Source: Anaeromyces robustus
Lineage: Eukaryota; Neocallimastigomycota; Neocallimastigomycetes; Neocallimastigales; Neocallimastigaceae
Length of the DNA stretch: 64,000 nucleotides
Direction: 5' to 3'
NCBI GenBank assembly: GCA_002104895.1
Contig: MCFG01000240.1
Location: 38,501 to 102,500, forward strand
Within the stretch, counting starts at the first letter, position 1, and each line of letters begins with the position of its first letter. Shown in pieces: positions 1-64,000 of the stretch. A model generated the notes under the pieces. That model saw only the letters and a list, made by a program, of their open reading frames with translations. It did not search any database and was not told the DNA's origin. The position numbers and the translations under genes are program-made.

Positions 1-3000
1 TCCAATGGATATTTCACATCTATTGGTAAATAGGCTCCACCTGCTTTTGACACAGCGAGTGTTCCAATGACATAATATGGTGATCTTTCACATATAATTG
101 GTACAATGTCATTTCTTTTAATGCCAATTTCTTTTAAATAATATGCTAATGAATTACTCATTTCATCCAATTCTCTATATTTGTATTTTTCATTATTAAA
201 TATTAAAGCTATGGATTCAGGTTTTTCCTTAGCTACACGACTAAATTCAACATGATATAATTTATCACAATCATATGAATAATTATTATTATTGAATTGG
301 GTGATAATTTTTTCTTTTTCTTCTTTTGGAATATATTCAATTTCTTGAATATTTTCATTGAATTTATCTAAATTTTCAATAACTTCAATATAACTATTTA
401 TGATATTCTCTATTATCGATAATTCATATATTCTTTTATTATAATTTATTGTTAATAAATATCCTCCTTCACTTTCAATAACATTGAATGTTATATCAAA
501 TTTGGTGGTATTATTATTATTTAATAGAAGTTCATCATATTCTTCATAAAGAGTATAATTCTTTTCCATTTCTTCTTTTGAAAATATTGATTCACCTGAA
601 TTATCATATTCAATTATACCTTTAGGTTGGAATATAAAGGAATTATTAATTTTTTTCAATTTTAAATTATCCAAGAGTTCTGAAAATGATATATCTTGAT
701 TATTATATAATTCCATTAAAGTTTCCATGTTTTCTTTAAATATATCTATAAATGTTTTATTCTCTTTATCATATTTAAGAAGAATTGGTTGTGTACTTAT
801 AAACATACCAATCATATTTTCTACATAGTGATTATTACGATTAGCACTCATCATTGAAGTATATATAACGTCTTGTCCACTATATTTACTTAATATATAT
901 CCATAAATACTAATAAAGAAGGCTGTTTTACTAATTTTATTAATTCGGATGAATTTATTGATCTTTTCACTAGTTATTTTATCAATAATCTTGAAACATT
1001 CTCCGATTTCATTTTCTTCCTTCTCATTTACATTAAATTCATTTGATTTTTCTTTTTGAGGAATATTTGTAATTTCATAATCTTCTTTAAACATTTCATT
1101 ATAAAATTCTAATTGTTTAGAATATAATTCACTACTTTTCATTTCATTCATATGAATAGCATAATCACTAAATTGAACTTCTAACTTACTTAATGGTAAT
1201 CCATAATAATACTTATTAATTTCATTTCTAATAATTGATGTTGTGGTACCATCAGATATAATGTGATGCATATCAATTAATAATACTTCATCTTTAATAA
1301 ATCCAACTCTAATTAATGGTGCTTTAGATAAATCAAATGGTCTAATAAATGTTTTATAATTATCATATGTATATTCTTCAAACGTTAATACACATTCATC
1401 ATCAATAATACCATAAATTTCTGTTTTATTATCAATTTCTTTTTCAATATATTTACTTCTTAAAATATCTTGTTGATATAACAATTTATTAAATCCATCT
1501 TTAATTTTTTCTTTATCTATTGATTTTTTAAGGTAGAATACATCAGGAATATTATATATTATACTATTAGGATTCTTGATTGAATCTATATAAACTCCCA
1601 TTTGTTGTGATGTTATTGGATATTCCTTACTATTGTGTCTTACAATTTCAATTTTATCTTTTATTTCATTTTCATTTTCATATTCATTTTCTTTTTTCAT
1701 TTTTTCTTCAATAAATCTTCCAAATTCATATATTAGTGTATGTGAAAATATATCTCTCATATTAATTTTAATATTAAATACTTTTTCAATTAAAGTACAA
1801 ACTTGAATTGCATTGAAACTATCTCCTCCAAGTTCATAGAAATCATTATTTCTACCAATTTCTTCTTTATCAATATTAAATATTTTACTATATATTTCAC
1901 ATATTTTTTCTTCAACTTCATTTTCTGGTAATGAATATAATTCTTTCATTAAATCTTTAATATTTGGTTCCGGTAATTGTTTTCTATCCAATTTACCATT
2001 TGATGTGACTGGAAGTTTATCAAGTTTAACGAAATAATTTGGAACCATATATGAAGGAAGTCTACTCTTCAAATATTCTCTTATTTCCTTTCCATTAATT
2101 AATTTTGAGCTGATGAAATAACATACCAAATATTTATCTCCATTTTCTTTTTCTTTATCAATTACTGTAGAATATTTAATTTCTTTCATTTCTTTAATTG
2201 TATTTTCAATTTCTTCCAATTCAATTCTTTGACCATGAATTTTAACTTGGAAATCAACTCTTCCAAGATACTTTATTTCTCCATTTCTTGTCCATTTACC
2301 TAAATCTCCTGTTTTATACATCATTCTACCTTTATCAAATGGATTGTTAATAAAGTTCTTTTTCGTTAACTCTGGTCGATTAAGATATCCTTCTCCAACA
2401 TTATTTCCACTTACATAAATCTCACCTTCAACTTCTATAGGAACAGGATGTAAATATTTATCTAAAATATAAATGGAACAATTACAAATTGGTTTTCCAA
2501 TAGTTATATCAATTTCATCTCCTTCATTGATTTCTTTTATTGAAGAATCAACTGTACATTCAGTTGGACCATAACTATTATAGATTTTACATTTAGAACA
2601 TTCACGAATTGATTTACATAAATCTAATGATAAGGCTTCACCTCCTAAATATATTATTTTTACATTACTTAAAGACTTTTTAAATTCATCGTTTTCAATA
2701 AATAATTTAAATCTAGTTGGTGTAGTGTTAATTAAATCCACATTATTATCAACAATATATTTTGATAATAATTTAATATTAGATGAAATTATATCATCAA
2801 TTAATATAATTTTTAATCCATGAACCAAACTAAATGTAATTTCTGTTTGTGATGCATCAAATGAAAAATTAGTTATAGATAAAACATTTCGTACATTATT
2901 ATCTTTAATAAAAATATTATATATACATAAATCTTCGTCTTTACTATTTTTATCATCTTCTTCTTCAAATGATCTTACATAATTATACATATTAGAATGA

Positions 3001-6000
3001 TTGATTAATACTCCTTTTGGTTTTCCTGTGGTACCAGAAGTAAATAGTACATAACATATATCTTCGGGTTTATTTATATTAACCGTTTCATATGTATCAT
3101 TATTATAATTATGTGTACGTAAATTATAATAATTATATTTATTAGTTATAGTGTTTTTCACATTTTCAATATTAACAGCGTCATATAGAATAATGCTTGG
3201 ATTAACTTCTTTTAAAATATATTCAATTCTTTTAATTGGTAATTTTGTGTCAATTGGTAAATAAGCCGCACCAGATTTCGATACTGAAAGGAAAGCAATG
3301 ATATAGTATGGGTTTCTATCAGTAATAATAGGAATAATATCATTTCTTTTTACTCCTACCTTACGTAAATAATTTGATAAAGAATTTGACATCATATCTA
3401 ATTCTTTATATGTAATATTCTTTTCATTATATTTTATAGCAATTTCTTCAGAATTAATTTTAGATATCCTTTGGAATTCTTCATGATAGCATTTATTACA
3501 TTCAAGATTATGTTTATTACAATTAAATTCATATAATATTTTATCATTCATACTCTTTGGTATATATTTAACTGTTTCAATTGATTCATTGAATCTATTC
3601 ACATTATTTATTACTTCTTCATAACTATCCATTATATCTTCAATCATAGATGATTCATACAAGTTTTTATTATATTCAAGACTTAATAAATATCCTTCTT
3701 CAATTTCAATTGCGTTGAATGTTATATCAAATTTGGTGGTATTATCATTGTTTAACTGGAATTCATTATATTCCTCGTAAAGAGTGTAATTATTTTGGGT
3801 TTTATCATTTGAAAATATAGATTCATCTGAATTATAATTCTCAACTATTCCTTTAGGTTGGAATATAAAAGAATTATTAATTTTCTTTAGTTTCAAACTA
3901 TTTACAAGTTCAGAAAATGATATATCTTGGTTATTATATAATTCCATTAATATTTCCATATTTTCTTTAATAATATCTAAGAATGAAATATCTGATTTAT
4001 CATATTTAAGAAGAATTGGTTGTGTACTTACAAACATACCAATCATATTTTCTACATAATGATTATTACGATTTGTACTCATCATTGAAGTATATATAAT
4101 TTCTTGTCCACTATATTTACATAATATATATCCATAAATACTAATAAAGAATGCTGTCTTACTAATCTTATTAAATTTAATAAAATCATTAATTTCTTTA
4201 CTTACTGAATTATTTATAATTTTAAAACATTCTCCAATCTCATTTTCTTTATTATCTCTTTTGTTATATTCATTTGATCTTTCTTTCTGAGGTATATTTG
4301 TAATTTCATAATCTTCTTTAAACATTTCTTTATAAAATTCTAATTGTTTAGAATATAATTCACTACTTTTCATTTCATTCATATGAATAGCATAATCACT
4401 AAATTGAACTTCTAATTCTGTTAATTCTAATTCTTTATAATATTTATTAATTTCATTTATAATAATTGACATTGTTGTACCATCTGAAATAATATGATGC
4501 ATATCAATCAATAATACTTCATTACCAATAAATCCTACTCTAATCAATGGTGATTTAGATAAATCAAATGGTCTAACAAACATTCCACAATTATCATAGG
4601 TATATTCTTCAAATAGTAATGAACATTCATCATCAATATATCCATAAATTTCGGTTTTACCATCAATTTCTTTTTTAATAAATTTACTTCTCAATATTTC
4701 TTGTTTATATAACATCATTTCAAATCCTTCTTTAATTCTTTCAATATTAATTGATTTATTAAGTTGCAATGCTCTAGGAAGATTATAAATTATACTATTT
4801 GGATTCTTAATCGAATCAATATATACTCCCATCTGTTGTGAGGTTATAGGATATTCTTTACTATATCTTCTATCAATATGTATGTATTTCAATGATTTAT
4901 TTTCATTTCTATCTTTATTAACTATTGATTCAATACATTTGGCTAAATCTTTTACTTCAATATATGTTAAAATATCTTTAATATTTATTTTAACATTCAT
5001 TTCTTTTTCAATTGTATACTTTACACGAATAGCATTTAAACTATTACCTCCAATATCATAAAAGTTTGTTGTTCTTCCAACGTTATTAATATCAATATTG
5101 AAAATAGAACTATAAATTTTACAAATGAATCTTTCAACTTCTGTTTCAGGCTTGACGTATACTTCCTTGATTCTATCTTCTATATTTGGTTCTGGTAGAG
5201 CTTTTCTATCTAACTTTCCATTGGATGTAACTGGGAAATTATTTACTCTAATGTAATAATTTGGAATCATGTACTTTGGAATTTTCGTAGTTAAATATTC
5301 TCTTATTTCTTCTCCTGTAATCTCGGAATCGCTTTGATAATAACATATTAAATATTTATTTCCTTCTTCATTAACTTTATCTATAACTACAGAATACTTA
5401 ATTAATGAATATTCATTAAGAATATTCTCTATTTCTCCTAATTCAATTCGTTGTCCATTGATTTTAACTTGGAAATCAATTCTTCCAATATAATCAATAT
5501 CTCCTTCAGCGGTCCATTTACCAAGATCTCCAGTTTTATACATGATTTGATTATGCATATCTTCATCTCTAAATGGACATTCAATAAACTTTTCATTTGT
5601 GAGTTCTTCACGATTTAGATATCCTTTACCAACACAGTATCCTCCAATATATATTTCTCCTTCAACTCCAATAGGAACTGGATTAAGAGATTTATCTAAA
5701 ATATATATTTTACAATTACAAATGGGTTTTCCTATAGTTATTGTACTTTCAGTATCTTCTTTTATCTCTTTAAATGTAACAAAGTAACATTCAGTTGGTC
5801 CATATCCATTTATAATTTTACATTTAGAATATTGATGAATATATTTACATAAATTATATGGTAATTCTTCACCTGAAAATATCATAACTTTGATGGTTTT
5901 CAATATCTTTTTGAATTCTTCATTTTCCATAAATAATTTAATTCTACTTGGTGTAGTGTTAATTAAATCAACTTTATTATTCAGAATATAAGTAGATAAA

Positions 6001-9000
6001 GATGTAACATCTTCACTTAATTCTTCATCAACTAATACAATAGTTAATCCATGAATTAAACAGTATGTAATTTCATTATGTGCGATATCAAAAGAGAATT
6101 TAGTAATTGCAAGAATGTTTTGAATATTGTCTTCCATTAAAATGTTATACATACTTAAGCATGAATCGTCATTTTCGAATTTTCTTAAATAGTTATAAAT
6201 ATTAAAATGACTAACTAATGCTCCTTTTGGTTTACCAGTTGTTCCAGATGTAAAAAGAACATAACATGTATCCTCTGGTTTATTTATATTTTCAATCGAC
6301 ATCTTATTCTTACTATAATCATGATCATTAATATTATATATATTATATTCTGGATTTTGTTCTAAATTTTTCACGATTTCTTCTACATCATATGTAAGAA
6401 TAAGTTTTGGTTTAACATCATTCAAAATAAACTTTATACGTTCTATTGGGAATTTTACATCAATTGGTAAATATGCTCCACCTGCTTTTGATACAGCAAC
6501 TGATGCAATTACATAATATGGTGATCTTTCACTAATAATTGGTACTATATCATTTCTTTTAATACCACATTCTCTTAAATAATGTGCTAATGAATTACTC
6601 ATTTCATCAAGTTCTCGATATTTATATTTTTCATTATTAAATATCAAGGCTATTGATTCGGGTTTTTCTTTAGCAATACGACTAAATTCAACATGATATA
6701 TTTTATCACAGTCAAAAGTAATATTATTATCATTAAATTTGTTAATAATCTTTTCTTTTTCTTCTTTTGGAATATAATCAATTTCTTTAATATTTTCATT
6801 GAATATATCGATATGTTCAACGAATTCAATAAAACTATTCATAATATTTTCAATCATTATAGATTCATATATTTTATTATTATATTCAATACTAAATATG
6901 TAGTTTTTCTCTTTTTCAATAGCATTAAATAATATATCAAACTTTGTATTATTTTCATTATTTAATTGTAATTCTTTATTGTCTTGATAAAGAGTATATA
7001 TCATTTCATTTTCTTCTTTTAAAAATATTGATTTATTCGAAGGACTATCTTCAGTAATACTCTTAGGTTGAAAAATAAATGCATTATTGAATTTTTTCAA
7101 TTTTAAAGTATTCACCATTTCTGAAAATGATATATCTTGATTATTATATAATTCTATTAATAATTCCATGTTTTCTTTAATAATATCTAAGAATGAAATA
7201 TCTGATTTATCATATTTAAGAAGAATTGGTTGTGTACTTACAAACATACCTATCATGTTCTCTACATAATGATTATTTCTATTGGCACTCATCATCGAAG
7301 TATATATAATATCTTGTCCGCTATATTTACTTAATATATATCCATAAATACTAATAAAGAAGGCTGTCTTACTTATTTTATTTATACGTAAATATTCATT
7401 AATCTTATCACTCATACTTTGATCAATGGTTTTAATATAATATCCAATCTCATTTTCTTTACTTTCTTTTACATCTTTAAATTCTCCATTATATACTGTT
7501 ATCTTTTCTTTCTGAGGAATATTTGTTATTTCATAATCTTCTTTAAACATTTCTTTATAAAACTCTAATTGTTTAGAATATAATTCACTACTTTTCATTT
7601 CATTCATATGAATAGCATAATCACTAAATTGAACTTCTAATTCTTTTAATTCTAATCCATTATAATATTTATTAATTTCATTTCTAATAATAGACATTGT
7701 AGTACCATCTGAAATAATATGATGTATATCAATTAATAATATTTCATTTGCAATAAATCCTATTCTAATCAATGGGGCTTTAGATAAATCAAATGGTCTA
7801 ACAAACATTTTATAATTATCATATGTATATTCTTCAAACTTTAATAAACATTCATCATCAATAACACCATATATTTCGGTATTACCATTGATATCCAATG
7901 GAATATATTTACTTCTTAAAACATTTTGCATATTAAATAATCTTATAAATCCTTCTTTAACTTTTTCAATTTCAATAGATGTATTAAGTTTTAATATAAC
8001 AGGCATATTATAAATTATACTATTAGGATTCTTAATTGAATCAACATATATTCCCATTTGTTGTGATGTAATAGGATATTCTTTACTATTTCTTTTCTTT
8101 ATTTCAATAATATTATATATTTCATTTTCTTTTTCATTTCTTTCTTTTATTTTATTATCAATGAATTTTCCAAATTCATATATTATTGAATGTGAAAATA
8201 TATCTCTCATATTTATCTTAATCATAAATACCTTTTCAATTAAATTGCATATCCGAATTGCATTAAAACTATTTCCTCCAAGTTCATAGAAATCATTATT
8301 TCTACCAATTTCATTAATATCAATATTAAATATTTCACTATATATTTCACATATTTTTTCTTCAATTTCATTTTCTGGTGATGAATATGATTCTTTCATT
8401 AATTCTTTAATGTTTGGTTTTGGTAATGATTTTCTATCTAATTTACCATTGGATGTTACTGGAAGATAATCGAGTTTTATGAAATAATTTGGAATCATAT
8501 ATGAAGGAAGTTTATTTTTCAAATATCTTCTGATTTCATTTCCATTAATTATATTTTCACTAATGAAGTAACATACTAAATATTTATCTCCATTATCATG
8601 TTCTCTATCAATTACTGTAGAATATTCAATTCCTTCAATTTCCTTAATTGTATTTTCAATTTCACTTAATTCAATTCTTTGACCACGAATCTTAATTTGG
8701 AAATCAATTCTTCCTAAGCATACTATTTCTCCTTCTTCATTCCATTTACCTAAATCGCCTGTTCTATACATTGTACATGGATTTCCATTAATATTGTGAT
8801 ATGGACATTCAATGAACATTTTTTTCGTTAATTCTGGTTGATTAAGATATCCTTTTCCAACACCATATCCACTAATAAATATTTCTCCAACTACTCCGAT
8901 TGGAACTGGTTTTAAAGTCTTATCTAAAATATACATATTAAAATTACAAAGAGGTTTTCCTACTGAATTCTCTTCTATTTCAGAATTGTATTTATTTTTA

Positions 9001-12000
9001 TATTCATTTAAATCTTTAATATTACTAATAACTGTTGTTTCTGTAGGTCCATAACCATTAAATATTCTTATATTTTCAAATATTCTTAATTTTTTTACAA
9101 AATTAATATTTAATTTTTCTCCAGCAAACATTAATATCTTAACATATTTTAATGAATTGTAAAATTCTTCATAATTTATATAGACTTCTAATCTTGTCGG
9201 TACACTAAATATATAATCAATATAATATTTACTAATTAATTTTCCAAGTTTTATAGGATCATTATATTCATCTTCATTACAAAGTATTATTCTAAGACTA
9301 TTTAAAAGTGGTAAATAAATTTCTCCTATAGACATATCATGTGTAAATTTCGAATACGATAATGCATTCTCTATCTTTTCATTAAATATATATTCATTTC
9401 CACTATTTTTAAGACTAAATAAACAATAATTTATTAAATTATTATGTGTAATCATTGTTCCTTTAGGTTTTCCTGTAGTTCCTGATGTAAAAAGAACATA
9501 GCATAAATCATCACTCTCATTAATATTATTTATTTCTTCAATATTATCATCATAATTATGTTCTGATAATGAATAAATATTCCATTCATGATTTTGAAGT
9601 TTAATTCGATTCTCTTTGTTAGTCACATATTCTAATATCATTTTAGATTGAACTTCTTCCACCATGAATTTAATACGGTCTTCTGGATAATCAGGATCAA
9701 TTGGTAAATATGCTGCTCCTGATTTCATTATTGCTAATGCTCCAATTACAAAATAGAAGGATCGTTCACTAATAATTGGTATGATATCTCCTCTTCCAAC
9801 ATTATGTTCTCTCATATAATGACCTAACGAATTACTCATTTTATCTAATTCTGAATAGCTAATTTCGATTCCATTACAAACAATTGCTATCTTGTTTTTA
9901 TTTTCTTTTGCTACTCTACTAAATTCAACATGATATAATTTATCACAATCATATGAATAATTATTATTATTGAATTGGGTGATAATTTTTTCTTTTTCTT
10001 CTTTTGGAATATATTCAATTTCTTGAATATTTTCATTGAATTTATCTAAATTTTCAATAACTTCAATATAACTATTTATGATATTCTCTATTATCGATAA
10101 TTCATATATTCTTTTATTATAATTTATTGTTAATAAATATCCTCCTTCACTTTCAATAACATTGAATGTTATATCAAATTTGGTGGTATTATTATTATTT
10201 AATAGAAGTTCATCATATTCTTCATAAAGAGTATAATTCTTTTCCATTTCTTCTTTTGAAAATATTGATTCACCTGAATTATCATATTCAATTATACCTT
10301 TAGGTTGGAATATAAAGGAATTATTAATTTTTTTCAATTTTAAATTATCCAAGAGTTCTGAAAATGATATATCTTGATTATTATATAATTCCATTAAAGT
10401 TTCCATGTTTTCTTTAAATATATCTATAAATGTTTTATTCTCTTTATCATATTTAAGAAGAATTGGTTGTGTACTTATAAACATACCAATCATATTTTCT
10501 ACATAGTGATTATTACGATTAGCACTCATCATTGAAGTATATATAACGTCTTGTCCACTATATTTACTTAATATATATCCATAAATACTAATAAAGAAGG
10601 CTGTTTTACTAATTTTATTAATTCGGATGAATTTATTGATCTTTTCACTAGTTATTTTATCAATAATCTTGAAACATTCTCCGATTTCATTTTCTTCCTT
10701 CTCATTTACATTAAATTCATTTGATTTTTCTTTTTGAGGAATATTTGTAATTTCATAATCTTCTTTAAACATTTCATTATAAAATTCTAATTGTTTAGAA
10801 TATAATTCACTACTTTTCATTTCATTCATATGAATAGCATAATCACTAAATTGAACTTCTAACTTACTTAATGGTAATCCATAATAATACTTATTAATTT
10901 CATTTCTAATAATTGATGTTGTGGTACCATCAGATATAATGTGATGCATATCAATTAATAATACTTCATCTTTAATAAATCCAACTCTAATTAATGGTGC
11001 TTTAGATAAATCAAATGGTCTAATAAATGTTTTATAATTATCATATGTATATTCTTCAAACGTTAATACACATTCATCATCAATAATACCATAAATTTCT
11101 GTTTTATTATCAATTTCTTTTTCAATATATTTACTTCTTAAAATATCTTGTTGATATAACAATTTATTAAATCCATCTTTAATTTTTTCTTTATCTATTG
11201 ATTTTTTAAGGTAGAATACATCAGGAATATTATATATTATACTATTAGGATTCTTGATTGAATCTATATAAACTCCCATTTGTTGTGATGTTATTGGATA
11301 TTCCTTACTATTGTGTCTTACAATTTCAATTTTATCTTTTATTTCATTTTCATTTTCATATTCATTTTCTTTTTTCATTTTTTCTTCAATAAATCTTCCA
11401 AATTCATATATTAGTGTATGTGAAAATATATCTCTCATATTAATTTTAATATTAAATACTTTTTCAATTAAAGTACAAACTTGAATTGCATTGAAACTAT
11501 CTCCTCCAAGTTCATAGAAATCATTATTTCTACCAATTTCTTCTTTATCAATATTAAATATTTTACTATATATTTCACATATTTTTTCTTCAACTTCATT
11601 TTCTGGTAATGAATATAATTCTTTCATTAAATCTTTAATATTTGGTTCCGGTAATTGTTTTCTATCCAATTTACCATTTGATGTGACTGGAAGTTTATCA
11701 AGTTTAACGAAATAATTTGGAACCATATATGAAGGAAGTCTACTCTTCAAATATTCTCTTATTTCCTTTCCATTAATTAATTTTGAGCTGATGAAATAAC
11801 ATACCAAATATTTATCTCCATTTTCTTTTTCTTTATCAATTACTGTAGAATATTTAATTTCTTTCATTTCTTTAATTGTATTTTCAATTTCTTCCAATTC
11901 AATTCTTTGACCATGAATTTTAACTTGGAAATCAACTCTTCCAAGATACTTTATTTCTCCATTTCTTGTCCATTTACCTAAATCTCCTGTTTTATACATC

Positions 12001-14507
12001 ATTCTACCTTTATCAAATGGATTGTTAATAAAGTTCTTTTTCGTTAACTCTGGTCGATTAAGATATCCTTCTCCAACATTATTTCCACTTACATAAATCT
12101 CACCTTCAACTTCTATAGGAACAGGATGTAAATATTTATCTAAAATATAAATGGAACAATTACAAATTGGTTTTCCAATAGTTATATCAATTTCATCTCC
12201 TTCATTGATTTCTTTTATTGAAGAATCAACTGTACATTCAGTTGGACCATAACTATTATAGATTTTACATTTAGAACATTCACGAATTGATTTACATAAA
12301 TCTAATGATAAGGCTTCACCTCCTAAATATATTATTTTTACATTACTTAAAGACTTTTTAAATTCATCGTTTTCAATAAATAATTTAAATCTAGTTGGTG
12401 TAGTGTTAATTAAATCCACATTATTATCAACAATATATTTTGATAATAATTTAATATTAGATGAAATTATATCATCAATTAATATAATTTTTAATCCATG
12501 AACCAAACTAAATGTAATTTCTGTTTGTGATGCATCAAATGAAAAATTAGTTATAGATAAAACATTTCGTACATTATTATCTTTAATAAAAATATTATAT
12601 ATACATAAATCTTCGTCTTTACTATTTTTATCATCTTCTTCTTCAAATGATCTTACATAATTATACATATTAGAATGATTGATTAATACTCCTTTTGGTT
12701 TTCCTGTGGTACCAGAAGTAAATAGTACATAACATATATCTTCGGGTTTATTTATATTAACCGTTTCATATGTATCATTATTATAATTATGTGTACGTAA
12801 ATTATAATAATTATATTTATTAGTTATAGTGTTTTTCACATTTTCAATATTAACAGCGTCATATAGAATAATGCTTGGATTAACTTCTTTTAAAATATAT
12901 TCAATTCTTTTAATTGGTAATTTTGTGTCAATTGGTAAATAAGCCGCACCAGATTTCGATACTGAAAGGAAAGCAATGATATAGTATGGGTTTCTATCAG
13001 TAATAATAGGAATAATATCATTTCTTTTTACTCCTACCTTACGTAAATAATTTGATAAAGAATTTGACATCATATCTAATTCTTTATATGTAATATTCTT
13101 TTCATTATATTTTATAGCAATTTCTTCAGAATTAATTTTAGATATCCTTTGGAATTCTTCATGATAGCATTTATTACATTCAAGATTATGTTTATTACAA
13201 TTAAATTCATATAATATTTTATCATTCATACTCTTTGGTATATATTTAACTGTTTCAATTGATTCATTGAATCTATTCACATTATTTATTACTTCTTCAT
13301 AACTATCCATTATATCTTCAATCATAGATGATTCATACAAGTTTTTATTATATTCAAGACTTAATAAATATCCTTCTTCAATTTCAATTGCGTTGAATGT
13401 TATATCAAATTTGGTGGTATTATCATTGTTTAACTGGAATTCATTATATTCCTCGTAAAGAGTGTAATTATTTTGGGTTTTATCATTTGAAAATATAGAT
13501 TCATCTGAATTATAATTCTCAACTATTCCTTTAGGTTGGAATATAAAAGAATTATTAATTTTCTTTAGTTTCAAACTATTTACAAGTTCAGAAAATGATA
13601 TATCTTGGTTATTATATAATTCCATTAATATTTCCATATTTTCTTTAATAATATCTAAGAATGAAATATCTGATTTATCATATTTAAGAAGAATTGGTTG
13701 TGTACTTACAAACATACCAATCATATTTTCTACATAATGATTATTACGATTTGTACTCATCATTGAAGTATATATAATTTCTTGTCCACTATATTTACAT
13801 AATATATATCCATAAATACTAATAAAGAATGCTGTCTTACTAATCTTATTAAATTTAATAAAATCATTAATTTCTTTACTTACTGAATTATTTATAATTT
13901 TAAAACATTCTCCAATCTCATTTTCTTTATTATCTCTTTTGTTATATTCATTTGATCTTTCTTTCTGAGGTATATTTGTAATTTCATAATCTTCTTTAAA
14001 CATTTCTTTATAAAATTCTAATTGTTTAGAATATAATTCACTACTTTTCATTTCATTCATATGAATAGCATAATCACTAAATTGAACTTCTAATTCTGTT
14101 AATTCTAATTCTTTATAATATTTATTAATTTCATTTATAATAATTGACATTGTTGTACCATCTGAAATAATATGATGCATATCAATCAATAATACTTCAT
14201 TTGCAATAAATCCTATTCTAATCAATGGGGCTTTAGATAAATCAAATGGTCTAACAAACATTCCACAATTATCATAGGTATATTCTTCAAATAGTAATGA
14301 ACATTCATTATCAATAATACCATATATTTCGGTTTTACCATTGATATCCATTGGAATATATTTACTCTTCAATATGTCTTGTTTATTAAATAATCTTATA
14401 AATCCTTCTTTAACTTTTTCTTTATTTATCGATTTATTAAGGTGGAATGCATCGGGAATATTATATATTATACTATTAGGATTCTTAATTGAATCAATAT
14501 AAATTCC
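1..14507 (-). CDS. Giant NRPS, C-terminal segment (partial): C6-A6-T6 to C10-A10
   Basis: Restoring the register after the missing base at 14506/14507 gives a frame that I find open to position 1, about 4830 codons, with no stop. It encodes the rest of C6 (HHIISDG near 14170), then A6-T6-C7-A7-T7-C8-A8-T8-C9-A9-T9-C10 and the first roughly 85 residues of A10. A-domain GTTGKPKG motifs lie near 12697, 9462, 6226 and 3017; carrier-domain Ser motifs near 11500, 8275, 5045 and 1830; HHIISDG near 10940, 7720, 4495 and 1257. The terminal module and any thioesterase, reductase or terminal C domain lie to the left of the window. This segment has no start of its own: it is the downstream part of the gene starting at 30688. 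Much of it is near-identical to other modules of the same gene. Confidence 0.88.
241..4521. repeat. Duplicated NRPS block, module 9 copy (matches 9919-14199)
   Basis: Partner of the 9919-14199 block. It encodes part of C9, A9-T9, C10 and the beginning of A10. Upstream of position 241 the two copies diverge: VAKEKPES-type A domain here, VAKENKNK-type at 9880-9918. Confidence 0.9.
4310..7740. repeat. Duplicated NRPS block, module 8 copy (matches 17209-20639)
   Basis: At an offset of 12899 bases (four modules) this 3.4-kb stretch matches 17209-20639 with only scattered substitutions, for example near 6174, 6271 and 6410. It covers part of C8, A8-T8 and the N-terminal part of C9. It overlaps the end of the 241-4521 block, so the left end of module 8 is shared by several copies. 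Confidence 0.85.
7745..9290. repeat. Duplicated NRPS block, module 7 copy (matches 14197-15742)
   Basis: At an offset of about 6452 (two modules) this matches 14197-15742. Identity is moderate in the C-domain part (7745-8050) and very high from 8058 to about 9020, and the copies diverge in the A-domain binding-pocket region. The partner copy begins exactly where the module 6 block (9919-14199) ends. Confidence 0.8.
9919..14199. repeat. Duplicated NRPS block, module 6 copy (matches 241-4521)
   Basis: At an offset of 9678 bases (three modules) this 4.28-kb stretch reads the same as 241-4521 wherever I compared lines. It covers parts of C6, A6-T6, C7 and the start of A7. Identity extends over both conserved motifs and fast-evolving linkers, so the duplication or conversion is recent. 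It stops abruptly near 4521/14199. Confidence 0.9.
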
Positions 14508-15742
14508 ATTTGTTGTGATGTAATAGGATATTCTTTACTATTTCTTTTCTTTATTTCAATAATATTATATATTTCATTTTCTTTTTCATTTCTTTCTTTT
14601 ATTTTATTATCAATGAATTTTCCAAATTCATATATTATTGAATGTGAAAATATATCTCTCATATTTATCTTAATCATAAATACCTTTTCAATTAAATTGC
14701 ATATCCGAATTGCATTAAAACTATTTCCTCCAAGTTCATAGAAATCATTATTTCTACCAATTTCATTAATATCAATATTAAATATTTCACTATATATTTC
14801 ACATATTTTTTCTTCAATTTCATTTTCTGGTGATGAATATGATTCTTTCATTAATTCTTTAATGTTTGGTTTTGGTAATGATTTTCTATCTAATTTACCA
14901 TTGGATGTTACTGGAAGATAATCGAGTTTTATGAAATAATTTGGAATCATATATGAAGGAAGTTTATTTTTCAAATATCTTCTGATTTCATTTCCATTAA
15001 TTATATTTTCACTAATGAAGTAACATACTAAATATTTATCTCCATTATCATGTTCTCTATCAATTACTGTAGAATATTCAATTCCTTCAATTTCCTTAAT
15101 TGTATTTTCAATTTCACTTAATTCAATTCTTTGACCACGAATCTTAATTTGGAAATCAATTCTTCCTAAGCATACTATTTCTCCTTCTTCATTCCATTTA
15201 CCTAAATCGCCTGTTCTATACATTGTACATGGATTTCCATTAATATTGTGATATGGACATTCAATGAACATTTTTTTCGTTAATTCTGGTTGATTAAGAT
15301 ATCCTTTTCCAACACCATATCCACTAATAAATATTTCTCCAACTACTCCGATTGGAACTGGTTTTAAAGTCTTATCTAAAATATACATATTAAAATTACA
15401 AAGAGGTTTTCCTACTGAATTCTCTTCTATTTCAGAATTGTATTTATTTTTATATTCATTTAAATCTTTAATATTGCTAACAACTGTTGTTTCTGTAGGT
15501 CCATAAACATTATATATATTTAAATTTTCAAATATTCTTAATTTTTTTACAAAATTAATATTTAATTTTTCGCCACCTAACATTAATATCTTAACATATT
15601 TTAATGAATTGTAAAATTCTTCATAGTTTATATAGACTTCTAATCTTGTCGGTACACTAAATATATAATCAATATAATATTTACTAATTAATTTTCCAAG
15701 TTTTATAGGATCATTATATTCATCTTCATTACAAAGTATAAT
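14197..15742. repeat. Duplicated NRPS block, module 5 copy (matches 7745-9290)
   Basis: Partner of 7745-9290, lying immediately next to the end of the 9919-14199 block. It contains the frameshift at 14506/14507, which the module 7 copy lacks. Confidence 0.8.
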
Positions 15743-18700
15743 TTTTGATCCATTCAAAAGTGCAAAATTTATTTCTCCTATTGATATATCATGTGTAAAT
15801 TTAGTAAAGCTTAATATATTATTTATTTTTCTATAAAATATACTTTCTTCCCCATTGTTTGTTTGAGTATATAAACAATAATTTATTAAATTGTTATGTG
15901 TAATCATTGTTCCTTTAGGTTTTCCTGTAGTTCCTGATGTAAAAAGAACATAGCATAAATCATCACTCTCATTAATATTATTTATTTCTTCAATATGATC
16001 TTCGTAATTATGTTCTGATAATGAATAAATATTCCATTCATGATTTTGAAGTTTAAGTCGATTCTCTTTATTAGTTACATATTCTAATATCATTTTAGAT
16101 TGAACTTCTTCCACCATGAATTTGATACGTTCTTCTGGATAATCAGGATCAATTGGTAAATATGCTGCTCCTGATTTCATTATTACTAATGCTCCAATTA
16201 CAAAATAGATGGATCTTTCACAGATAATAGGTATGATATCTCCTCTTCCAATATCATGTTCTCTCATATAATGACCTAATGAATTACTCATTTTATCTAA
16301 TTCGGAATAACTAATTTCAATTCCATTACAAACAATTGCTATCTTGTTTTCATTTTCTTTTGCTACCTGACTAAATTCAACATGATATAATTTATTACAA
16401 TCGTATTCAAATACATTGTTATTGAATTTATTGATAATCTTCTCCTTTTCTTCTTTTGGAATATATTCAATTTCTTTAATATTATTATTGAATTTATCTA
16501 ACCATTTAATTATTTCAATATAACTATTCATGATATTTTCGATCAATGAAGATTCATATTTTCTTTCATTATATTCTATCATAAATGAATATCCTCTTTC
16601 ACTTTCAATTACATTGAATGTGATATCAAATTTAGTCTTATTATCAATATTTAACAAGAAATTATTTGATTCTTCATAAAGAGTATAATTCTTTTTCATC
16701 TCTTCTTTTGTAAATATCGTTTCATCCGATTCATTATTTTCAATAATACTCTTAGGTTGGAAAATAAATGCATTATTAACTTTCTTTAATTTTAATGTAT
16801 TTACAAGTTCTGAAAATGATATATCTTGGTTATTATATAATTCCATTAATATTTCCATGTTTTCTTTAATAATATCTAAGAATGAATTATTTAGTTTGTC
16901 ATATTTTAGAAGAATTGGTTGTGTACTTACAAACATACCAATCATATTTTCTACATAATGATTATTTCTATTGGCACTCATCATCGAAGTATATATAATT
17001 TCTTGTCCACTATATTTACATAATATATATCCATAAATACTAATAAAGAAGGCCGTTTTACTTATTCTATTTACACGTAAATATTCATTAATCTTATCAC
17101 TCATATGTTGATCAATATCATTAAAGCAATTTCCAATTTTACTTTCTTCCATTCCATTTATATTGAATTCACTTAATTTTTCTTTCTGAGGAATACTTGT
17201 TATTTCATAATCTTCTTTAAACATTTCTTTATAAAATTCTAATTGTTTAGAATATAATTCACTACTTTTCATTTCATTCATATGAATAGCATAATCACTA
17301 AATTGAAATTCTAATTCTGTTAATTCTAATTCTTTATAATATTTATTAATTTCATTTATAATAATTGACATTGTTGTACCATCTGAAATAATATGATGCA
17401 TATCAATCAATAATACTTCATTACCAATAAATCCTACTCTAATCAATGGTGATTTAGATAAATCAAATGGTCTAACAAACATTCCACAATTATCATAGGT
17501 ATATTCTTCAAATAGTAATGAACATTCATCATCAATATATCCATAAATTTCGGTTTTACCATCAATTTCTTTTTTAATAAATTTACTTCTCAATATTTCT
17601 TGTTTATATAACATCATTTCAAATCCTTCTTTAATTCTTTCAATATTAATTGATTTATTAAGTTGCAATGCTCTAGGAAGATTATAAATTATACTATTTG
17701 GATTCTTAATCGAATCAATATATACTCCCATCTGTTGTGAGGTTATAGGATATTCTTTACTATATCTTCTATCAATATGTATGTATTTCAATGATTTATT
17801 TTCATTTCTATCTTTATTAACTATTGATTCAATACATTTGGCTAAATCTTTTACTTCAATATATGTTAAAATATCTTTAATATTTATTTTAACATTCATT
17901 TCTTTTTCAATTGTATACTTTACACGAATAGCATTTAAACTATTACCTCCAATATCATAAAAGTTTGTTGTTCTTCCAACGTTATTAATATCAATATTGA
18001 AAATAGAACTATAAATTTTACAAATGAATCTTTCAACTTCTGTTTCAGGCTTGACGTATACTTCCTTGATTCTATCTTCTATATTTGGTTCTGGTAGAGC
18101 TTTTCTATCTAACTTTCCATTGGATGTAACTGGGAAATTATTTACTCTAATGTAATAATTTGGAATCATGTACTTTGGAATTTTCGTAGTTAAATATTCT
18201 CTTATTTCTTCTCCTGTAATCTCGGAATCGCTTTGATAATAACATATTAAATATTTATTTCCTTCTTCATTAACTTTATCTATAACTACAGAATACTTAA
18301 TTAATGAATATTCATTAAGAATATTCTCTATTTCTCCTAATTCAATTCGTTGTCCATTGATTTTAACTTGGAAATCAATTCTTCCAATATAATCAATATC
18401 TCCTTCAGCGGTCCATTTACCAAGATCTCCAGTTTTATACATGATTTGATTATGCATATCTTCATCTCTAAATGGACATTCAATAAACTTTTCATTTGTG
18501 AGTTCTTCACGATTTAGATATCCTTTACCAACACAGTATCCTCCAATATATATTTCTCCTTCAACTCCAATAGGAACTGGATTAAGAGATTTATCTAAAA
18601 TATATATTTTACAATTACAAATGGGTTTTCCTATAGTTATTGTACTTTCAGTATCTTCTTTTATCTCTTTAAATGTAACAAAGTAACATTCAGTTGGTCC

Positions 18701-21700
18701 ATATCCATTTATAATTTTACATTTAGAATATTGATGAATATATTTACATAAATTATATGGTAATTCTTCACCTGAAAATATCATAACTTTGATGGTTTTC
18801 AATATCTTTTTGAATTCTTCATTTTCCATAAATAATTTAATTCTACTTGGTGTAGTGTTAATTAAATCAACTTTATTATTCAGAATATAAGTAGATAAAG
18901 ATGTAACATCTTCACTTAATTCTTCATCAACTAATACAATAGTTAATCCATGAATTAAACAGTATGTAATTTCATTATGTGCGATATCAAAAGAGAATTT
19001 AGTAATTGCAAGAATGTTTTGAATATTGTCTTCCATTAAAATGTTATACATACTTAAGCATGAATCGTCATTTTCAAATTTTCTTAAATAGTTATAAATA
19101 TTAAAATGACTAACTAATGCTCCTTTTGGTTTACCAGTTGTTCCAGATGTAAAAAGAACATAACATGTATCTTCTGATTTATTTATATTTTCAATCGACA
19201 TCTTATTCTTACTATAATCATGATCATTAATGTTATATATATTATATTCTGGATTTTGTTCTAAATTTTTCACGATTTCTTCTACATCATATGTAAGAAT
19301 AAGTTTTGATTTAACATCATTCAAAATAAACTTTATACGTTCTATTGGGAATTTTACATCAATTGGTAAATATGCTCCACCTGCTTTTGATACAGCAACT
19401 GATGCAATTACATAATATGGTGATCTTTCACTAATAATTGGTACTATATCATTTCTTTTAATACCACATTCTCTTAAATAATGTGCTAATGAATTACTCA
19501 TTTCATCAAGTTCTCGATATTTATATTTTTCATTATTAAATATCAAGGCTATTGATTCGGGTTTTTCTTTAGCAATACGACTAAATTCAACATGATATAT
19601 TTTATCACAGTCAAAAGTAATATTATTATCATTAAATTTGTTAATAATCTTTTCTTTTTCTTCTTTTGGAATATAATCAATTTCTTTAATATTTTCATTG
19701 AATATATCGATATGTTCAACGAATTCAATAAAACTATTCATAATATTTTCAATCATTATAGATTCATATATTTTATTATTATATTCAATACTAAATATGT
19801 AGTTTTTCTCTTTTTCAATAGCATTAAATAATATATCAAACTTTGTATTATTTTCATTATTTAATTGTAATTCTTTATTGTCTTGATAAAGAGTATATAT
19901 CATTTCATTTTCTTCTTTTAAAAATATTGATTTATTCGAAGGACTATCTTCAGTAATACTCTTAGGTTGAAAAATAAATGCATTATTGAATTTTTTCAAT
20001 TTTAAAGTATTCACCATTTCTGAAAATGATATATCTTGATTATTATATAATTCTATTAATAATTCCATGTTTTCTTTAATAATATCTAAGAATGAAATAT
20101 TTGATTTATCATATTTAAGAAGAATTGGTTGTGTACTTACAAACATACCTATCATGTTCTCTACATAATGATTATTTCTATTGGCACTCATCATCGAAGT
20201 GTATATAATATCTTGTCCGCTATATTTACTTAATATATATCCATAAATACTAATAAAGAAGGCTGTCTTACTTATTTTATTTATACGTAAATATTCATTA
20301 ATCTTATCACTCATACTTTGATCAATGGTTTTAATATAATATCCAATCTCATTTTCTTTACTTTCTTTTACATCTTTAAATTCTCCATTATATACTGTTA
20401 TCTTTTCTTTCTGAGGAATATTTGTAATTTCATAATCTTCTTTAAACATTTCTTTATAAAATTCTAATTGTTTAGAATATAATTCACTACTTTTCATTTC
20501 ATTCATATGAATAGCATAATCACTAAATTGAACTTCTAATTCTGTTAATTCTAATCCATTATAATATTTATTAATTTCATTTCTAATAATAGACATTGTA
20601 GTACCATCTGAAATAATATGATGTATATCAATTAATAATACTTCGTTTTCAATAAATCCTACTCTAATCAATGGTGCTTTAGATAAATCAAATGGTCTAA
20701 CAAACGTTTTATAGTTATCATAGGTATATTCTTCAAACTTTAATAAACATTCATCATCAATAATACCATATATTTCGGTTTTACCATTTATTTCTTTTTC
20801 AATATATTTACTTCTTAAAACATCTTGCTTTTTAAATAATCTACTAAATCCGTTTTTAACTTTTTCAATGTCAATGGATTTAATAAGCTTAAATGCTTCA
20901 GGAATATTATAAATTATACTATTAGGATTCTTAATAGAATCTATATATACACCCATTTGTTGTGATGTAATTGGATATTCTTTACAATCACATTTTTCAA
21001 TTTCATTTAAATCATATGATTCATTTTCACTTTCTTCGTTTGCATTTATCTTTTTATTAATAAATTGTCCTAAATCATATATTACTGTATTTGAAAATAT
21101 ATCTCTCATATTTACTTTAATTTTAAATTCTTTTTCCATTAAAGTATAAACTTGAATTACATTAAAACTATCTCCTCCAAGTTCGTAGAAATCGTTATAT
21201 CTTCCAATTTCATTTATATCTATATTAAATACTTGACTATATATTTTACAAATAATCTTTTCAATTTCTGTTTCTGGTGCAACATATTCTTCTTTATTAA
21301 GATTCTTAATATTTGGTTCTGGTAATGATTTTCTATCTAATTTACCATTGGATGTTACTGGAAGGTTACCAATTTTTACGAAATAAGTTGGAATCATGTA
21401 TGATGGAAGTTTACTTTTCAAATATCTTCTGATTTCATTTCCATTAATAATATTTTCACTAATGAAGTAACATACTAAATATTTATTTCCATTTTCATAT
21501 TTTCTATCAATTACTGTAGAATATTCAATTCCTTTCATTTCTTTAATTGTATTTTCAATTTCACTTAATTCAATTCTTTGACCACGAATTTTTACTTGGA
21601 AATCGATTCTTCCTAAACATACTATTTCTCCTTCTTCATTCCATTTACCTAAATCGCCTGTTCTATACATTGTACATGGATTTCCATTAATATTGTAATA

Positions 21701-24700
21701 TGGACATTCAATGAACATCTTTTTCGTTAATTCTGGTTGATTAAGATATCCTTTTCCAACTCCATATCCACTAATAAATATTTCTCCAACTACTCCAATT
21801 GGAACTGGTTTAAACGTTTCATCTAAAATATATATTTTGCAATTACATAATGGTTTACCGATGTTTATTTTAATATTATCGATATCTTCATTATTATTTC
21901 CATAAGTTAATTGTTTAAGTGTACAATTAACTGTTGTTTCTGTTGGACCATAAGCATTATATATTACTGCATTAGTACTTTTAATGATGTTTTTTAATAA
22001 TTTAGGATTTAACACTTCTGCACCCATATACATCCATTTTATATTTCTCAATGAATCTTTAAATTCTTTGTTTTTAATGTAATTTTCCATTCTTGTAGGT
22101 GTAATAATCATAAAATCAACATTTCCTTTTTTTATTAAATTTCCTATTAATATAGGGTTATTATATTCATTATCATTACAAATTATTACTCTTGATCCAA
22201 TTAATAATGGTAAATAAATTTCACCTATAGATATATCAAATGTGAATTTGGAAATTGCTAAACTATTTTCTATAGTTGATCCAAACATATTCTTTCCGTT
22301 ATACGTTTGACTGTATAAACAATAATTTATTATATTATTATGTGTAATCATTGTTCCTTTAGGTTTTCCTGTAGTTCCTGATGTAAAAAGAACATAGCAT
22401 AAATCATCACTCTCATTAATATTATTTATTTCTTCAATATGATCTTCGTAATTATGTTCTGATAATGAATAAATATTCCATTCATGATTTTGAAGTTTAA
22501 GTCGATTCTCTTTATTAGTTACATATTCTAATATCATTTTAGATTGAACTTCTTCCACCATGAATTTGATACGTTCTTCTGGATAATCAGGATCAATTGG
22601 TAAATATGCTGCTCCTGATTTCATTATTGCTAATGCTCCAATTACAAAATAGATGGATCTTTCACAGATAATAGGTATGATATCTCCTCTTCCAATATCA
22701 TGTTCTCTCATATAATGACCTAATGAATTACTCATTTTATCTAATTCGGAATAACTAATTTCAATTCCATTACAAACAATTGCTATCTTGTTTTCATTTT
22801 CTTTTGCTACCTGACTAAATTCAACATGATATAATTTATTACAATCGTATTCAAATACATTGTTATTGAATTTATTGATAATCTTCTCCTTTTCTTCTTT
22901 TGGAATATATTCAATTTCTTTAATATTATTATTGAATTTATCTAACCATTTAATTATTTCAATATAACTATTCATGATATTTTCGATCAAAGAAACTTCA
23001 TATATACCTTGATTATATTCTATTATGAATGAATATCCCTCTTCCCTTTCAATAACACTGAATGTTATATCAAATTTGGCAGTATTATCATTATTTAATT
23101 GAATTTCATTAGATTCTTCATAAAGAGTATATGTCGTTTGAATATCTTCATTAGAAAAAATTGATTCATCGGATTCATTATTTTCAATGATGCTCTTAGG
23201 TTGGAAAATAAATGCATTATTAACTTTCTTTAATTTTAATGTATTTACAAGTTCTGAAAATGATATATCTTGATTATTATACAATTCCATTAATAATTCC
23301 ATATTTACTTTAAGAATATCTAAGAATGAATTATATTCTTTATCATATTTAAGAAGAATTGGTTGCGTACTTACAAACATACCAATCATATTTTCTACAT
23401 AATAGTTAGTTCTATTGGCATTCATCATTGAAGTATATATAATTTCTTGTCCACTATATTTACTTAATATACATCCATAGATACTTATAAAGAATACTGA
23501 CTTACTAATTCTATTGATTCGAATAAATTCATCGATTATTTTACTAGTTGAATTATCTATGACTTTAATACATTTTCCAATTTTATTTTCTTTCAAACTA
23601 TATTCATTTATTCTTTCCTTTTGAGGAATATTTGTAATTTCATAATCTTCTTTAAACATTTCTTTATAAAATTCTAACTGCTTAGAATACAATTCACTAT
23701 TTTTCATTTCATTTATATAAACAGCGTAATTACTAAATTGAACGTCTAACTCTGAAATTTGTAATCCATTATAGAATTTATTAATTTCATTTATAATAAT
23801 TGACATTGTAGTACCATCAGATATTATATGATGCATATCAATTAATAAAACTTCATTTCCAATAAATCCTACTCTAATTAATGGTGCTTTGGATAAATCA
23901 AATGGTCGAACAAATGTTTTAACGTTTTCATATGTATATTCTTCAAACATCAATAAGCATTTATCATCAATATGTCCATAAATTTCTGTTTTACCATTTA
24001 TTACCTTTGTAATAAATTTACTTCTTAAAATAATTTGTTTATCAAATAATATTTCAAATCCCTTTTTAATTTTTTCAATATCAACAGGTTTATTGAAATG
24101 GAAAATTCTAGGTATATTATATATAATGCTATTAGGATTTTTAATTGAGTCAATATATATTCCCATTTGTTGTGATGTTATTGGATATTCTTCATAATTA
24201 AATTTCTTGATTTCAATTAAACCGAATGATTCATTTTCATTTTCTATATTACTATTTATTTTATTTTCAATAAATTTTCCTAAATCATATATTATTGTAT
24301 GTGAAAGTACATCTTTCATGTATATCTTAACCAAAAATTCTTTTTCAATATATGTTGCTACTCGAATGGCCTGAAGACTATCTCCTCCTAATTCTAAAAA
24401 GTCTTGTGTTCTTCCAATCTTACTTTTATTAATATTAAATATCTTACTATATATTTCACATATCTTTTCTTCAATTTTATTTTTTGGTTTTATAAATTCT
24501 TCTTCCACTATATCTTCTATTTCTGGTTCAGGTAAAGCTTTCCTATCTAATTTACCATTTCTAGTAATTGGTAATTCACTAATTAATTTGAAATAATTTG
24601 GAACCATATAAATTGGAAGTTTGGATTTAAGGTATTCTCTAATTTTCTTACCTTGATTACTACTACTATCTGTACTTGGATTTTTCATGGTATAATAACA

Positions 24701-26194
24701 AATTAAGTATTTTTCTTCATTTTTATTCATACTATCAATAATAGCACAATGTTCTATTTCATTAATTTCTTTAATTGTGTTTTCTATTTCACCTAATTCT
24801 ATTCTATGTCCCTTAATTTTAACTTGAAAGTCAGCTCTTCCTAAATATTCAATCTCTCCATTATTCATCCATTTTCCTAAATCACCTGTGTTATACATCT
24901 TTTTAACTGTATCAATAGTATTTTCATCATATTTTTCTTCAATATTACTGTTAGAATAATTATTATATGGACAATTAACAAAGTTTTCTTTAGTTAATTT
25001 TGGTCTTCCTAAATATCCTTTACCAACACCAAATCCTCCAATATATATATATCCTACTACTCCAATTGGAACTGGTTTTTGATTCTTGTCAAGAATATAA
25101 ACTTTGCAATTACACATTGGCTTACCAATACTAACCTTATTTTCTTTTTCAGTATCTATTTCTTTAATTGTACATGTAACACTACATTCTGTTGGACCAT
25201 AACTATTGTATATTTTACATTTAGAACATTGATGAATTTCTTTACATAAATTTAATGGTAATGCTTCACCTATAAATATTAAAACCTTTATTTGTTTTAA
25301 ATGATTTCTAAATTCTTCATTTTCCATAAATAACTTAAATCTTGTAGGTGTAGTAGTGATAAATTCAATTTGATTTTCTTTAATATATTTACCCATGCTA
25401 TTAGTATTTTCAATTAATTTTTCATCAGCTAACACAATTGTCAATCCATGAATTAAACTGAATGTTATTTCTATATGATAAAGATCGAATGGAAAATTGG
25501 CAATGGCTAACATATTAGTAATACTATTCTTTCTTACTATAATATCATATATATTAATATTATTTCTATCATTATCAAATTTTCTAATGAAATTATAAAT
25601 ATTGAAATGACTAACTAATGCTCCTTTTGGTTTACCAGTTGTTCCAGATGTAAAAAGAACATAACATGTATCTTCTGGTTTATTTATATTTTCAATCGAC
25701 ATCTTATTCTTATTATAATTATGATTATTAATATTATATATATTATATTCTGGATTTTGTTCTAAATTTTTCACGATTTCTTCTACATCATATGTAAGAA
25801 TAAGTTTTGGTTTAACATCATTCAAAATAAACTTTATACGTTCTATTGGGAATTTTACATCAATTGGTAAAAATGCTCCACCTGCTTTTGATACGGCAAC
25901 TGATGCAATTACATAATATGGTGATCTTTTACTAATAATTGGTACTATATCATTTCTTTTAATACCACATTCTCTTAAATAATGTGCTAATGAATTACTC
26001 ATTTCATCTAATTCTCGATATTTATACTTTTCATTATTAAATATCAAAGCTGTTGATTCAGGTTTTTCTTCAGCAATACGACTAAATTCTACATGATATA
26101 TTTTATCACAATCATAGGTAAAATTATCATTATTAAATTTATTGATAACTTTTTCCATTTCTTCTTTTGGAATGTATTCAATTTCTTTAATACT
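14468..26194 (-). CDS. Giant NRPS, middle segment: A2-T2-C3-A3-T3-C4-A4-T4-C5-A5-T5
   Basis: Continues the frame of the N-terminal segment just after the TAA at 26195-26197. The first internal ATG is at 26156-26158, giving 3896 residues. Four A domains carry LFTSGTTGKPKG (near 25627, 22360, 19125 and 15916), YGPTE, TGDLGKW and NGKLDRK motifs. Carrier domains read LGGDS or, in T4 and T5, GGNS (near 24385, 21170, 17945 and 14725). Three complete C domains have HHIISDG (near 23830, 20620 and 17395). The protein ends 17 residues into C6, where SQQMG is expected but SQQME is read, because one C of a CCC triplet (plus strand, 14506/14507) is missing. The last 13 residues are a frameshift artefact. 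Module spacing is about 3.2 kb. Order C-A-T with no epimerisation, ketosynthase or reductase domain is typical of bacterial-style linear NRPS. Confidence 0.92.
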   Translation of the reverse strand, partial: SIKEIEYIPKEEMEKVINKFNNDNFTYDCDKIYHVEFSRIAEEKPESTALIFNNEKYKYRELDEMSNSLAHYLRECGIKRNDIVPIISKRSPYYVIASVAVSKAGGAFLPIDVKFPIERIKFILNDVKPKLILTYDVEEIVKNLEQNPEYNIYNINNHNYNKNKMSIENINKPEDTCYVLFTSGTTGKPKGALVSHFNIYNFIRKFDNDRNNINIYDIIVRKNSITNMLAIANFPFDLYHIEITFSLIHGLTIVLADEKLIENTNSMGKYIKENQIEFITTTPTRFKLFMENEEFRNHLKQIKVLIFIGEALPLNLCKEIHQCSKCKIYNSYGPTECSVTCTIKEIDTEKENKVSIGKPMCNCKVYILDKNQKPVPIGVVGYIYIGGFGVGKGYLGRPKLTKENFVNCPYNNYSNSNIEEKYDENTIDTVKKMYNTGDLGKWMNNGEIEYLGRADFQVKIKGHRIELGEIENTIKEINEIEHCAIIDSMNKNEEKYLICYYTMKNPSTDSSSNQGKKIREYLKSKLPIYMVPNYFKLISELPITRNGKLDRKALPEPEIEDIVEEEFIKPKNKIEEKICEIYSKIFNINKSKIGRTQDFLELGGDSLQAIRVATYIEKEFLVKIYMKDVLSHTIIYDLGKFIENKINSNIENENESFGLIEIKKFNYEEYPITSQQMGIYIDSIKNPNSIIYNIPRIFHFNKPVDIEKIKKGFEILFDKQIILRSKFITKVINGKTEIYGHIDDKCLLMFEEYTYENVKTFVRPFDLSKAPLIRVGFIGNEVLLIDMHHIISDGTTMSIIINEINKFYNGLQISELDVQFSNYAVYINEMKNSELYSKQLEFYKEMFKEDYEITNIPQKERINEYSLKENKIGKCIKVIDNSTSKIIDEFIRINRISKSVFFISIYGCILSKYSGQEIIYTSMMNANRTNYYVENMIGMFVSTQPILLKYDKEYNSFLDILKVNMELLMELYNNQDISFSELVNTLKLKKVNNAFIFQPKSIIENNESDESIFSNEDIQTTYTLYEESNEIQLNNDNTAKFDITFSVIEREEGYSFIIEYNQGIYEVSLIENIMNSYIEIIKWLDKFNNNIKEIEYIPKEEKEKIINKFNNNVFEYDCNKLYHVEFSQVAKENENKIAIVCNGIEISYSELDKMSNSLGHYMREHDIGRGDIIPIICERSIYFVIGALAIMKSGAAYLPIDPDYPEERIKFMVEEVQSKMILEYVTNKENRLKLQNHEWNIYSLSEHNYEDHIEEINNINESDDLCYVLFTSGTTGKPKGTMITHNNIINYCLYSQTYNGKNMFGSTIENSLAISKFTFDISIGEIYLPLLIGSRVIICNDNEYNNPILIGNLIKKGNVDFMIITPTRMENYIKNKEFKDSLRNIKWMYMGAEVLNPKLLKNIIKSTNAVIYNAYGPTETTVNCTLKQLTYGNNNEDIDNIKINIGKPLCNCKIYILDETFKPVPIGVVGEIFISGYGVGKGYLNQPELTKKMFIECPYYNINGNPCTMYRTGDLGKWNEEGEIVCLGRIDFQVKIRGQRIELSEIENTIKEMKGIEYSTVIDRKYENGNKYLVCYFISENIINGNEIRRYLKSKLPSYMIPTYFVKIGNLPVTSNGKLDRKSLPEPNIKNLNKEEYVAPETEIEKIICKIYSQVFNIDINEIGRYNDFYELGGDSFNVIQVYTLMEKEFKIKVNMRDIFSNTVIYDLGQFINKKINANEESENESYDLNEIEKCDCKEYPITSQQMGVYIDSIKNPNSIIYNIPEAFKLIKSIDIEKVKNGFSRLFKKQDVLRSKYIEKEINGKTEIYGIIDDECLLKFEEYTYDNYKTFVRPFDLSKAPLIRVGFIENEVLLIDIHHIISDGTTMSIIRNEINKYYNGLELTELEVQFSDYAIHMNEMKSSELYSKQLEFYKEMFKEDYEITNIPQKEKITVYNGEFKDVKESKENEIGYYIKTIDQSMSDKINEYLRINKISKTAFFISIYGYILSKYSGQDIIYTSMMSANRNNHYVENMIGMFVSTQPILLKYDKSNISFLDIIKENMELLIELYNNQDISFSEMVNTLKLKKFNNAFIFQPKSITEDSPSNKSIFLKEENEMIYTLYQDNKELQLNNENNTKFDILFNAIEKEKNYIFSIEYNNKIYESIMIENIMNSFIEFVEHIDIFNENIKEIDYIPKEEKEKIINKFNDNNITFDCDKIYHVEFSRIAKEKPESIALIFNNEKYKYRELDEMSNSLAHYLRECGIKRNDIVPIISERSPYYVIASVAVSKAGGAYLPIDVKFPIERIKFILNDVKSKLILTYDVEEIVKNLEQNPEYNIYNINDHDYSKNKMSIENINKSEDTCYVLFTSGTTGKPKGALVSHFNIYNYLRKFENDDSCLSMYNILMEDNIQNILAITKFSFDIAHNEITYCLIHGLTIVLVDEELSEDVTSLSTYILNNKVDLINTTPSRIKLFMENEEFKKILKTIKVMIFSGEELPYNLCKYIHQYSKCKIINGYGPTECYFVTFKEIKEDTESTITIGKPICNCKIYILDKSLNPVPIGVEGEIYIGGYCVGKGYLNREELTNEKFIECPFRDEDMHNQIMYKTGDLGKWTAEGDIDYIGRIDFQVKINGQRIELGEIENILNEYSLIKYSVVIDKVNEEGNKYLICYYQSDSEITGEEIREYLTTKIPKYMIPNYYIRVNNFPVTSNGKLDRKALPEPNIEDRIKEVYVKPETEVERFICKIYSSIFNIDINNVGRTTNFYDIGGNSLNAIRVKYTIEKEMNVKINIKDILTYIEVKDLAKCIESIVNKDRNENKSLKYIHIDRRYSKEYPITSQQMGVYIDSIKNPNSIIYNLPRALQLNKSINIERIKEGFEMMLYKQEILRSKFIKKEIDGKTEIYGYIDDECSLLFEEYTYDNCGMFVRPFDLSKSPLIRVGFIGNEVLLIDMHHIISDGTTMSIIINEINKYYKELELTELEFQFSDYAIHMNEMKSSELYSKQLEFYKEMFKEDYEITSIPQKEKLSEFNINGMEESKIGNCFNDIDQHMSDKINEYLRVNRISKTAFFISIYGYILCKYSGQEIIYTSMMSANRNNHYVENMIGMFVSTQPILLKYDKLNNSFLDIIKENMEILMELYNNQDISFSELVNTLKLKKVNNAFIFQPKSIIENNESDETIFTKEEMKKNYTLYEESNNFLLNIDNKTKFDITFNVIESERGYSFMIEYNERKYESSLIENIMNSYIEIIKWLDKFNNNIKEIEYIPKEEKEKIINKFNNNVFEYDCNKLYHVEFSQVAKENENKIAIVCNGIEISYSELDKMSNSLGHYMREHDIGRGDIIPIICERSIYFVIGALVIMKSGAAYLPIDPDYPEERIKFMVEEVQSKMILEYVTNKENRLKLQNHEWNIYSLSEHNYEDHIEEINNINESDDLCYVLFTSGTTGKPKGTMITHNNLINYCLYTQTNNGEESIFYRKINNILSFTKFTHDISIGEINFALLNGSKIILCNEDEYNDPIKLGKLISKYYIDYIFSVPTRLEVYINYEEFYNSLKYVKILMLGGEKLNINFVKKLRIFENLNIYNVYGPTETTVVSNIKDLNEYKNKYNSEIEENSVGKPLCNFNMYILDKTLKPVPIGVVGEIFISGYGVGKGYLNQPELTKKMFIECPYHNINGNPCTMYRTGDLGKWNEEGEIVCLGRIDFQIKIRGQRIELSEIENTIKEIEGIEYSTVIDREHDNGDKYLVCYFISENIINGNEIRRYLKNKLPSYMIPNYFIKLDYLPVTSNGKLDRKSLPKPNIKELMKESYSSPENEIEEKICEIYSEIFNIDINEIGRNNDFYELGGNSFNAIRICNLIEKVFMIKINMRDIFSHSIIYEFGKFIDNKIKERNEKENEIYNIIEIKKRNSKEYPITSQQMEFILIQLRILIV
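14504..14509 (-). other. Single-base deletion (frameshift) at the start of NRPS C6
   Basis: The coding strand reads ATGGAATTT where sister modules have ATGGGNNTNT (Q-M-G-[IV]-Y-I-D-S). One G of the run is missing. The other copies on the plus strand read TTCCCATTTG, for example at 8051-8060; here it is TTCCATTTG. Upstream and downstream protein similarity joins exactly at this base. Confidence 0.85.
17209..20639. repeat. Duplicated NRPS block, module 4 copy (matches 4310-7740)
   Basis: Partner of the 4310-7740 block, covering part of C4, A4-T4 and part of C5. Both copies encode the same A-domain core (FSFDIAHNEI, INGYGPTE), so both should select the same substrate. Confidence 0.85.
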
Positions 26195-26197
26195 TTA
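26195..26197 (-). other. In-frame TAA inside the NRPS C2-A2 linker
   Basis: The stop sits in the linker that follows every C domain, in the context NKFN-stop-SIKEIEYIPKEE. In sister modules the same linker reads NKFNNNIKEIEYIPKEE or RFNESIETVKYIPK, with identical length and frame. A single GAA-to-TAA change in an NES-type linker would produce it. The reading frame is open on both sides with no spacer, promoter or Kozak-like context, which argues against two separate genes. Confidence 0.85.
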
Positions 26198-29100
26198 ATT
26201 AAATTTATTTAAATGTTTGATTATTTCAACATAACTATTCATTATCTTTTCAATCATTGATAATTCATAAATTCTCTTATTATAATCTACAGTTATTATA
26301 TATTCTTTTTCCTTTTCAATAATACTAAATGTTATATCAAATTTTGTAGTATTATCATTATTTAATTGAATTTCATTAGATTCTTCATTAAGTATATTAA
26401 TATTTATAATATTTCCATCAGAAAAAATGGATTTGTCTGAATTAATATTTTCCACAATACTCTTAGGTTGGAAAATAAATGCATTACTAACTTTCTTTAA
26501 TTTTAAAGTATTTAAAAGTTCTGAAAATGATATATCTTGATTATTATATAATTCCATTAATATTTTCATGTTTTCTTTAAGAATATCTAAAAATGAATTA
26601 TTTAATTGGTCATATTTAAAAAGAATTGGCTGAGTACTTACAAACATACCAATCATATTTTCTACATAATGATTATTTCTATTGGCACTCATCATTGAAG
26701 TATATATATTGTCTTGTCCACTATATTTACTCAATATATATCCATAGATACTAATAAAGAATGCTGTCTTACTAATTCTGTTGACCCTGATGTATTCATT
26801 GATTCTTTTACTCAATGAACTATCAATAATTTTTTCACAATTTCCAATTCCATTTTCAACTTTTTTATTTACGTCATATTCATTAATTTCTTCCTTTTGA
26901 GGAATATTTGTAATTTCATAATCTTCTTTAAACATTTCTTTATAAAATTCTATTTGTTTAAAATAAACTTCACTGTTTTTCATCTCATTCATATGAATAG
27001 CATAATCACTAAATTGAACTTCTAATTCAGTTAATTCCAGTTCATTATAATATTTATTTATTCCATTTATAATAATTGACATTGTAGTACCATCTGAAAT
27101 AATATGATGCATATCAATCAATAATACTTCATTTCCAATAAATCCTACTCTAATCAATGGTGCTTTAGATAAATCAAATGGTCGAACAAATTTTCTAACA
27201 CTTTCATATGTATATTCTTCAAATATCAATGAACATTCATCATCAATAAATCCATATATCTTAGTTTTACCATCAATTTCTTTTGGTAAATATTTACTTC
27301 TTAAAACATCATTATTTCTAATTAGTTCTTTAAATCCTTCTTTGATTTTTTCAATATCCAAATTCTTCTTCAATTTATATGAAAATGGAATATTATAAAC
27401 AGTACTGTTTCCATATTTTATTGAATCAACATATATACCAAGTTGTTGAGAAGTTATAGGATATGATTTTTTATTATAATGCTTAATAGTTATTTCATTT
27501 TCAATTTCATTCCAATCTTTATTTTTATTTGAATCTATTTTTTCTTCAATATACTTACTTAAATCGCTTATTATAGGATGCATTAAAATTGTTTTAAAAT
27601 CAATCTTTATATGTAATTCTTTTTCAATTAAATTTATAATTTTTGTTGCATTTATACTATCACCGCCTAAATCATTAAAATCAGAATTCTTTCCTATATT
27701 TTTAATATCAATGTTTAAAACATTTCCATAAATATTACATAATTTCTTTTCAATATCTGTTTCTGGAACAATTATATCATTTAATTTTTTTATATCAACG
27801 AAAGGATCGGGTAAAGATCTTCTATCTAATTTTCCATGTGATGTTATAGGAATTTTATCGATTTTAATATAATAACTTGGAATCATATAGATTGGAAGTT
27901 TATTGACTAAATAATTTCTAAAATCTTTTTCTTGAATATCACTTTTAGAAATATAATAACAAATCAAACGCGTTTCACCATTTAAATTAGTTTTATTAAT
28001 AGTAACTGAATAATCAATTTCTTTCATTTCTTTTATAGTATTATCTATTTCGGAAAGTTCAATTCTAATACCATATATTTTGACTTGAAAATCTTTTCTT
28101 CCAGTACATATAAGATTACCATCATATGACCATTTTCCAAGATCACCTGTTTGATACATTTTTTTAGAATTGAATGGACAATTGATAAACTTTTCATTTG
28201 TTAATGTTTTATTATTAATATATCCAATATTTACACCATTACTTGATATATAGACATTTCCTTCAACACCAATTGGAACTGGTTTTAAATCATCATCCAA
28301 AATATATACTTCATTATTACCTGATGGTTTACCATTTGTAATTTCTTTATTATTATATAATATATCTTCGATATTGACACGACCTATAGTACAATCAACA
28401 GTACATTCAGTTTGACCATATCCACAATAAATATGACAACTTTTATCCAAATGCTTAGTAATATTACTTAGAATTACTTTTGTTATCTTTTCCCCACCCA
28501 AAATTAATGATTTAATATTTAAAAATGATTCTCTAAAACTTTTATCATTTAAATATTTATTAATTCTTGAAGGAGTACTGTTCATGAAATCAGCATGATA
28601 ATTTTTAATTAAATTTCCTAATAAAGTAGGATTATTAAATTCATCATCATTACATAGAATTACACACTTATTATGCAATAATGAATAAAATATTTCTACG
28701 ATTGACATAACAAAAGTTATCTTAGCAATTGATATAATATTACTAAATTCTTCCATAATAAAATCATTAGATGTTCCATCATTGGTTAAATTATAAATAC
28801 ATAAATTAATTATATTATTATGAGTTATCATAGCACCTTTTGGTTTTCCAGAAGTACCTGAAGTATAGTATATACCACATAAATCATTACCTTCATTAAT
28901 ATTATCTATACTATTTATATTTTTATTATAATCATGCAATTCTAAATCGATTGACATAATAGGATTTTTACTAAATATCTTTTTGTCATTATTGTTTCCA
29001 TTCTTTTCATGGGATAAATAAAATAATAAAAATTTAGCATTAACTTCATCAACGATATATTGAATACGTTCTTCAGGAAAATCTGGATCTATTGGAAGGT

Positions 29101-30688
29101 AAGCAGCACCTGATTTCATAATACCAATTGCAGCAATAATAAAATAGTGTGATCTATTACAAATTAAAGGAATAATGTCATTTCTTTTAACACCAATACT
29201 TCTTAAATAATGGGCTAATGAATTACTCATCTTCTCTACTTGTTCATATGTATACTTCTTATTATTAAACACAATAGCACAATTATTTGAATATTCCTTT
29301 AACTGTTTACTAAATTCTACATGATAAATTTTTTCTTCAATTTTTTCAAATCTCTTTTGATTAAAAACATTTAAAATTCTATTCATTTCTTCAGTTGAAA
29401 TATATTCAATATCATTAATATTTAAATAAAAATTATTACAACATTTTACAACATTTATATAATTATTTATCATATTATTTATTAAAAATTCATCATAAAA
29501 TCGACCATCATAATCAATAGAAATTTTATAATGATCATTAAGATCACTTACTTTGAAAATTAAATTAAATTTAAATAATTTATTTAAAAATAAAAAATAA
29601 TCATGATTTTCATCATAATCATAATTATTGTTTATATTATCAAACAATTTTTCAAAAATTTTCATATTTGACTCCTGATCTGAATCGAAAGAAAAACAAT
29701 TACTTAATTCTTTTAAATTTAATTGTTTTTCTAAATCAAAGTATGAAATTTCATTATTTTCAAAACCTAAAATAATATCTTTTACTTCTTGATAGACATT
29801 CATCATAGTAATATTATCTTCGTATTTCATTAAAACTGGCTGAACTTTAGAAATAGGTCCAAAAATATTTTCAGTATTATTATTTCTTGTGGAATCAAAT
29901 ATAGAGGAATAAACACGTGTTTGACCACTGTACTTATACATAATATAACCATATACACAAATAAAATATATTTTTTTATTTAAATTGTTAGATTTAATAA
30001 AATTATTGATAATTTCATAATCATTACTATCAATTATTTTACTACATTTTTTAACATTGATATTTTTATTTTCATCATTATTTTTATATTTCTTTATTGT
30101 TAAGTTTAATGTAGTATATTCACAATCAAATAATGATTTTAAAGTATTAAAATCATTATTAAAAAAGAATTTATCTTTATCCTCCTTTAATAAAACATAA
30201 TCTTTAAATTGTGGTTTTGAATCATTGATTAACCCATCATAATAATAATGTGTTAATTCATTAATCAAAATTTTAACAGATTCTTCATCTGCGATAATAC
30301 GATGAAAACTCAAAAGTAAAAATTTATCAGAAATAAATCCTACTCTAATAAGTGGAGCTTTCCATAAATCAAATGGACTTAAAAATTCATTAATATTCTC
30401 ATCAGATAAATCTTCAAATTTTAATTGACAATCATTATCGATACATCTAAAAATTTTTGTTTGATTGTCAACTTCATCTTCATAAAATTTTGCTCTTAAA
30501 TTTTCATGTTTTTGAAACAATTTAAGAATACCATTTTTTAATTTATTAATATCTAAATTTTCTTTTAATTGTAATTTTTTGTAAATAATATATTTGTTTT
30601 TATCTTTATCATTAAAATAATTATAGTAAATATGTTCTTGAATTCCAATAACGGAATAACAATTTGAAGAATTCTTCATTAAATCCAT
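26195..30688 (-). CDS. Giant NRPS, N-terminal segment: C1-A1-T1-C2
   Basis: First 1497 residues of a non-ribosomal peptide synthetase. Residues about 10-440 form a condensation-like domain (C1). Its HHxxxDG motif reads FHRIIADE, so the second, catalytic His is Arg. A1 follows (about 450-960), with YTSGTSGKPKG, YGQTE, YQTGDLGKW and NGKLDRRSLP. The carrier domain T1 has LGGDSINA (phosphopantetheinyl Ser, near 27660), and C2 has an intact HHIISDG (near 27105). The start is the first Met of the frame, preceded by pure AT-rich spacer. The segment ends at an in-frame TAA; beyond it the same frame continues directly into A2, so this is probably one gene with a nonsense codon. No intron is needed across 4.5 kb. 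A1 also lacks the Asp that normally binds the amino group of the substrate. The domain calls are secure. Whether the protein is active or ends here is not. Confidence 0.9.
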   Translation of the reverse strand: MDLMKNSSNCYSVIGIQEHIYYNYFNDKDKNKYIIYKKLQLKENLDINKLKNGILKLFQKHENLRAKFYEDEVDNQTKIFRCIDNDCQLKFEDLSDENINEFLSPFDLWKAPLIRVGFISDKFLLLSFHRIIADEESVKILINELTHYYYDGLINDSKPQFKDYVLLKEDKDKFFFNNDFNTLKSLFDCEYTTLNLTIKKYKNNDENKNINVKKCSKIIDSNDYEIINNFIKSNNLNKKIYFICVYGYIMYKYSGQTRVYSSIFDSTRNNNTENIFGPISKVQPVLMKYEDNITMMNVYQEVKDIILGFENNEISYFDLEKQLNLKELSNCFSFDSDQESNMKIFEKLFDNINNNYDYDENHDYFLFLNKLFKFNLIFKVSDLNDHYKISIDYDGRFYDEFLINNMINNYINVVKCCNNFYLNINDIEYISTEEMNRILNVFNQKRFEKIEEKIYHVEFSKQLKEYSNNCAIVFNNKKYTYEQVEKMSNSLAHYLRSIGVKRNDIIPLICNRSHYFIIAAIGIMKSGAAYLPIDPDFPEERIQYIVDEVNAKFLLFYLSHEKNGNNNDKKIFSKNPIMSIDLELHDYNKNINSIDNINEGNDLCGIYYTSGTSGKPKGAMITHNNIINLCIYNLTNDGTSNDFIMEEFSNIISIAKITFVMSIVEIFYSLLHNKCVILCNDDEFNNPTLLGNLIKNYHADFMNSTPSRINKYLNDKSFRESFLNIKSLILGGEKITKVILSNITKHLDKSCHIYCGYGQTECTVDCTIGRVNIEDILYNNKEITNGKPSGNNEVYILDDDLKPVPIGVEGNVYISSNGVNIGYINNKTLTNEKFINCPFNSKKMYQTGDLGKWSYDGNLICTGRKDFQVKIYGIRIELSEIDNTIKEMKEIDYSVTINKTNLNGETRLICYYISKSDIQEKDFRNYLVNKLPIYMIPSYYIKIDKIPITSHGKLDRRSLPDPFVDIKKLNDIIVPETDIEKKLCNIYGNVLNIDIKNIGKNSDFNDLGGDSINATKIINLIEKELHIKIDFKTILMHPIISDLSKYIEEKIDSNKNKDWNEIENEITIKHYNKKSYPITSQQLGIYVDSIKYGNSTVYNIPFSYKLKKNLDIEKIKEGFKELIRNNDVLRSKYLPKEIDGKTKIYGFIDDECSLIFEEYTYESVRKFVRPFDLSKAPLIRVGFIGNEVLLIDMHHIISDGTTMSIIINGINKYYNELELTELEVQFSDYAIHMNEMKNSEVYFKQIEFYKEMFKEDYEITNIPQKEEINEYDVNKKVENGIGNCEKIIDSSLSKRINEYIRVNRISKTAFFISIYGYILSKYSGQDNIYTSMMSANRNNHYVENMIGMFVSTQPILFKYDQLNNSFLDILKENMKILMELYNNQDISFSELLNTLKLKKVSNAFIFQPKSIVENINSDKSIFSDGNIININILNEESNEIQLNNDNTTKFDITFSIIEKEKEYIITVDYNKRIYELSMIEKIMNSYVEIIKHLNKFN

Positions 30689-31181
30689 CTTTAGAAAAAA
30701 AAATTAAAAGTATGAAAAAATTTTACTAACTAATAAGTTAAGTATAAAATATTAAATTACTTAATATGATTTAATTATTATTTTTAATAAAAAAATATAT
30801 ATATAACAATTGAATTAAAATTTAAAATGAGTTTATTATTTTTTATCTATTAATATGTTTATCTATTAATATATTTCTCTATTGATAATATTATTATTTT
30901 TAATAAAAAATATTATTATTATATTATTAAAAAATTTATTATAATAGTATATATAAAAAATTTTATAATTATTATATATTATAAAAAAATTAATGTACTT
31001 TGTTCATACTTTTTTCATCTTTATATATTAATTTTAAAGTTATAAATTTTTATTATAAAATTTCATTAATTATATTTATCAGTTATTTAAAATTCTTAAG
31101 AAAAACTAAGTCGAAAAAAAAATGTTATAACAAAAAAAAAAAAAAAAACAATATTATTATATTAATAAGTACAAAAAAAAG

Positions 31182-31290
31182 TTATAATATTAATATATAT
31201 AAGATTAATTAATTAATTAATTAACTTTATTAACTTATAATATTAATATATATAAGATTAATTAATTAATTAATTAACTTTATTAATTAA
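31182..31290. repeat. 53-bp tandem duplication
   Basis: Two copies of an AT-only unit beginning TTATAATATTAATATATATA and ending in TTAACTTTATTAA; the second copy starts at 31235. Confidence 0.8.
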
Positions 31291-32436
31291 ACTATTATGT
31301 ATTTATATATTTATTTAATGCTATTGAATATTAAATATTATAGATTTTTCGAAACTATACTTCTATAACGTTCATTATTATATGAAAAAAAATATATTAT
31401 TGTGTAAGAATAAATATATATAAAACCAATATAGGTGAGTAATAACATATTTAGTATATTTAATTATAATAATACTTTTTAACATAGTTTAAGCTTTTTG
31501 TTTATTTATTTATTAATTAATTAATTTATTTATTTATTTAATATTATTAAATATTAAATATTATAAATTTTTCTTACACAATAATATATATTTTTATAGA
31601 AATAAATATATATAGAACCAATATTGGTGAGTAGTATTTAGTACAATTAATAATAATAATAATTTTTAAAATTATTAAAATTAATTTTGAAAAAAAGACA
31701 TAAATTTAATATTATTTTTTAAAATAATTTACATTTTATTTTTTATTATATATTATATATATATTCTTTCACATATTAAATTAAAGAAAGATTTTATTCT
31801 TATATATTTTATAATATATTATTACTATTAAGTAACTTTAATATCATTATTTATTATTAAAAGACATAAATATTAAAGTAAAAATCATTAATTATATTAC
31901 AAATTAAATAATTATTAAAAACTATATAAAATTGTAATTTTTTTAATATATTTTCCATCCATTTAATAATCATCCCATATTTGAATAATTAAATCTGATT
32001 ATTTATTTATTTCGTTTTATTTTATTTTTAACATATATCATCCATAATTTTAATATAATTTTTAATTTACAATAATTTTTAATTTACAATAATATTTAAT
32101 TTACAATAATATTTAATAATTAAACACAACAAAAAAAAAATTAAATTAAAATTTAAAAAAATAATATAATTTTTAATATTAAATCTTGAACATTAAATCA
32201 GATCAGAATACCAAATTTTAATTTATCTTAACATTTTTATATATGAAATAAAATATTAAATATTATAATAGTTTCTTGTATGGCTGAATAAATTTTTTAA
32301 AAAATTTTAAAAATATATTTTTAATATTAAACCAAACTTTTAATCACAAATTTTAATTTTTTTAAAAAACTTTAATATTTAAAATATATTTTTATTAAAA
32401 ATGCATTTTTAAACTAAAATTTTAATCATAATATAA

Positions 32437-32580
32437 AATATCTGCCGTTTATTATTAAGTAAGAGTTAAGATTCAATTACAAATATAATATAAATGAGCA
32501 CAATGAAAGCATCGACGTGGCATGGAATAATTCTAATATACTCATATGAACCTCACATAGATAAATCTATGAAAAAAAAA
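32437..32580 (+). repeat. Decayed copy of the dispersed repeat found at 53460-54050
   Basis: Aligns by eye with 53903-54050. Shared blocks include TTATTAAGT, ACAAAT, TCGACG, GGAAT with AATTC, CACATG/A and TCTAT followed by an A run. Many G and C positions of the other copy are A or T here, as in an older copy drifting to genomic composition. A deletion of about 10 bases follows TCGACG. Confidence 0.6.
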
Positions 32581-32714
32581 ACAAACATAAAATTATTACT
32601 TAATATATGAAAGGCTTAAATATTAATATTTTTTTTTGTATTTACTTTTTTTTTTTTTTTTATTAATATATTTAATAAAACAAAATATTTAATTTATTTA
32701 TTTTTTTATTTTAA

Positions 32715-32957
32715 ATAAATGCAACACTCCTTTTGGAAAGGAGTATTGCATTATTGTTCCATTTTGCAATGGGGCGCATGATAAAGATTTGTGGGTTACA
32801 TTTCTCATGGTTACATTTCACAATGGGGCGCATAATAAATAAATAATTAAATAAATAAAAATAATATAAATAAATAATAAAATTATTTAATAATATTGAA
32901 TATTTTTTGAATATTTTATTTATATAATATTTTAATAATTAAATAATAAAAAAATAT

Positions 32958-33056
<99 letters not shown>

Positions 33057-33265
33057 TTTTATTTTATTTTATATATTTATATATTTATTTATTTTATTTT
33101 ATATATTTATATATTTTTTAATAATTTTATTATATTTCATAATGTGACATTCATAATTTATGTTAAAAAAATTTTATTTTTTAATTTATTTATTATGCGC
33201 CTCATTATAAATTTTTTATTATGCGTTCCATTTCATATTGTGAAATGCAACACAGCCCTTTGGAG
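32715..33265. repeat. Foldback (MITE-like) element with a (TTTA)n core
   Basis: The left arm (about 32720-32850) and the reverse complement of the right arm (about 33180-33262) share TTGCATT, CATTTCACAAT, ATGG/AGGCGCATAATAAAT and an outer CCTTTTGG/CCAAAGGG segment. The arms flank roughly 330 bp of TTTA and TTTTA repeats. The left tip is itself a hairpin (ACTCCTTT-TGG-AAAGGAGT). The structure resembles a non-autonomous DNA transposon whose middle is replaced by microsatellite, but no target-site duplication is clear. Confidence 0.5.
32955..33117. repeat. (TTTA)n microsatellite and short minisatellite
   Basis: About 105 bp of uninterrupted TTTA units, followed by roughly two copies of a 30-bp unit containing ATATATTTATATATTTATTT. 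Confidence 0.9.
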
Positions 33266-35382
33266 GTCAAAATCTAATAGAAATATTAATTACACCACAA
33301 ATTAAAAATAATTAATAATAGATACTAATTAGAATTTTCTAATATAGATTTACTTTTTTTAAAAAAAAAAATTATCATCATTTTAATAAAAATTTAATAA
33401 ACAACAAAAAATCTAGACTTTTGTTTTGTTTGTTTTTTTTTTTTTATTTTTGTTTATTTTATTTTTACTTAAAATAATCAAATTTGATTAATTAACTGAC
33501 ATAATTGTTAATATATTTAATTAATTAATAGAGTTGTACCACATTAAAGTAAAATAAAAATAAAAAAAAAAATAAAAGGTCTTATTTATTATATTCAAAA
33601 ATATTATTTAAATTTTTTTAATAATTAAATATTTAAATAATAATAATAAATATTAATTTTAAAAATAATTTTATCTTTTTTTTTTTAAAAATGATTAAAT
33701 CTAAATTATTTACATTTACAAATATAAACTTTATTTTGTTTAAAAATAATATATTAATTGATTGATAGATAATAAGAAGAAGAAGAATTATAAATAAAGT
33801 ATAATAACAAAGATATACAAATAATTTATTATAATATATTCATAATATAATATAATAATAAATAATGTAAAACATATATTAATACTATAAAATATAATAA
33901 ATTAAAATAAAAAATATAAAACAAATAATGTATAAATAAAGAAAATTATAATAAAATATAATAAATATTAAAATATTAATAATAATAATAGTAATAGTAA
34001 TAAATAAATAATAAATAAATAAATAGATAAATAAATAAATAAATAAATAATAAATAACTATTTAAATAAATAAATAATAATTATTATTCTAATAATAATA
34101 ATGATAATAAATAAATTGAAAAGAAAAAAAGAATATTGATTTATTTTTATAAATTTTTAATTATTATTATTTTTATTATTATTATTATTTTATATGTTTT
34201 CATTATTTATTTATTTTTTCATTATTTATTTATTTTTTTTGTTTTAATTTTATTGTATATGTAAATTTTTTACTTAAAATTAAATAATAGTTTGTAAAAA
34301 AATATTAATTCCTTAATTACTTTTTTATTTTCGTTACATCTATATGTGTATTAATTTATATATATAATTTAAATTTAAAAAAAACAATATATATATATAT
34401 ATATTAGATCAAATATCACATTTAATGTGTAATTTGCATTTACAGATAAAAAATAATAATTAATTATTTACGAAATAAGGAAAATTATTTTAATAAAAAA
34501 CATTTAGTATATATTGCTATATAGAAATAGCTTTTTATTGATCTTTTAATAATCTTTTAATAATAATATTCATTACTTATGTATAATTTAATTTTTAATG
34601 TTCTTTTTAGGTTATTTACATCAATTTATTTTTTTTTTTTTAATAATAATAAATATACTTAATGCATTTAAACTATTTTCATAATTTATTATATATGTAA
34701 CACGACGTAATAATTTCTTTTCTAATTTTTTAATTAATTTACTATTTATTGATAGCATTTCATAAATTATTTATTATAATAAAAAATTATATTTGAAGAT
34801 AATAATTCATAATATTTAAATATCTATAAATATCTTTTTTTTTTTTTACAATTTCACTTACATCTTTGTTATATAATTAGCAAAAATAAACTAAACATCT
34901 TTCTCTATCGGATTTTCTTTTTATTATTTATTTTTATTAATTTCATTTATTATATTTTTTAATTTCTTATATTCCATAATGAATTATAAATTTGAAATTC
35001 AAAAATTTCTTGTTATACACTTCATAATATTTTATAATTAATTTTTGAGAGTGAAGTGAAATTAATAATCCATTCTATAAAAAATGTGATTTCGAAAAAA
35101 TTTACATTACCTCTATTATAAATGATTGTTCATTATGTTATATATCATAAGAAATATTGATTATAAATATATTTAATCATTATTATTGTAATTATTGTAT
35201 AATTAAAAATATTGATTATAAATATATTTAATCATTATTATTGTATAATTAATTAATATTAATTTAATTATATATTAATTTTTTTTTTTTTTCATTATTT
35301 TTAAATTAATATATATATAGGTTAGAATGTGTTTGATTATTTAGTATAAACTAACCTAAATAATTAGTTATTTTTTTTAATA

Positions 35383-35413
<31 letters not shown>

Positions 35414-35583
35414 ATTAATTATAAAATTAAAGTCATAGTCATACATTTATATTTAATTCTATAAACTATATTTATCTACTCTAAATGAAAAGCAAATACA
35501 AAATAAATATTTTGTATATTATTTAAATAAAGCAAAATAATAAAAAATTATTTGTAATATAAATGAATTGGTTATAATAATAG

Positions 35584-35635
35584 ATATTATACTTTTATAC
35601 AGGTTTAAGTATATACCTGTATAAAAGTATGATAT
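35584..35635. other. Strong hairpin, 16-bp perfect stem
   Basis: Arms 35589-35604 (ATACTTTTATACAGGT) and 35615-35630 are perfectly complementary with a 10-base loop. The stem extends outward by about four pairs past one T/G position. It could be a small foldback element or a transcribed hairpin. No neighbouring gene explains it. Confidence 0.75.
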
Positions 35636-36396
35636 TTATTTTAATTTTATTTAAAAACATAAAATAGATCAAATAAAATAATTAAGAATTGAATAGGTAA
35701 TATTCATAAATAATAATAACAATAATAATTAATATTAAAATAAAATTTAAAATATAATATTTAGAATAGTAAATTACAAATAATAATAATTAAATTAAAT
35801 AATTAAATAAATGAATCATAATAATTATGATAATTTAAAGATTATAATAGTAAATTAATGTAATATAAAAGGAGGATAATTTTCTTTCTTTTATAAAAAA
35901 TTATTAAGCTATAAAAAATTTATTATAATAAGAATATATTGTTCTTGAATCATCTTAATAAATAAATAATGAAATTAATAATTTATAATTAATTATAATA
36001 TTTAATTTTTATGTCAGGAATATTAGTGAATTTAAAATTGAAATTTCACTAATAGATGAATTGAAATTAAACTTTCGTTATTGACAAAATCACTTAAAAA
36101 ATTCGATTATTATTTAAAAGAAATGATTATTCGAGTGTATTTTAAATTCAAAAATTAAAGGGTTTGGACCATTAAAAGGAAATTTATATCAATCTAATTT
36201 AACCCTTGATAATTTAATAAAAATAAAAATGAAGAAAAATAATTGATAACTCATCAAACCGCTGATTTTATGTTCATTGAGAAGCTCTGTTCAAAGGCTA
36301 CTACAACATATATTAATTTTAGCTCATTTAGATCACTAGTTTACGAGATATTAATTAATTAATTATTACAATTAGTAGTTTAGTTAATTAATTTAA

Positions 36397-36641
<245 letters not shown>

Positions 36642-36665
36642 TTCCTCAATAATAAAAAATAAATA

Positions 36666-37670
36666 ATGGATAATTTTATAAAATTAATTGATAATGAAGA
36701 TGTTGAAGAAATTAAATTATTTATAAATGACAATAACATTATTAATAAACGAGACATTGTTTTAGAATTATATAATGAAAATTTGCTTACGCCTGAAAGA
36801 TTAAAGTTTATTGCAGAGAAATGTTCCAAATATTTAAATTTGTCATCAACTTTAATAAAAATTTTAATGAAGAATAATAATTCAAAATTATTAAATATTA
36901 TTTTTAATAATTTAAAATTTTTTGACAATAAATATATTTTAAAGTTACTTTCTCATTATCAAAATAAAAAATCAATAACTTTATCTGATTTAAATCGACA
37001 ATTTGAGAAATATAAGCTTCCAATAGATCATAATTTATTATATGAGGATAATCATACCTATCTAATAAGAGCATGTAAAAATGGCAATGAAAATATGGTA
37101 AATTTTTTAATTAAACATGGATTAGATATAAATAAAACAGACAAGAATGGTTCAACTCTATTATTTTATTCTTGTGAAAATGAAAATGAAAGTATAATGA
37201 AATATTTAATTCAGCATGGTGTAAATATAAATATAAAAAATAATAGTGGTAATACACCATTAAGTAATGCATGTATTAAAGGAAATGAAAATATCGTAAA
37301 ATATTTAATTGAACATGGAGCAGATATAAATAATGTAAATCGAAGAGGTGATACTCCATTATTTGAAGCATGTAAAAATGGACATGAAAATATAGTAAGA
37401 TATTTAGTTGAAAATGGTGCAGATGTAAATATGGGAAATCGGATAGATGAAACACCAATATTTAAGGCCTGTTATAATGAAGATGAAAAAATGGTAAATT
37501 GTTTAATTGAACTTGGAACAGATATAAATAAAAAAAATATCTATGGTAAAACTCCATTATATGTTGCATCTACCTATGGCAATAATAATATAGTTAAATA
37601 TTTGATTGACCATGGAGCCAAAGTAAATACAAAAGAATTATTGTTTATTTATTTTTGTTTATTTATTTAA
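36666..37670 (+). CDS. Ankyrin-repeat protein
   Basis: 334 residues from ATG 36666. Residues 1-127 are a helical, Asn/Lys/Leu-rich N-terminal region without a recognised domain. From about residue 128 come six ankyrin repeats of 33 residues (for example SGNTPLSNACIKGNENIVKY and RGDTPLFEACKNGHENIVRY), with the usual G-x-TPL and LI-x-HGADIN positions. Ankyrin repeats mediate protein-protein contacts; no partner can be inferred. There is no signal peptide. The frame ends abruptly after the sixth repeat in a TTTATTT-rich stretch, and a hydrophobic frame follows in another register (37655-37927), so the annotated C-terminus (ELLFIYFCLFI) may be artificial. The gene stands alone between AT-rich spacers. 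Confidence 0.9.
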   Translation: MDNFIKLIDNEDVEEIKLFINDNNIINKRDIVLELYNENLLTPERLKFIAEKCSKYLNLSSTLIKILMKNNNSKLLNIIFNNLKFFDNKYILKLLSHYQNKKSITLSDLNRQFEKYKLPIDHNLLYEDNHTYLIRACKNGNENMVNFLIKHGLDINKTDKNGSTLLFYSCENENESIMKYLIQHGVNINIKNNSGNTPLSNACIKGNENIVKYLIEHGADINNVNRRGDTPLFEACKNGHENIVRYLVENGADVNMGNRIDETPIFKACYNEDEKMVNCLIELGTDINKKNIYGKTPLYVASTYGNNNIVKYLIDHGAKVNTKELLFIYFCLFI

Positions 37671-37927
37671 GTAAATATTTAAAAATTCATAGAATATTTC
37701 ATTATAAAAAAAAACATACAGAGTTTTTTGAAAAATATAATGAAATAATAAATATATTTCTTCTTTTTCTTATTATTTTTTCATCAATGTATATAATAAT
37801 ATATCATAGAATACTAGCATCAATAATTATATTATTAACTATGATTCAGGACAAGTCTACTAATTTATTATTAAAAGTTGTTTTTATATTTGGTATTATT
37901 TTTATAATATGGAATAATTTTATATAA
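37671..37927 (+). CDS. Probable hydrophobic C-terminal part of the ankyrin gene (other frame)
   Basis: An open frame overlapping the end of the ankyrin ORF in a different register, with no ATG near its beginning (its first codon is TTG at 37655). It encodes a basic stretch (KIHRIFHYKKKHTEFFEKY) followed by two or three hydrophobic segments (IFLLFLIIFSSMYIIIYH, ASIIILL, VVFIFGIIFIIW) and a stop at 37925-37927. Lack of a proper start, and position directly after six ankyrin repeats, suggest a membrane-anchored ankyrin protein joined by a short intron (a GTTTAT...CATAG interval of about 50 bases would fit) or by a frameshift. It could also be chance. Confidence 0.45.
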
Positions 37928-39088
37928 ATAAATTAATTAATTAAAATATTTAATGAAAAAAAATGAATATTATAAATAATAATAATAATTAATGATTATT
38001 AGAATATGTAAAATACATGATAAATGTATTAAAATGTAATGTATTAAGTTTAATGTATAAGTCAATTGTATTAATATTAATTTAAATATTTGTAACTCTT
38101 TAGTTTTTTTTAATAATAATTTAATTAATTTTATTTAAATATTTATTTATTAGCCATTTTAATATTTAAATCTGTATTAAATTAAAGGTGTTTTTTTTTA
38201 TAAATAATATTTTTTTATATTTAATTATTTATTATATTTATTATATTATTATATTTATTATATTTAACAATAGAGAAAAATTTTTTTTTAATTTTAAAAG
38301 CTAAAACTTGATTGGTTCTGAAAAGTTTTTATAGTTATTCCACAAGTTATTACATAATTTAAAGAATTTCTAATAATAATAAAATTATATTTTAAATTAT
38401 GAAAATACATTACAATAATATATAGTTTTTTTTTTTAAATACAAAAAAGTTTGTAATATTATTAATTTAATTTTTCTGTATTATTTATTAGTATTTTTTT
38501 TTATTACAATTAATATAAATATTATTATAAAATGTTAGTCATGATGTTCAAGAAAAAATGTGTATTCAAACATGTAAAAAAAGTGTTGTTGTTAAAAATT
38601 TTTTTAATACATTTTATTTGTATTTCTAGTTATATCTTTTTTTTTTTTTTAGTATTTAGTATATATTCTTAATTTAATATAAATTATTTAGTTAAAATAT
38701 ACATAAAATATATAAAAATATACATACATTATATATAAAATATACATAAAAAATACATGAAAAATACATGAAATATATATATTTTTTAATCCTACGAATT
38801 ATTTTTTTTTTTTTTTTAAATTTTTAATTTTTAAATTTTTAATTTATTAGTTTATTAATTTATTGATGTTTAATATATTAAAAAAATTTTTTTTATTACT
38901 ATTTATATTATTTATATTATTTATTTATTAAAAAAAATGTAATAAATATTTTCATACTTATTTATTTATTTATTATTTATTTATTTATTTATTTATTATT
39001 TATTTATTATTTATTTATTTATTATTTATTTATCTATATACAAAAATAAAACCTTCAATATAAAAAACAAAAAACTCTTTACAAAAAA

Positions 39089-39126
<38 letters not shown>

Positions 39127-39621
39127 TAATTAATAATTATTAAACTTTTTGTTGACATGTTTATAATCATTTTTTTTTTTATTTTCATTTATTAGAAGTT
39201 AATTTATAATTATTTAAATTTATTTTAATGTTATATATATATATTATTATTATTATTAATATTTTTTTTTTAAAAAAATTCTATAAAAGTTAATTATGTA
39301 GTTGCACAATTTAATTAAATAGATTAACTAATTTTTTTTTTTTTTTTTAAATTAATTGTATATAATTTTACTTTTATCTTTTTTTTATAATATTTTTATT
39401 TTATCTTTCCTTTTTTATTTTATCTTTTTTTTTTTTAAAACAAAGTTATTTATTTTTAATTATTATATAATAAATAAATAACATAAATATAAAAATTCAG
39501 TATTAATAAAAAATAAAATAAAATAAAAAAAATAAATAATAAATAATAAATTACTAATTAAATAAATATAAAAATTCAGTATTAATAAATAATAAATAAT
39601 AATAAAAAAAAAATAAAAAAG
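37928..39621. other. AT-rich spacer, no gene seen
   Basis: Homopolymer and dinucleotide-rich DNA with (TTAT)n around 38960-39033, an A9/T30 palindromic tract near 39085-39121 and imperfect ATACATAAAATATA repeats near 38695-38780. A 29-base-scale direct repeat ending ATAAATATAAAAATTCAGTA occurs twice just upstream of the next gene (39484 and 39562). No coding signal. Confidence 0.75.
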
Positions 39622-41456
<1,835 letters not shown>

Positions 41457-42144
41457 CAATTCATGAATAATCTAATAATAATAGATAAATAAATAAATAA
41501 ACAATTAATGAATAATAAGTTATAGAATAATAATAAAATAATAAAATAATTAAATAAAATAAAAATAACAAATAAAAAATAAATAAATAAATAAATAAAT
41601 AAGTAAAAACTATAAATTCAAGAATTATGTATTAATTATTGGGTAAAAAAAAATAATAAATATTATTTATGGTATTTATTATATTATTATTTTGCATTTT
41701 TACATTTAGTAAATTATTATTTTGCATTTTTACATTTAGTAAATTATTATTTTATATATTTTATATTTTATATTTTATATTTTATATTTTATATTTTATA
41801 CATAATATTTTATATTTTAACCTTTGATTAAGTAGAATTTGATATTTTGTTAGTGTTTGTTTTTTGTTATAATAATTATTTATTATACTTTTTGAAAAAA
41901 AAGGTTTGTCATGTTTGTCATGTTTATACACAAAATAACATAATATATAAAAATAATAATAAATAATAATGATGAATTAATATTTAAAAATTTTAAATAA
42001 TTTTATCAAGAAATAATATTTATTTGAATATATTATAGAATATATTATAGTACAATCTAATAGTATAATTAAATGTAATATAATTTAATTAAATATAGTC
42101 TAATATAATAATAAATAAAAATAATAGAAATCATTGTAATATAA

Positions 42145-42296
42145 AATGATATATATAATAATATATATAATTATATGTAATAATATAAAATAATATATAT
42201 AAATAATATATATAATTATATGTAATAATATAAAATAATATATATAAATAATATATATAATTATATGTAATAATATAAAATAATATATATAAATAT
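42145..42296. repeat. 45-bp minisatellite, three copies
   Basis: The word TTATATGTAATAATATAAAA recurs at 42171, 42216 and 42261. The 73-codon minus-strand ORF over it is an artefact of the repeat. Confidence 0.9.
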
Positions 42297-42365
42297 ATCT
42301 ATTAATGTATTTATATGTCAATTTTATAATAATTTACATTTAATTATTTTAAAGAAAAAACTAAA

Positions 42366-42478
42366 GAACAATAGGCTTAATTTCAGTAGACCGTAGCAAC
42401 AAGGCTATTATACTACTTATTATACTATGTTCTAGATTTTCTAAATTTAAGTCATTTGAAAAGCATTTATCCTCATAT
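42366..42478 (-). rRNA. Diverged fragment of the 3' end of 28S rRNA
   Basis: The reverse complement reads TAGCCTTGTTGCTACGGTCT followed by ACTGAAATTAAGCC, preceded by GAGGATAAAT and GACTTAAATTTAGAA. This matches in order the extreme 3' end of fungal 28S rRNA (GGGGATAAATC, GACTTAGATGTACAAC, TAGCCTTGTTGTTACGATCT, GCTGAGATTAAGCC). Several positions have drifted to A/T and no other 28S sequence is recognisable next to it, so it is a dispersed relic rather than a working rDNA unit. Confidence 0.7.
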
Positions 42479-43115
42479 AAATAATATTTAAAATATCATA
42501 TTTTTATGGAGAAAGTTAATTAGAAATATATATAATCAACTTTTTTTATAATTATTTATTACTTATTTTAAGTTTTAAGTTTTGAATTTATCATTAATAT
42601 CATTATATTAAATTATATAATTATTATTAGTAGCTGAATGGAAATATTTTGGAAATATATATCACATTAAATTAATATAATATTATTTATTAACAAGAAG
42701 TATTATAATCTTTTTTTTTTGTAAATAGAAATAATTGAATAATTGAATTTGTGTTCAAACTGTGAGTGAAAGGAATTATTCTAAAATTATCTAAATGTAA
42801 TTTTTTAAGACTGAAAGATGTTTTATATAATTCAATTAAAACTATAAATTTTTAATATTTTAATTTTTTTTTATTTTAGACTTAAGTAATATAATACAAT
42901 TCTATATTGCTTATTTATTATAAATAATTATCAATACTTTTTTTTTTTTTTATCTAAGTACACAATTTGTACATCATCTTTATTGAATTTTAATATTAAT
43001 ATACATAAATCATATTAAAAAAAAAAAAACACAAAATAAAAAAAAAATGATATTAATTAAAAAAAAAAAAAAAAATCCAGATAAACATTATAGATAATAA
43101 TGAATAATAAAAAAG

Positions 43116-43283
43116 GAGGGTAGAAAGTAGTATAGTAATACATAAAAACAATAAATCCATACTAGCCCTTAATTCTACATAGAGAATTAAAAGTAAAATT
43201 GATCTATCCTATTCCACTTGGGTCTGTAAATAGGCTGCTAGGCTGTCAATTTTATCAAAAAAAAAAAAAAAAAAAAAAAAAAA
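43116..43283 (+). repeat. Possible retroposed segment with poly(A) tail
   Basis: About 140 bp of noticeably higher GC (words CCATACTAGCCC, CCACTTGGGTCTG, AGGCTGCTAGGCTGTC) ends in TTTTATC and an uninterrupted run of about 27 A. A segment of unlike composition ending in a long A run looks like a retroposed small RNA. The AATCCATACTAG and TAGGCTGCTAGG words are weakly reminiscent of the region just upstream of the 28S 3' end, but I cannot confirm this. Confidence 0.35.
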
Positions 43284-44170
43284 TTTATAATTATAAATAA
43301 ATTTAATATAAAGAAAAAATATTATAAATTTCTAAATTGATAATAATTTTAGCAGGGGAGTGCTATTCCGGATTTCGTTTCTTTATAAATAATATTGTAT
43401 TATTATACAATATTATAATAAATTATTAATATGATGAAATATTAAAATTTTAAATTACTTTTTATATACTTTTTATATACTTTTTTATTTACTTTTTTAT
43501 TTACTTTTTATTTATTATTATTTTATTTACTTTTTATATACTTTTTATTTACTTTTTATTTATTATTATTTTATTTATTTTTATTTTTATTTTTATATTA
43601 TTTTTATTTTTTTTTTATATCTTATTCCTCTTTTCTATTTCTTTTATTTTTATTATTCTATTAATTACTATAGTAATTAATAAAAACAATAAATTTAATT
43701 ATTTTTAATATACATTTATTTATTTTTATTTTTATAATAATAAAAATAATAATAAATACTATTATATTAATAATAAAAATGGTTATTCAACTTATAAGTT
43801 GAATATAAAATTTTTCTTTATTTTATTTTATTTTATTTTTAATTTATCCCATATTAATCTTATTATTTATTATAATAATATATTTTTTAATTTTTTTAAA
43901 AAAAATATATAATTATAATAATAATAATAATTATAAAAAAATAAAAAAAAGTTATTTAATTAATTAATAAAATAACATTTTCTATTTTTTTTTCTCTATT
44001 TTTTTTTTCTTTTTAATTTTTCTTTTGTTTTTGTTATTTTTTTTTAAACTTTTATTTTTATGGTATTTTTTTTTAAGAATATTTTCCATTTTTACTTTTT
44101 TTTTTTGTTTTGTTTTTGTTAATTATTTTTTTTTTAACTTTTTATTTTTAATTAATTATATTTTCTATTT

Positions 44171-47100
44171 TTAATTCTTTCTTGTTTTTGTTACAATTAC
44201 AGTAACTACTTTTTTATTACTATTTTTAGTAGTAGTAGTCTTCTTTTTAGTAGTAGTCTTTTTAGTAGTAGTAGTCTTCTTTTTAGTAGTAGTAGTAGTC
44301 TTCTTTTTAGTAGTAGTGGTAGTCTTCTTTTTAGTAGTAGTAGTAGTCTTTTTAGTAGTAGTAGTAGTTGTAATAGGTTCTTTATCCCATATTTCCCATT
44401 GTTGATCATTAGCATTCTTATTACATGGATTCATATTTAAACGTCCTTCATTTTGTTCTCCAGATTGTAAAAGACCTAAACATTTATTATTATATAATGT
44501 TGATGTAATACTTTTTCCATTATAGGAAGATTTAATATCGATAATAATGGCATTACCATTACATTGTCTCATAACAGTAGTACCATTATCATTAAGATCT
44601 GAAACATATAAACAATCACCTTGATATAATGATTTAAAGAAACCATCACCAGAAACAGGAATATCCCATTTAGCACGATTATCAGACATATTACATCTAC
44701 CCATTTGAGGTCTATTAGTTGTTCTAGTACCAGATATTAAACATTTTTTTAATACTGGATTATAAATCCATACAGTACGAGGTTTCTTATTATTAATTTC
44801 AATAGGATTTCTATCCCATATTTCCCAATGTTGATCATTAGCATTCTTATTACATGGATTCATATTTAAACGTGCTTCATTTGATTCTCCAGATTGTAAA
44901 ATACCTAAACATTTATTATCATTTGATGTTGCTATAATACTTTCTCCATTATAGGAAGATTTAATATCTTTAATAATAGCATTACTATTACATTCTCTCA
45001 TAACAATAGTACCATTATCATAATTAGATGGAGCATTTAAACAATAATTACCTTCATATAATGATTTAAAGAAACCATCACCAGAAGTAGGAATATTCCA
45101 TTTAGCACGATTATTAGCAGCATTACAATTACCAATTTGAGGTCTATTAGTAAATCTAGTACCAGATATTAAACATTTATTTAATTTTGGATTATAGATC
45201 CAAACAGTACGTGTTTTAGCATTATTAACTGCACTTGGATTTCTATCCCATATTTCCCATTGTTGATCTTCATTAGCTTCATTACATCTGTTCATTCTTA
45301 AACGTAATTCATCTTTATTTTCTGTATTCATGGATCCTAAACATTTATTTTTATTTAAGGAAGAAATAATACTTTTTCCATTATAGGAAGAATTAATATC
45401 CATTATAATGGCTTTATCATCACATTCTTTCATAATGAGTTTACCTTCTCCTACATTATCAAAGTTCAAACAATATCCTTCATGTAATGATTTAAAGAAA
45501 CCATTTCCTGATACTGGAATTTGCCATTGAGATTTTTTAACATCTGTACATTTAATAATTGTTGGTCTATCATTATACTTTTCACCAGATTCAATACACA
45601 TATCTTTCTTTCTATTATAAATCCATACCGTACGTGTTTTTGCTTTTTTAACTTCTTGAGGATTTTCATTAAGGAATGTCCATTTTTGAGCATCTGAATA
45701 TTTATCACATGGTTTTAAAGAAACCTTATCAGATTTACTATTTTCAATACTTAAACATCTCTTCTTTTTACGGCGAAGGTCATCTGGGAATAATAATCCA
45801 TCTTTTTGATTAAAATACACATGATTATCTTTATAATAATTATCTATTTTAAGTTTTGGATCATCATCATCATATTGAATCATATATCTACTAGTATATA
45901 TAGCAGGTTGGAAATAAGTTAAAAATTGGGATCTAGCATACCACATAGAACTGATATCATTTTTACATTCACCAACGAAAGGTGCTTTTCCCTTCTCGGT
46001 TGGAGCAATTAAACATTTATCAATGGAAGCATTATAAATCCATTTACGATTATAGTCAAGATTGAGTCTGTGCATTTCACATTTTTTATTGTATTCGTCA
46101 TATTTATCATTATCAAATTTATTCATAAGATCAAAAGATGAATACTTTTTTGCTACTTCACAAACAAATCCATCTCTACCATATACTTGATAAAACTTTT
46201 GACACTTTTCTGATTTAAATTTTGTACAATCGAAATTATCATTTGTAGTATCTTTAGTAATTATACATTCTTTATTTTCATTTAAGAATTTAGTACATAT
46301 TTGAACAGCTTTTTCTGGAATATTTTGACAAAATTGTTTATATTGTTCATGAACTTCATAACGATCATCAAAATAAATATTTTTACCTGTCCATTTTTTA
46401 ACTAAATTTTTATCATGATATATTTTAGTATATTCACAGTAAGATAATTTATTTTTCAAATTATTTTCCTTTTTATTATATAAATTTGTACATTTCTTTG
46501 AAGTGATATCAGAACAACGATCAGCCATATTTCCGAATTGATTATAATCATTAAAATCAATGTTTTCATCAATATAACATTCTTTATATTCTTCCGCTTG
46601 AGGTCTACATTTTTCTTTATAAGTCATATAATTATTGCTTTCACAAATATCCAAATAAGAATCATATTTTTTAGCATCAAAGTTTTTAAGTAAATCAAAA
46701 GATTTATACTTTTTAGCAACAGAACATACTGATAAATTATTGACATATTTTCTGATAAAAGTTTCACATTCACCAGATTTTAAATTTCTACAACGTTCAA
46801 TACGATCATCAAGACTCATATTTGATGTAATACTTGCTAAACATTTTTTATTTTTTTCTAATTCTTCTTCACATTGCTTAATAGCATCTTTAGTAGTAGA
46901 ACATTTACCATAACTTGATTGACATCCATTTTCAGTGTAACATTCTTCCCATGGTGTAAATTTATAAGGAAGACATTTACCTGATTTGGAGCAACAACCA
47001 TCTGAACATGATGATTTTCCTTTCCCACATGCTGGTGTTTTATAATCAGAATAACTACTACGTTTACCATTATTAACAAAACGATTTGCAGTATCAGTAG

Positions 47101-48706
47101 ATCCTACATTATGGACGACACCTTTAATTGACATTTCAATTAATGTTTCCTTCATTTTTTTATGATCAAATTTAATTTCAGGGTGTTCTGACATAATAGT
47201 AGCAGCAATACCAGCAACAATTGGTGCTGAACAAGAAGTTCCTCCAGAGGTAGTAAAACCATTTCTATCACCTTTGGATACATCTGCATTAGTTACTTCG
47301 ATTGGTGCAAAAATATCTATACAATCTCCATAATTAGATACACCGGCTCTGTAATAGGCATCACCATATAATTTTGGTGCTACACCTCCAACAACAATAC
47401 ATTGACGATATCCAGGAATTGAATTAAAATCATCACTACCAACTGGTTCACATCCATTCATATTTCCATTACCAGCTGCTGAAATTAAAATAACACCCAT
47501 TTGAGATAATTCTTTTAGTTTATTTCCTTCTGTTTCTGAATAACCACCACTACCAACAGATAAACTGACAATGGATTTATTTGGTTTTGCATGCTGTGTA
47601 ATATAATCTAAACCTTTTATAACAGATCCACCAGAGAAATCTATAGCAACCATGTGAAGATTAGCATTTTTAGCTACACCATATTTTTTTCCTCCCGCCA
47701 TAGAAGCTACCATAATACCATGACCTGGATAATCTTCAATTCCTGTACAATTATATCTTTCTTTTCCAGTCATTATTTCGTGACCACCTATACCAGTAAT
47801 TACATCACATGTTACTGTACGTCCAGTAGCCTCAAAATCGTTATGATGAGCATTTAAACCTTGATCAACAAAGTAAATGTCAATACCTTTACCAGCCGAA
47901 CTTGGATAATAAAAATTATTATCATAAAATTTATTCATATCATTATAAGGAGATTGAGATAAAAAGGCTAAATGATTTCTTTCAAAATCAACTTCTTGAA
48001 CACTTACATCTGACCATCCAGTTTCTTTTTTAATTTCATTAAGTTTATAATAGGTTGATTTTGAAGTAGTATTAGCTCTTTTATTTTTAATTTTATTTCC
48101 TTCTTTGTTATCATCTTTTTTGTTATCTTTTTTATTTTTATTTTCATCTTCAATTGAATAAAAATCATCTCCTATAGTTACTTCTTGAATTTTTTCAATA
48201 TATAAAACATTTTCTAACTTGTTTACGATTTCTTTAGTTTCATCTGATAGATAAACCTTAATAGCATAATAATTTAAAACAGGACAAATATGATCTACTA
48301 ATTTAGATGAAATTGGAATTAAATCAAAATCTGTATCTAAAGAACGTTTTGATAAATCAATATTTCTTTCTGGTCTAGTTTTATTAATAAAATAAAACTT
48401 TGTTTTAAGCTTATTAGAACGTTTTCTTAATTGGCTTGTAGTTTCTAATTCATTCAAATTTTCATCTATTTCACCATTTTCTAATATATAAGTATCTTTA
48501 TTATCTTCAATAACTTCATAAATATCGTTCATTCTATCATTGACTAATTCATCAATTTTATCTTGAACCTCTTCACTTTCTTTGTCATAAGTTTTATCAG
48601 ACTTTTTTCTTCTAATTGCAACTATATAATTTGCATTTTCAGCATAAATCAAAGTTATATAGTTTAATAATGCAATTAATAAAATTAAAAATTTATAATT
48701 ATTCAT
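44171..48706 (-). CDS. Secreted subtilisin-like protease with CBM18, Cys-rich and beta-trefoil modules
   Basis: 1511 residues. Signal peptide (1-22, ending IYA), propeptide (about 23-210) with a KR processing site at 209-210, and S8 peptidase domain (about 270-550) with Asp281 (YFVDQG), His329 (PGHGIMVAS), oxyanion Asn413 (SAAGNGN) and Ser491 (GGTSCSAPIVAG), so it looks catalytically competent. A hevein-like CBM18 follows (about 559-603: CSDGCCSKSGKC, NGCQSSYGKC), then about 300 residues of Cys-rich helical repeats (VCSVAKKYKSFDLL occurs, with variants), then repeated beta-trefoil (ricin-B-like) lobes with recurring VWIYN, KCL, SGDGFFKSL and QQWEIWD words. The tail is a (T)n-KK low-complexity region encoded by a TAC/AGT-type repeat, ending VTVIVTKTRKN. 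It probably acts outside the cell or on the wall, with the modules tethering it to chitin or glycans. It is paralogous to the gene at 55920-58595. Confidence 0.92.
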   Translation of the reverse strand: MNNYKFLILLIALLNYITLIYAENANYIVAIRRKKSDKTYDKESEEVQDKIDELVNDRMNDIYEVIEDNKDTYILENGEIDENLNELETTSQLRKRSNKLKTKFYFINKTRPERNIDLSKRSLDTDFDLIPISSKLVDHICPVLNYYAIKVYLSDETKEIVNKLENVLYIEKIQEVTIGDDFYSIEDENKNKKDNKKDDNKEGNKIKNKRANTTSKSTYYKLNEIKKETGWSDVSVQEVDFERNHLAFLSQSPYNDMNKFYDNNFYYPSSAGKGIDIYFVDQGLNAHHNDFEATGRTVTCDVITGIGGHEIMTGKERYNCTGIEDYPGHGIMVASMAGGKKYGVAKNANLHMVAIDFSGGSVIKGLDYITQHAKPNKSIVSLSVGSGGYSETEGNKLKELSQMGVILISAAGNGNMNGCEPVGSDDFNSIPGYRQCIVVGGVAPKLYGDAYYRAGVSNYGDCIDIFAPIEVTNADVSKGDRNGFTTSGGTSCSAPIVAGIAATIMSEHPEIKFDHKKMKETLIEMSIKGVVHNVGSTDTANRFVNNGKRSSYSDYKTPACGKGKSSCSDGCCSKSGKCLPYKFTPWEECYTENGCQSSYGKCSTTKDAIKQCEEELEKNKKCLASITSNMSLDDRIERCRNLKSGECETFIRKYVNNLSVCSVAKKYKSFDLLKNFDAKKYDSYLDICESNNYMTYKEKCRPQAEEYKECYIDENIDFNDYNQFGNMADRCSDITSKKCTNLYNKKENNLKNKLSYCEYTKIYHDKNLVKKWTGKNIYFDDRYEVHEQYKQFCQNIPEKAVQICTKFLNENKECIITKDTTNDNFDCTKFKSEKCQKFYQVYGRDGFVCEVAKKYSSFDLMNKFDNDKYDEYNKKCEMHRLNLDYNRKWIYNASIDKCLIAPTEKGKAPFVGECKNDISSMWYARSQFLTYFQPAIYTSRYMIQYDDDDPKLKIDNYYKDNHVYFNQKDGLLFPDDLRRKKKRCLSIENSKSDKVSLKPCDKYSDAQKWTFLNENPQEVKKAKTRTVWIYNRKKDMCIESGEKYNDRPTIIKCTDVKKSQWQIPVSGNGFFKSLHEGYCLNFDNVGEGKLIMKECDDKAIIMDINSSYNGKSIISSLNKNKCLGSMNTENKDELRLRMNRCNEANEDQQWEIWDRNPSAVNNAKTRTVWIYNPKLNKCLISGTRFTNRPQIGNCNAANNRAKWNIPTSGDGFFKSLYEGNYCLNAPSNYDNGTIVMRECNSNAIIKDIKSSYNGESIIATSNDNKCLGILQSGESNEARLNMNPCNKNANDQHWEIWDRNPIEINNKKPRTVWIYNPVLKKCLISGTRTTNRPQMGRCNMSDNRAKWDIPVSGDGFFKSLYQGDCLYVSDLNDNGTTVMRQCNGNAIIIDIKSSYNGKSITSTLYNNKCLGLLQSGEQNEGRLNMNPCNKNANDQQWEIWDKEPITTTTTTKKTTTTTKKKTTTTTKKKTTTTTKKKTTTTKKTTTKKKTTTTKNSNKKVVTVIVTKTRKN

Positions 48707-50945
48707 ATTTATTTATTATAATAAAATTTCATAGAAAAATATAATTAATTTATTTTTTATTAATTTTTTTATTTATTTATTTCTATATTTTTTTTCTATA
48801 TTTATTTTTATAATATTCATCAAAAAATATTATTATTAGTTTTTTTTTTTTTTTTTAATTTAATTTGTTATTTTTATTTTTCTTAATTTACTTTTTTTAT
48901 TTTTTTTTTGTATTTTTTTCTATATTTTTTTTTATTTTTTTTTTTATTTTTTTTTATTTTTTGTTTTTTTTTTTGTTTTTTTTTTTACAAAGAAAAATTC
49001 TAAATAAAATTTTCTCTTATTTATATATTTTTTAAAGTTGATATTAAATAATATTTTATATATAATTATTTATTTTTTCTAATTTTTTTTATTAATTATA
49101 TATTTATTATATAATACAAGATTATAAAAATTAATTTTAAAATATATTTTTATATATATAATTCTGATTATTTCAATTTTTATTACATATTACATAAATA
49201 TTTTTAATCACAATTCTAATGATTATGATATTATTAACAGTAGAATTTTCTTTGTAATTAAAATTAAAAAAAAAAAAAAAATTAAAGTTATTGTTATATA
49301 TTAAATATAAAAATACTTGTAGATAATATCAGCCTAAAAATTCTAATTTATCAATTTTCAATTTATTAACAAGGAAACTTTTGTTTTTCGTCCAATAAAA
49401 TTTAAATATATTTTGTATCAAAACTTTAATTAGTATATTAAGATTTTTATAGTAATTGAATTCCATTAAAATTTGTTACGGACACAAATGAATAAAATTT
49501 AATGAGTCAATATAATAAAATTTAACAAATTTGGAAGTTTACCTTTATTATATACTAAATTAATTATGGAAAGCTATTAAAAAAATTAAAAAATAGAAAA
49601 TTCTATTTTTCTTTAAAATTTTTAATTTTATAAAAATATATGACATTAAATAATAAAAAAATGATGTAATAATAATAATTTTTATAATTTTATAATTTAA
49701 TTAATTTTTTTAATTTAAAGTATTAATTATTATTTATTCAGTATGAAACTATAAATGAAAAATAAAATAGTATTGTAGCAGTTTATGGTACAAATTATTA
49801 AATAAATACATAATATAATTCTTTTTGTAGATATTCAAATTATTATATACAAATTATTAACTAATGATAATATATGGTCAATCAATTAAACTTTTATAGA
49901 ATTGACTAATCTATATATATTCTTTATATTTTAATTTTAATTAATTTTACAATTTTACAATTGAAATAGTTTTATTATTATTAATATTTATTATTGAAAC
50001 AATTTAGATTATATAATATGAAGATTTAAGTTATCTTTAAATAAAAAGAATTAATTATTTTTTATTTATTAAAATTTAAATTATTTTATTTCTTAACGAA
50101 GTAAAAAACCATAATAAATATATTTATTAATAATAACAATATATATATATAATATGTTAATAATTATAGTTTATTAACGAAAAAAAAAAAAGAACAAAGA
50201 AAAGATGATAATCACTTTAAAAATATTAATTAAAAAAAAATGATAAATCTGAAATTAAAATTAAAAAAAAAAAGAGTATAATTACTATATTATTAAAATT
50301 TAATTATTTAATAATGATTGGTTAATAATTAATTATAATTTTTATTAAATTAGTTTCGATTTTTATTTTATTGAACTTGATTTTATTTTATTATTATATT
50401 TATTTTGAGATATTTTATTATTATTATATATATATATATTTTTTACATATTAATAATTTATTATATATTAAATAATTTTATTAAAATAAATAAAATTTTA
50501 ATTATCATATATTCATTGATGATTTAATATTTTTTATTTATATTTTATCATTATATATACTTGTAATAAACTCAGGAAATACGAAAAATAAAAATTATCT
50601 TCATCACTTTACAAAAATATTTTGAATGTATGTTAGAAGAATCTTCAAAAAAAAAATTAAGATATAAAGGAATAATTATTGTTTTTCATCTTAAACGTAA
50701 CATGAATATAACAATATTATTATGACACATAAATTGATAAATAATTCAATATTTTGATCAATGTAAAAAAAAAATTATCAAAATATTAATAATTCCTTTT
50801 AACTGTATTAATATATTTTGTTTACATAAATTATAATCTTCTTTTTGTATTACTACAAACAATATAATGAGAACAAATGAGGATCTTTTCCAATAATTTT
50901 ATATAAAATTCATCTACATGATATTTAGATATTTAGAAATAATTT

Positions 50946-51260
50946 TCATTTTATTATACGTTTAGTTTTCGTTAATGTAACATTATCAGATAAGTTTTTA
51001 ATATCTTTATTAATATCTTCATGATTAATATTAACATAATTACTATAAAGTCTTAAATAGTTTTCTTTTTCTTCATATTTTATATTATTAAATATAAAAT
51101 AATTGTTTAAAATAATAATGAATCCAAAAATGATTCATTATTGTTACCAATTTATTTATTTAATATTTTCAATTTCTAAATTATTTTAATAATTATGACT
51201 TCCTGTATTTTTATTATTTTTTTTAAAAGAATTTTCTAACATTTTGTTAACACATAACAT
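50946..51260 (-). pseudogene. Remnant of an unidentified coding sequence
   Basis: The minus strand holds an uninterrupted coding-like stretch, NNIKYEEKENYLRLYSNYVN then INHEDINKDIKNLSDNVT, ending at a stop at 50946-50948. Upstream are pieces in shifting frames (NKMLENSFKKNNKNTGSHNY, then NNESFLDSLLF) separated by stops. Codon composition stands out from the surrounding AT-only DNA. It may be the decayed or intron-split C-terminus of a protein; the family is unknown. Confidence 0.35.
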
Positions 51261-51720
51261 ATTTACTTCAACTATCTATTTAAATTTTATTATTAAATAT
51301 TTGATAATATGTATAAATACAATATATTATTTATAAGTAAATATATAACATATATTTATATAACATATTTATATAAATCTTGTATATAATCAAATTTTAT
51401 TTTATATATATTAAAGGGTTAATTAGTTTAAATTAATATTAGTGTTTTTAATATAAATATAAAAATTAATACATAAAACAACTATTTAATTTAAAAAAAA
51501 GTTAAATAAAAGTAAGAAAATATAATAAAATTAAAACAATCTATAACAATTTAGTATTTTTATATAATTTTTATAATATTTTAATAATTATAAATATATC
51601 TGTTCTAAATTTTGTAATTTATCAGTTATCTGATATAAAATCTTTTAAAATGGATGATAGAAAAATACAGACAATACTTTTAAAATAAATAAACATAATT
51701 ATATCTTATTATACATAAGT

Positions 51721-51945
<225 letters not shown>

Positions 51946-53459
51946 ATTAAAGTGAAATTATAAACGTATAATAAATTAAAATAAAACTATAAAAAATATA
52001 ATTCCTTAAAGTATATAGTTACAAATATTATTCAACTTTATAAGTTAAATTTTAATTTTCTTTGTTTTAATATATTTTTAATTTATTCTATATTATTTTA
52101 TTATCATAATAATAAAAATTATTAAGAAATAAAGTTATTAAATAAAGGAATATAATAATTCATTATATATTTATATATATTATACTCTTTTATTTAAAAT
52201 AAATAAGATGGAGTAGAACCTAGTGGTTTAGTTATAATTATAAAAATTTAGAACAAATATACCAAAAGTACATGTATAATATGTTTCTAATAAATTATAA
52301 TTTGTTGTGACCTAAATATACCTTTGATTATATTATATAATATTTAAATTTGAAAAATATTATCCATGTACAAAATTTAGAAATAGTACTTTTTGTGTTT
52401 TGGCATGTGTACCATCCGCGGTTTTTTTTTTTTTTTTATTTATTTATTTATTTATTTTTTTTTTTTTATTTTTTTTTTTTTTAAATTTTGTTTATCATTG
52501 ATACAAGATAAACTTATATCTAATTATTTTATTTAAAGACAAGACAGCAGGGAAATATTAACAAAACAATATATTCTAATATAACACAATTTATAATAAT
52601 TATTTCATGTTTAATATAATAGTTTATTTATTTATTATTATTTATTATTACATTTTATTATAATTATAATTGAATTTATCTAACTAATATTAATATCTAA
52701 ACTAAACTTTATTATATAAACACTATTCCTTATTAATCTATGTATTAACCTAGGAAATTCTCAAATAAAATATTAAATTATTAAACTAAATATTAATTAA
52801 ACCATTATAAAAATCTCTAAACTATATTATAAAAACTCACTTGGGATTAACTTTCTCTCCATAGAAAGATCAAATATTAAAAATATAATAATAATAATTT
52901 CTTTTATATGTATTATTTAGTTATTTAGCCAATCAGAATTATTTATTTTTTCTTCTTAATACATGTTCAATCACTGTAAAGATTTGGAGTGACCACTAGG
53001 TTATTGTAGGAAATTAATAATAAATAATAATATAATATATTAAATTATTTATAACACTATTGATTATTCACTTAATTAATTAGTAGATTCATTTATATAA
53101 TATATATTTGTTCATTTATTTATGGTTGATATTTATATTTTATTTATTATTAATTGATTGTTAATATCGACTCAAAGAGTCAAATAAAATAAAATACATG
53201 AATTTATATATTCAAAAATCTATTCTAAATTATTACATGATTGGGCAAATTATTTAAAATAAGAATTATATAATTATTTAATTATTATTTTAATTAAATA
53301 AATATAATATTAAGAACTAGATAAATTATTATATTAATTAAGTGAATAATAAATTAATATTTAAATAAATTTATTTCAATGAATACATATTATTAATTTA
53401 AGTAAATTATTATCTAATAATTGAGTGAATATATTTATTATTAATTAAATAAATAATAT

Positions 53460-54050
53460 TATTCCGAAAGGTAAAGAGTAAGGTTCGAACCAGAGACAAC
53501 CAACATAATAATAGAAGCAGGTAGAACTGAGCCTAATTAGTAGCCATAATGGATCCATATCATTACAATCACCTGGTAGTAATAATATAAATCTCTATTT
53601 ATATTGAGTCTGTATCAATCATCATGTCGACCAGTTTCTATCCTGGTTGTTAAGGCGTTTCCTTAGCATACATAAGGCTTCTGGATCGACACCGCATCTA
53701 CCCCAAGCACAAGTGGTTTTCTCCTTCACGGGTTTTACACTATGGCAAGGTAGTGCACAGGTATAGTATTTGAGGCGTAGCTACTCACGCCTCATTAAAT
53801 AATATAAGTATATGAGTAGATCTTTAAGTCTGATAATGTGGGGTGCGGCTCTAAATTATTGGGCGGTTTCCTTGGTGACTACTATTCATATGTGGGGCTT
53901 GTAGACTGGATCCGTTATTAAGTTAGCGTTAGGGTTTAAGTACAAATGTAAAATATATGAATATACCAAGGGCGTCGACGCCGAAAAGGTAAGGCAGGGA
54001 ATTTAATTCCGATACATTCATGTGAAAAATCACATGATAAGTCTATAAAA
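53460..54050 (+). mobile_element. GC-richer dispersed repeat, possibly a structured or retroposed element
   Basis: About 590 bp of much higher GC than its surroundings, without an open frame. Hairpins are frequent: GAGGCGT/ACGCCTC (53772-53793), CCTTA/TAAGG (53661-53677), ACCAG/CTGGT (53630-53647) and the palindrome GGCGTCGACGCC (53971-53982). Its last 150 bases have a degraded relative at 32437-32580, so it belongs to a repeat family. Both copies end in TCTAT plus an A run, as a 3' end of a retroposon might. The GGTTCGAACC word at 53482-53491 resembles a tRNA T-loop, but no tRNA fold forms around it. Confidence 0.5.
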
Positions 54051-54333
54051 AATGTTTATCATCATAATTTTAAAATTATTTATATAACAATATCATATAT
54101 CATATCATATCATATATAATATCATATATTACATATCTATATATTTATATTAATAATATATATATATTGAATATAAATTGTATTTTTTTAATATTTTTCT
54201 AGTTCTAAAATCTTTTATATTTTAATTTTTTTGTTAATTTTATTTATATATATAATAATATATTATATAATTTATTTAAATGTTTTTTTTAAATTAAAAA
54301 AAAAATTAAGACTATTTTCCATTATTCCATTAA

Positions 54334-54388
<55 letters not shown>

Positions 54389-55919
54389 ATATAAATCATA
54401 TATAATAAGTAAATGAATATATAATAATCAGTAATAATAAATAATAAATAATAAATAATAAATAATAATAAATTATAATAAATAATAATACATAATAATC
54501 ATATTTAAATATTTACTTTTAAAAATAAATTTTAATATTTAAACGTTAAATATTGTTTAAATATTATAGTAAATTAGTATAAAAGATTATTTATTGTTAG
54601 AATAAAAACTATTTACTAACTGTATTTATCTTTATAAATAATGGAAAATTAACAAAAAAAGAATATTTTTATAAGAATTTTAAAAATTTTAAAAATTTTA
54701 AAAATTTTTTTATTTTTTTTTTGTGTCATCATAAAATTAAAAAGAAAAAAAAATAAATATCAGATTAAAAAAAATTTTTTTTTTTTGAATTTATTAACAG
54801 TCAGTTAATTTAGTTTAAGTAATTATGTTAATTTTTTTTAATATATTTATGATTAAGAGTTACAAATATTTAACTTTTGTTAAGTTACATGCTTTTGTGT
54901 TAATACAATGTAACTTGTTCATACACATTAAATTTAATAGCATTAAATTTTAATACATAATACATTTAATACATACTTCACATATTTCATATATTTAATT
55001 CATTATTTTATATATATATATATTTTTATATATAATTTATTAAATCTTTATTACATAATGAATATGAATATACAATAATATATTAATAACACTAATATTT
55101 ATATAACATTTATTTTTATTATGAAAGTACTTGTTTAAATTTTTTTTATTTTTATTTTTAATTTTTTTTAATTACATATTATTTTATTTTAATTAAATAT
55201 TATTTTATTTTAATTACATATTATTTTATTTTCTATTTATTATTTTATTTTTATATATTTACTATTTTATTTTTATATGTTGAATAAATTTTATATTAAA
55301 TTTATTTCAAAGTATATTATCATTCTATTATTCTATAATTATAAATATATAAATTATAAATAAAAGAAAAATATTCTTTACATTTTAATAACATTATTAT
55401 TTAAATATTTAAATATTATAAGTAGGTTAAATCCATTTCCTTATAATATTTTTAAATTTCACTAAAAATTTATGAAAATTATTATTAAAAATAACAATAA
55501 TAATAATTTTTAATTATAATAATATTCAAAATTAATATAATATAAATTTTGAATTTCATCTATTTAAATTTTTAGTGTTAAAGATTTTTGAAATGATTTG
55601 TTAATTTAATATATACATATAAATTATTCAATAAACAAATCTTATAAATAATATACATATTAATCATATATACATAAACTATATATATATATTTAATGAT
55701 ATAATGATATTTATATATTAAATAATGCATATATATAGTGTGTATTTAATAGAAATTAATTTTTTAATTTTTTTTTTTTTTTTCCTTTATAATAATGATT
55801 TTATTTTTTTTTTTTTTTATTTTTCATTTTTTTTATTTTTTTATTTTTTTTATTTTTTATTTTTTTTTCCTTTTATTATAATGATTTTATTTCCCCCCTT
55901 CTTTATGGTAATAATTTCA
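54051..55919. other. AT-rich spacer, no gene seen
   Basis: Contains (TAAA)n at about 54329-54391, AAT-type repeats at 54430-54490, a three-step AAAATTTT repeat near 54685, and T-rich DNA at 55760-55870 near the 3' end of the next gene. The 69-codon plus-strand ORF at 55725 is a poly(F) artefact. Confidence 0.75.
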
Positions 55920-58595
55920 TTAATTTTTCTTTGATTCTTTAATAGTTTTTTGAGATGCAATAGTTTTTTTAATTGTTTTTTTAATTGTTTTAATTTTCTT
56001 TATATTCTTACACTTTTTATTATTTTTACTTGGATTGATAGTTTCATTAGCTTCATCAACTAAAACTGAAGTAATATTAGGTTCTTCTAATGTAGTAATA
56101 TTGGTAGATTCTTCAAACTCTATATTACTAGTATTACAAAGTTCAATAAATGCATTATAATATTCATAATAATGATCAAGATTAAAAGAGTATTGAGTTG
56201 TTTCATCTTGTGGTAAATAATCAATAACATCATTAAGAGTATAACAAGAATGTAAATTTTCTTTTAATCCATTCTCTTTTTCATTATATAAAGAAGAACA
56301 TTTTTTTGATTTTAAATTATTGCAAATATGTATAAATTTATCATCATTTTCAAATAATTTATCATCATTCTTTAATTTTTTATATTCATTAACTATAGAA
56401 TAATTAAGATTTAAACATTCTTCATAATATTTCTTCTTTTCTTCACAATCATTGTAAACTGTAACAAAATTATTTTTACAAATTTCAACGGCATTAGAAT
56501 AATTTTCTTGGTTAAGATTATCAATATATCCAAAAGATTTATATTTTTTTGCAAGAGAACAAACAGACATATTGTTTATCAATTTCATATAATATTCTTT
56601 ACAATACCATATATTAAAACCTGAACAATTTTTAAAAAGTTCTATACTACCCATTTTTGGAGAAGTATCTACCAAACATTTCTCTTTTTCTTTTAATTCA
56701 TTTTCACATTCTTCAATAGTTTTATCAATGGTTGTACAATAACCAAATTCACTTTGACATCCATTTTCAATTAAACATTCATCTAATGGGTAATATTCAA
56801 ATTGAATACATTTACCATCTTTTGAACAACATCCTTTTGAACAAGTAGCATTTGTACTCGATCCAATTCCACATTCAATATTATTATTATTATTATTGTC
56901 ATCATCATCATCATCATCATCATCATTATCATCCTTTGTAACAATACTACGTTTACCATTATTAATAAAACGATTTGGTGTATTAGAAGATGATTCTAAA
57001 TCAAGAATAACATCCTTAATAGACATTTCAATTAAAGTTTTTCTCATTAATTCATTATCATATTCAATTTCAGGATGTTCTGACATAATAGTAGCAGCAA
57101 CACCAGCAACTATTGGTGCTGCACTTGATACATCTTCGGTATAATCAGTTTCATCCATGATATCATCTATTATATAAGGAAATGTTACATCACCTGGTCC
57201 AAAAATGTCAACACATTCACCAAAGTTTGTATTTTCAAATTTATAATAACCATCACCATATATTGTAGAAGATACAGCACCAACAGTAATAGCTTTGCGA
57301 TATCCAGAAAAACCAATAAAATTATTATCTTCCTTTCCAACACAACAATTACTATCATCATCACCAGCAGTAACAATAACAATGAAACCTTTATTAATTA
57401 ACTCAGTTAATTTTTGTTCAAGTGATTTTGAATAATATAATAAATTAAAAGATATATTAACTATAGTCTTATGTGGTTTTCCATTTTTTATAACATAATT
57501 CATAGCCTTTATAATACTTTCTATAGAATGGTCTATGGCAATCATATGAAGATTAGCTTTTTTGGCTATACCATATAAACTTCCTCCTGCCATTGAAGTT
57601 ACCATAATACCATGTTGTGGATACTCTTCTATTTCAGTACAATCCAATTCTTTCTCATCTGATGGATAATGTTCTTCATTTTCATACAAGAGAGCGTCAC
57701 AAGTGATAGTACGTTCATCTGGAGTTCCTTTATAAGTATCAAAATCATTATGACTAGTAATTAAACCTTCATCAATTAAATAAATATCAATACCTTTACC
57801 AGCAGAACTTGGATAATAAAAATTATTATCATATTGATTCATATCCACTAAAGGAGATTGAGATATAAGAGATAAATGATTTGGTTCATAATCAATTTGT
57901 TGTACATTTACACCTGACCAATTAGTTTCATTTTTAATCTTATTAATATTATAATGTAGTGGTGTTGAATTTTTATTATCTCTTTTATTCTTTTTTATAT
58001 TTAATTTTTCATTTTTATTTAAGTTTTTATTTGAATTATTTGGAACTTTTTTTGATACTTTTATTTTTTGTGATTTTTCACAATATAAAATATTTTCCAT
58101 ATGACTTATTTTTTCTGCTACTTCTTTGGATAGATATGCACTAATAGCATAATAATTTGCAATTGGACTAACACGACGTACTAATTTTGATTCAAAAGGA
58201 ACATATTCAATTGTAGAATTATTTGAAGAAAAATTAATTGTTCTTTTACTATTTTTATTTCTTTCATTAATAAATAATAACTTTTTTGTTTTATTTGAAT
58301 GATGATTTTTTAAAGGATTAAAATTTAATTCTTCTAATTTATCATCTTGTTTACCATTATTTAATATATAAGTGTTTTGATGTTCATTTATGATGTCATA
58401 GATATCATTCATTTTGTCATTGATAAACTTATCAATTTTATTTTGAGTTTCTTTATTTTCATCATAATAATTTTTATCTGTTTCATTTCTCAATAATGCT
58501 ACAATGTAATTTGAATTATTTGTATTTTCAGCATGAACACCAATAAAGCAATTTAATAATAAAATTACTTTAAATAATAAAAAGTAATTATTCAT
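55920..58595 (-). CDS. Secreted subtilisin-like protein with CBM18-like domain, oxyanion Asn replaced
   Basis: 891 residues, paralogous to the protease at 44171-48706 from the signal peptide (MNNYFLLFKVILLLNCFIGVHA) onwards. The propeptide (to about 205) ends near a KKNKR site. The S8 domain keeps Asp275 (YLIDEG), His328 (YPQHGIMVTSMAGG) and Ser490 (DVSSAAPIVAG). The oxyanion Asn is Asp412 (TAGDDD), and the usual GTS before the Ser is DVS. An Asp at the oxyanion position is known in proprotein convertase 2, so reduced or specialised activity is as possible as inactivity. An Asp/Asn tract (about 555-575) leads into a CBM18-like domain (CSKGCCSKDGKC, NGCQSEFGYC), followed by two Cys-rich repeats. 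There are no beta-trefoil modules; the C-terminus is a short Lys/Ile-rich tail. Role inferred: extracellular or wall-associated. Confidence 0.9.
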   Translation of the reverse strand: MNNYFLLFKVILLLNCFIGVHAENTNNSNYIVALLRNETDKNYYDENKETQNKIDKFINDKMNDIYDIINEHQNTYILNNGKQDDKLEELNFNPLKNHHSNKTKKLLFINERNKNSKRTINFSSNNSTIEYVPFESKLVRRVSPIANYYAISAYLSKEVAEKISHMENILYCEKSQKIKVSKKVPNNSNKNLNKNEKLNIKKNKRDNKNSTPLHYNINKIKNETNWSGVNVQQIDYEPNHLSLISQSPLVDMNQYDNNFYYPSSAGKGIDIYLIDEGLITSHNDFDTYKGTPDERTITCDALLYENEEHYPSDEKELDCTEIEEYPQHGIMVTSMAGGSLYGIAKKANLHMIAIDHSIESIIKAMNYVIKNGKPHKTIVNISFNLLYYSKSLEQKLTELINKGFIVIVTAGDDDSNCCVGKEDNNFIGFSGYRKAITVGAVSSTIYGDGYYKFENTNFGECVDIFGPGDVTFPYIIDDIMDETDYTEDVSSAAPIVAGVAATIMSEHPEIEYDNELMRKTLIEMSIKDVILDLESSSNTPNRFINNGKRSIVTKDDNDDDDDDDDDNNNNNNIECGIGSSTNATCSKGCCSKDGKCIQFEYYPLDECLIENGCQSEFGYCTTIDKTIEECENELKEKEKCLVDTSPKMGSIELFKNCSGFNIWYCKEYYMKLINNMSVCSLAKKYKSFGYIDNLNQENYSNAVEICKNNFVTVYNDCEEKKKYYEECLNLNYSIVNEYKKLKNDDKLFENDDKFIHICNNLKSKKCSSLYNEKENGLKENLHSCYTLNDVIDYLPQDETTQYSFNLDHYYEYYNAFIELCNTSNIEFEESTNITTLEEPNITSVLVDEANETINPSKNNKKCKNIKKIKTIKKTIKKTIASQKTIKESKKN

Positions 58596-58978
58596 TTTTT
58601 TATATAATATTTTAGAAATATTTACTATCTCTATATATTTTTATATATTATTAATTATTTTTTTAAAACTATTTAATTATTTTTTGTATTATTGATTATT
58701 TTTATTATTATTATTATTATTTTTTTCAATTTAATTTTTTTTTTTTTTTATTTATAATATGGTTAATTATTATTTTAATAAATTTTTAAATATATACATT
58801 TATTTTTTTTATTATGAATTATAAAATTTATTATCTTAATAAATTTTTAAATATATACATTTAATTATTTTTATTTTTTTCTTTAAAATTTTTTATTTTA
58901 TTTTTTTTATTTGTTTTCTCTTAAAAAATTAGATTTTTAAACTTGTTTATAGTTAATATTATAAAGCAAAAACAAATA

Positions 58979-59178
<200 letters not shown>

Positions 59179-60527
59179 ATAAAATTTTTAAATACATATA
59201 ATTTATATTTATTAGAATATATTAGAATATTATATTAAAATATATTGAAATATATTATATAATAAAAAAAGGCTATCCAAAAATAAGCAATAAGCCGTTT
59301 CTAAAAAAAAAAAAACTTTTTTTTTTTCTTATTTATTATATAATATTAATTAAATTAAAACAATGCTATAAGAAAAAGTTCATTTTTATTCATATTATAT
59401 TATATTTATTTATTTATTTAAATTATATATTTATTTAATATTGTTTATTATCTATTTATTTATTTTTGTGTAACGTAAAATAGATTAATTTCAGAGTTTT
59501 TTTAAAAAAGTTTTTTTATTATAAAACGGTAAAATTTTGTATTTTTTATAATTTAATTTATTATTATTTTCTTATTTTATTTCTTTTAATTTTTAATCAT
59601 ATTTATATAGAAAAATATTTACTAAATTATATAAATAAATATATAAATAATAATTAACTAATTAACTAAATAAATAATAGCTAACTAACAAAATAAATTC
59701 ATAAATGAAAACGTTTGTTATACCATTTAAATAATTGAAATAAAGCAATATTTTTTAATTAATTTAATTTTTACTTATTTATTATAAATAATTATTCATT
59801 ATTTCATTTATGTAATTTTATATAATACAATTTAATTCTTGTTAATTGAACATAAATTATATAAAGTAATGGTTTCTAAAGGAAGATTTAAAATAAAATC
59901 ATTTAATTTAAATGAGTATTTATTATTATTTATTGTTATTTTTTGTTTTTTTGTTATTTATTTATTTATTATTTTTTTGATTTACAATTATTATAATATC
60001 TCTCAAATTATTATAATTTATATTTCTTTCTTTTAATAATTAAGATTCATTTTAACAAAAATCTATTATTAATAAATTTTATTATATTTTAACAAAAATC
60101 TACTATTAATAAATTTTATTATATTTTAAATATTTTAAATATTTATACACACAAAATGAATAAAAAAAATAAAAAAATTTCTTTATTATTTTTTATAATA
60201 TAATATAATATGATATAATATAATATTAATATATATAAATTTTATAAACAAAAAATTGAATAATATAATTATGGATAATTACAAAAAAATATATATATAA
60301 AATAAATAAAAAAAGTTATGTTGATATGACATTCCCACAAATATTCATTATTTCCTAAACCATAATTTAAACCTTTTATTCTTAATAAACTAATATTAAA
60401 TGAAACTTTTTAATGATATTTTATAAATATTTTATAACATATTTATATATAATTATTATAAATATATATATATATATAATATTAAACAAAAAAAAAAAAA
60501 AAAAAAGATATCTAATAAATAATGATA

Positions 60528-60561
<34 letters not shown>

Positions 60562-60759
60562 ATTTTATTTTTGTTTTTTATTTTTTTATATCTATTTTAT
60601 AAAAATCAATAATTATTGAATAAATTAATATACATTTTTAATTCATTTATTAAAATATTCATAAATTACTTATCTATATTTTCATGTCCAAATTTACATG
60701 AATAATATAAAGGAGTCTAATGACTATTGTTATTTTTTTTTTTTTTTAGTTAATATAAC

Positions 60760-61225
60760 ATAAGGTAAAAGGTAAAAGTTTTTATAAAATTTAGATTTTT
60801 AGTTAGGCATGCTCCACATAAATATTTATAAAATATTTCTTTATTACTTTTTGAATTTTTACATGAACAATCTTTATAAAAACATAATGAAAGTTTATAT
60901 TTTAATATTTTACTATTTAATTTTTAATTTTGATAATGCTATTATTTTTTTTTTGTTTTTGTGATGAAAAAGTAATTCTGAAACAAATTCATTATCATAA
61001 AATTTCAATACTTCTAATAATTGTTTTATATAATTTATTTAATTACTTCTTATTAGCGTTTTTTATAAGATTAGAAGAAAAAGTAAAATATTTTTGATGA
61101 TATTTAATTATAGTACATAATCTATCAAAAAGTATATAATTATTATTATTTTTATTTTTTAAGTTTTTTAATTTGTCAAAGTTATTTTTATTAATAGCTT
61201 TCACATATGACTCAATAATACTTTT
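60760..61225 (-). pseudogene. Decayed coding sequence of unknown family
   Basis: Three coding-like pieces follow one another on the minus strand in different frames: SIIESYVKAINKNNFDKLKN through YHQKYFTFSSNLIKNANKK-stop (stop at 61043-61045), then KQLLEVLKFYDNEFVSELLF through ALSKLKIK-stop, then YKLSLCFYKDCSCKNSKSN through YLCGACLTKN. The order, Cys content and higher GC suggest a gene inactivated by frameshifts, or exons I cannot join. It vaguely resembles the non-repeat part of anaerobic-fungal ankyrin proteins, but this is a guess. Confidence 0.4.
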
Positions 61226-61325
61226 TTTTTTTTTTTTTTTGATTTATATTAAAGATTGTCATGAGGGTATTGATTAATTAAATATTAAAAATTATTAATA
61301 TTGATTTTGATATTAGTATTTATTT

Positions 61326-61328
<3 letters not shown>

Positions 61329-61376
<48 letters not shown>

Positions 61377-61378
61377 CA
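61329..61378. repeat. 50-base poly(T) tract
   Basis: Uninterrupted T run (apart from its flanks) 160 bases downstream of the stop of the CBM18/beta-trefoil gene, whose mRNA would carry it as poly(A). Confidence 0.9.
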
Positions 61379-61540
61379 TTTTTTAATGAATTTGTCATTA
61401 TTATTATTATTAATTTTATTTATTTATTTATTATTATTAACTACTATTATTATTATAATTATTTATTATTAATTATCATTATTAATTATTTATTTATTAA
61501 TCCCATTATTTAAAATATTTTTGGATCTTAAAATTTTTCA

Positions 61541-64000
61541 TTAATTAATGCATCTACCATATGCTGGTTGACATCTACTAGAAATTTTACAGTAGTCATC
61601 CGATGTACCACACCAATTATAATAACTACAACAATTTTGATTACATGATTGGTTAGCAAAATTTGAACCACATCTAAGTGTACATTTACCATTTTGACAT
61701 CCCATTCCACAATGTTTATTACTTATACCACAATAACCATCTTCACTACAACATTGATTTTCAGGACAAAATTTATTACTACTACATCTAACATTATTAT
61801 GAGTGTAAGGATTTGATTTAGATATCATCCAATATTGATCTTCTTTATTACTATCACATGTATTCAAATTTAATTTTGTATTGTCATTTTCGTAATAACC
61901 TATACATTTATTATTTATTGGTGATATAATTCTTTCATTATTTTTATTAATATCAAGAAAAACAGCTTCATTATTACAATCTTTCATTATAAGAGTTCCT
62001 CTTTGAGCATTACTAAGATTTATACAGGTATCTGGCATATATAATGATTTGATAAAACCATCTCCAGAAACTGGAATTAACCATTTAGAACGATTATTAT
62101 TAGAACAATCACCAATAATAGGTCTATAAGTTTTCTTTGAACCAGATAATAAACATTTATTTAAATATTTATTATAAATCCATACCGTTTGATAATCAGC
62201 ATTTATAACGCTACTTGGATTTCTATCCCAAATTTCCCATTTTTGATCAGCATCTTTTTTACAAGGTCTTAAATAAGCACCATTATCATTAGTTGGATCT
62301 CCATCTCCAATACCCATACATTTACTATAGTCATTATCTAAATATAATAAACCTTCACTATAATTAAATTCATAAGATGATGCTTTAGTACAATCACTTA
62401 CTTTAATTTTACCATTAACAGGATCCATAAGAGTAAAACATCTACCTTCATAATATGCTGAATATATATAACCTTTTGGATAAGGTGATAAATACCATTT
62501 AAAATCTTCATCTTCTCCACATTCCCAAATACGAGGTTTCTTATCTATTGCTGAAAGAGCCCATAAACATATTTTAGCTGATGGATTATAAATCCATTTT
62601 GGAGTAGCATTAGGATTTACAGTTGGTGCACCTTTCATAGTAGTAGTAGTGGTAGTAGTAGTAGTGGTGGTGGTGGTTGTAGTAGTGGTAGTTGTGGTAG
62701 TAGTAGTAGTAGTTGTGGTAGTAGTTCTGGTTGTAGTAGTTCTAGTTGTAGTAGTAGTAGTTATATTACATTTACCAAATTTTGATTGACATCCTGAACC
62801 ACAAAAATCATTACTTGTACCACAAATACCATCTTTACTACAACATTGACCTGATGGACAATTTCCAATACCTGCTCCACATTTTATAATAGATGGATTA
62901 GTAGTACGAATTTCCCAATGTTGATCATCATTGTTTTTATTACATTTATTTAACCTTAATTTTGAATTATTAGAACTATCAAATCCTAAACATTTACTTT
63001 CATCTAATGGTGAAGTAATACTTTCTTTATTATATGAAAAAGTAATATCACTAATAATGGCATTATTATCACAAGTACCCATAACAATACTTCCTGAATT
63101 AATATTATTAACATTTAAACAATACTTCTTGCTTAATGATTTATAGAAACCATCTCCTGAAACTGGAACAATCCATTTATTACGATTATTATCATTACAA
63201 TCACCAATAGTTGGTTTATCGTTAAAGTAAGTTCCAGAATATAAACATTTATCTAATTTTTTATTATAAATCCAAACTTCATGAGTTTCAGCTTTAACAA
63301 TTTCATAAGGATTTCTATCCCATAATGTCCAAATTTGACCTTCTATCATATCACATTCCTTAAAGTAAGCAGTATCATCTTCCTCTGAAACACTCATACA
63401 GAATTCATCAGAAATAGAACTTGAATATATTACACCATCATAAGTAATTTCAAAGATATCATCATCTTTACATGTACCTACTTTTAATTCACCACTTTCT
63501 GGATCAGTAATTCTTAAACATCTACTTTCATTAGCTTTAGAAATAAATCTTCCTTTAGGATATGGTGTAGTAAGCCATTGAAATCTAATACTATCTTGAC
63601 ATGATTTAAGCATTGGCTTTTTATTTGTTGTTAATTGAGCATATAAACATTTATCCGTATATTCATTATAAATCCATTTTGGAGTAAGATCTTGTTCAGA
63701 ATCATCAGTAGGTAAAACAGTTCTAGTGGTAGTAGTAGTAGTAGTGGTTGTTGTTGTTGTAGTTTTTACATTACATTTACCATATTTTTGTTGACATCCT
63801 TCATTACAAAAATCAGAAGTTGTACCACAAATACCATTTTTATTACAACATTGACCAGATGGACATTGTCCCTTAATAGGACCACATTTAGCAAAATCAT
63901 TAGGATTATTAGTATAAATTTTCCAATGTTGATCATTCTTAGAAGCATCACATTTTATTAAGGATAAACGAGTTTCATTAGGATTGTTAGATTCCATTAA
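61541..64000 (-). CDS. Secreted CBM18 and beta-trefoil modular protein (C-terminal part)
   Basis: The frame is open at the right edge; 819 codons are visible and the start, presumably with signal peptide, is outside. Module order in the visible part: end of a beta-trefoil lobe (KNDQHWKIY), CBM18 (CGPIKGQCPSGQCCNKNGIC, then FCNEGCQQKYGKC), Thr-rich linker, two beta-trefoil halves (PKWIYN...; VWIYNKKLDKCLYSG, SGDGFYKSL, DDQHWEIR), CBM18 (CPSGQCCSKDGIC), a (T)n linker of about 45 residues, two more beta-trefoil halves, and a pair of CBM18-type domains at the C-terminus (CPENQCCSEDGYC; CNQNCCSYYNWC, CQPAYGRC). CBM18 binds chitin and its oligomers; ricin-type lobes bind sugars. No catalytic domain is visible, but one may lie upstream. 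The modules are close relatives of those on the protease at 44171-48706. Confidence 0.9.
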   Translation of the reverse strand, partial: LMESNNPNETRLSLIKCDASKNDQHWKIYTNNPNDFAKCGPIKGQCPSGQCCNKNGICGTTSDFCNEGCQQKYGKCNVKTTTTTTTTTTTTTRTVLPTDDSEQDLTPKWIYNEYTDKCLYAQLTTNKKPMLKSCQDSIRFQWLTTPYPKGRFISKANESRCLRITDPESGELKVGTCKDDDIFEITYDGVIYSSSISDEFCMSVSEEDDTAYFKECDMIEGQIWTLWDRNPYEIVKAETHEVWIYNKKLDKCLYSGTYFNDKPTIGDCNDNNRNKWIVPVSGDGFYKSLSKKYCLNVNNINSGSIVMGTCDNNAIISDITFSYNKESITSPLDESKCLGFDSSNNSKLRLNKCNKNNDDQHWEIRTTNPSIIKCGAGIGNCPSGQCCSKDGICGTSNDFCGSGCQSKFGKCNITTTTTTRTTTTRTTTTTTTTTTTTTTTTTTTTTTTTTTTTTMKGAPTVNPNATPKWIYNPSAKICLWALSAIDKKPRIWECGEDEDFKWYLSPYPKGYIYSAYYEGRCFTLMDPVNGKIKVSDCTKASSYEFNYSEGLLYLDNDYSKCMGIGDGDPTNDNGAYLRPCKKDADQKWEIWDRNPSSVINADYQTVWIYNKYLNKCLLSGSKKTYRPIIGDCSNNNRSKWLIPVSGDGFIKSLYMPDTCINLSNAQRGTLIMKDCNNEAVFLDINKNNERIISPINNKCIGYYENDNTKLNLNTCDSNKEDQYWMISKSNPYTHNNVRCSSNKFCPENQCCSEDGYCGISNKHCGMGCQNGKCTLRCGSNFANQSCNQNCCSYYNWCGTSDDYCKISSRCQPAYGRCIN

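Follow-up and report, generated by a model that had tools for sequence, protein, structure and literature searches.

Does a single gene carry the same 4.3 kb twice and, if it does, how did the two copies come to be alike? The initial annotation of the window, the whole stretch of 64,000 nucleotides analysed here, had noted that positions 241-4521 and 9919-14199 read alike, described them as modules 6 and 9 of one gene, and proposed very recent segmental duplication or gene conversion inside that gene or, failing that, an assembly artefact.

The gene and its exact repeat

The gene that holds the repeats encodes a nonribosomal peptide synthetase (NRPS) of 11 modules, in which condensation (C), adenylation (A) and carrier (T) domains recur. 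A Pfam scan of two of the three window frames gave PF00668, PF00501 and PF00550 above cut-offs, and the gene holds 11 carrier motifs and 11 adenylation domains. It continues beyond the window to contig position C158:32053. Three open frames make it up, separated by one in-frame TAA and by one frame break, the latter being a short homopolymer whose length is one base off that in the other modules. These two interruptions could reflect either a decaying gene or consensus errors, and they are compatible with the NRPS being intact or not. The parts referred to below are as follows.

3..30688, minus strand: in-window part of the NRPS gene, from reading frames, Pfam Condensation, AMP-binding and PP-binding domains, and module motifs
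26195-30688, minus strand: module 1 and C2, from which the in-window part continues to part of module 10
26195..26197, minus strand: in-frame TAA between C2 and A2
14506..14507, minus strand: frame break in the T5-C6 linker, at an edge of tract b
240..4523, minus strand: tract d, modules 9-10 copy; C9 from 8 codons before HHxxxDG, A9, T9, C10, the C-A linker, to the start of A10
9918..14201, minus strand: tract d, modules 6-7 copy; C6 from 8 codons before HHxxxDG, A6, T6, C7, the C-A linker, to the start of A7

Self-alignment bore out the likeness and lengthened it slightly. The longest exact repeat is a direct repeat of 4,284 bp with no mismatch (240-4523 = 9918-14201), and its copies are offset by 9,678 bp, or three modules. 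Direct comparison places a mismatch immediately outside each end and none inside. Just beyond the tract, identity falls to 67% towards the A domain and to 79% towards the C domain, the adjoining alignment pieces keep the same offset, and the flanks of the two copies differ at all four ends. The description as modules 6 and 9 holds from the middle of the C domain onward; the tract, 1.3 modules long, lacks the start of C6 and C9 and takes in the C domains of modules 7 and 10, stopping short of A7 and A10, which are 67% identical right beside the 100% block. Both the copy number and the exact identity are read from one assembly. A genome search (7 of 121 candidates scored, its match list being a lower bound) gave neither a third copy nor, as a check on copy number, an allelic contig among the 14 matches listed, two of which are at 100% and the other twelve at 70-82%.

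Chance is excluded as the source of this identity. For modules about 80-84% alike, an analytic estimate over 45 module pairs puts the longest expected exact run at about 46-58 bp. In a GENECONV-style test, modules 6 and 9 shared 1,399 identical polymorphic sites in one run, where 1,000 permutations never exceeded 176; for modules 7 and 10 the run was 704 sites, against a permutation maximum of 32.

A mosaic of tracts, here and in other genes

Tract d is one of several such tracts, and the gene is a mosaic of them.

4298..7745, minus strand: tract c, modules 8-9 copy; C8 from just before HHxxxDG, A8, T8, first part of C9
17197..20644, minus strand: tract c, modules 4-5 copy; partner of 4298..7745 at an offset of 12,899
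8050..9028, minus strand: tract b copy; C-terminal part of A7, T7, to the start of C8
14503..15480, minus strand: tract b copy; C-terminal part of A5, T5, to the start of C6, with one edge coinciding with the frame break
15890..16550, minus strand: tract a copy; C5-A5 linker and N-terminal part of A5
22334..22994, minus strand: tract a copy; C3-A3 linker and N-terminal part of A3

Tract c carries 11 mismatches in 3,439 bp (0.3%; 4303-7741), with exact pieces of 1767, 791 and 224 bp, and overlaps tract d by about 227 bp. The exact core of tract b is 970 bp long (8054-9023 = 14506-15475), and tract a, between modules 3 and 5, has 3 mismatches in 661 aligned columns and exact pieces of 361 and 291 bp. 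Modules 2-11 of the gene are 71-97% alike; the tracts stand far above the background of the alignment and break off sharply within homologous sequence. Tracts c and d share their start edge (alignment columns 537-540), which adjoins 106-154 aligned bases with one or two mismatches in many pairs among modules 4-10, and tract d ends in the C-A linker, a region of near-identity among modules 7, 10 and 11 as well. A difference between modules 5 and 9 near alignment column 130, indicated by alignment-based painting, is put down to the alignment itself, direct comparison giving no mismatch.

Elsewhere in the genome, condensation-domain matches number at least 76 (76 of 165 candidates scored), and five NRPS genes were read. 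All five contain exact tracts between modules, the longest measuring 4284, 2637, 2067, 322 and 238 bp, and those of the four genes other than the window gene are long in two and short in two. Tract-bearing genes with single stop-free frames span 12,319, 7,076, 6,970 and 6,107 codons. Between genes, exact matches reach at most 58 bp among the first four genes (six pairs) and 56 bp between C279 and C158, the comparison covering seven of the ten pairs, with C279 set against the window gene (C158) alone. Given long exact tracts within genes and such short matches across them, exchange appears, over these seven pairs, to be confined to within genes. Modules of different genes are 63.5-73.3% alike, and the least alike modules inside C424 (65.7%) and C93 (66.7%) are no closer than this, which points to partial homogenisation. 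The C93 NRPS gene has a 3-kb run of N at a distance of 5 kb.

The host is most likely an anaerobic gut fungus. Its 70-Mb genome is rich in dockerins, with at least 150 matches to the fungal dockerin PF02013 (683 candidates) against none in 14 control genomes, an abundance that we take to be a link to Neocallimastigomycota, and the GC content of the window is very low (19.8%).

Probable recombination within the gene and the alternatives

These observations are probably explained by recurrent homologous recombination within the gene (gene conversion or unequal exchange, that is, concerted evolution), and recent duplication or conversion inside one gene, as first proposed, is the best-supported reading. 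On this view, homology would let the modules of the gene exchange sequence among themselves. The most recent exchange that can be seen would be the in-frame copying of 4.3 kb between modules 6-7 and 9-10, in a unit made up of the acceptor part of one C domain, the A and T domains and all of the following C domain, either by gene conversion or by unequal exchange with later overwriting. A second and probably older copying, between modules 4-5 and 8-9, would have produced tract c. Conversion and unequal crossing-over followed by overwriting are compatible alike with the data, and so is copying in either direction. Counting against recurrent recombination are the shortness of the tracts in two genes (322 and 238 bp), the partial homogenisation in C424 and C93, the two interruptions of the reading frame and the reliance on one assembly.

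Alternatively, three or four whole modules may have been duplicated in tandem by unequal crossing-over as the main event, tracts c and d being its remnants. We regard this as possible but less than probable, and it overlaps with recurrent recombination, which itself permits unequal exchange. The offsets do correspond to whole modules (three and four). Taken jointly, tracts c and d turn modules 8-10 into a patchwork of modules 4-5 and 6-7, resembling modules 4-7 minus one module, with the removal point falling where 224 of 227 aligned columns match between C5 and C6. A three-module event, however, should leave 9.7 kb alike, and 4.3 kb is identical; this shortfall and the sharp edges disfavour a plain three-module duplication, and point mutation alone cannot give 67% identity between A7 and A10 beside the 100% block. 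Mismatch density also differs between the tracts (11 in 3,439 bp for tract c, none in 4,284 bp for tract d), which suggests two events: by hand calculation equal age has a probability of about 1 in 7,000, or about 1 in 130 when a cluster of five mismatches is left out.

That similar stretches were given one consensus in assembly or polishing, or that a block was placed twice, is unlikely. In its favour count the difficulty of assembling repeated 3.2-kb modules, the frame break that falls on one edge of tract b, and the run of N near the C93 gene. Nevertheless, the copies of tract d are flanked differently at all four ends, and tract c keeps its 11 mismatches in 3.4 kb, so that close copies were not flattened there. 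An assembler, we reason, could re-order a direct repeat with two copies only by dropping what lies between them. Tracts also occur in genes with single stop-free frames, although polishing, if systematically wrong, could have affected every one of these genes. Purifying selection holding two old segments identical can be dismissed, since no support for it was found, use of the same A specificity twice favours likeness only at the protein level, all 4,284 bases are identical, silent sites included, and the same type of A domain is only 64-65% identical (protein) in two other genes.

Predicted product and comparison with known systems

The pocket residues, read by motif at the positions of gramicidin synthetase, are the same in A6 and A9 and the same in A4 and A8, because these A domains lie inside the tracts; in an alignment of 34 domains one position is gapped in three, A4 and A8 of the window gene included. 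Judged from the sequence, the building block of A6 and A9, and likewise that of A4 and A8, should enter the product twice. A5 and A7 are near-identical on both sides of pockets that differ. Besides its relatives in two other genes of the genome, the A6-type domain gave seven loci in a scan of bacterial and archaeal genomes. Five match over nearly the full length at 36-43% identity, all in Clostridia-type records; of the remaining loci one is a partial match at 21% and one covers 34 residues only. None of these loci serves to date the tracts.

A more doubtful extension of recurrent recombination is that internal shuffling of the NRPS genes in this genome is ongoing at preferred seams (before HHxxxDG and in the C-A linker), moving units of part-C, A, T and next C, and that the sequence and length of the peptide might change on a population time scale. 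Such natural units would be close to the exchange units used by engineers. If real, the identical tracts would be fresh natural module swaps with readable seams, marking the joints that evolution tries in an NRPS as the inside of C just before the active-site motif and the C-A linker, and would hint at a route by which a very large peptide synthetase from a little-studied group might alter what it makes. For annotators the lesson is to have long reads across such genes before predicting a product.

Our literature search found no paper on gene conversion in anaerobic gut fungi and, for fungal NRPS gene conversion or identical modules, no report of the present case; the available portions of PMC6361889 (dinoflagellates) and PMC11747023 (a review) hold nothing bearing on it. 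NRPS genes with near bacterial relatives have been described in anaerobic gut fungi (Swift et al. 2021, PMC8106346), to which the present host, likewise with NRPS genes of this kind, probably belongs; a word search of the main text of that paper gave no match for 'duplicat' or 'module'.

Intragenic recombination and concerted evolution are known processes in NRPSs. Domains of NRPS and PKS clusters have been reported to evolve in concert (Medema et al. 2014, PMC4256081), and here too modules of one gene would have been made alike by internal recombination (71-97% within the window gene, 63.5-73.3% between genes), with long exact tracts found only within the genes compared. That work, in the parts available, concerns bacterial clusters and protein trees, whereas the present case offers exact DNA tracts with mapped edges in a probable fungus, and some C424 and C93 modules are no closer than between-gene modules. 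In fungi, tandem module duplication has been described, for example in cyclosporin and peptaibol synthetases (Bushley and Turgeon 2010, PMC2823734). As there, many modules have their nearest kin within one gene, with later internal duplicates such as T. reesii modules 18/19; in contrast to the A-domain phylogeny given in the portions available, we describe an exact 1.3-module tract with recombination edges. Recombination in bacterial NRPSs predominantly swaps the A core and keeps the native C-A linker and the A-sub/T interface (Baunach et al. 2021, PMC8097286, as far as its available text goes). Exchange between modules changes the amino acid used there, as it would here, and the A5/A7 pair resembles this A-core pattern. 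Tracts c and d, unlike it, carry A, T and C together and have an edge inside the C domain, and their nearest counterpart in the available text of that study is the A-T-C-A exception (BP17).

The NRPS gene and the window around it

The genome comprises 769 contigs with 70,169,043 bases, and the GC content of the window (C158:38501-102500) is 19.8%. At least 150 matches to fungal-dockerin-type domains (PF02013) were scored among 683 candidates, whereas 0 of 14 control genomes had any. Taken with the NRPS genes, these matches suggest an anaerobic gut fungus. The NRPS gene (C158:69203-32053, where C158 is contig MCFG01000240.1) lies on the minus strand in three stop-free frames.

C158:64698-69203, minus strand, stop-free frame 1
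C158:52971-64694, minus strand, stop-free frame 2
C158:32053-53034, minus strand, stop-free frame 3

Pfam matched condensation (C), AMP-binding and carrier (T) domains in the first and third frames, the two scanned. Carrier motifs mark 11 modules 3.2-3.3 kb apart, 11 rows of the adenylation (A) table belong to this gene, and by eye the translation continues beyond the last carrier into another condensation-like domain. Among 76 scored condensation matches in the genome, "1 TAA" was recorded in four (C158:64650-65972, C431:11502-12815, C126:89455-90783 and C166:47607-48890), which could reflect decay, introns or errors in the consensus. The non-NRPS half of the window encodes the following.

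36666-37670, ankyrin-repeat protein
39622-40608, Cthe_2159-type carbohydrate-binding protein
44171-48706, subtilase with ricin-B lectin domains
55920-58595, subtilase
61541-63997, ricin-B lectin/chitin-binding protein

Long AAAT-type simple repeats at 36393-36689, 41313-41586 and 58950-59270 give rise to many repeat pairs in this half (best 12 of 259 rows).

The exact repeat and the mosaic of modules

The initial annotation had described two near-identical 4.3-kb blocks (241-4521 and 9919-14199) in modules 6 and 9. Self-comparison bore this out with a maximal exact match of 4,284 bp (tract d; window 240-4523 and 9918-14201, offset 9,678 bp), with zero base differences inside and one difference directly beyond each end, and the module numbers agree with a count from the N-terminus. 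Tract d begins in C6, 8 codons ahead of the HHxxxDG motif, and its other end falls within one codon of the start of A7, placed from the Pfam match start of A8 by transfer via the A3 motif. Module 6 contributes the acceptor part of C6 together with A6 and T6, and module 7 contributes C7 followed by the C-A linker; the second copy covers the corresponding parts of modules 9 and 10. In the adjoining sequence, the starts of C6 and C9 are 79% identical and A7 and A10 only 67% (aligned pieces). In a permutation test, the shared run of polymorphic sites is 1,399 sites long for modules 6 and 9 and 704 for modules 7 and 10, against maxima of 176 and 32, respectively, in 1,000 permutations; a simple expectation for 80-84% identity and 45 module pairs is a longest exact run of ~46-58 bp.

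Further tracts were found in the same gene. Tract c joins modules 4-5 (17197-20644) with modules 8-9 (4298-7745) at an offset of 12,899 bp, with 11 mismatches in 3,439 bp. Five of these cluster within a 234-bp stretch of the A domain; part of this stretch in module 8 matches module 2 exactly for 145 bp, suggesting a small later patch. Tract c adjoins tract d, and between their copies in modules 4-7 one module length (12,899 - 9,678 = 3,221 bp) is skipped, so that modules 8-10 resemble modules 4-7 minus one module; at the skip point C5 and C6 are identical in 224 of 227 aligned columns. There are two shorter tracts: tract b links A5-T5-start of C6 with A7-T7-start of C8, and the other connects modules 3 and 5 over the C-A linker and the beginning of A. 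Altogether, exact internal repeats of at least 100 bp cover 49% of the gene.

That the 4.3-kb identity is an artefact of assembly or consensus is improbable. In favour of an artefact, such repeats are hard to assemble, and the one frame break of the gene (~14506; window 14506-14507) falls exactly on the edge of tract b, whose exact part begins at 14506. However, the flanks differ at all four ends of tract d, tract c still holds mismatches, and a direct repeat of two copies can be re-ordered only if its middle is lost. The frame break could be explained by an imprecise recombination join or by a consensus error; together with an in-frame TAA at window 26195-26197, inside the condensation-domain match C158:64650-65972, it may also reflect decay.

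From the sharp edges in homologous sequence, the several partners and offsets, and the confinement to the gene, we infer homologous recombination between modules, in which the modules of this gene would recombine with one another. The starts of tracts c and d nearly coincide (alignment columns 540 and 537) and lie beside sequence that hardly differs within many module pairs and could provide a landing site. With 0 mismatches in 4,284 bp (divergence below ~0.07% by the rule of three) against 11 in 3,439 bp for tract c, tract d is apparently the younger of the two; if both were equally old, such a difference would arise with a probability of ~1 in 7,000 by hand calculation, or ~1 in 130 without the five-mismatch cluster. 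Both conversion and unequal exchange with overwriting are possible origins of the tracts.

Other NRPS genes and adenylation pockets

Five NRPS genes of the genome were compared, named here by contig.

Longest exact tract between modules, and single stop-free frame
C158: 4,284 bp
C93: 2,637 bp; 12,319 codons
C424: 2,067 bp; 6,970 codons
C50: 322 bp; 7,076 codons
C279: 238 bp; 6,107 codons

Tracts above 1 kb thus occur in three of the five genes and only short ones in two, and the permutation test also gave significant runs in C424 and C93. Rows at 30-39 bp offsets in C424 and C50 were rejected as module tracts, being small tandem repeats. The C93 frame (C93:13062-50018) holds 11 modules and is apparently an intact giant NRPS; a 3-kb N run (C93:55001-58000) lies 5 kb from it. 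Exact matches between genes reach no more than 58 bp across the six pairs formed by C158, C93, C424 and C50, and 56 bp for C279 in its sole comparison, with C158. Whole-module DNA identity is 71-97% within C158 (modules 2-11), 65.7-94.9% within C424 and 66.7-92.8% within C93, whereas between these three genes it is 63.5-73.3%, indicating that homogenisation is partial.

Pocket positions were read from motif anchors, with a numbering that we take to be correct. A6 and A9 are alike at all nine positions, and A4 and A8 at all eight of the nine that were readable, so two A-domain types are each present twice in C158. The A6 pocket recurs in C424 module 2 (L013) and, with one change, in C93 module 2 (L018), in domains whose protein identity to A6 is only 64-65%; DA[T/S]NILSVD, the same or nearly so, is thus found in three NRPS genes with modules that otherwise share 63.5-73.3% DNA identity, and some A-domain types are common to different genes. 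One scan for bacterial relatives of the A6-type domain gave, as the nearest, Clostridia-type genome records (L025-L029) with 36-43% identity; sheep colon and goat cecum are named in two of the titles.

Comparison with known systems

NRPSs of gut fungi with bacterial relatives have been described (PMC8106346). In bacterial clusters, NRPS/PKS modules are known to become homogenised internally, a process termed concerted evolution (PMC4256081), and fungal NRPSs have been proposed to undergo duplication of modules, recombination and gene conversion (PMC2823734; PMC2644324). The wollamides provide a case in which an A domain was changed by recombination after duplication of an NRPS gene (PMC9205934). 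Although exchange in bacterial NRPSs is described as mostly inside the A core, with larger units rare (PMC8097286), the tracts of C158 are larger units than usual, with one edge inside the C domain. The C158 gene is a clear new example of a known process rather than a new kind.
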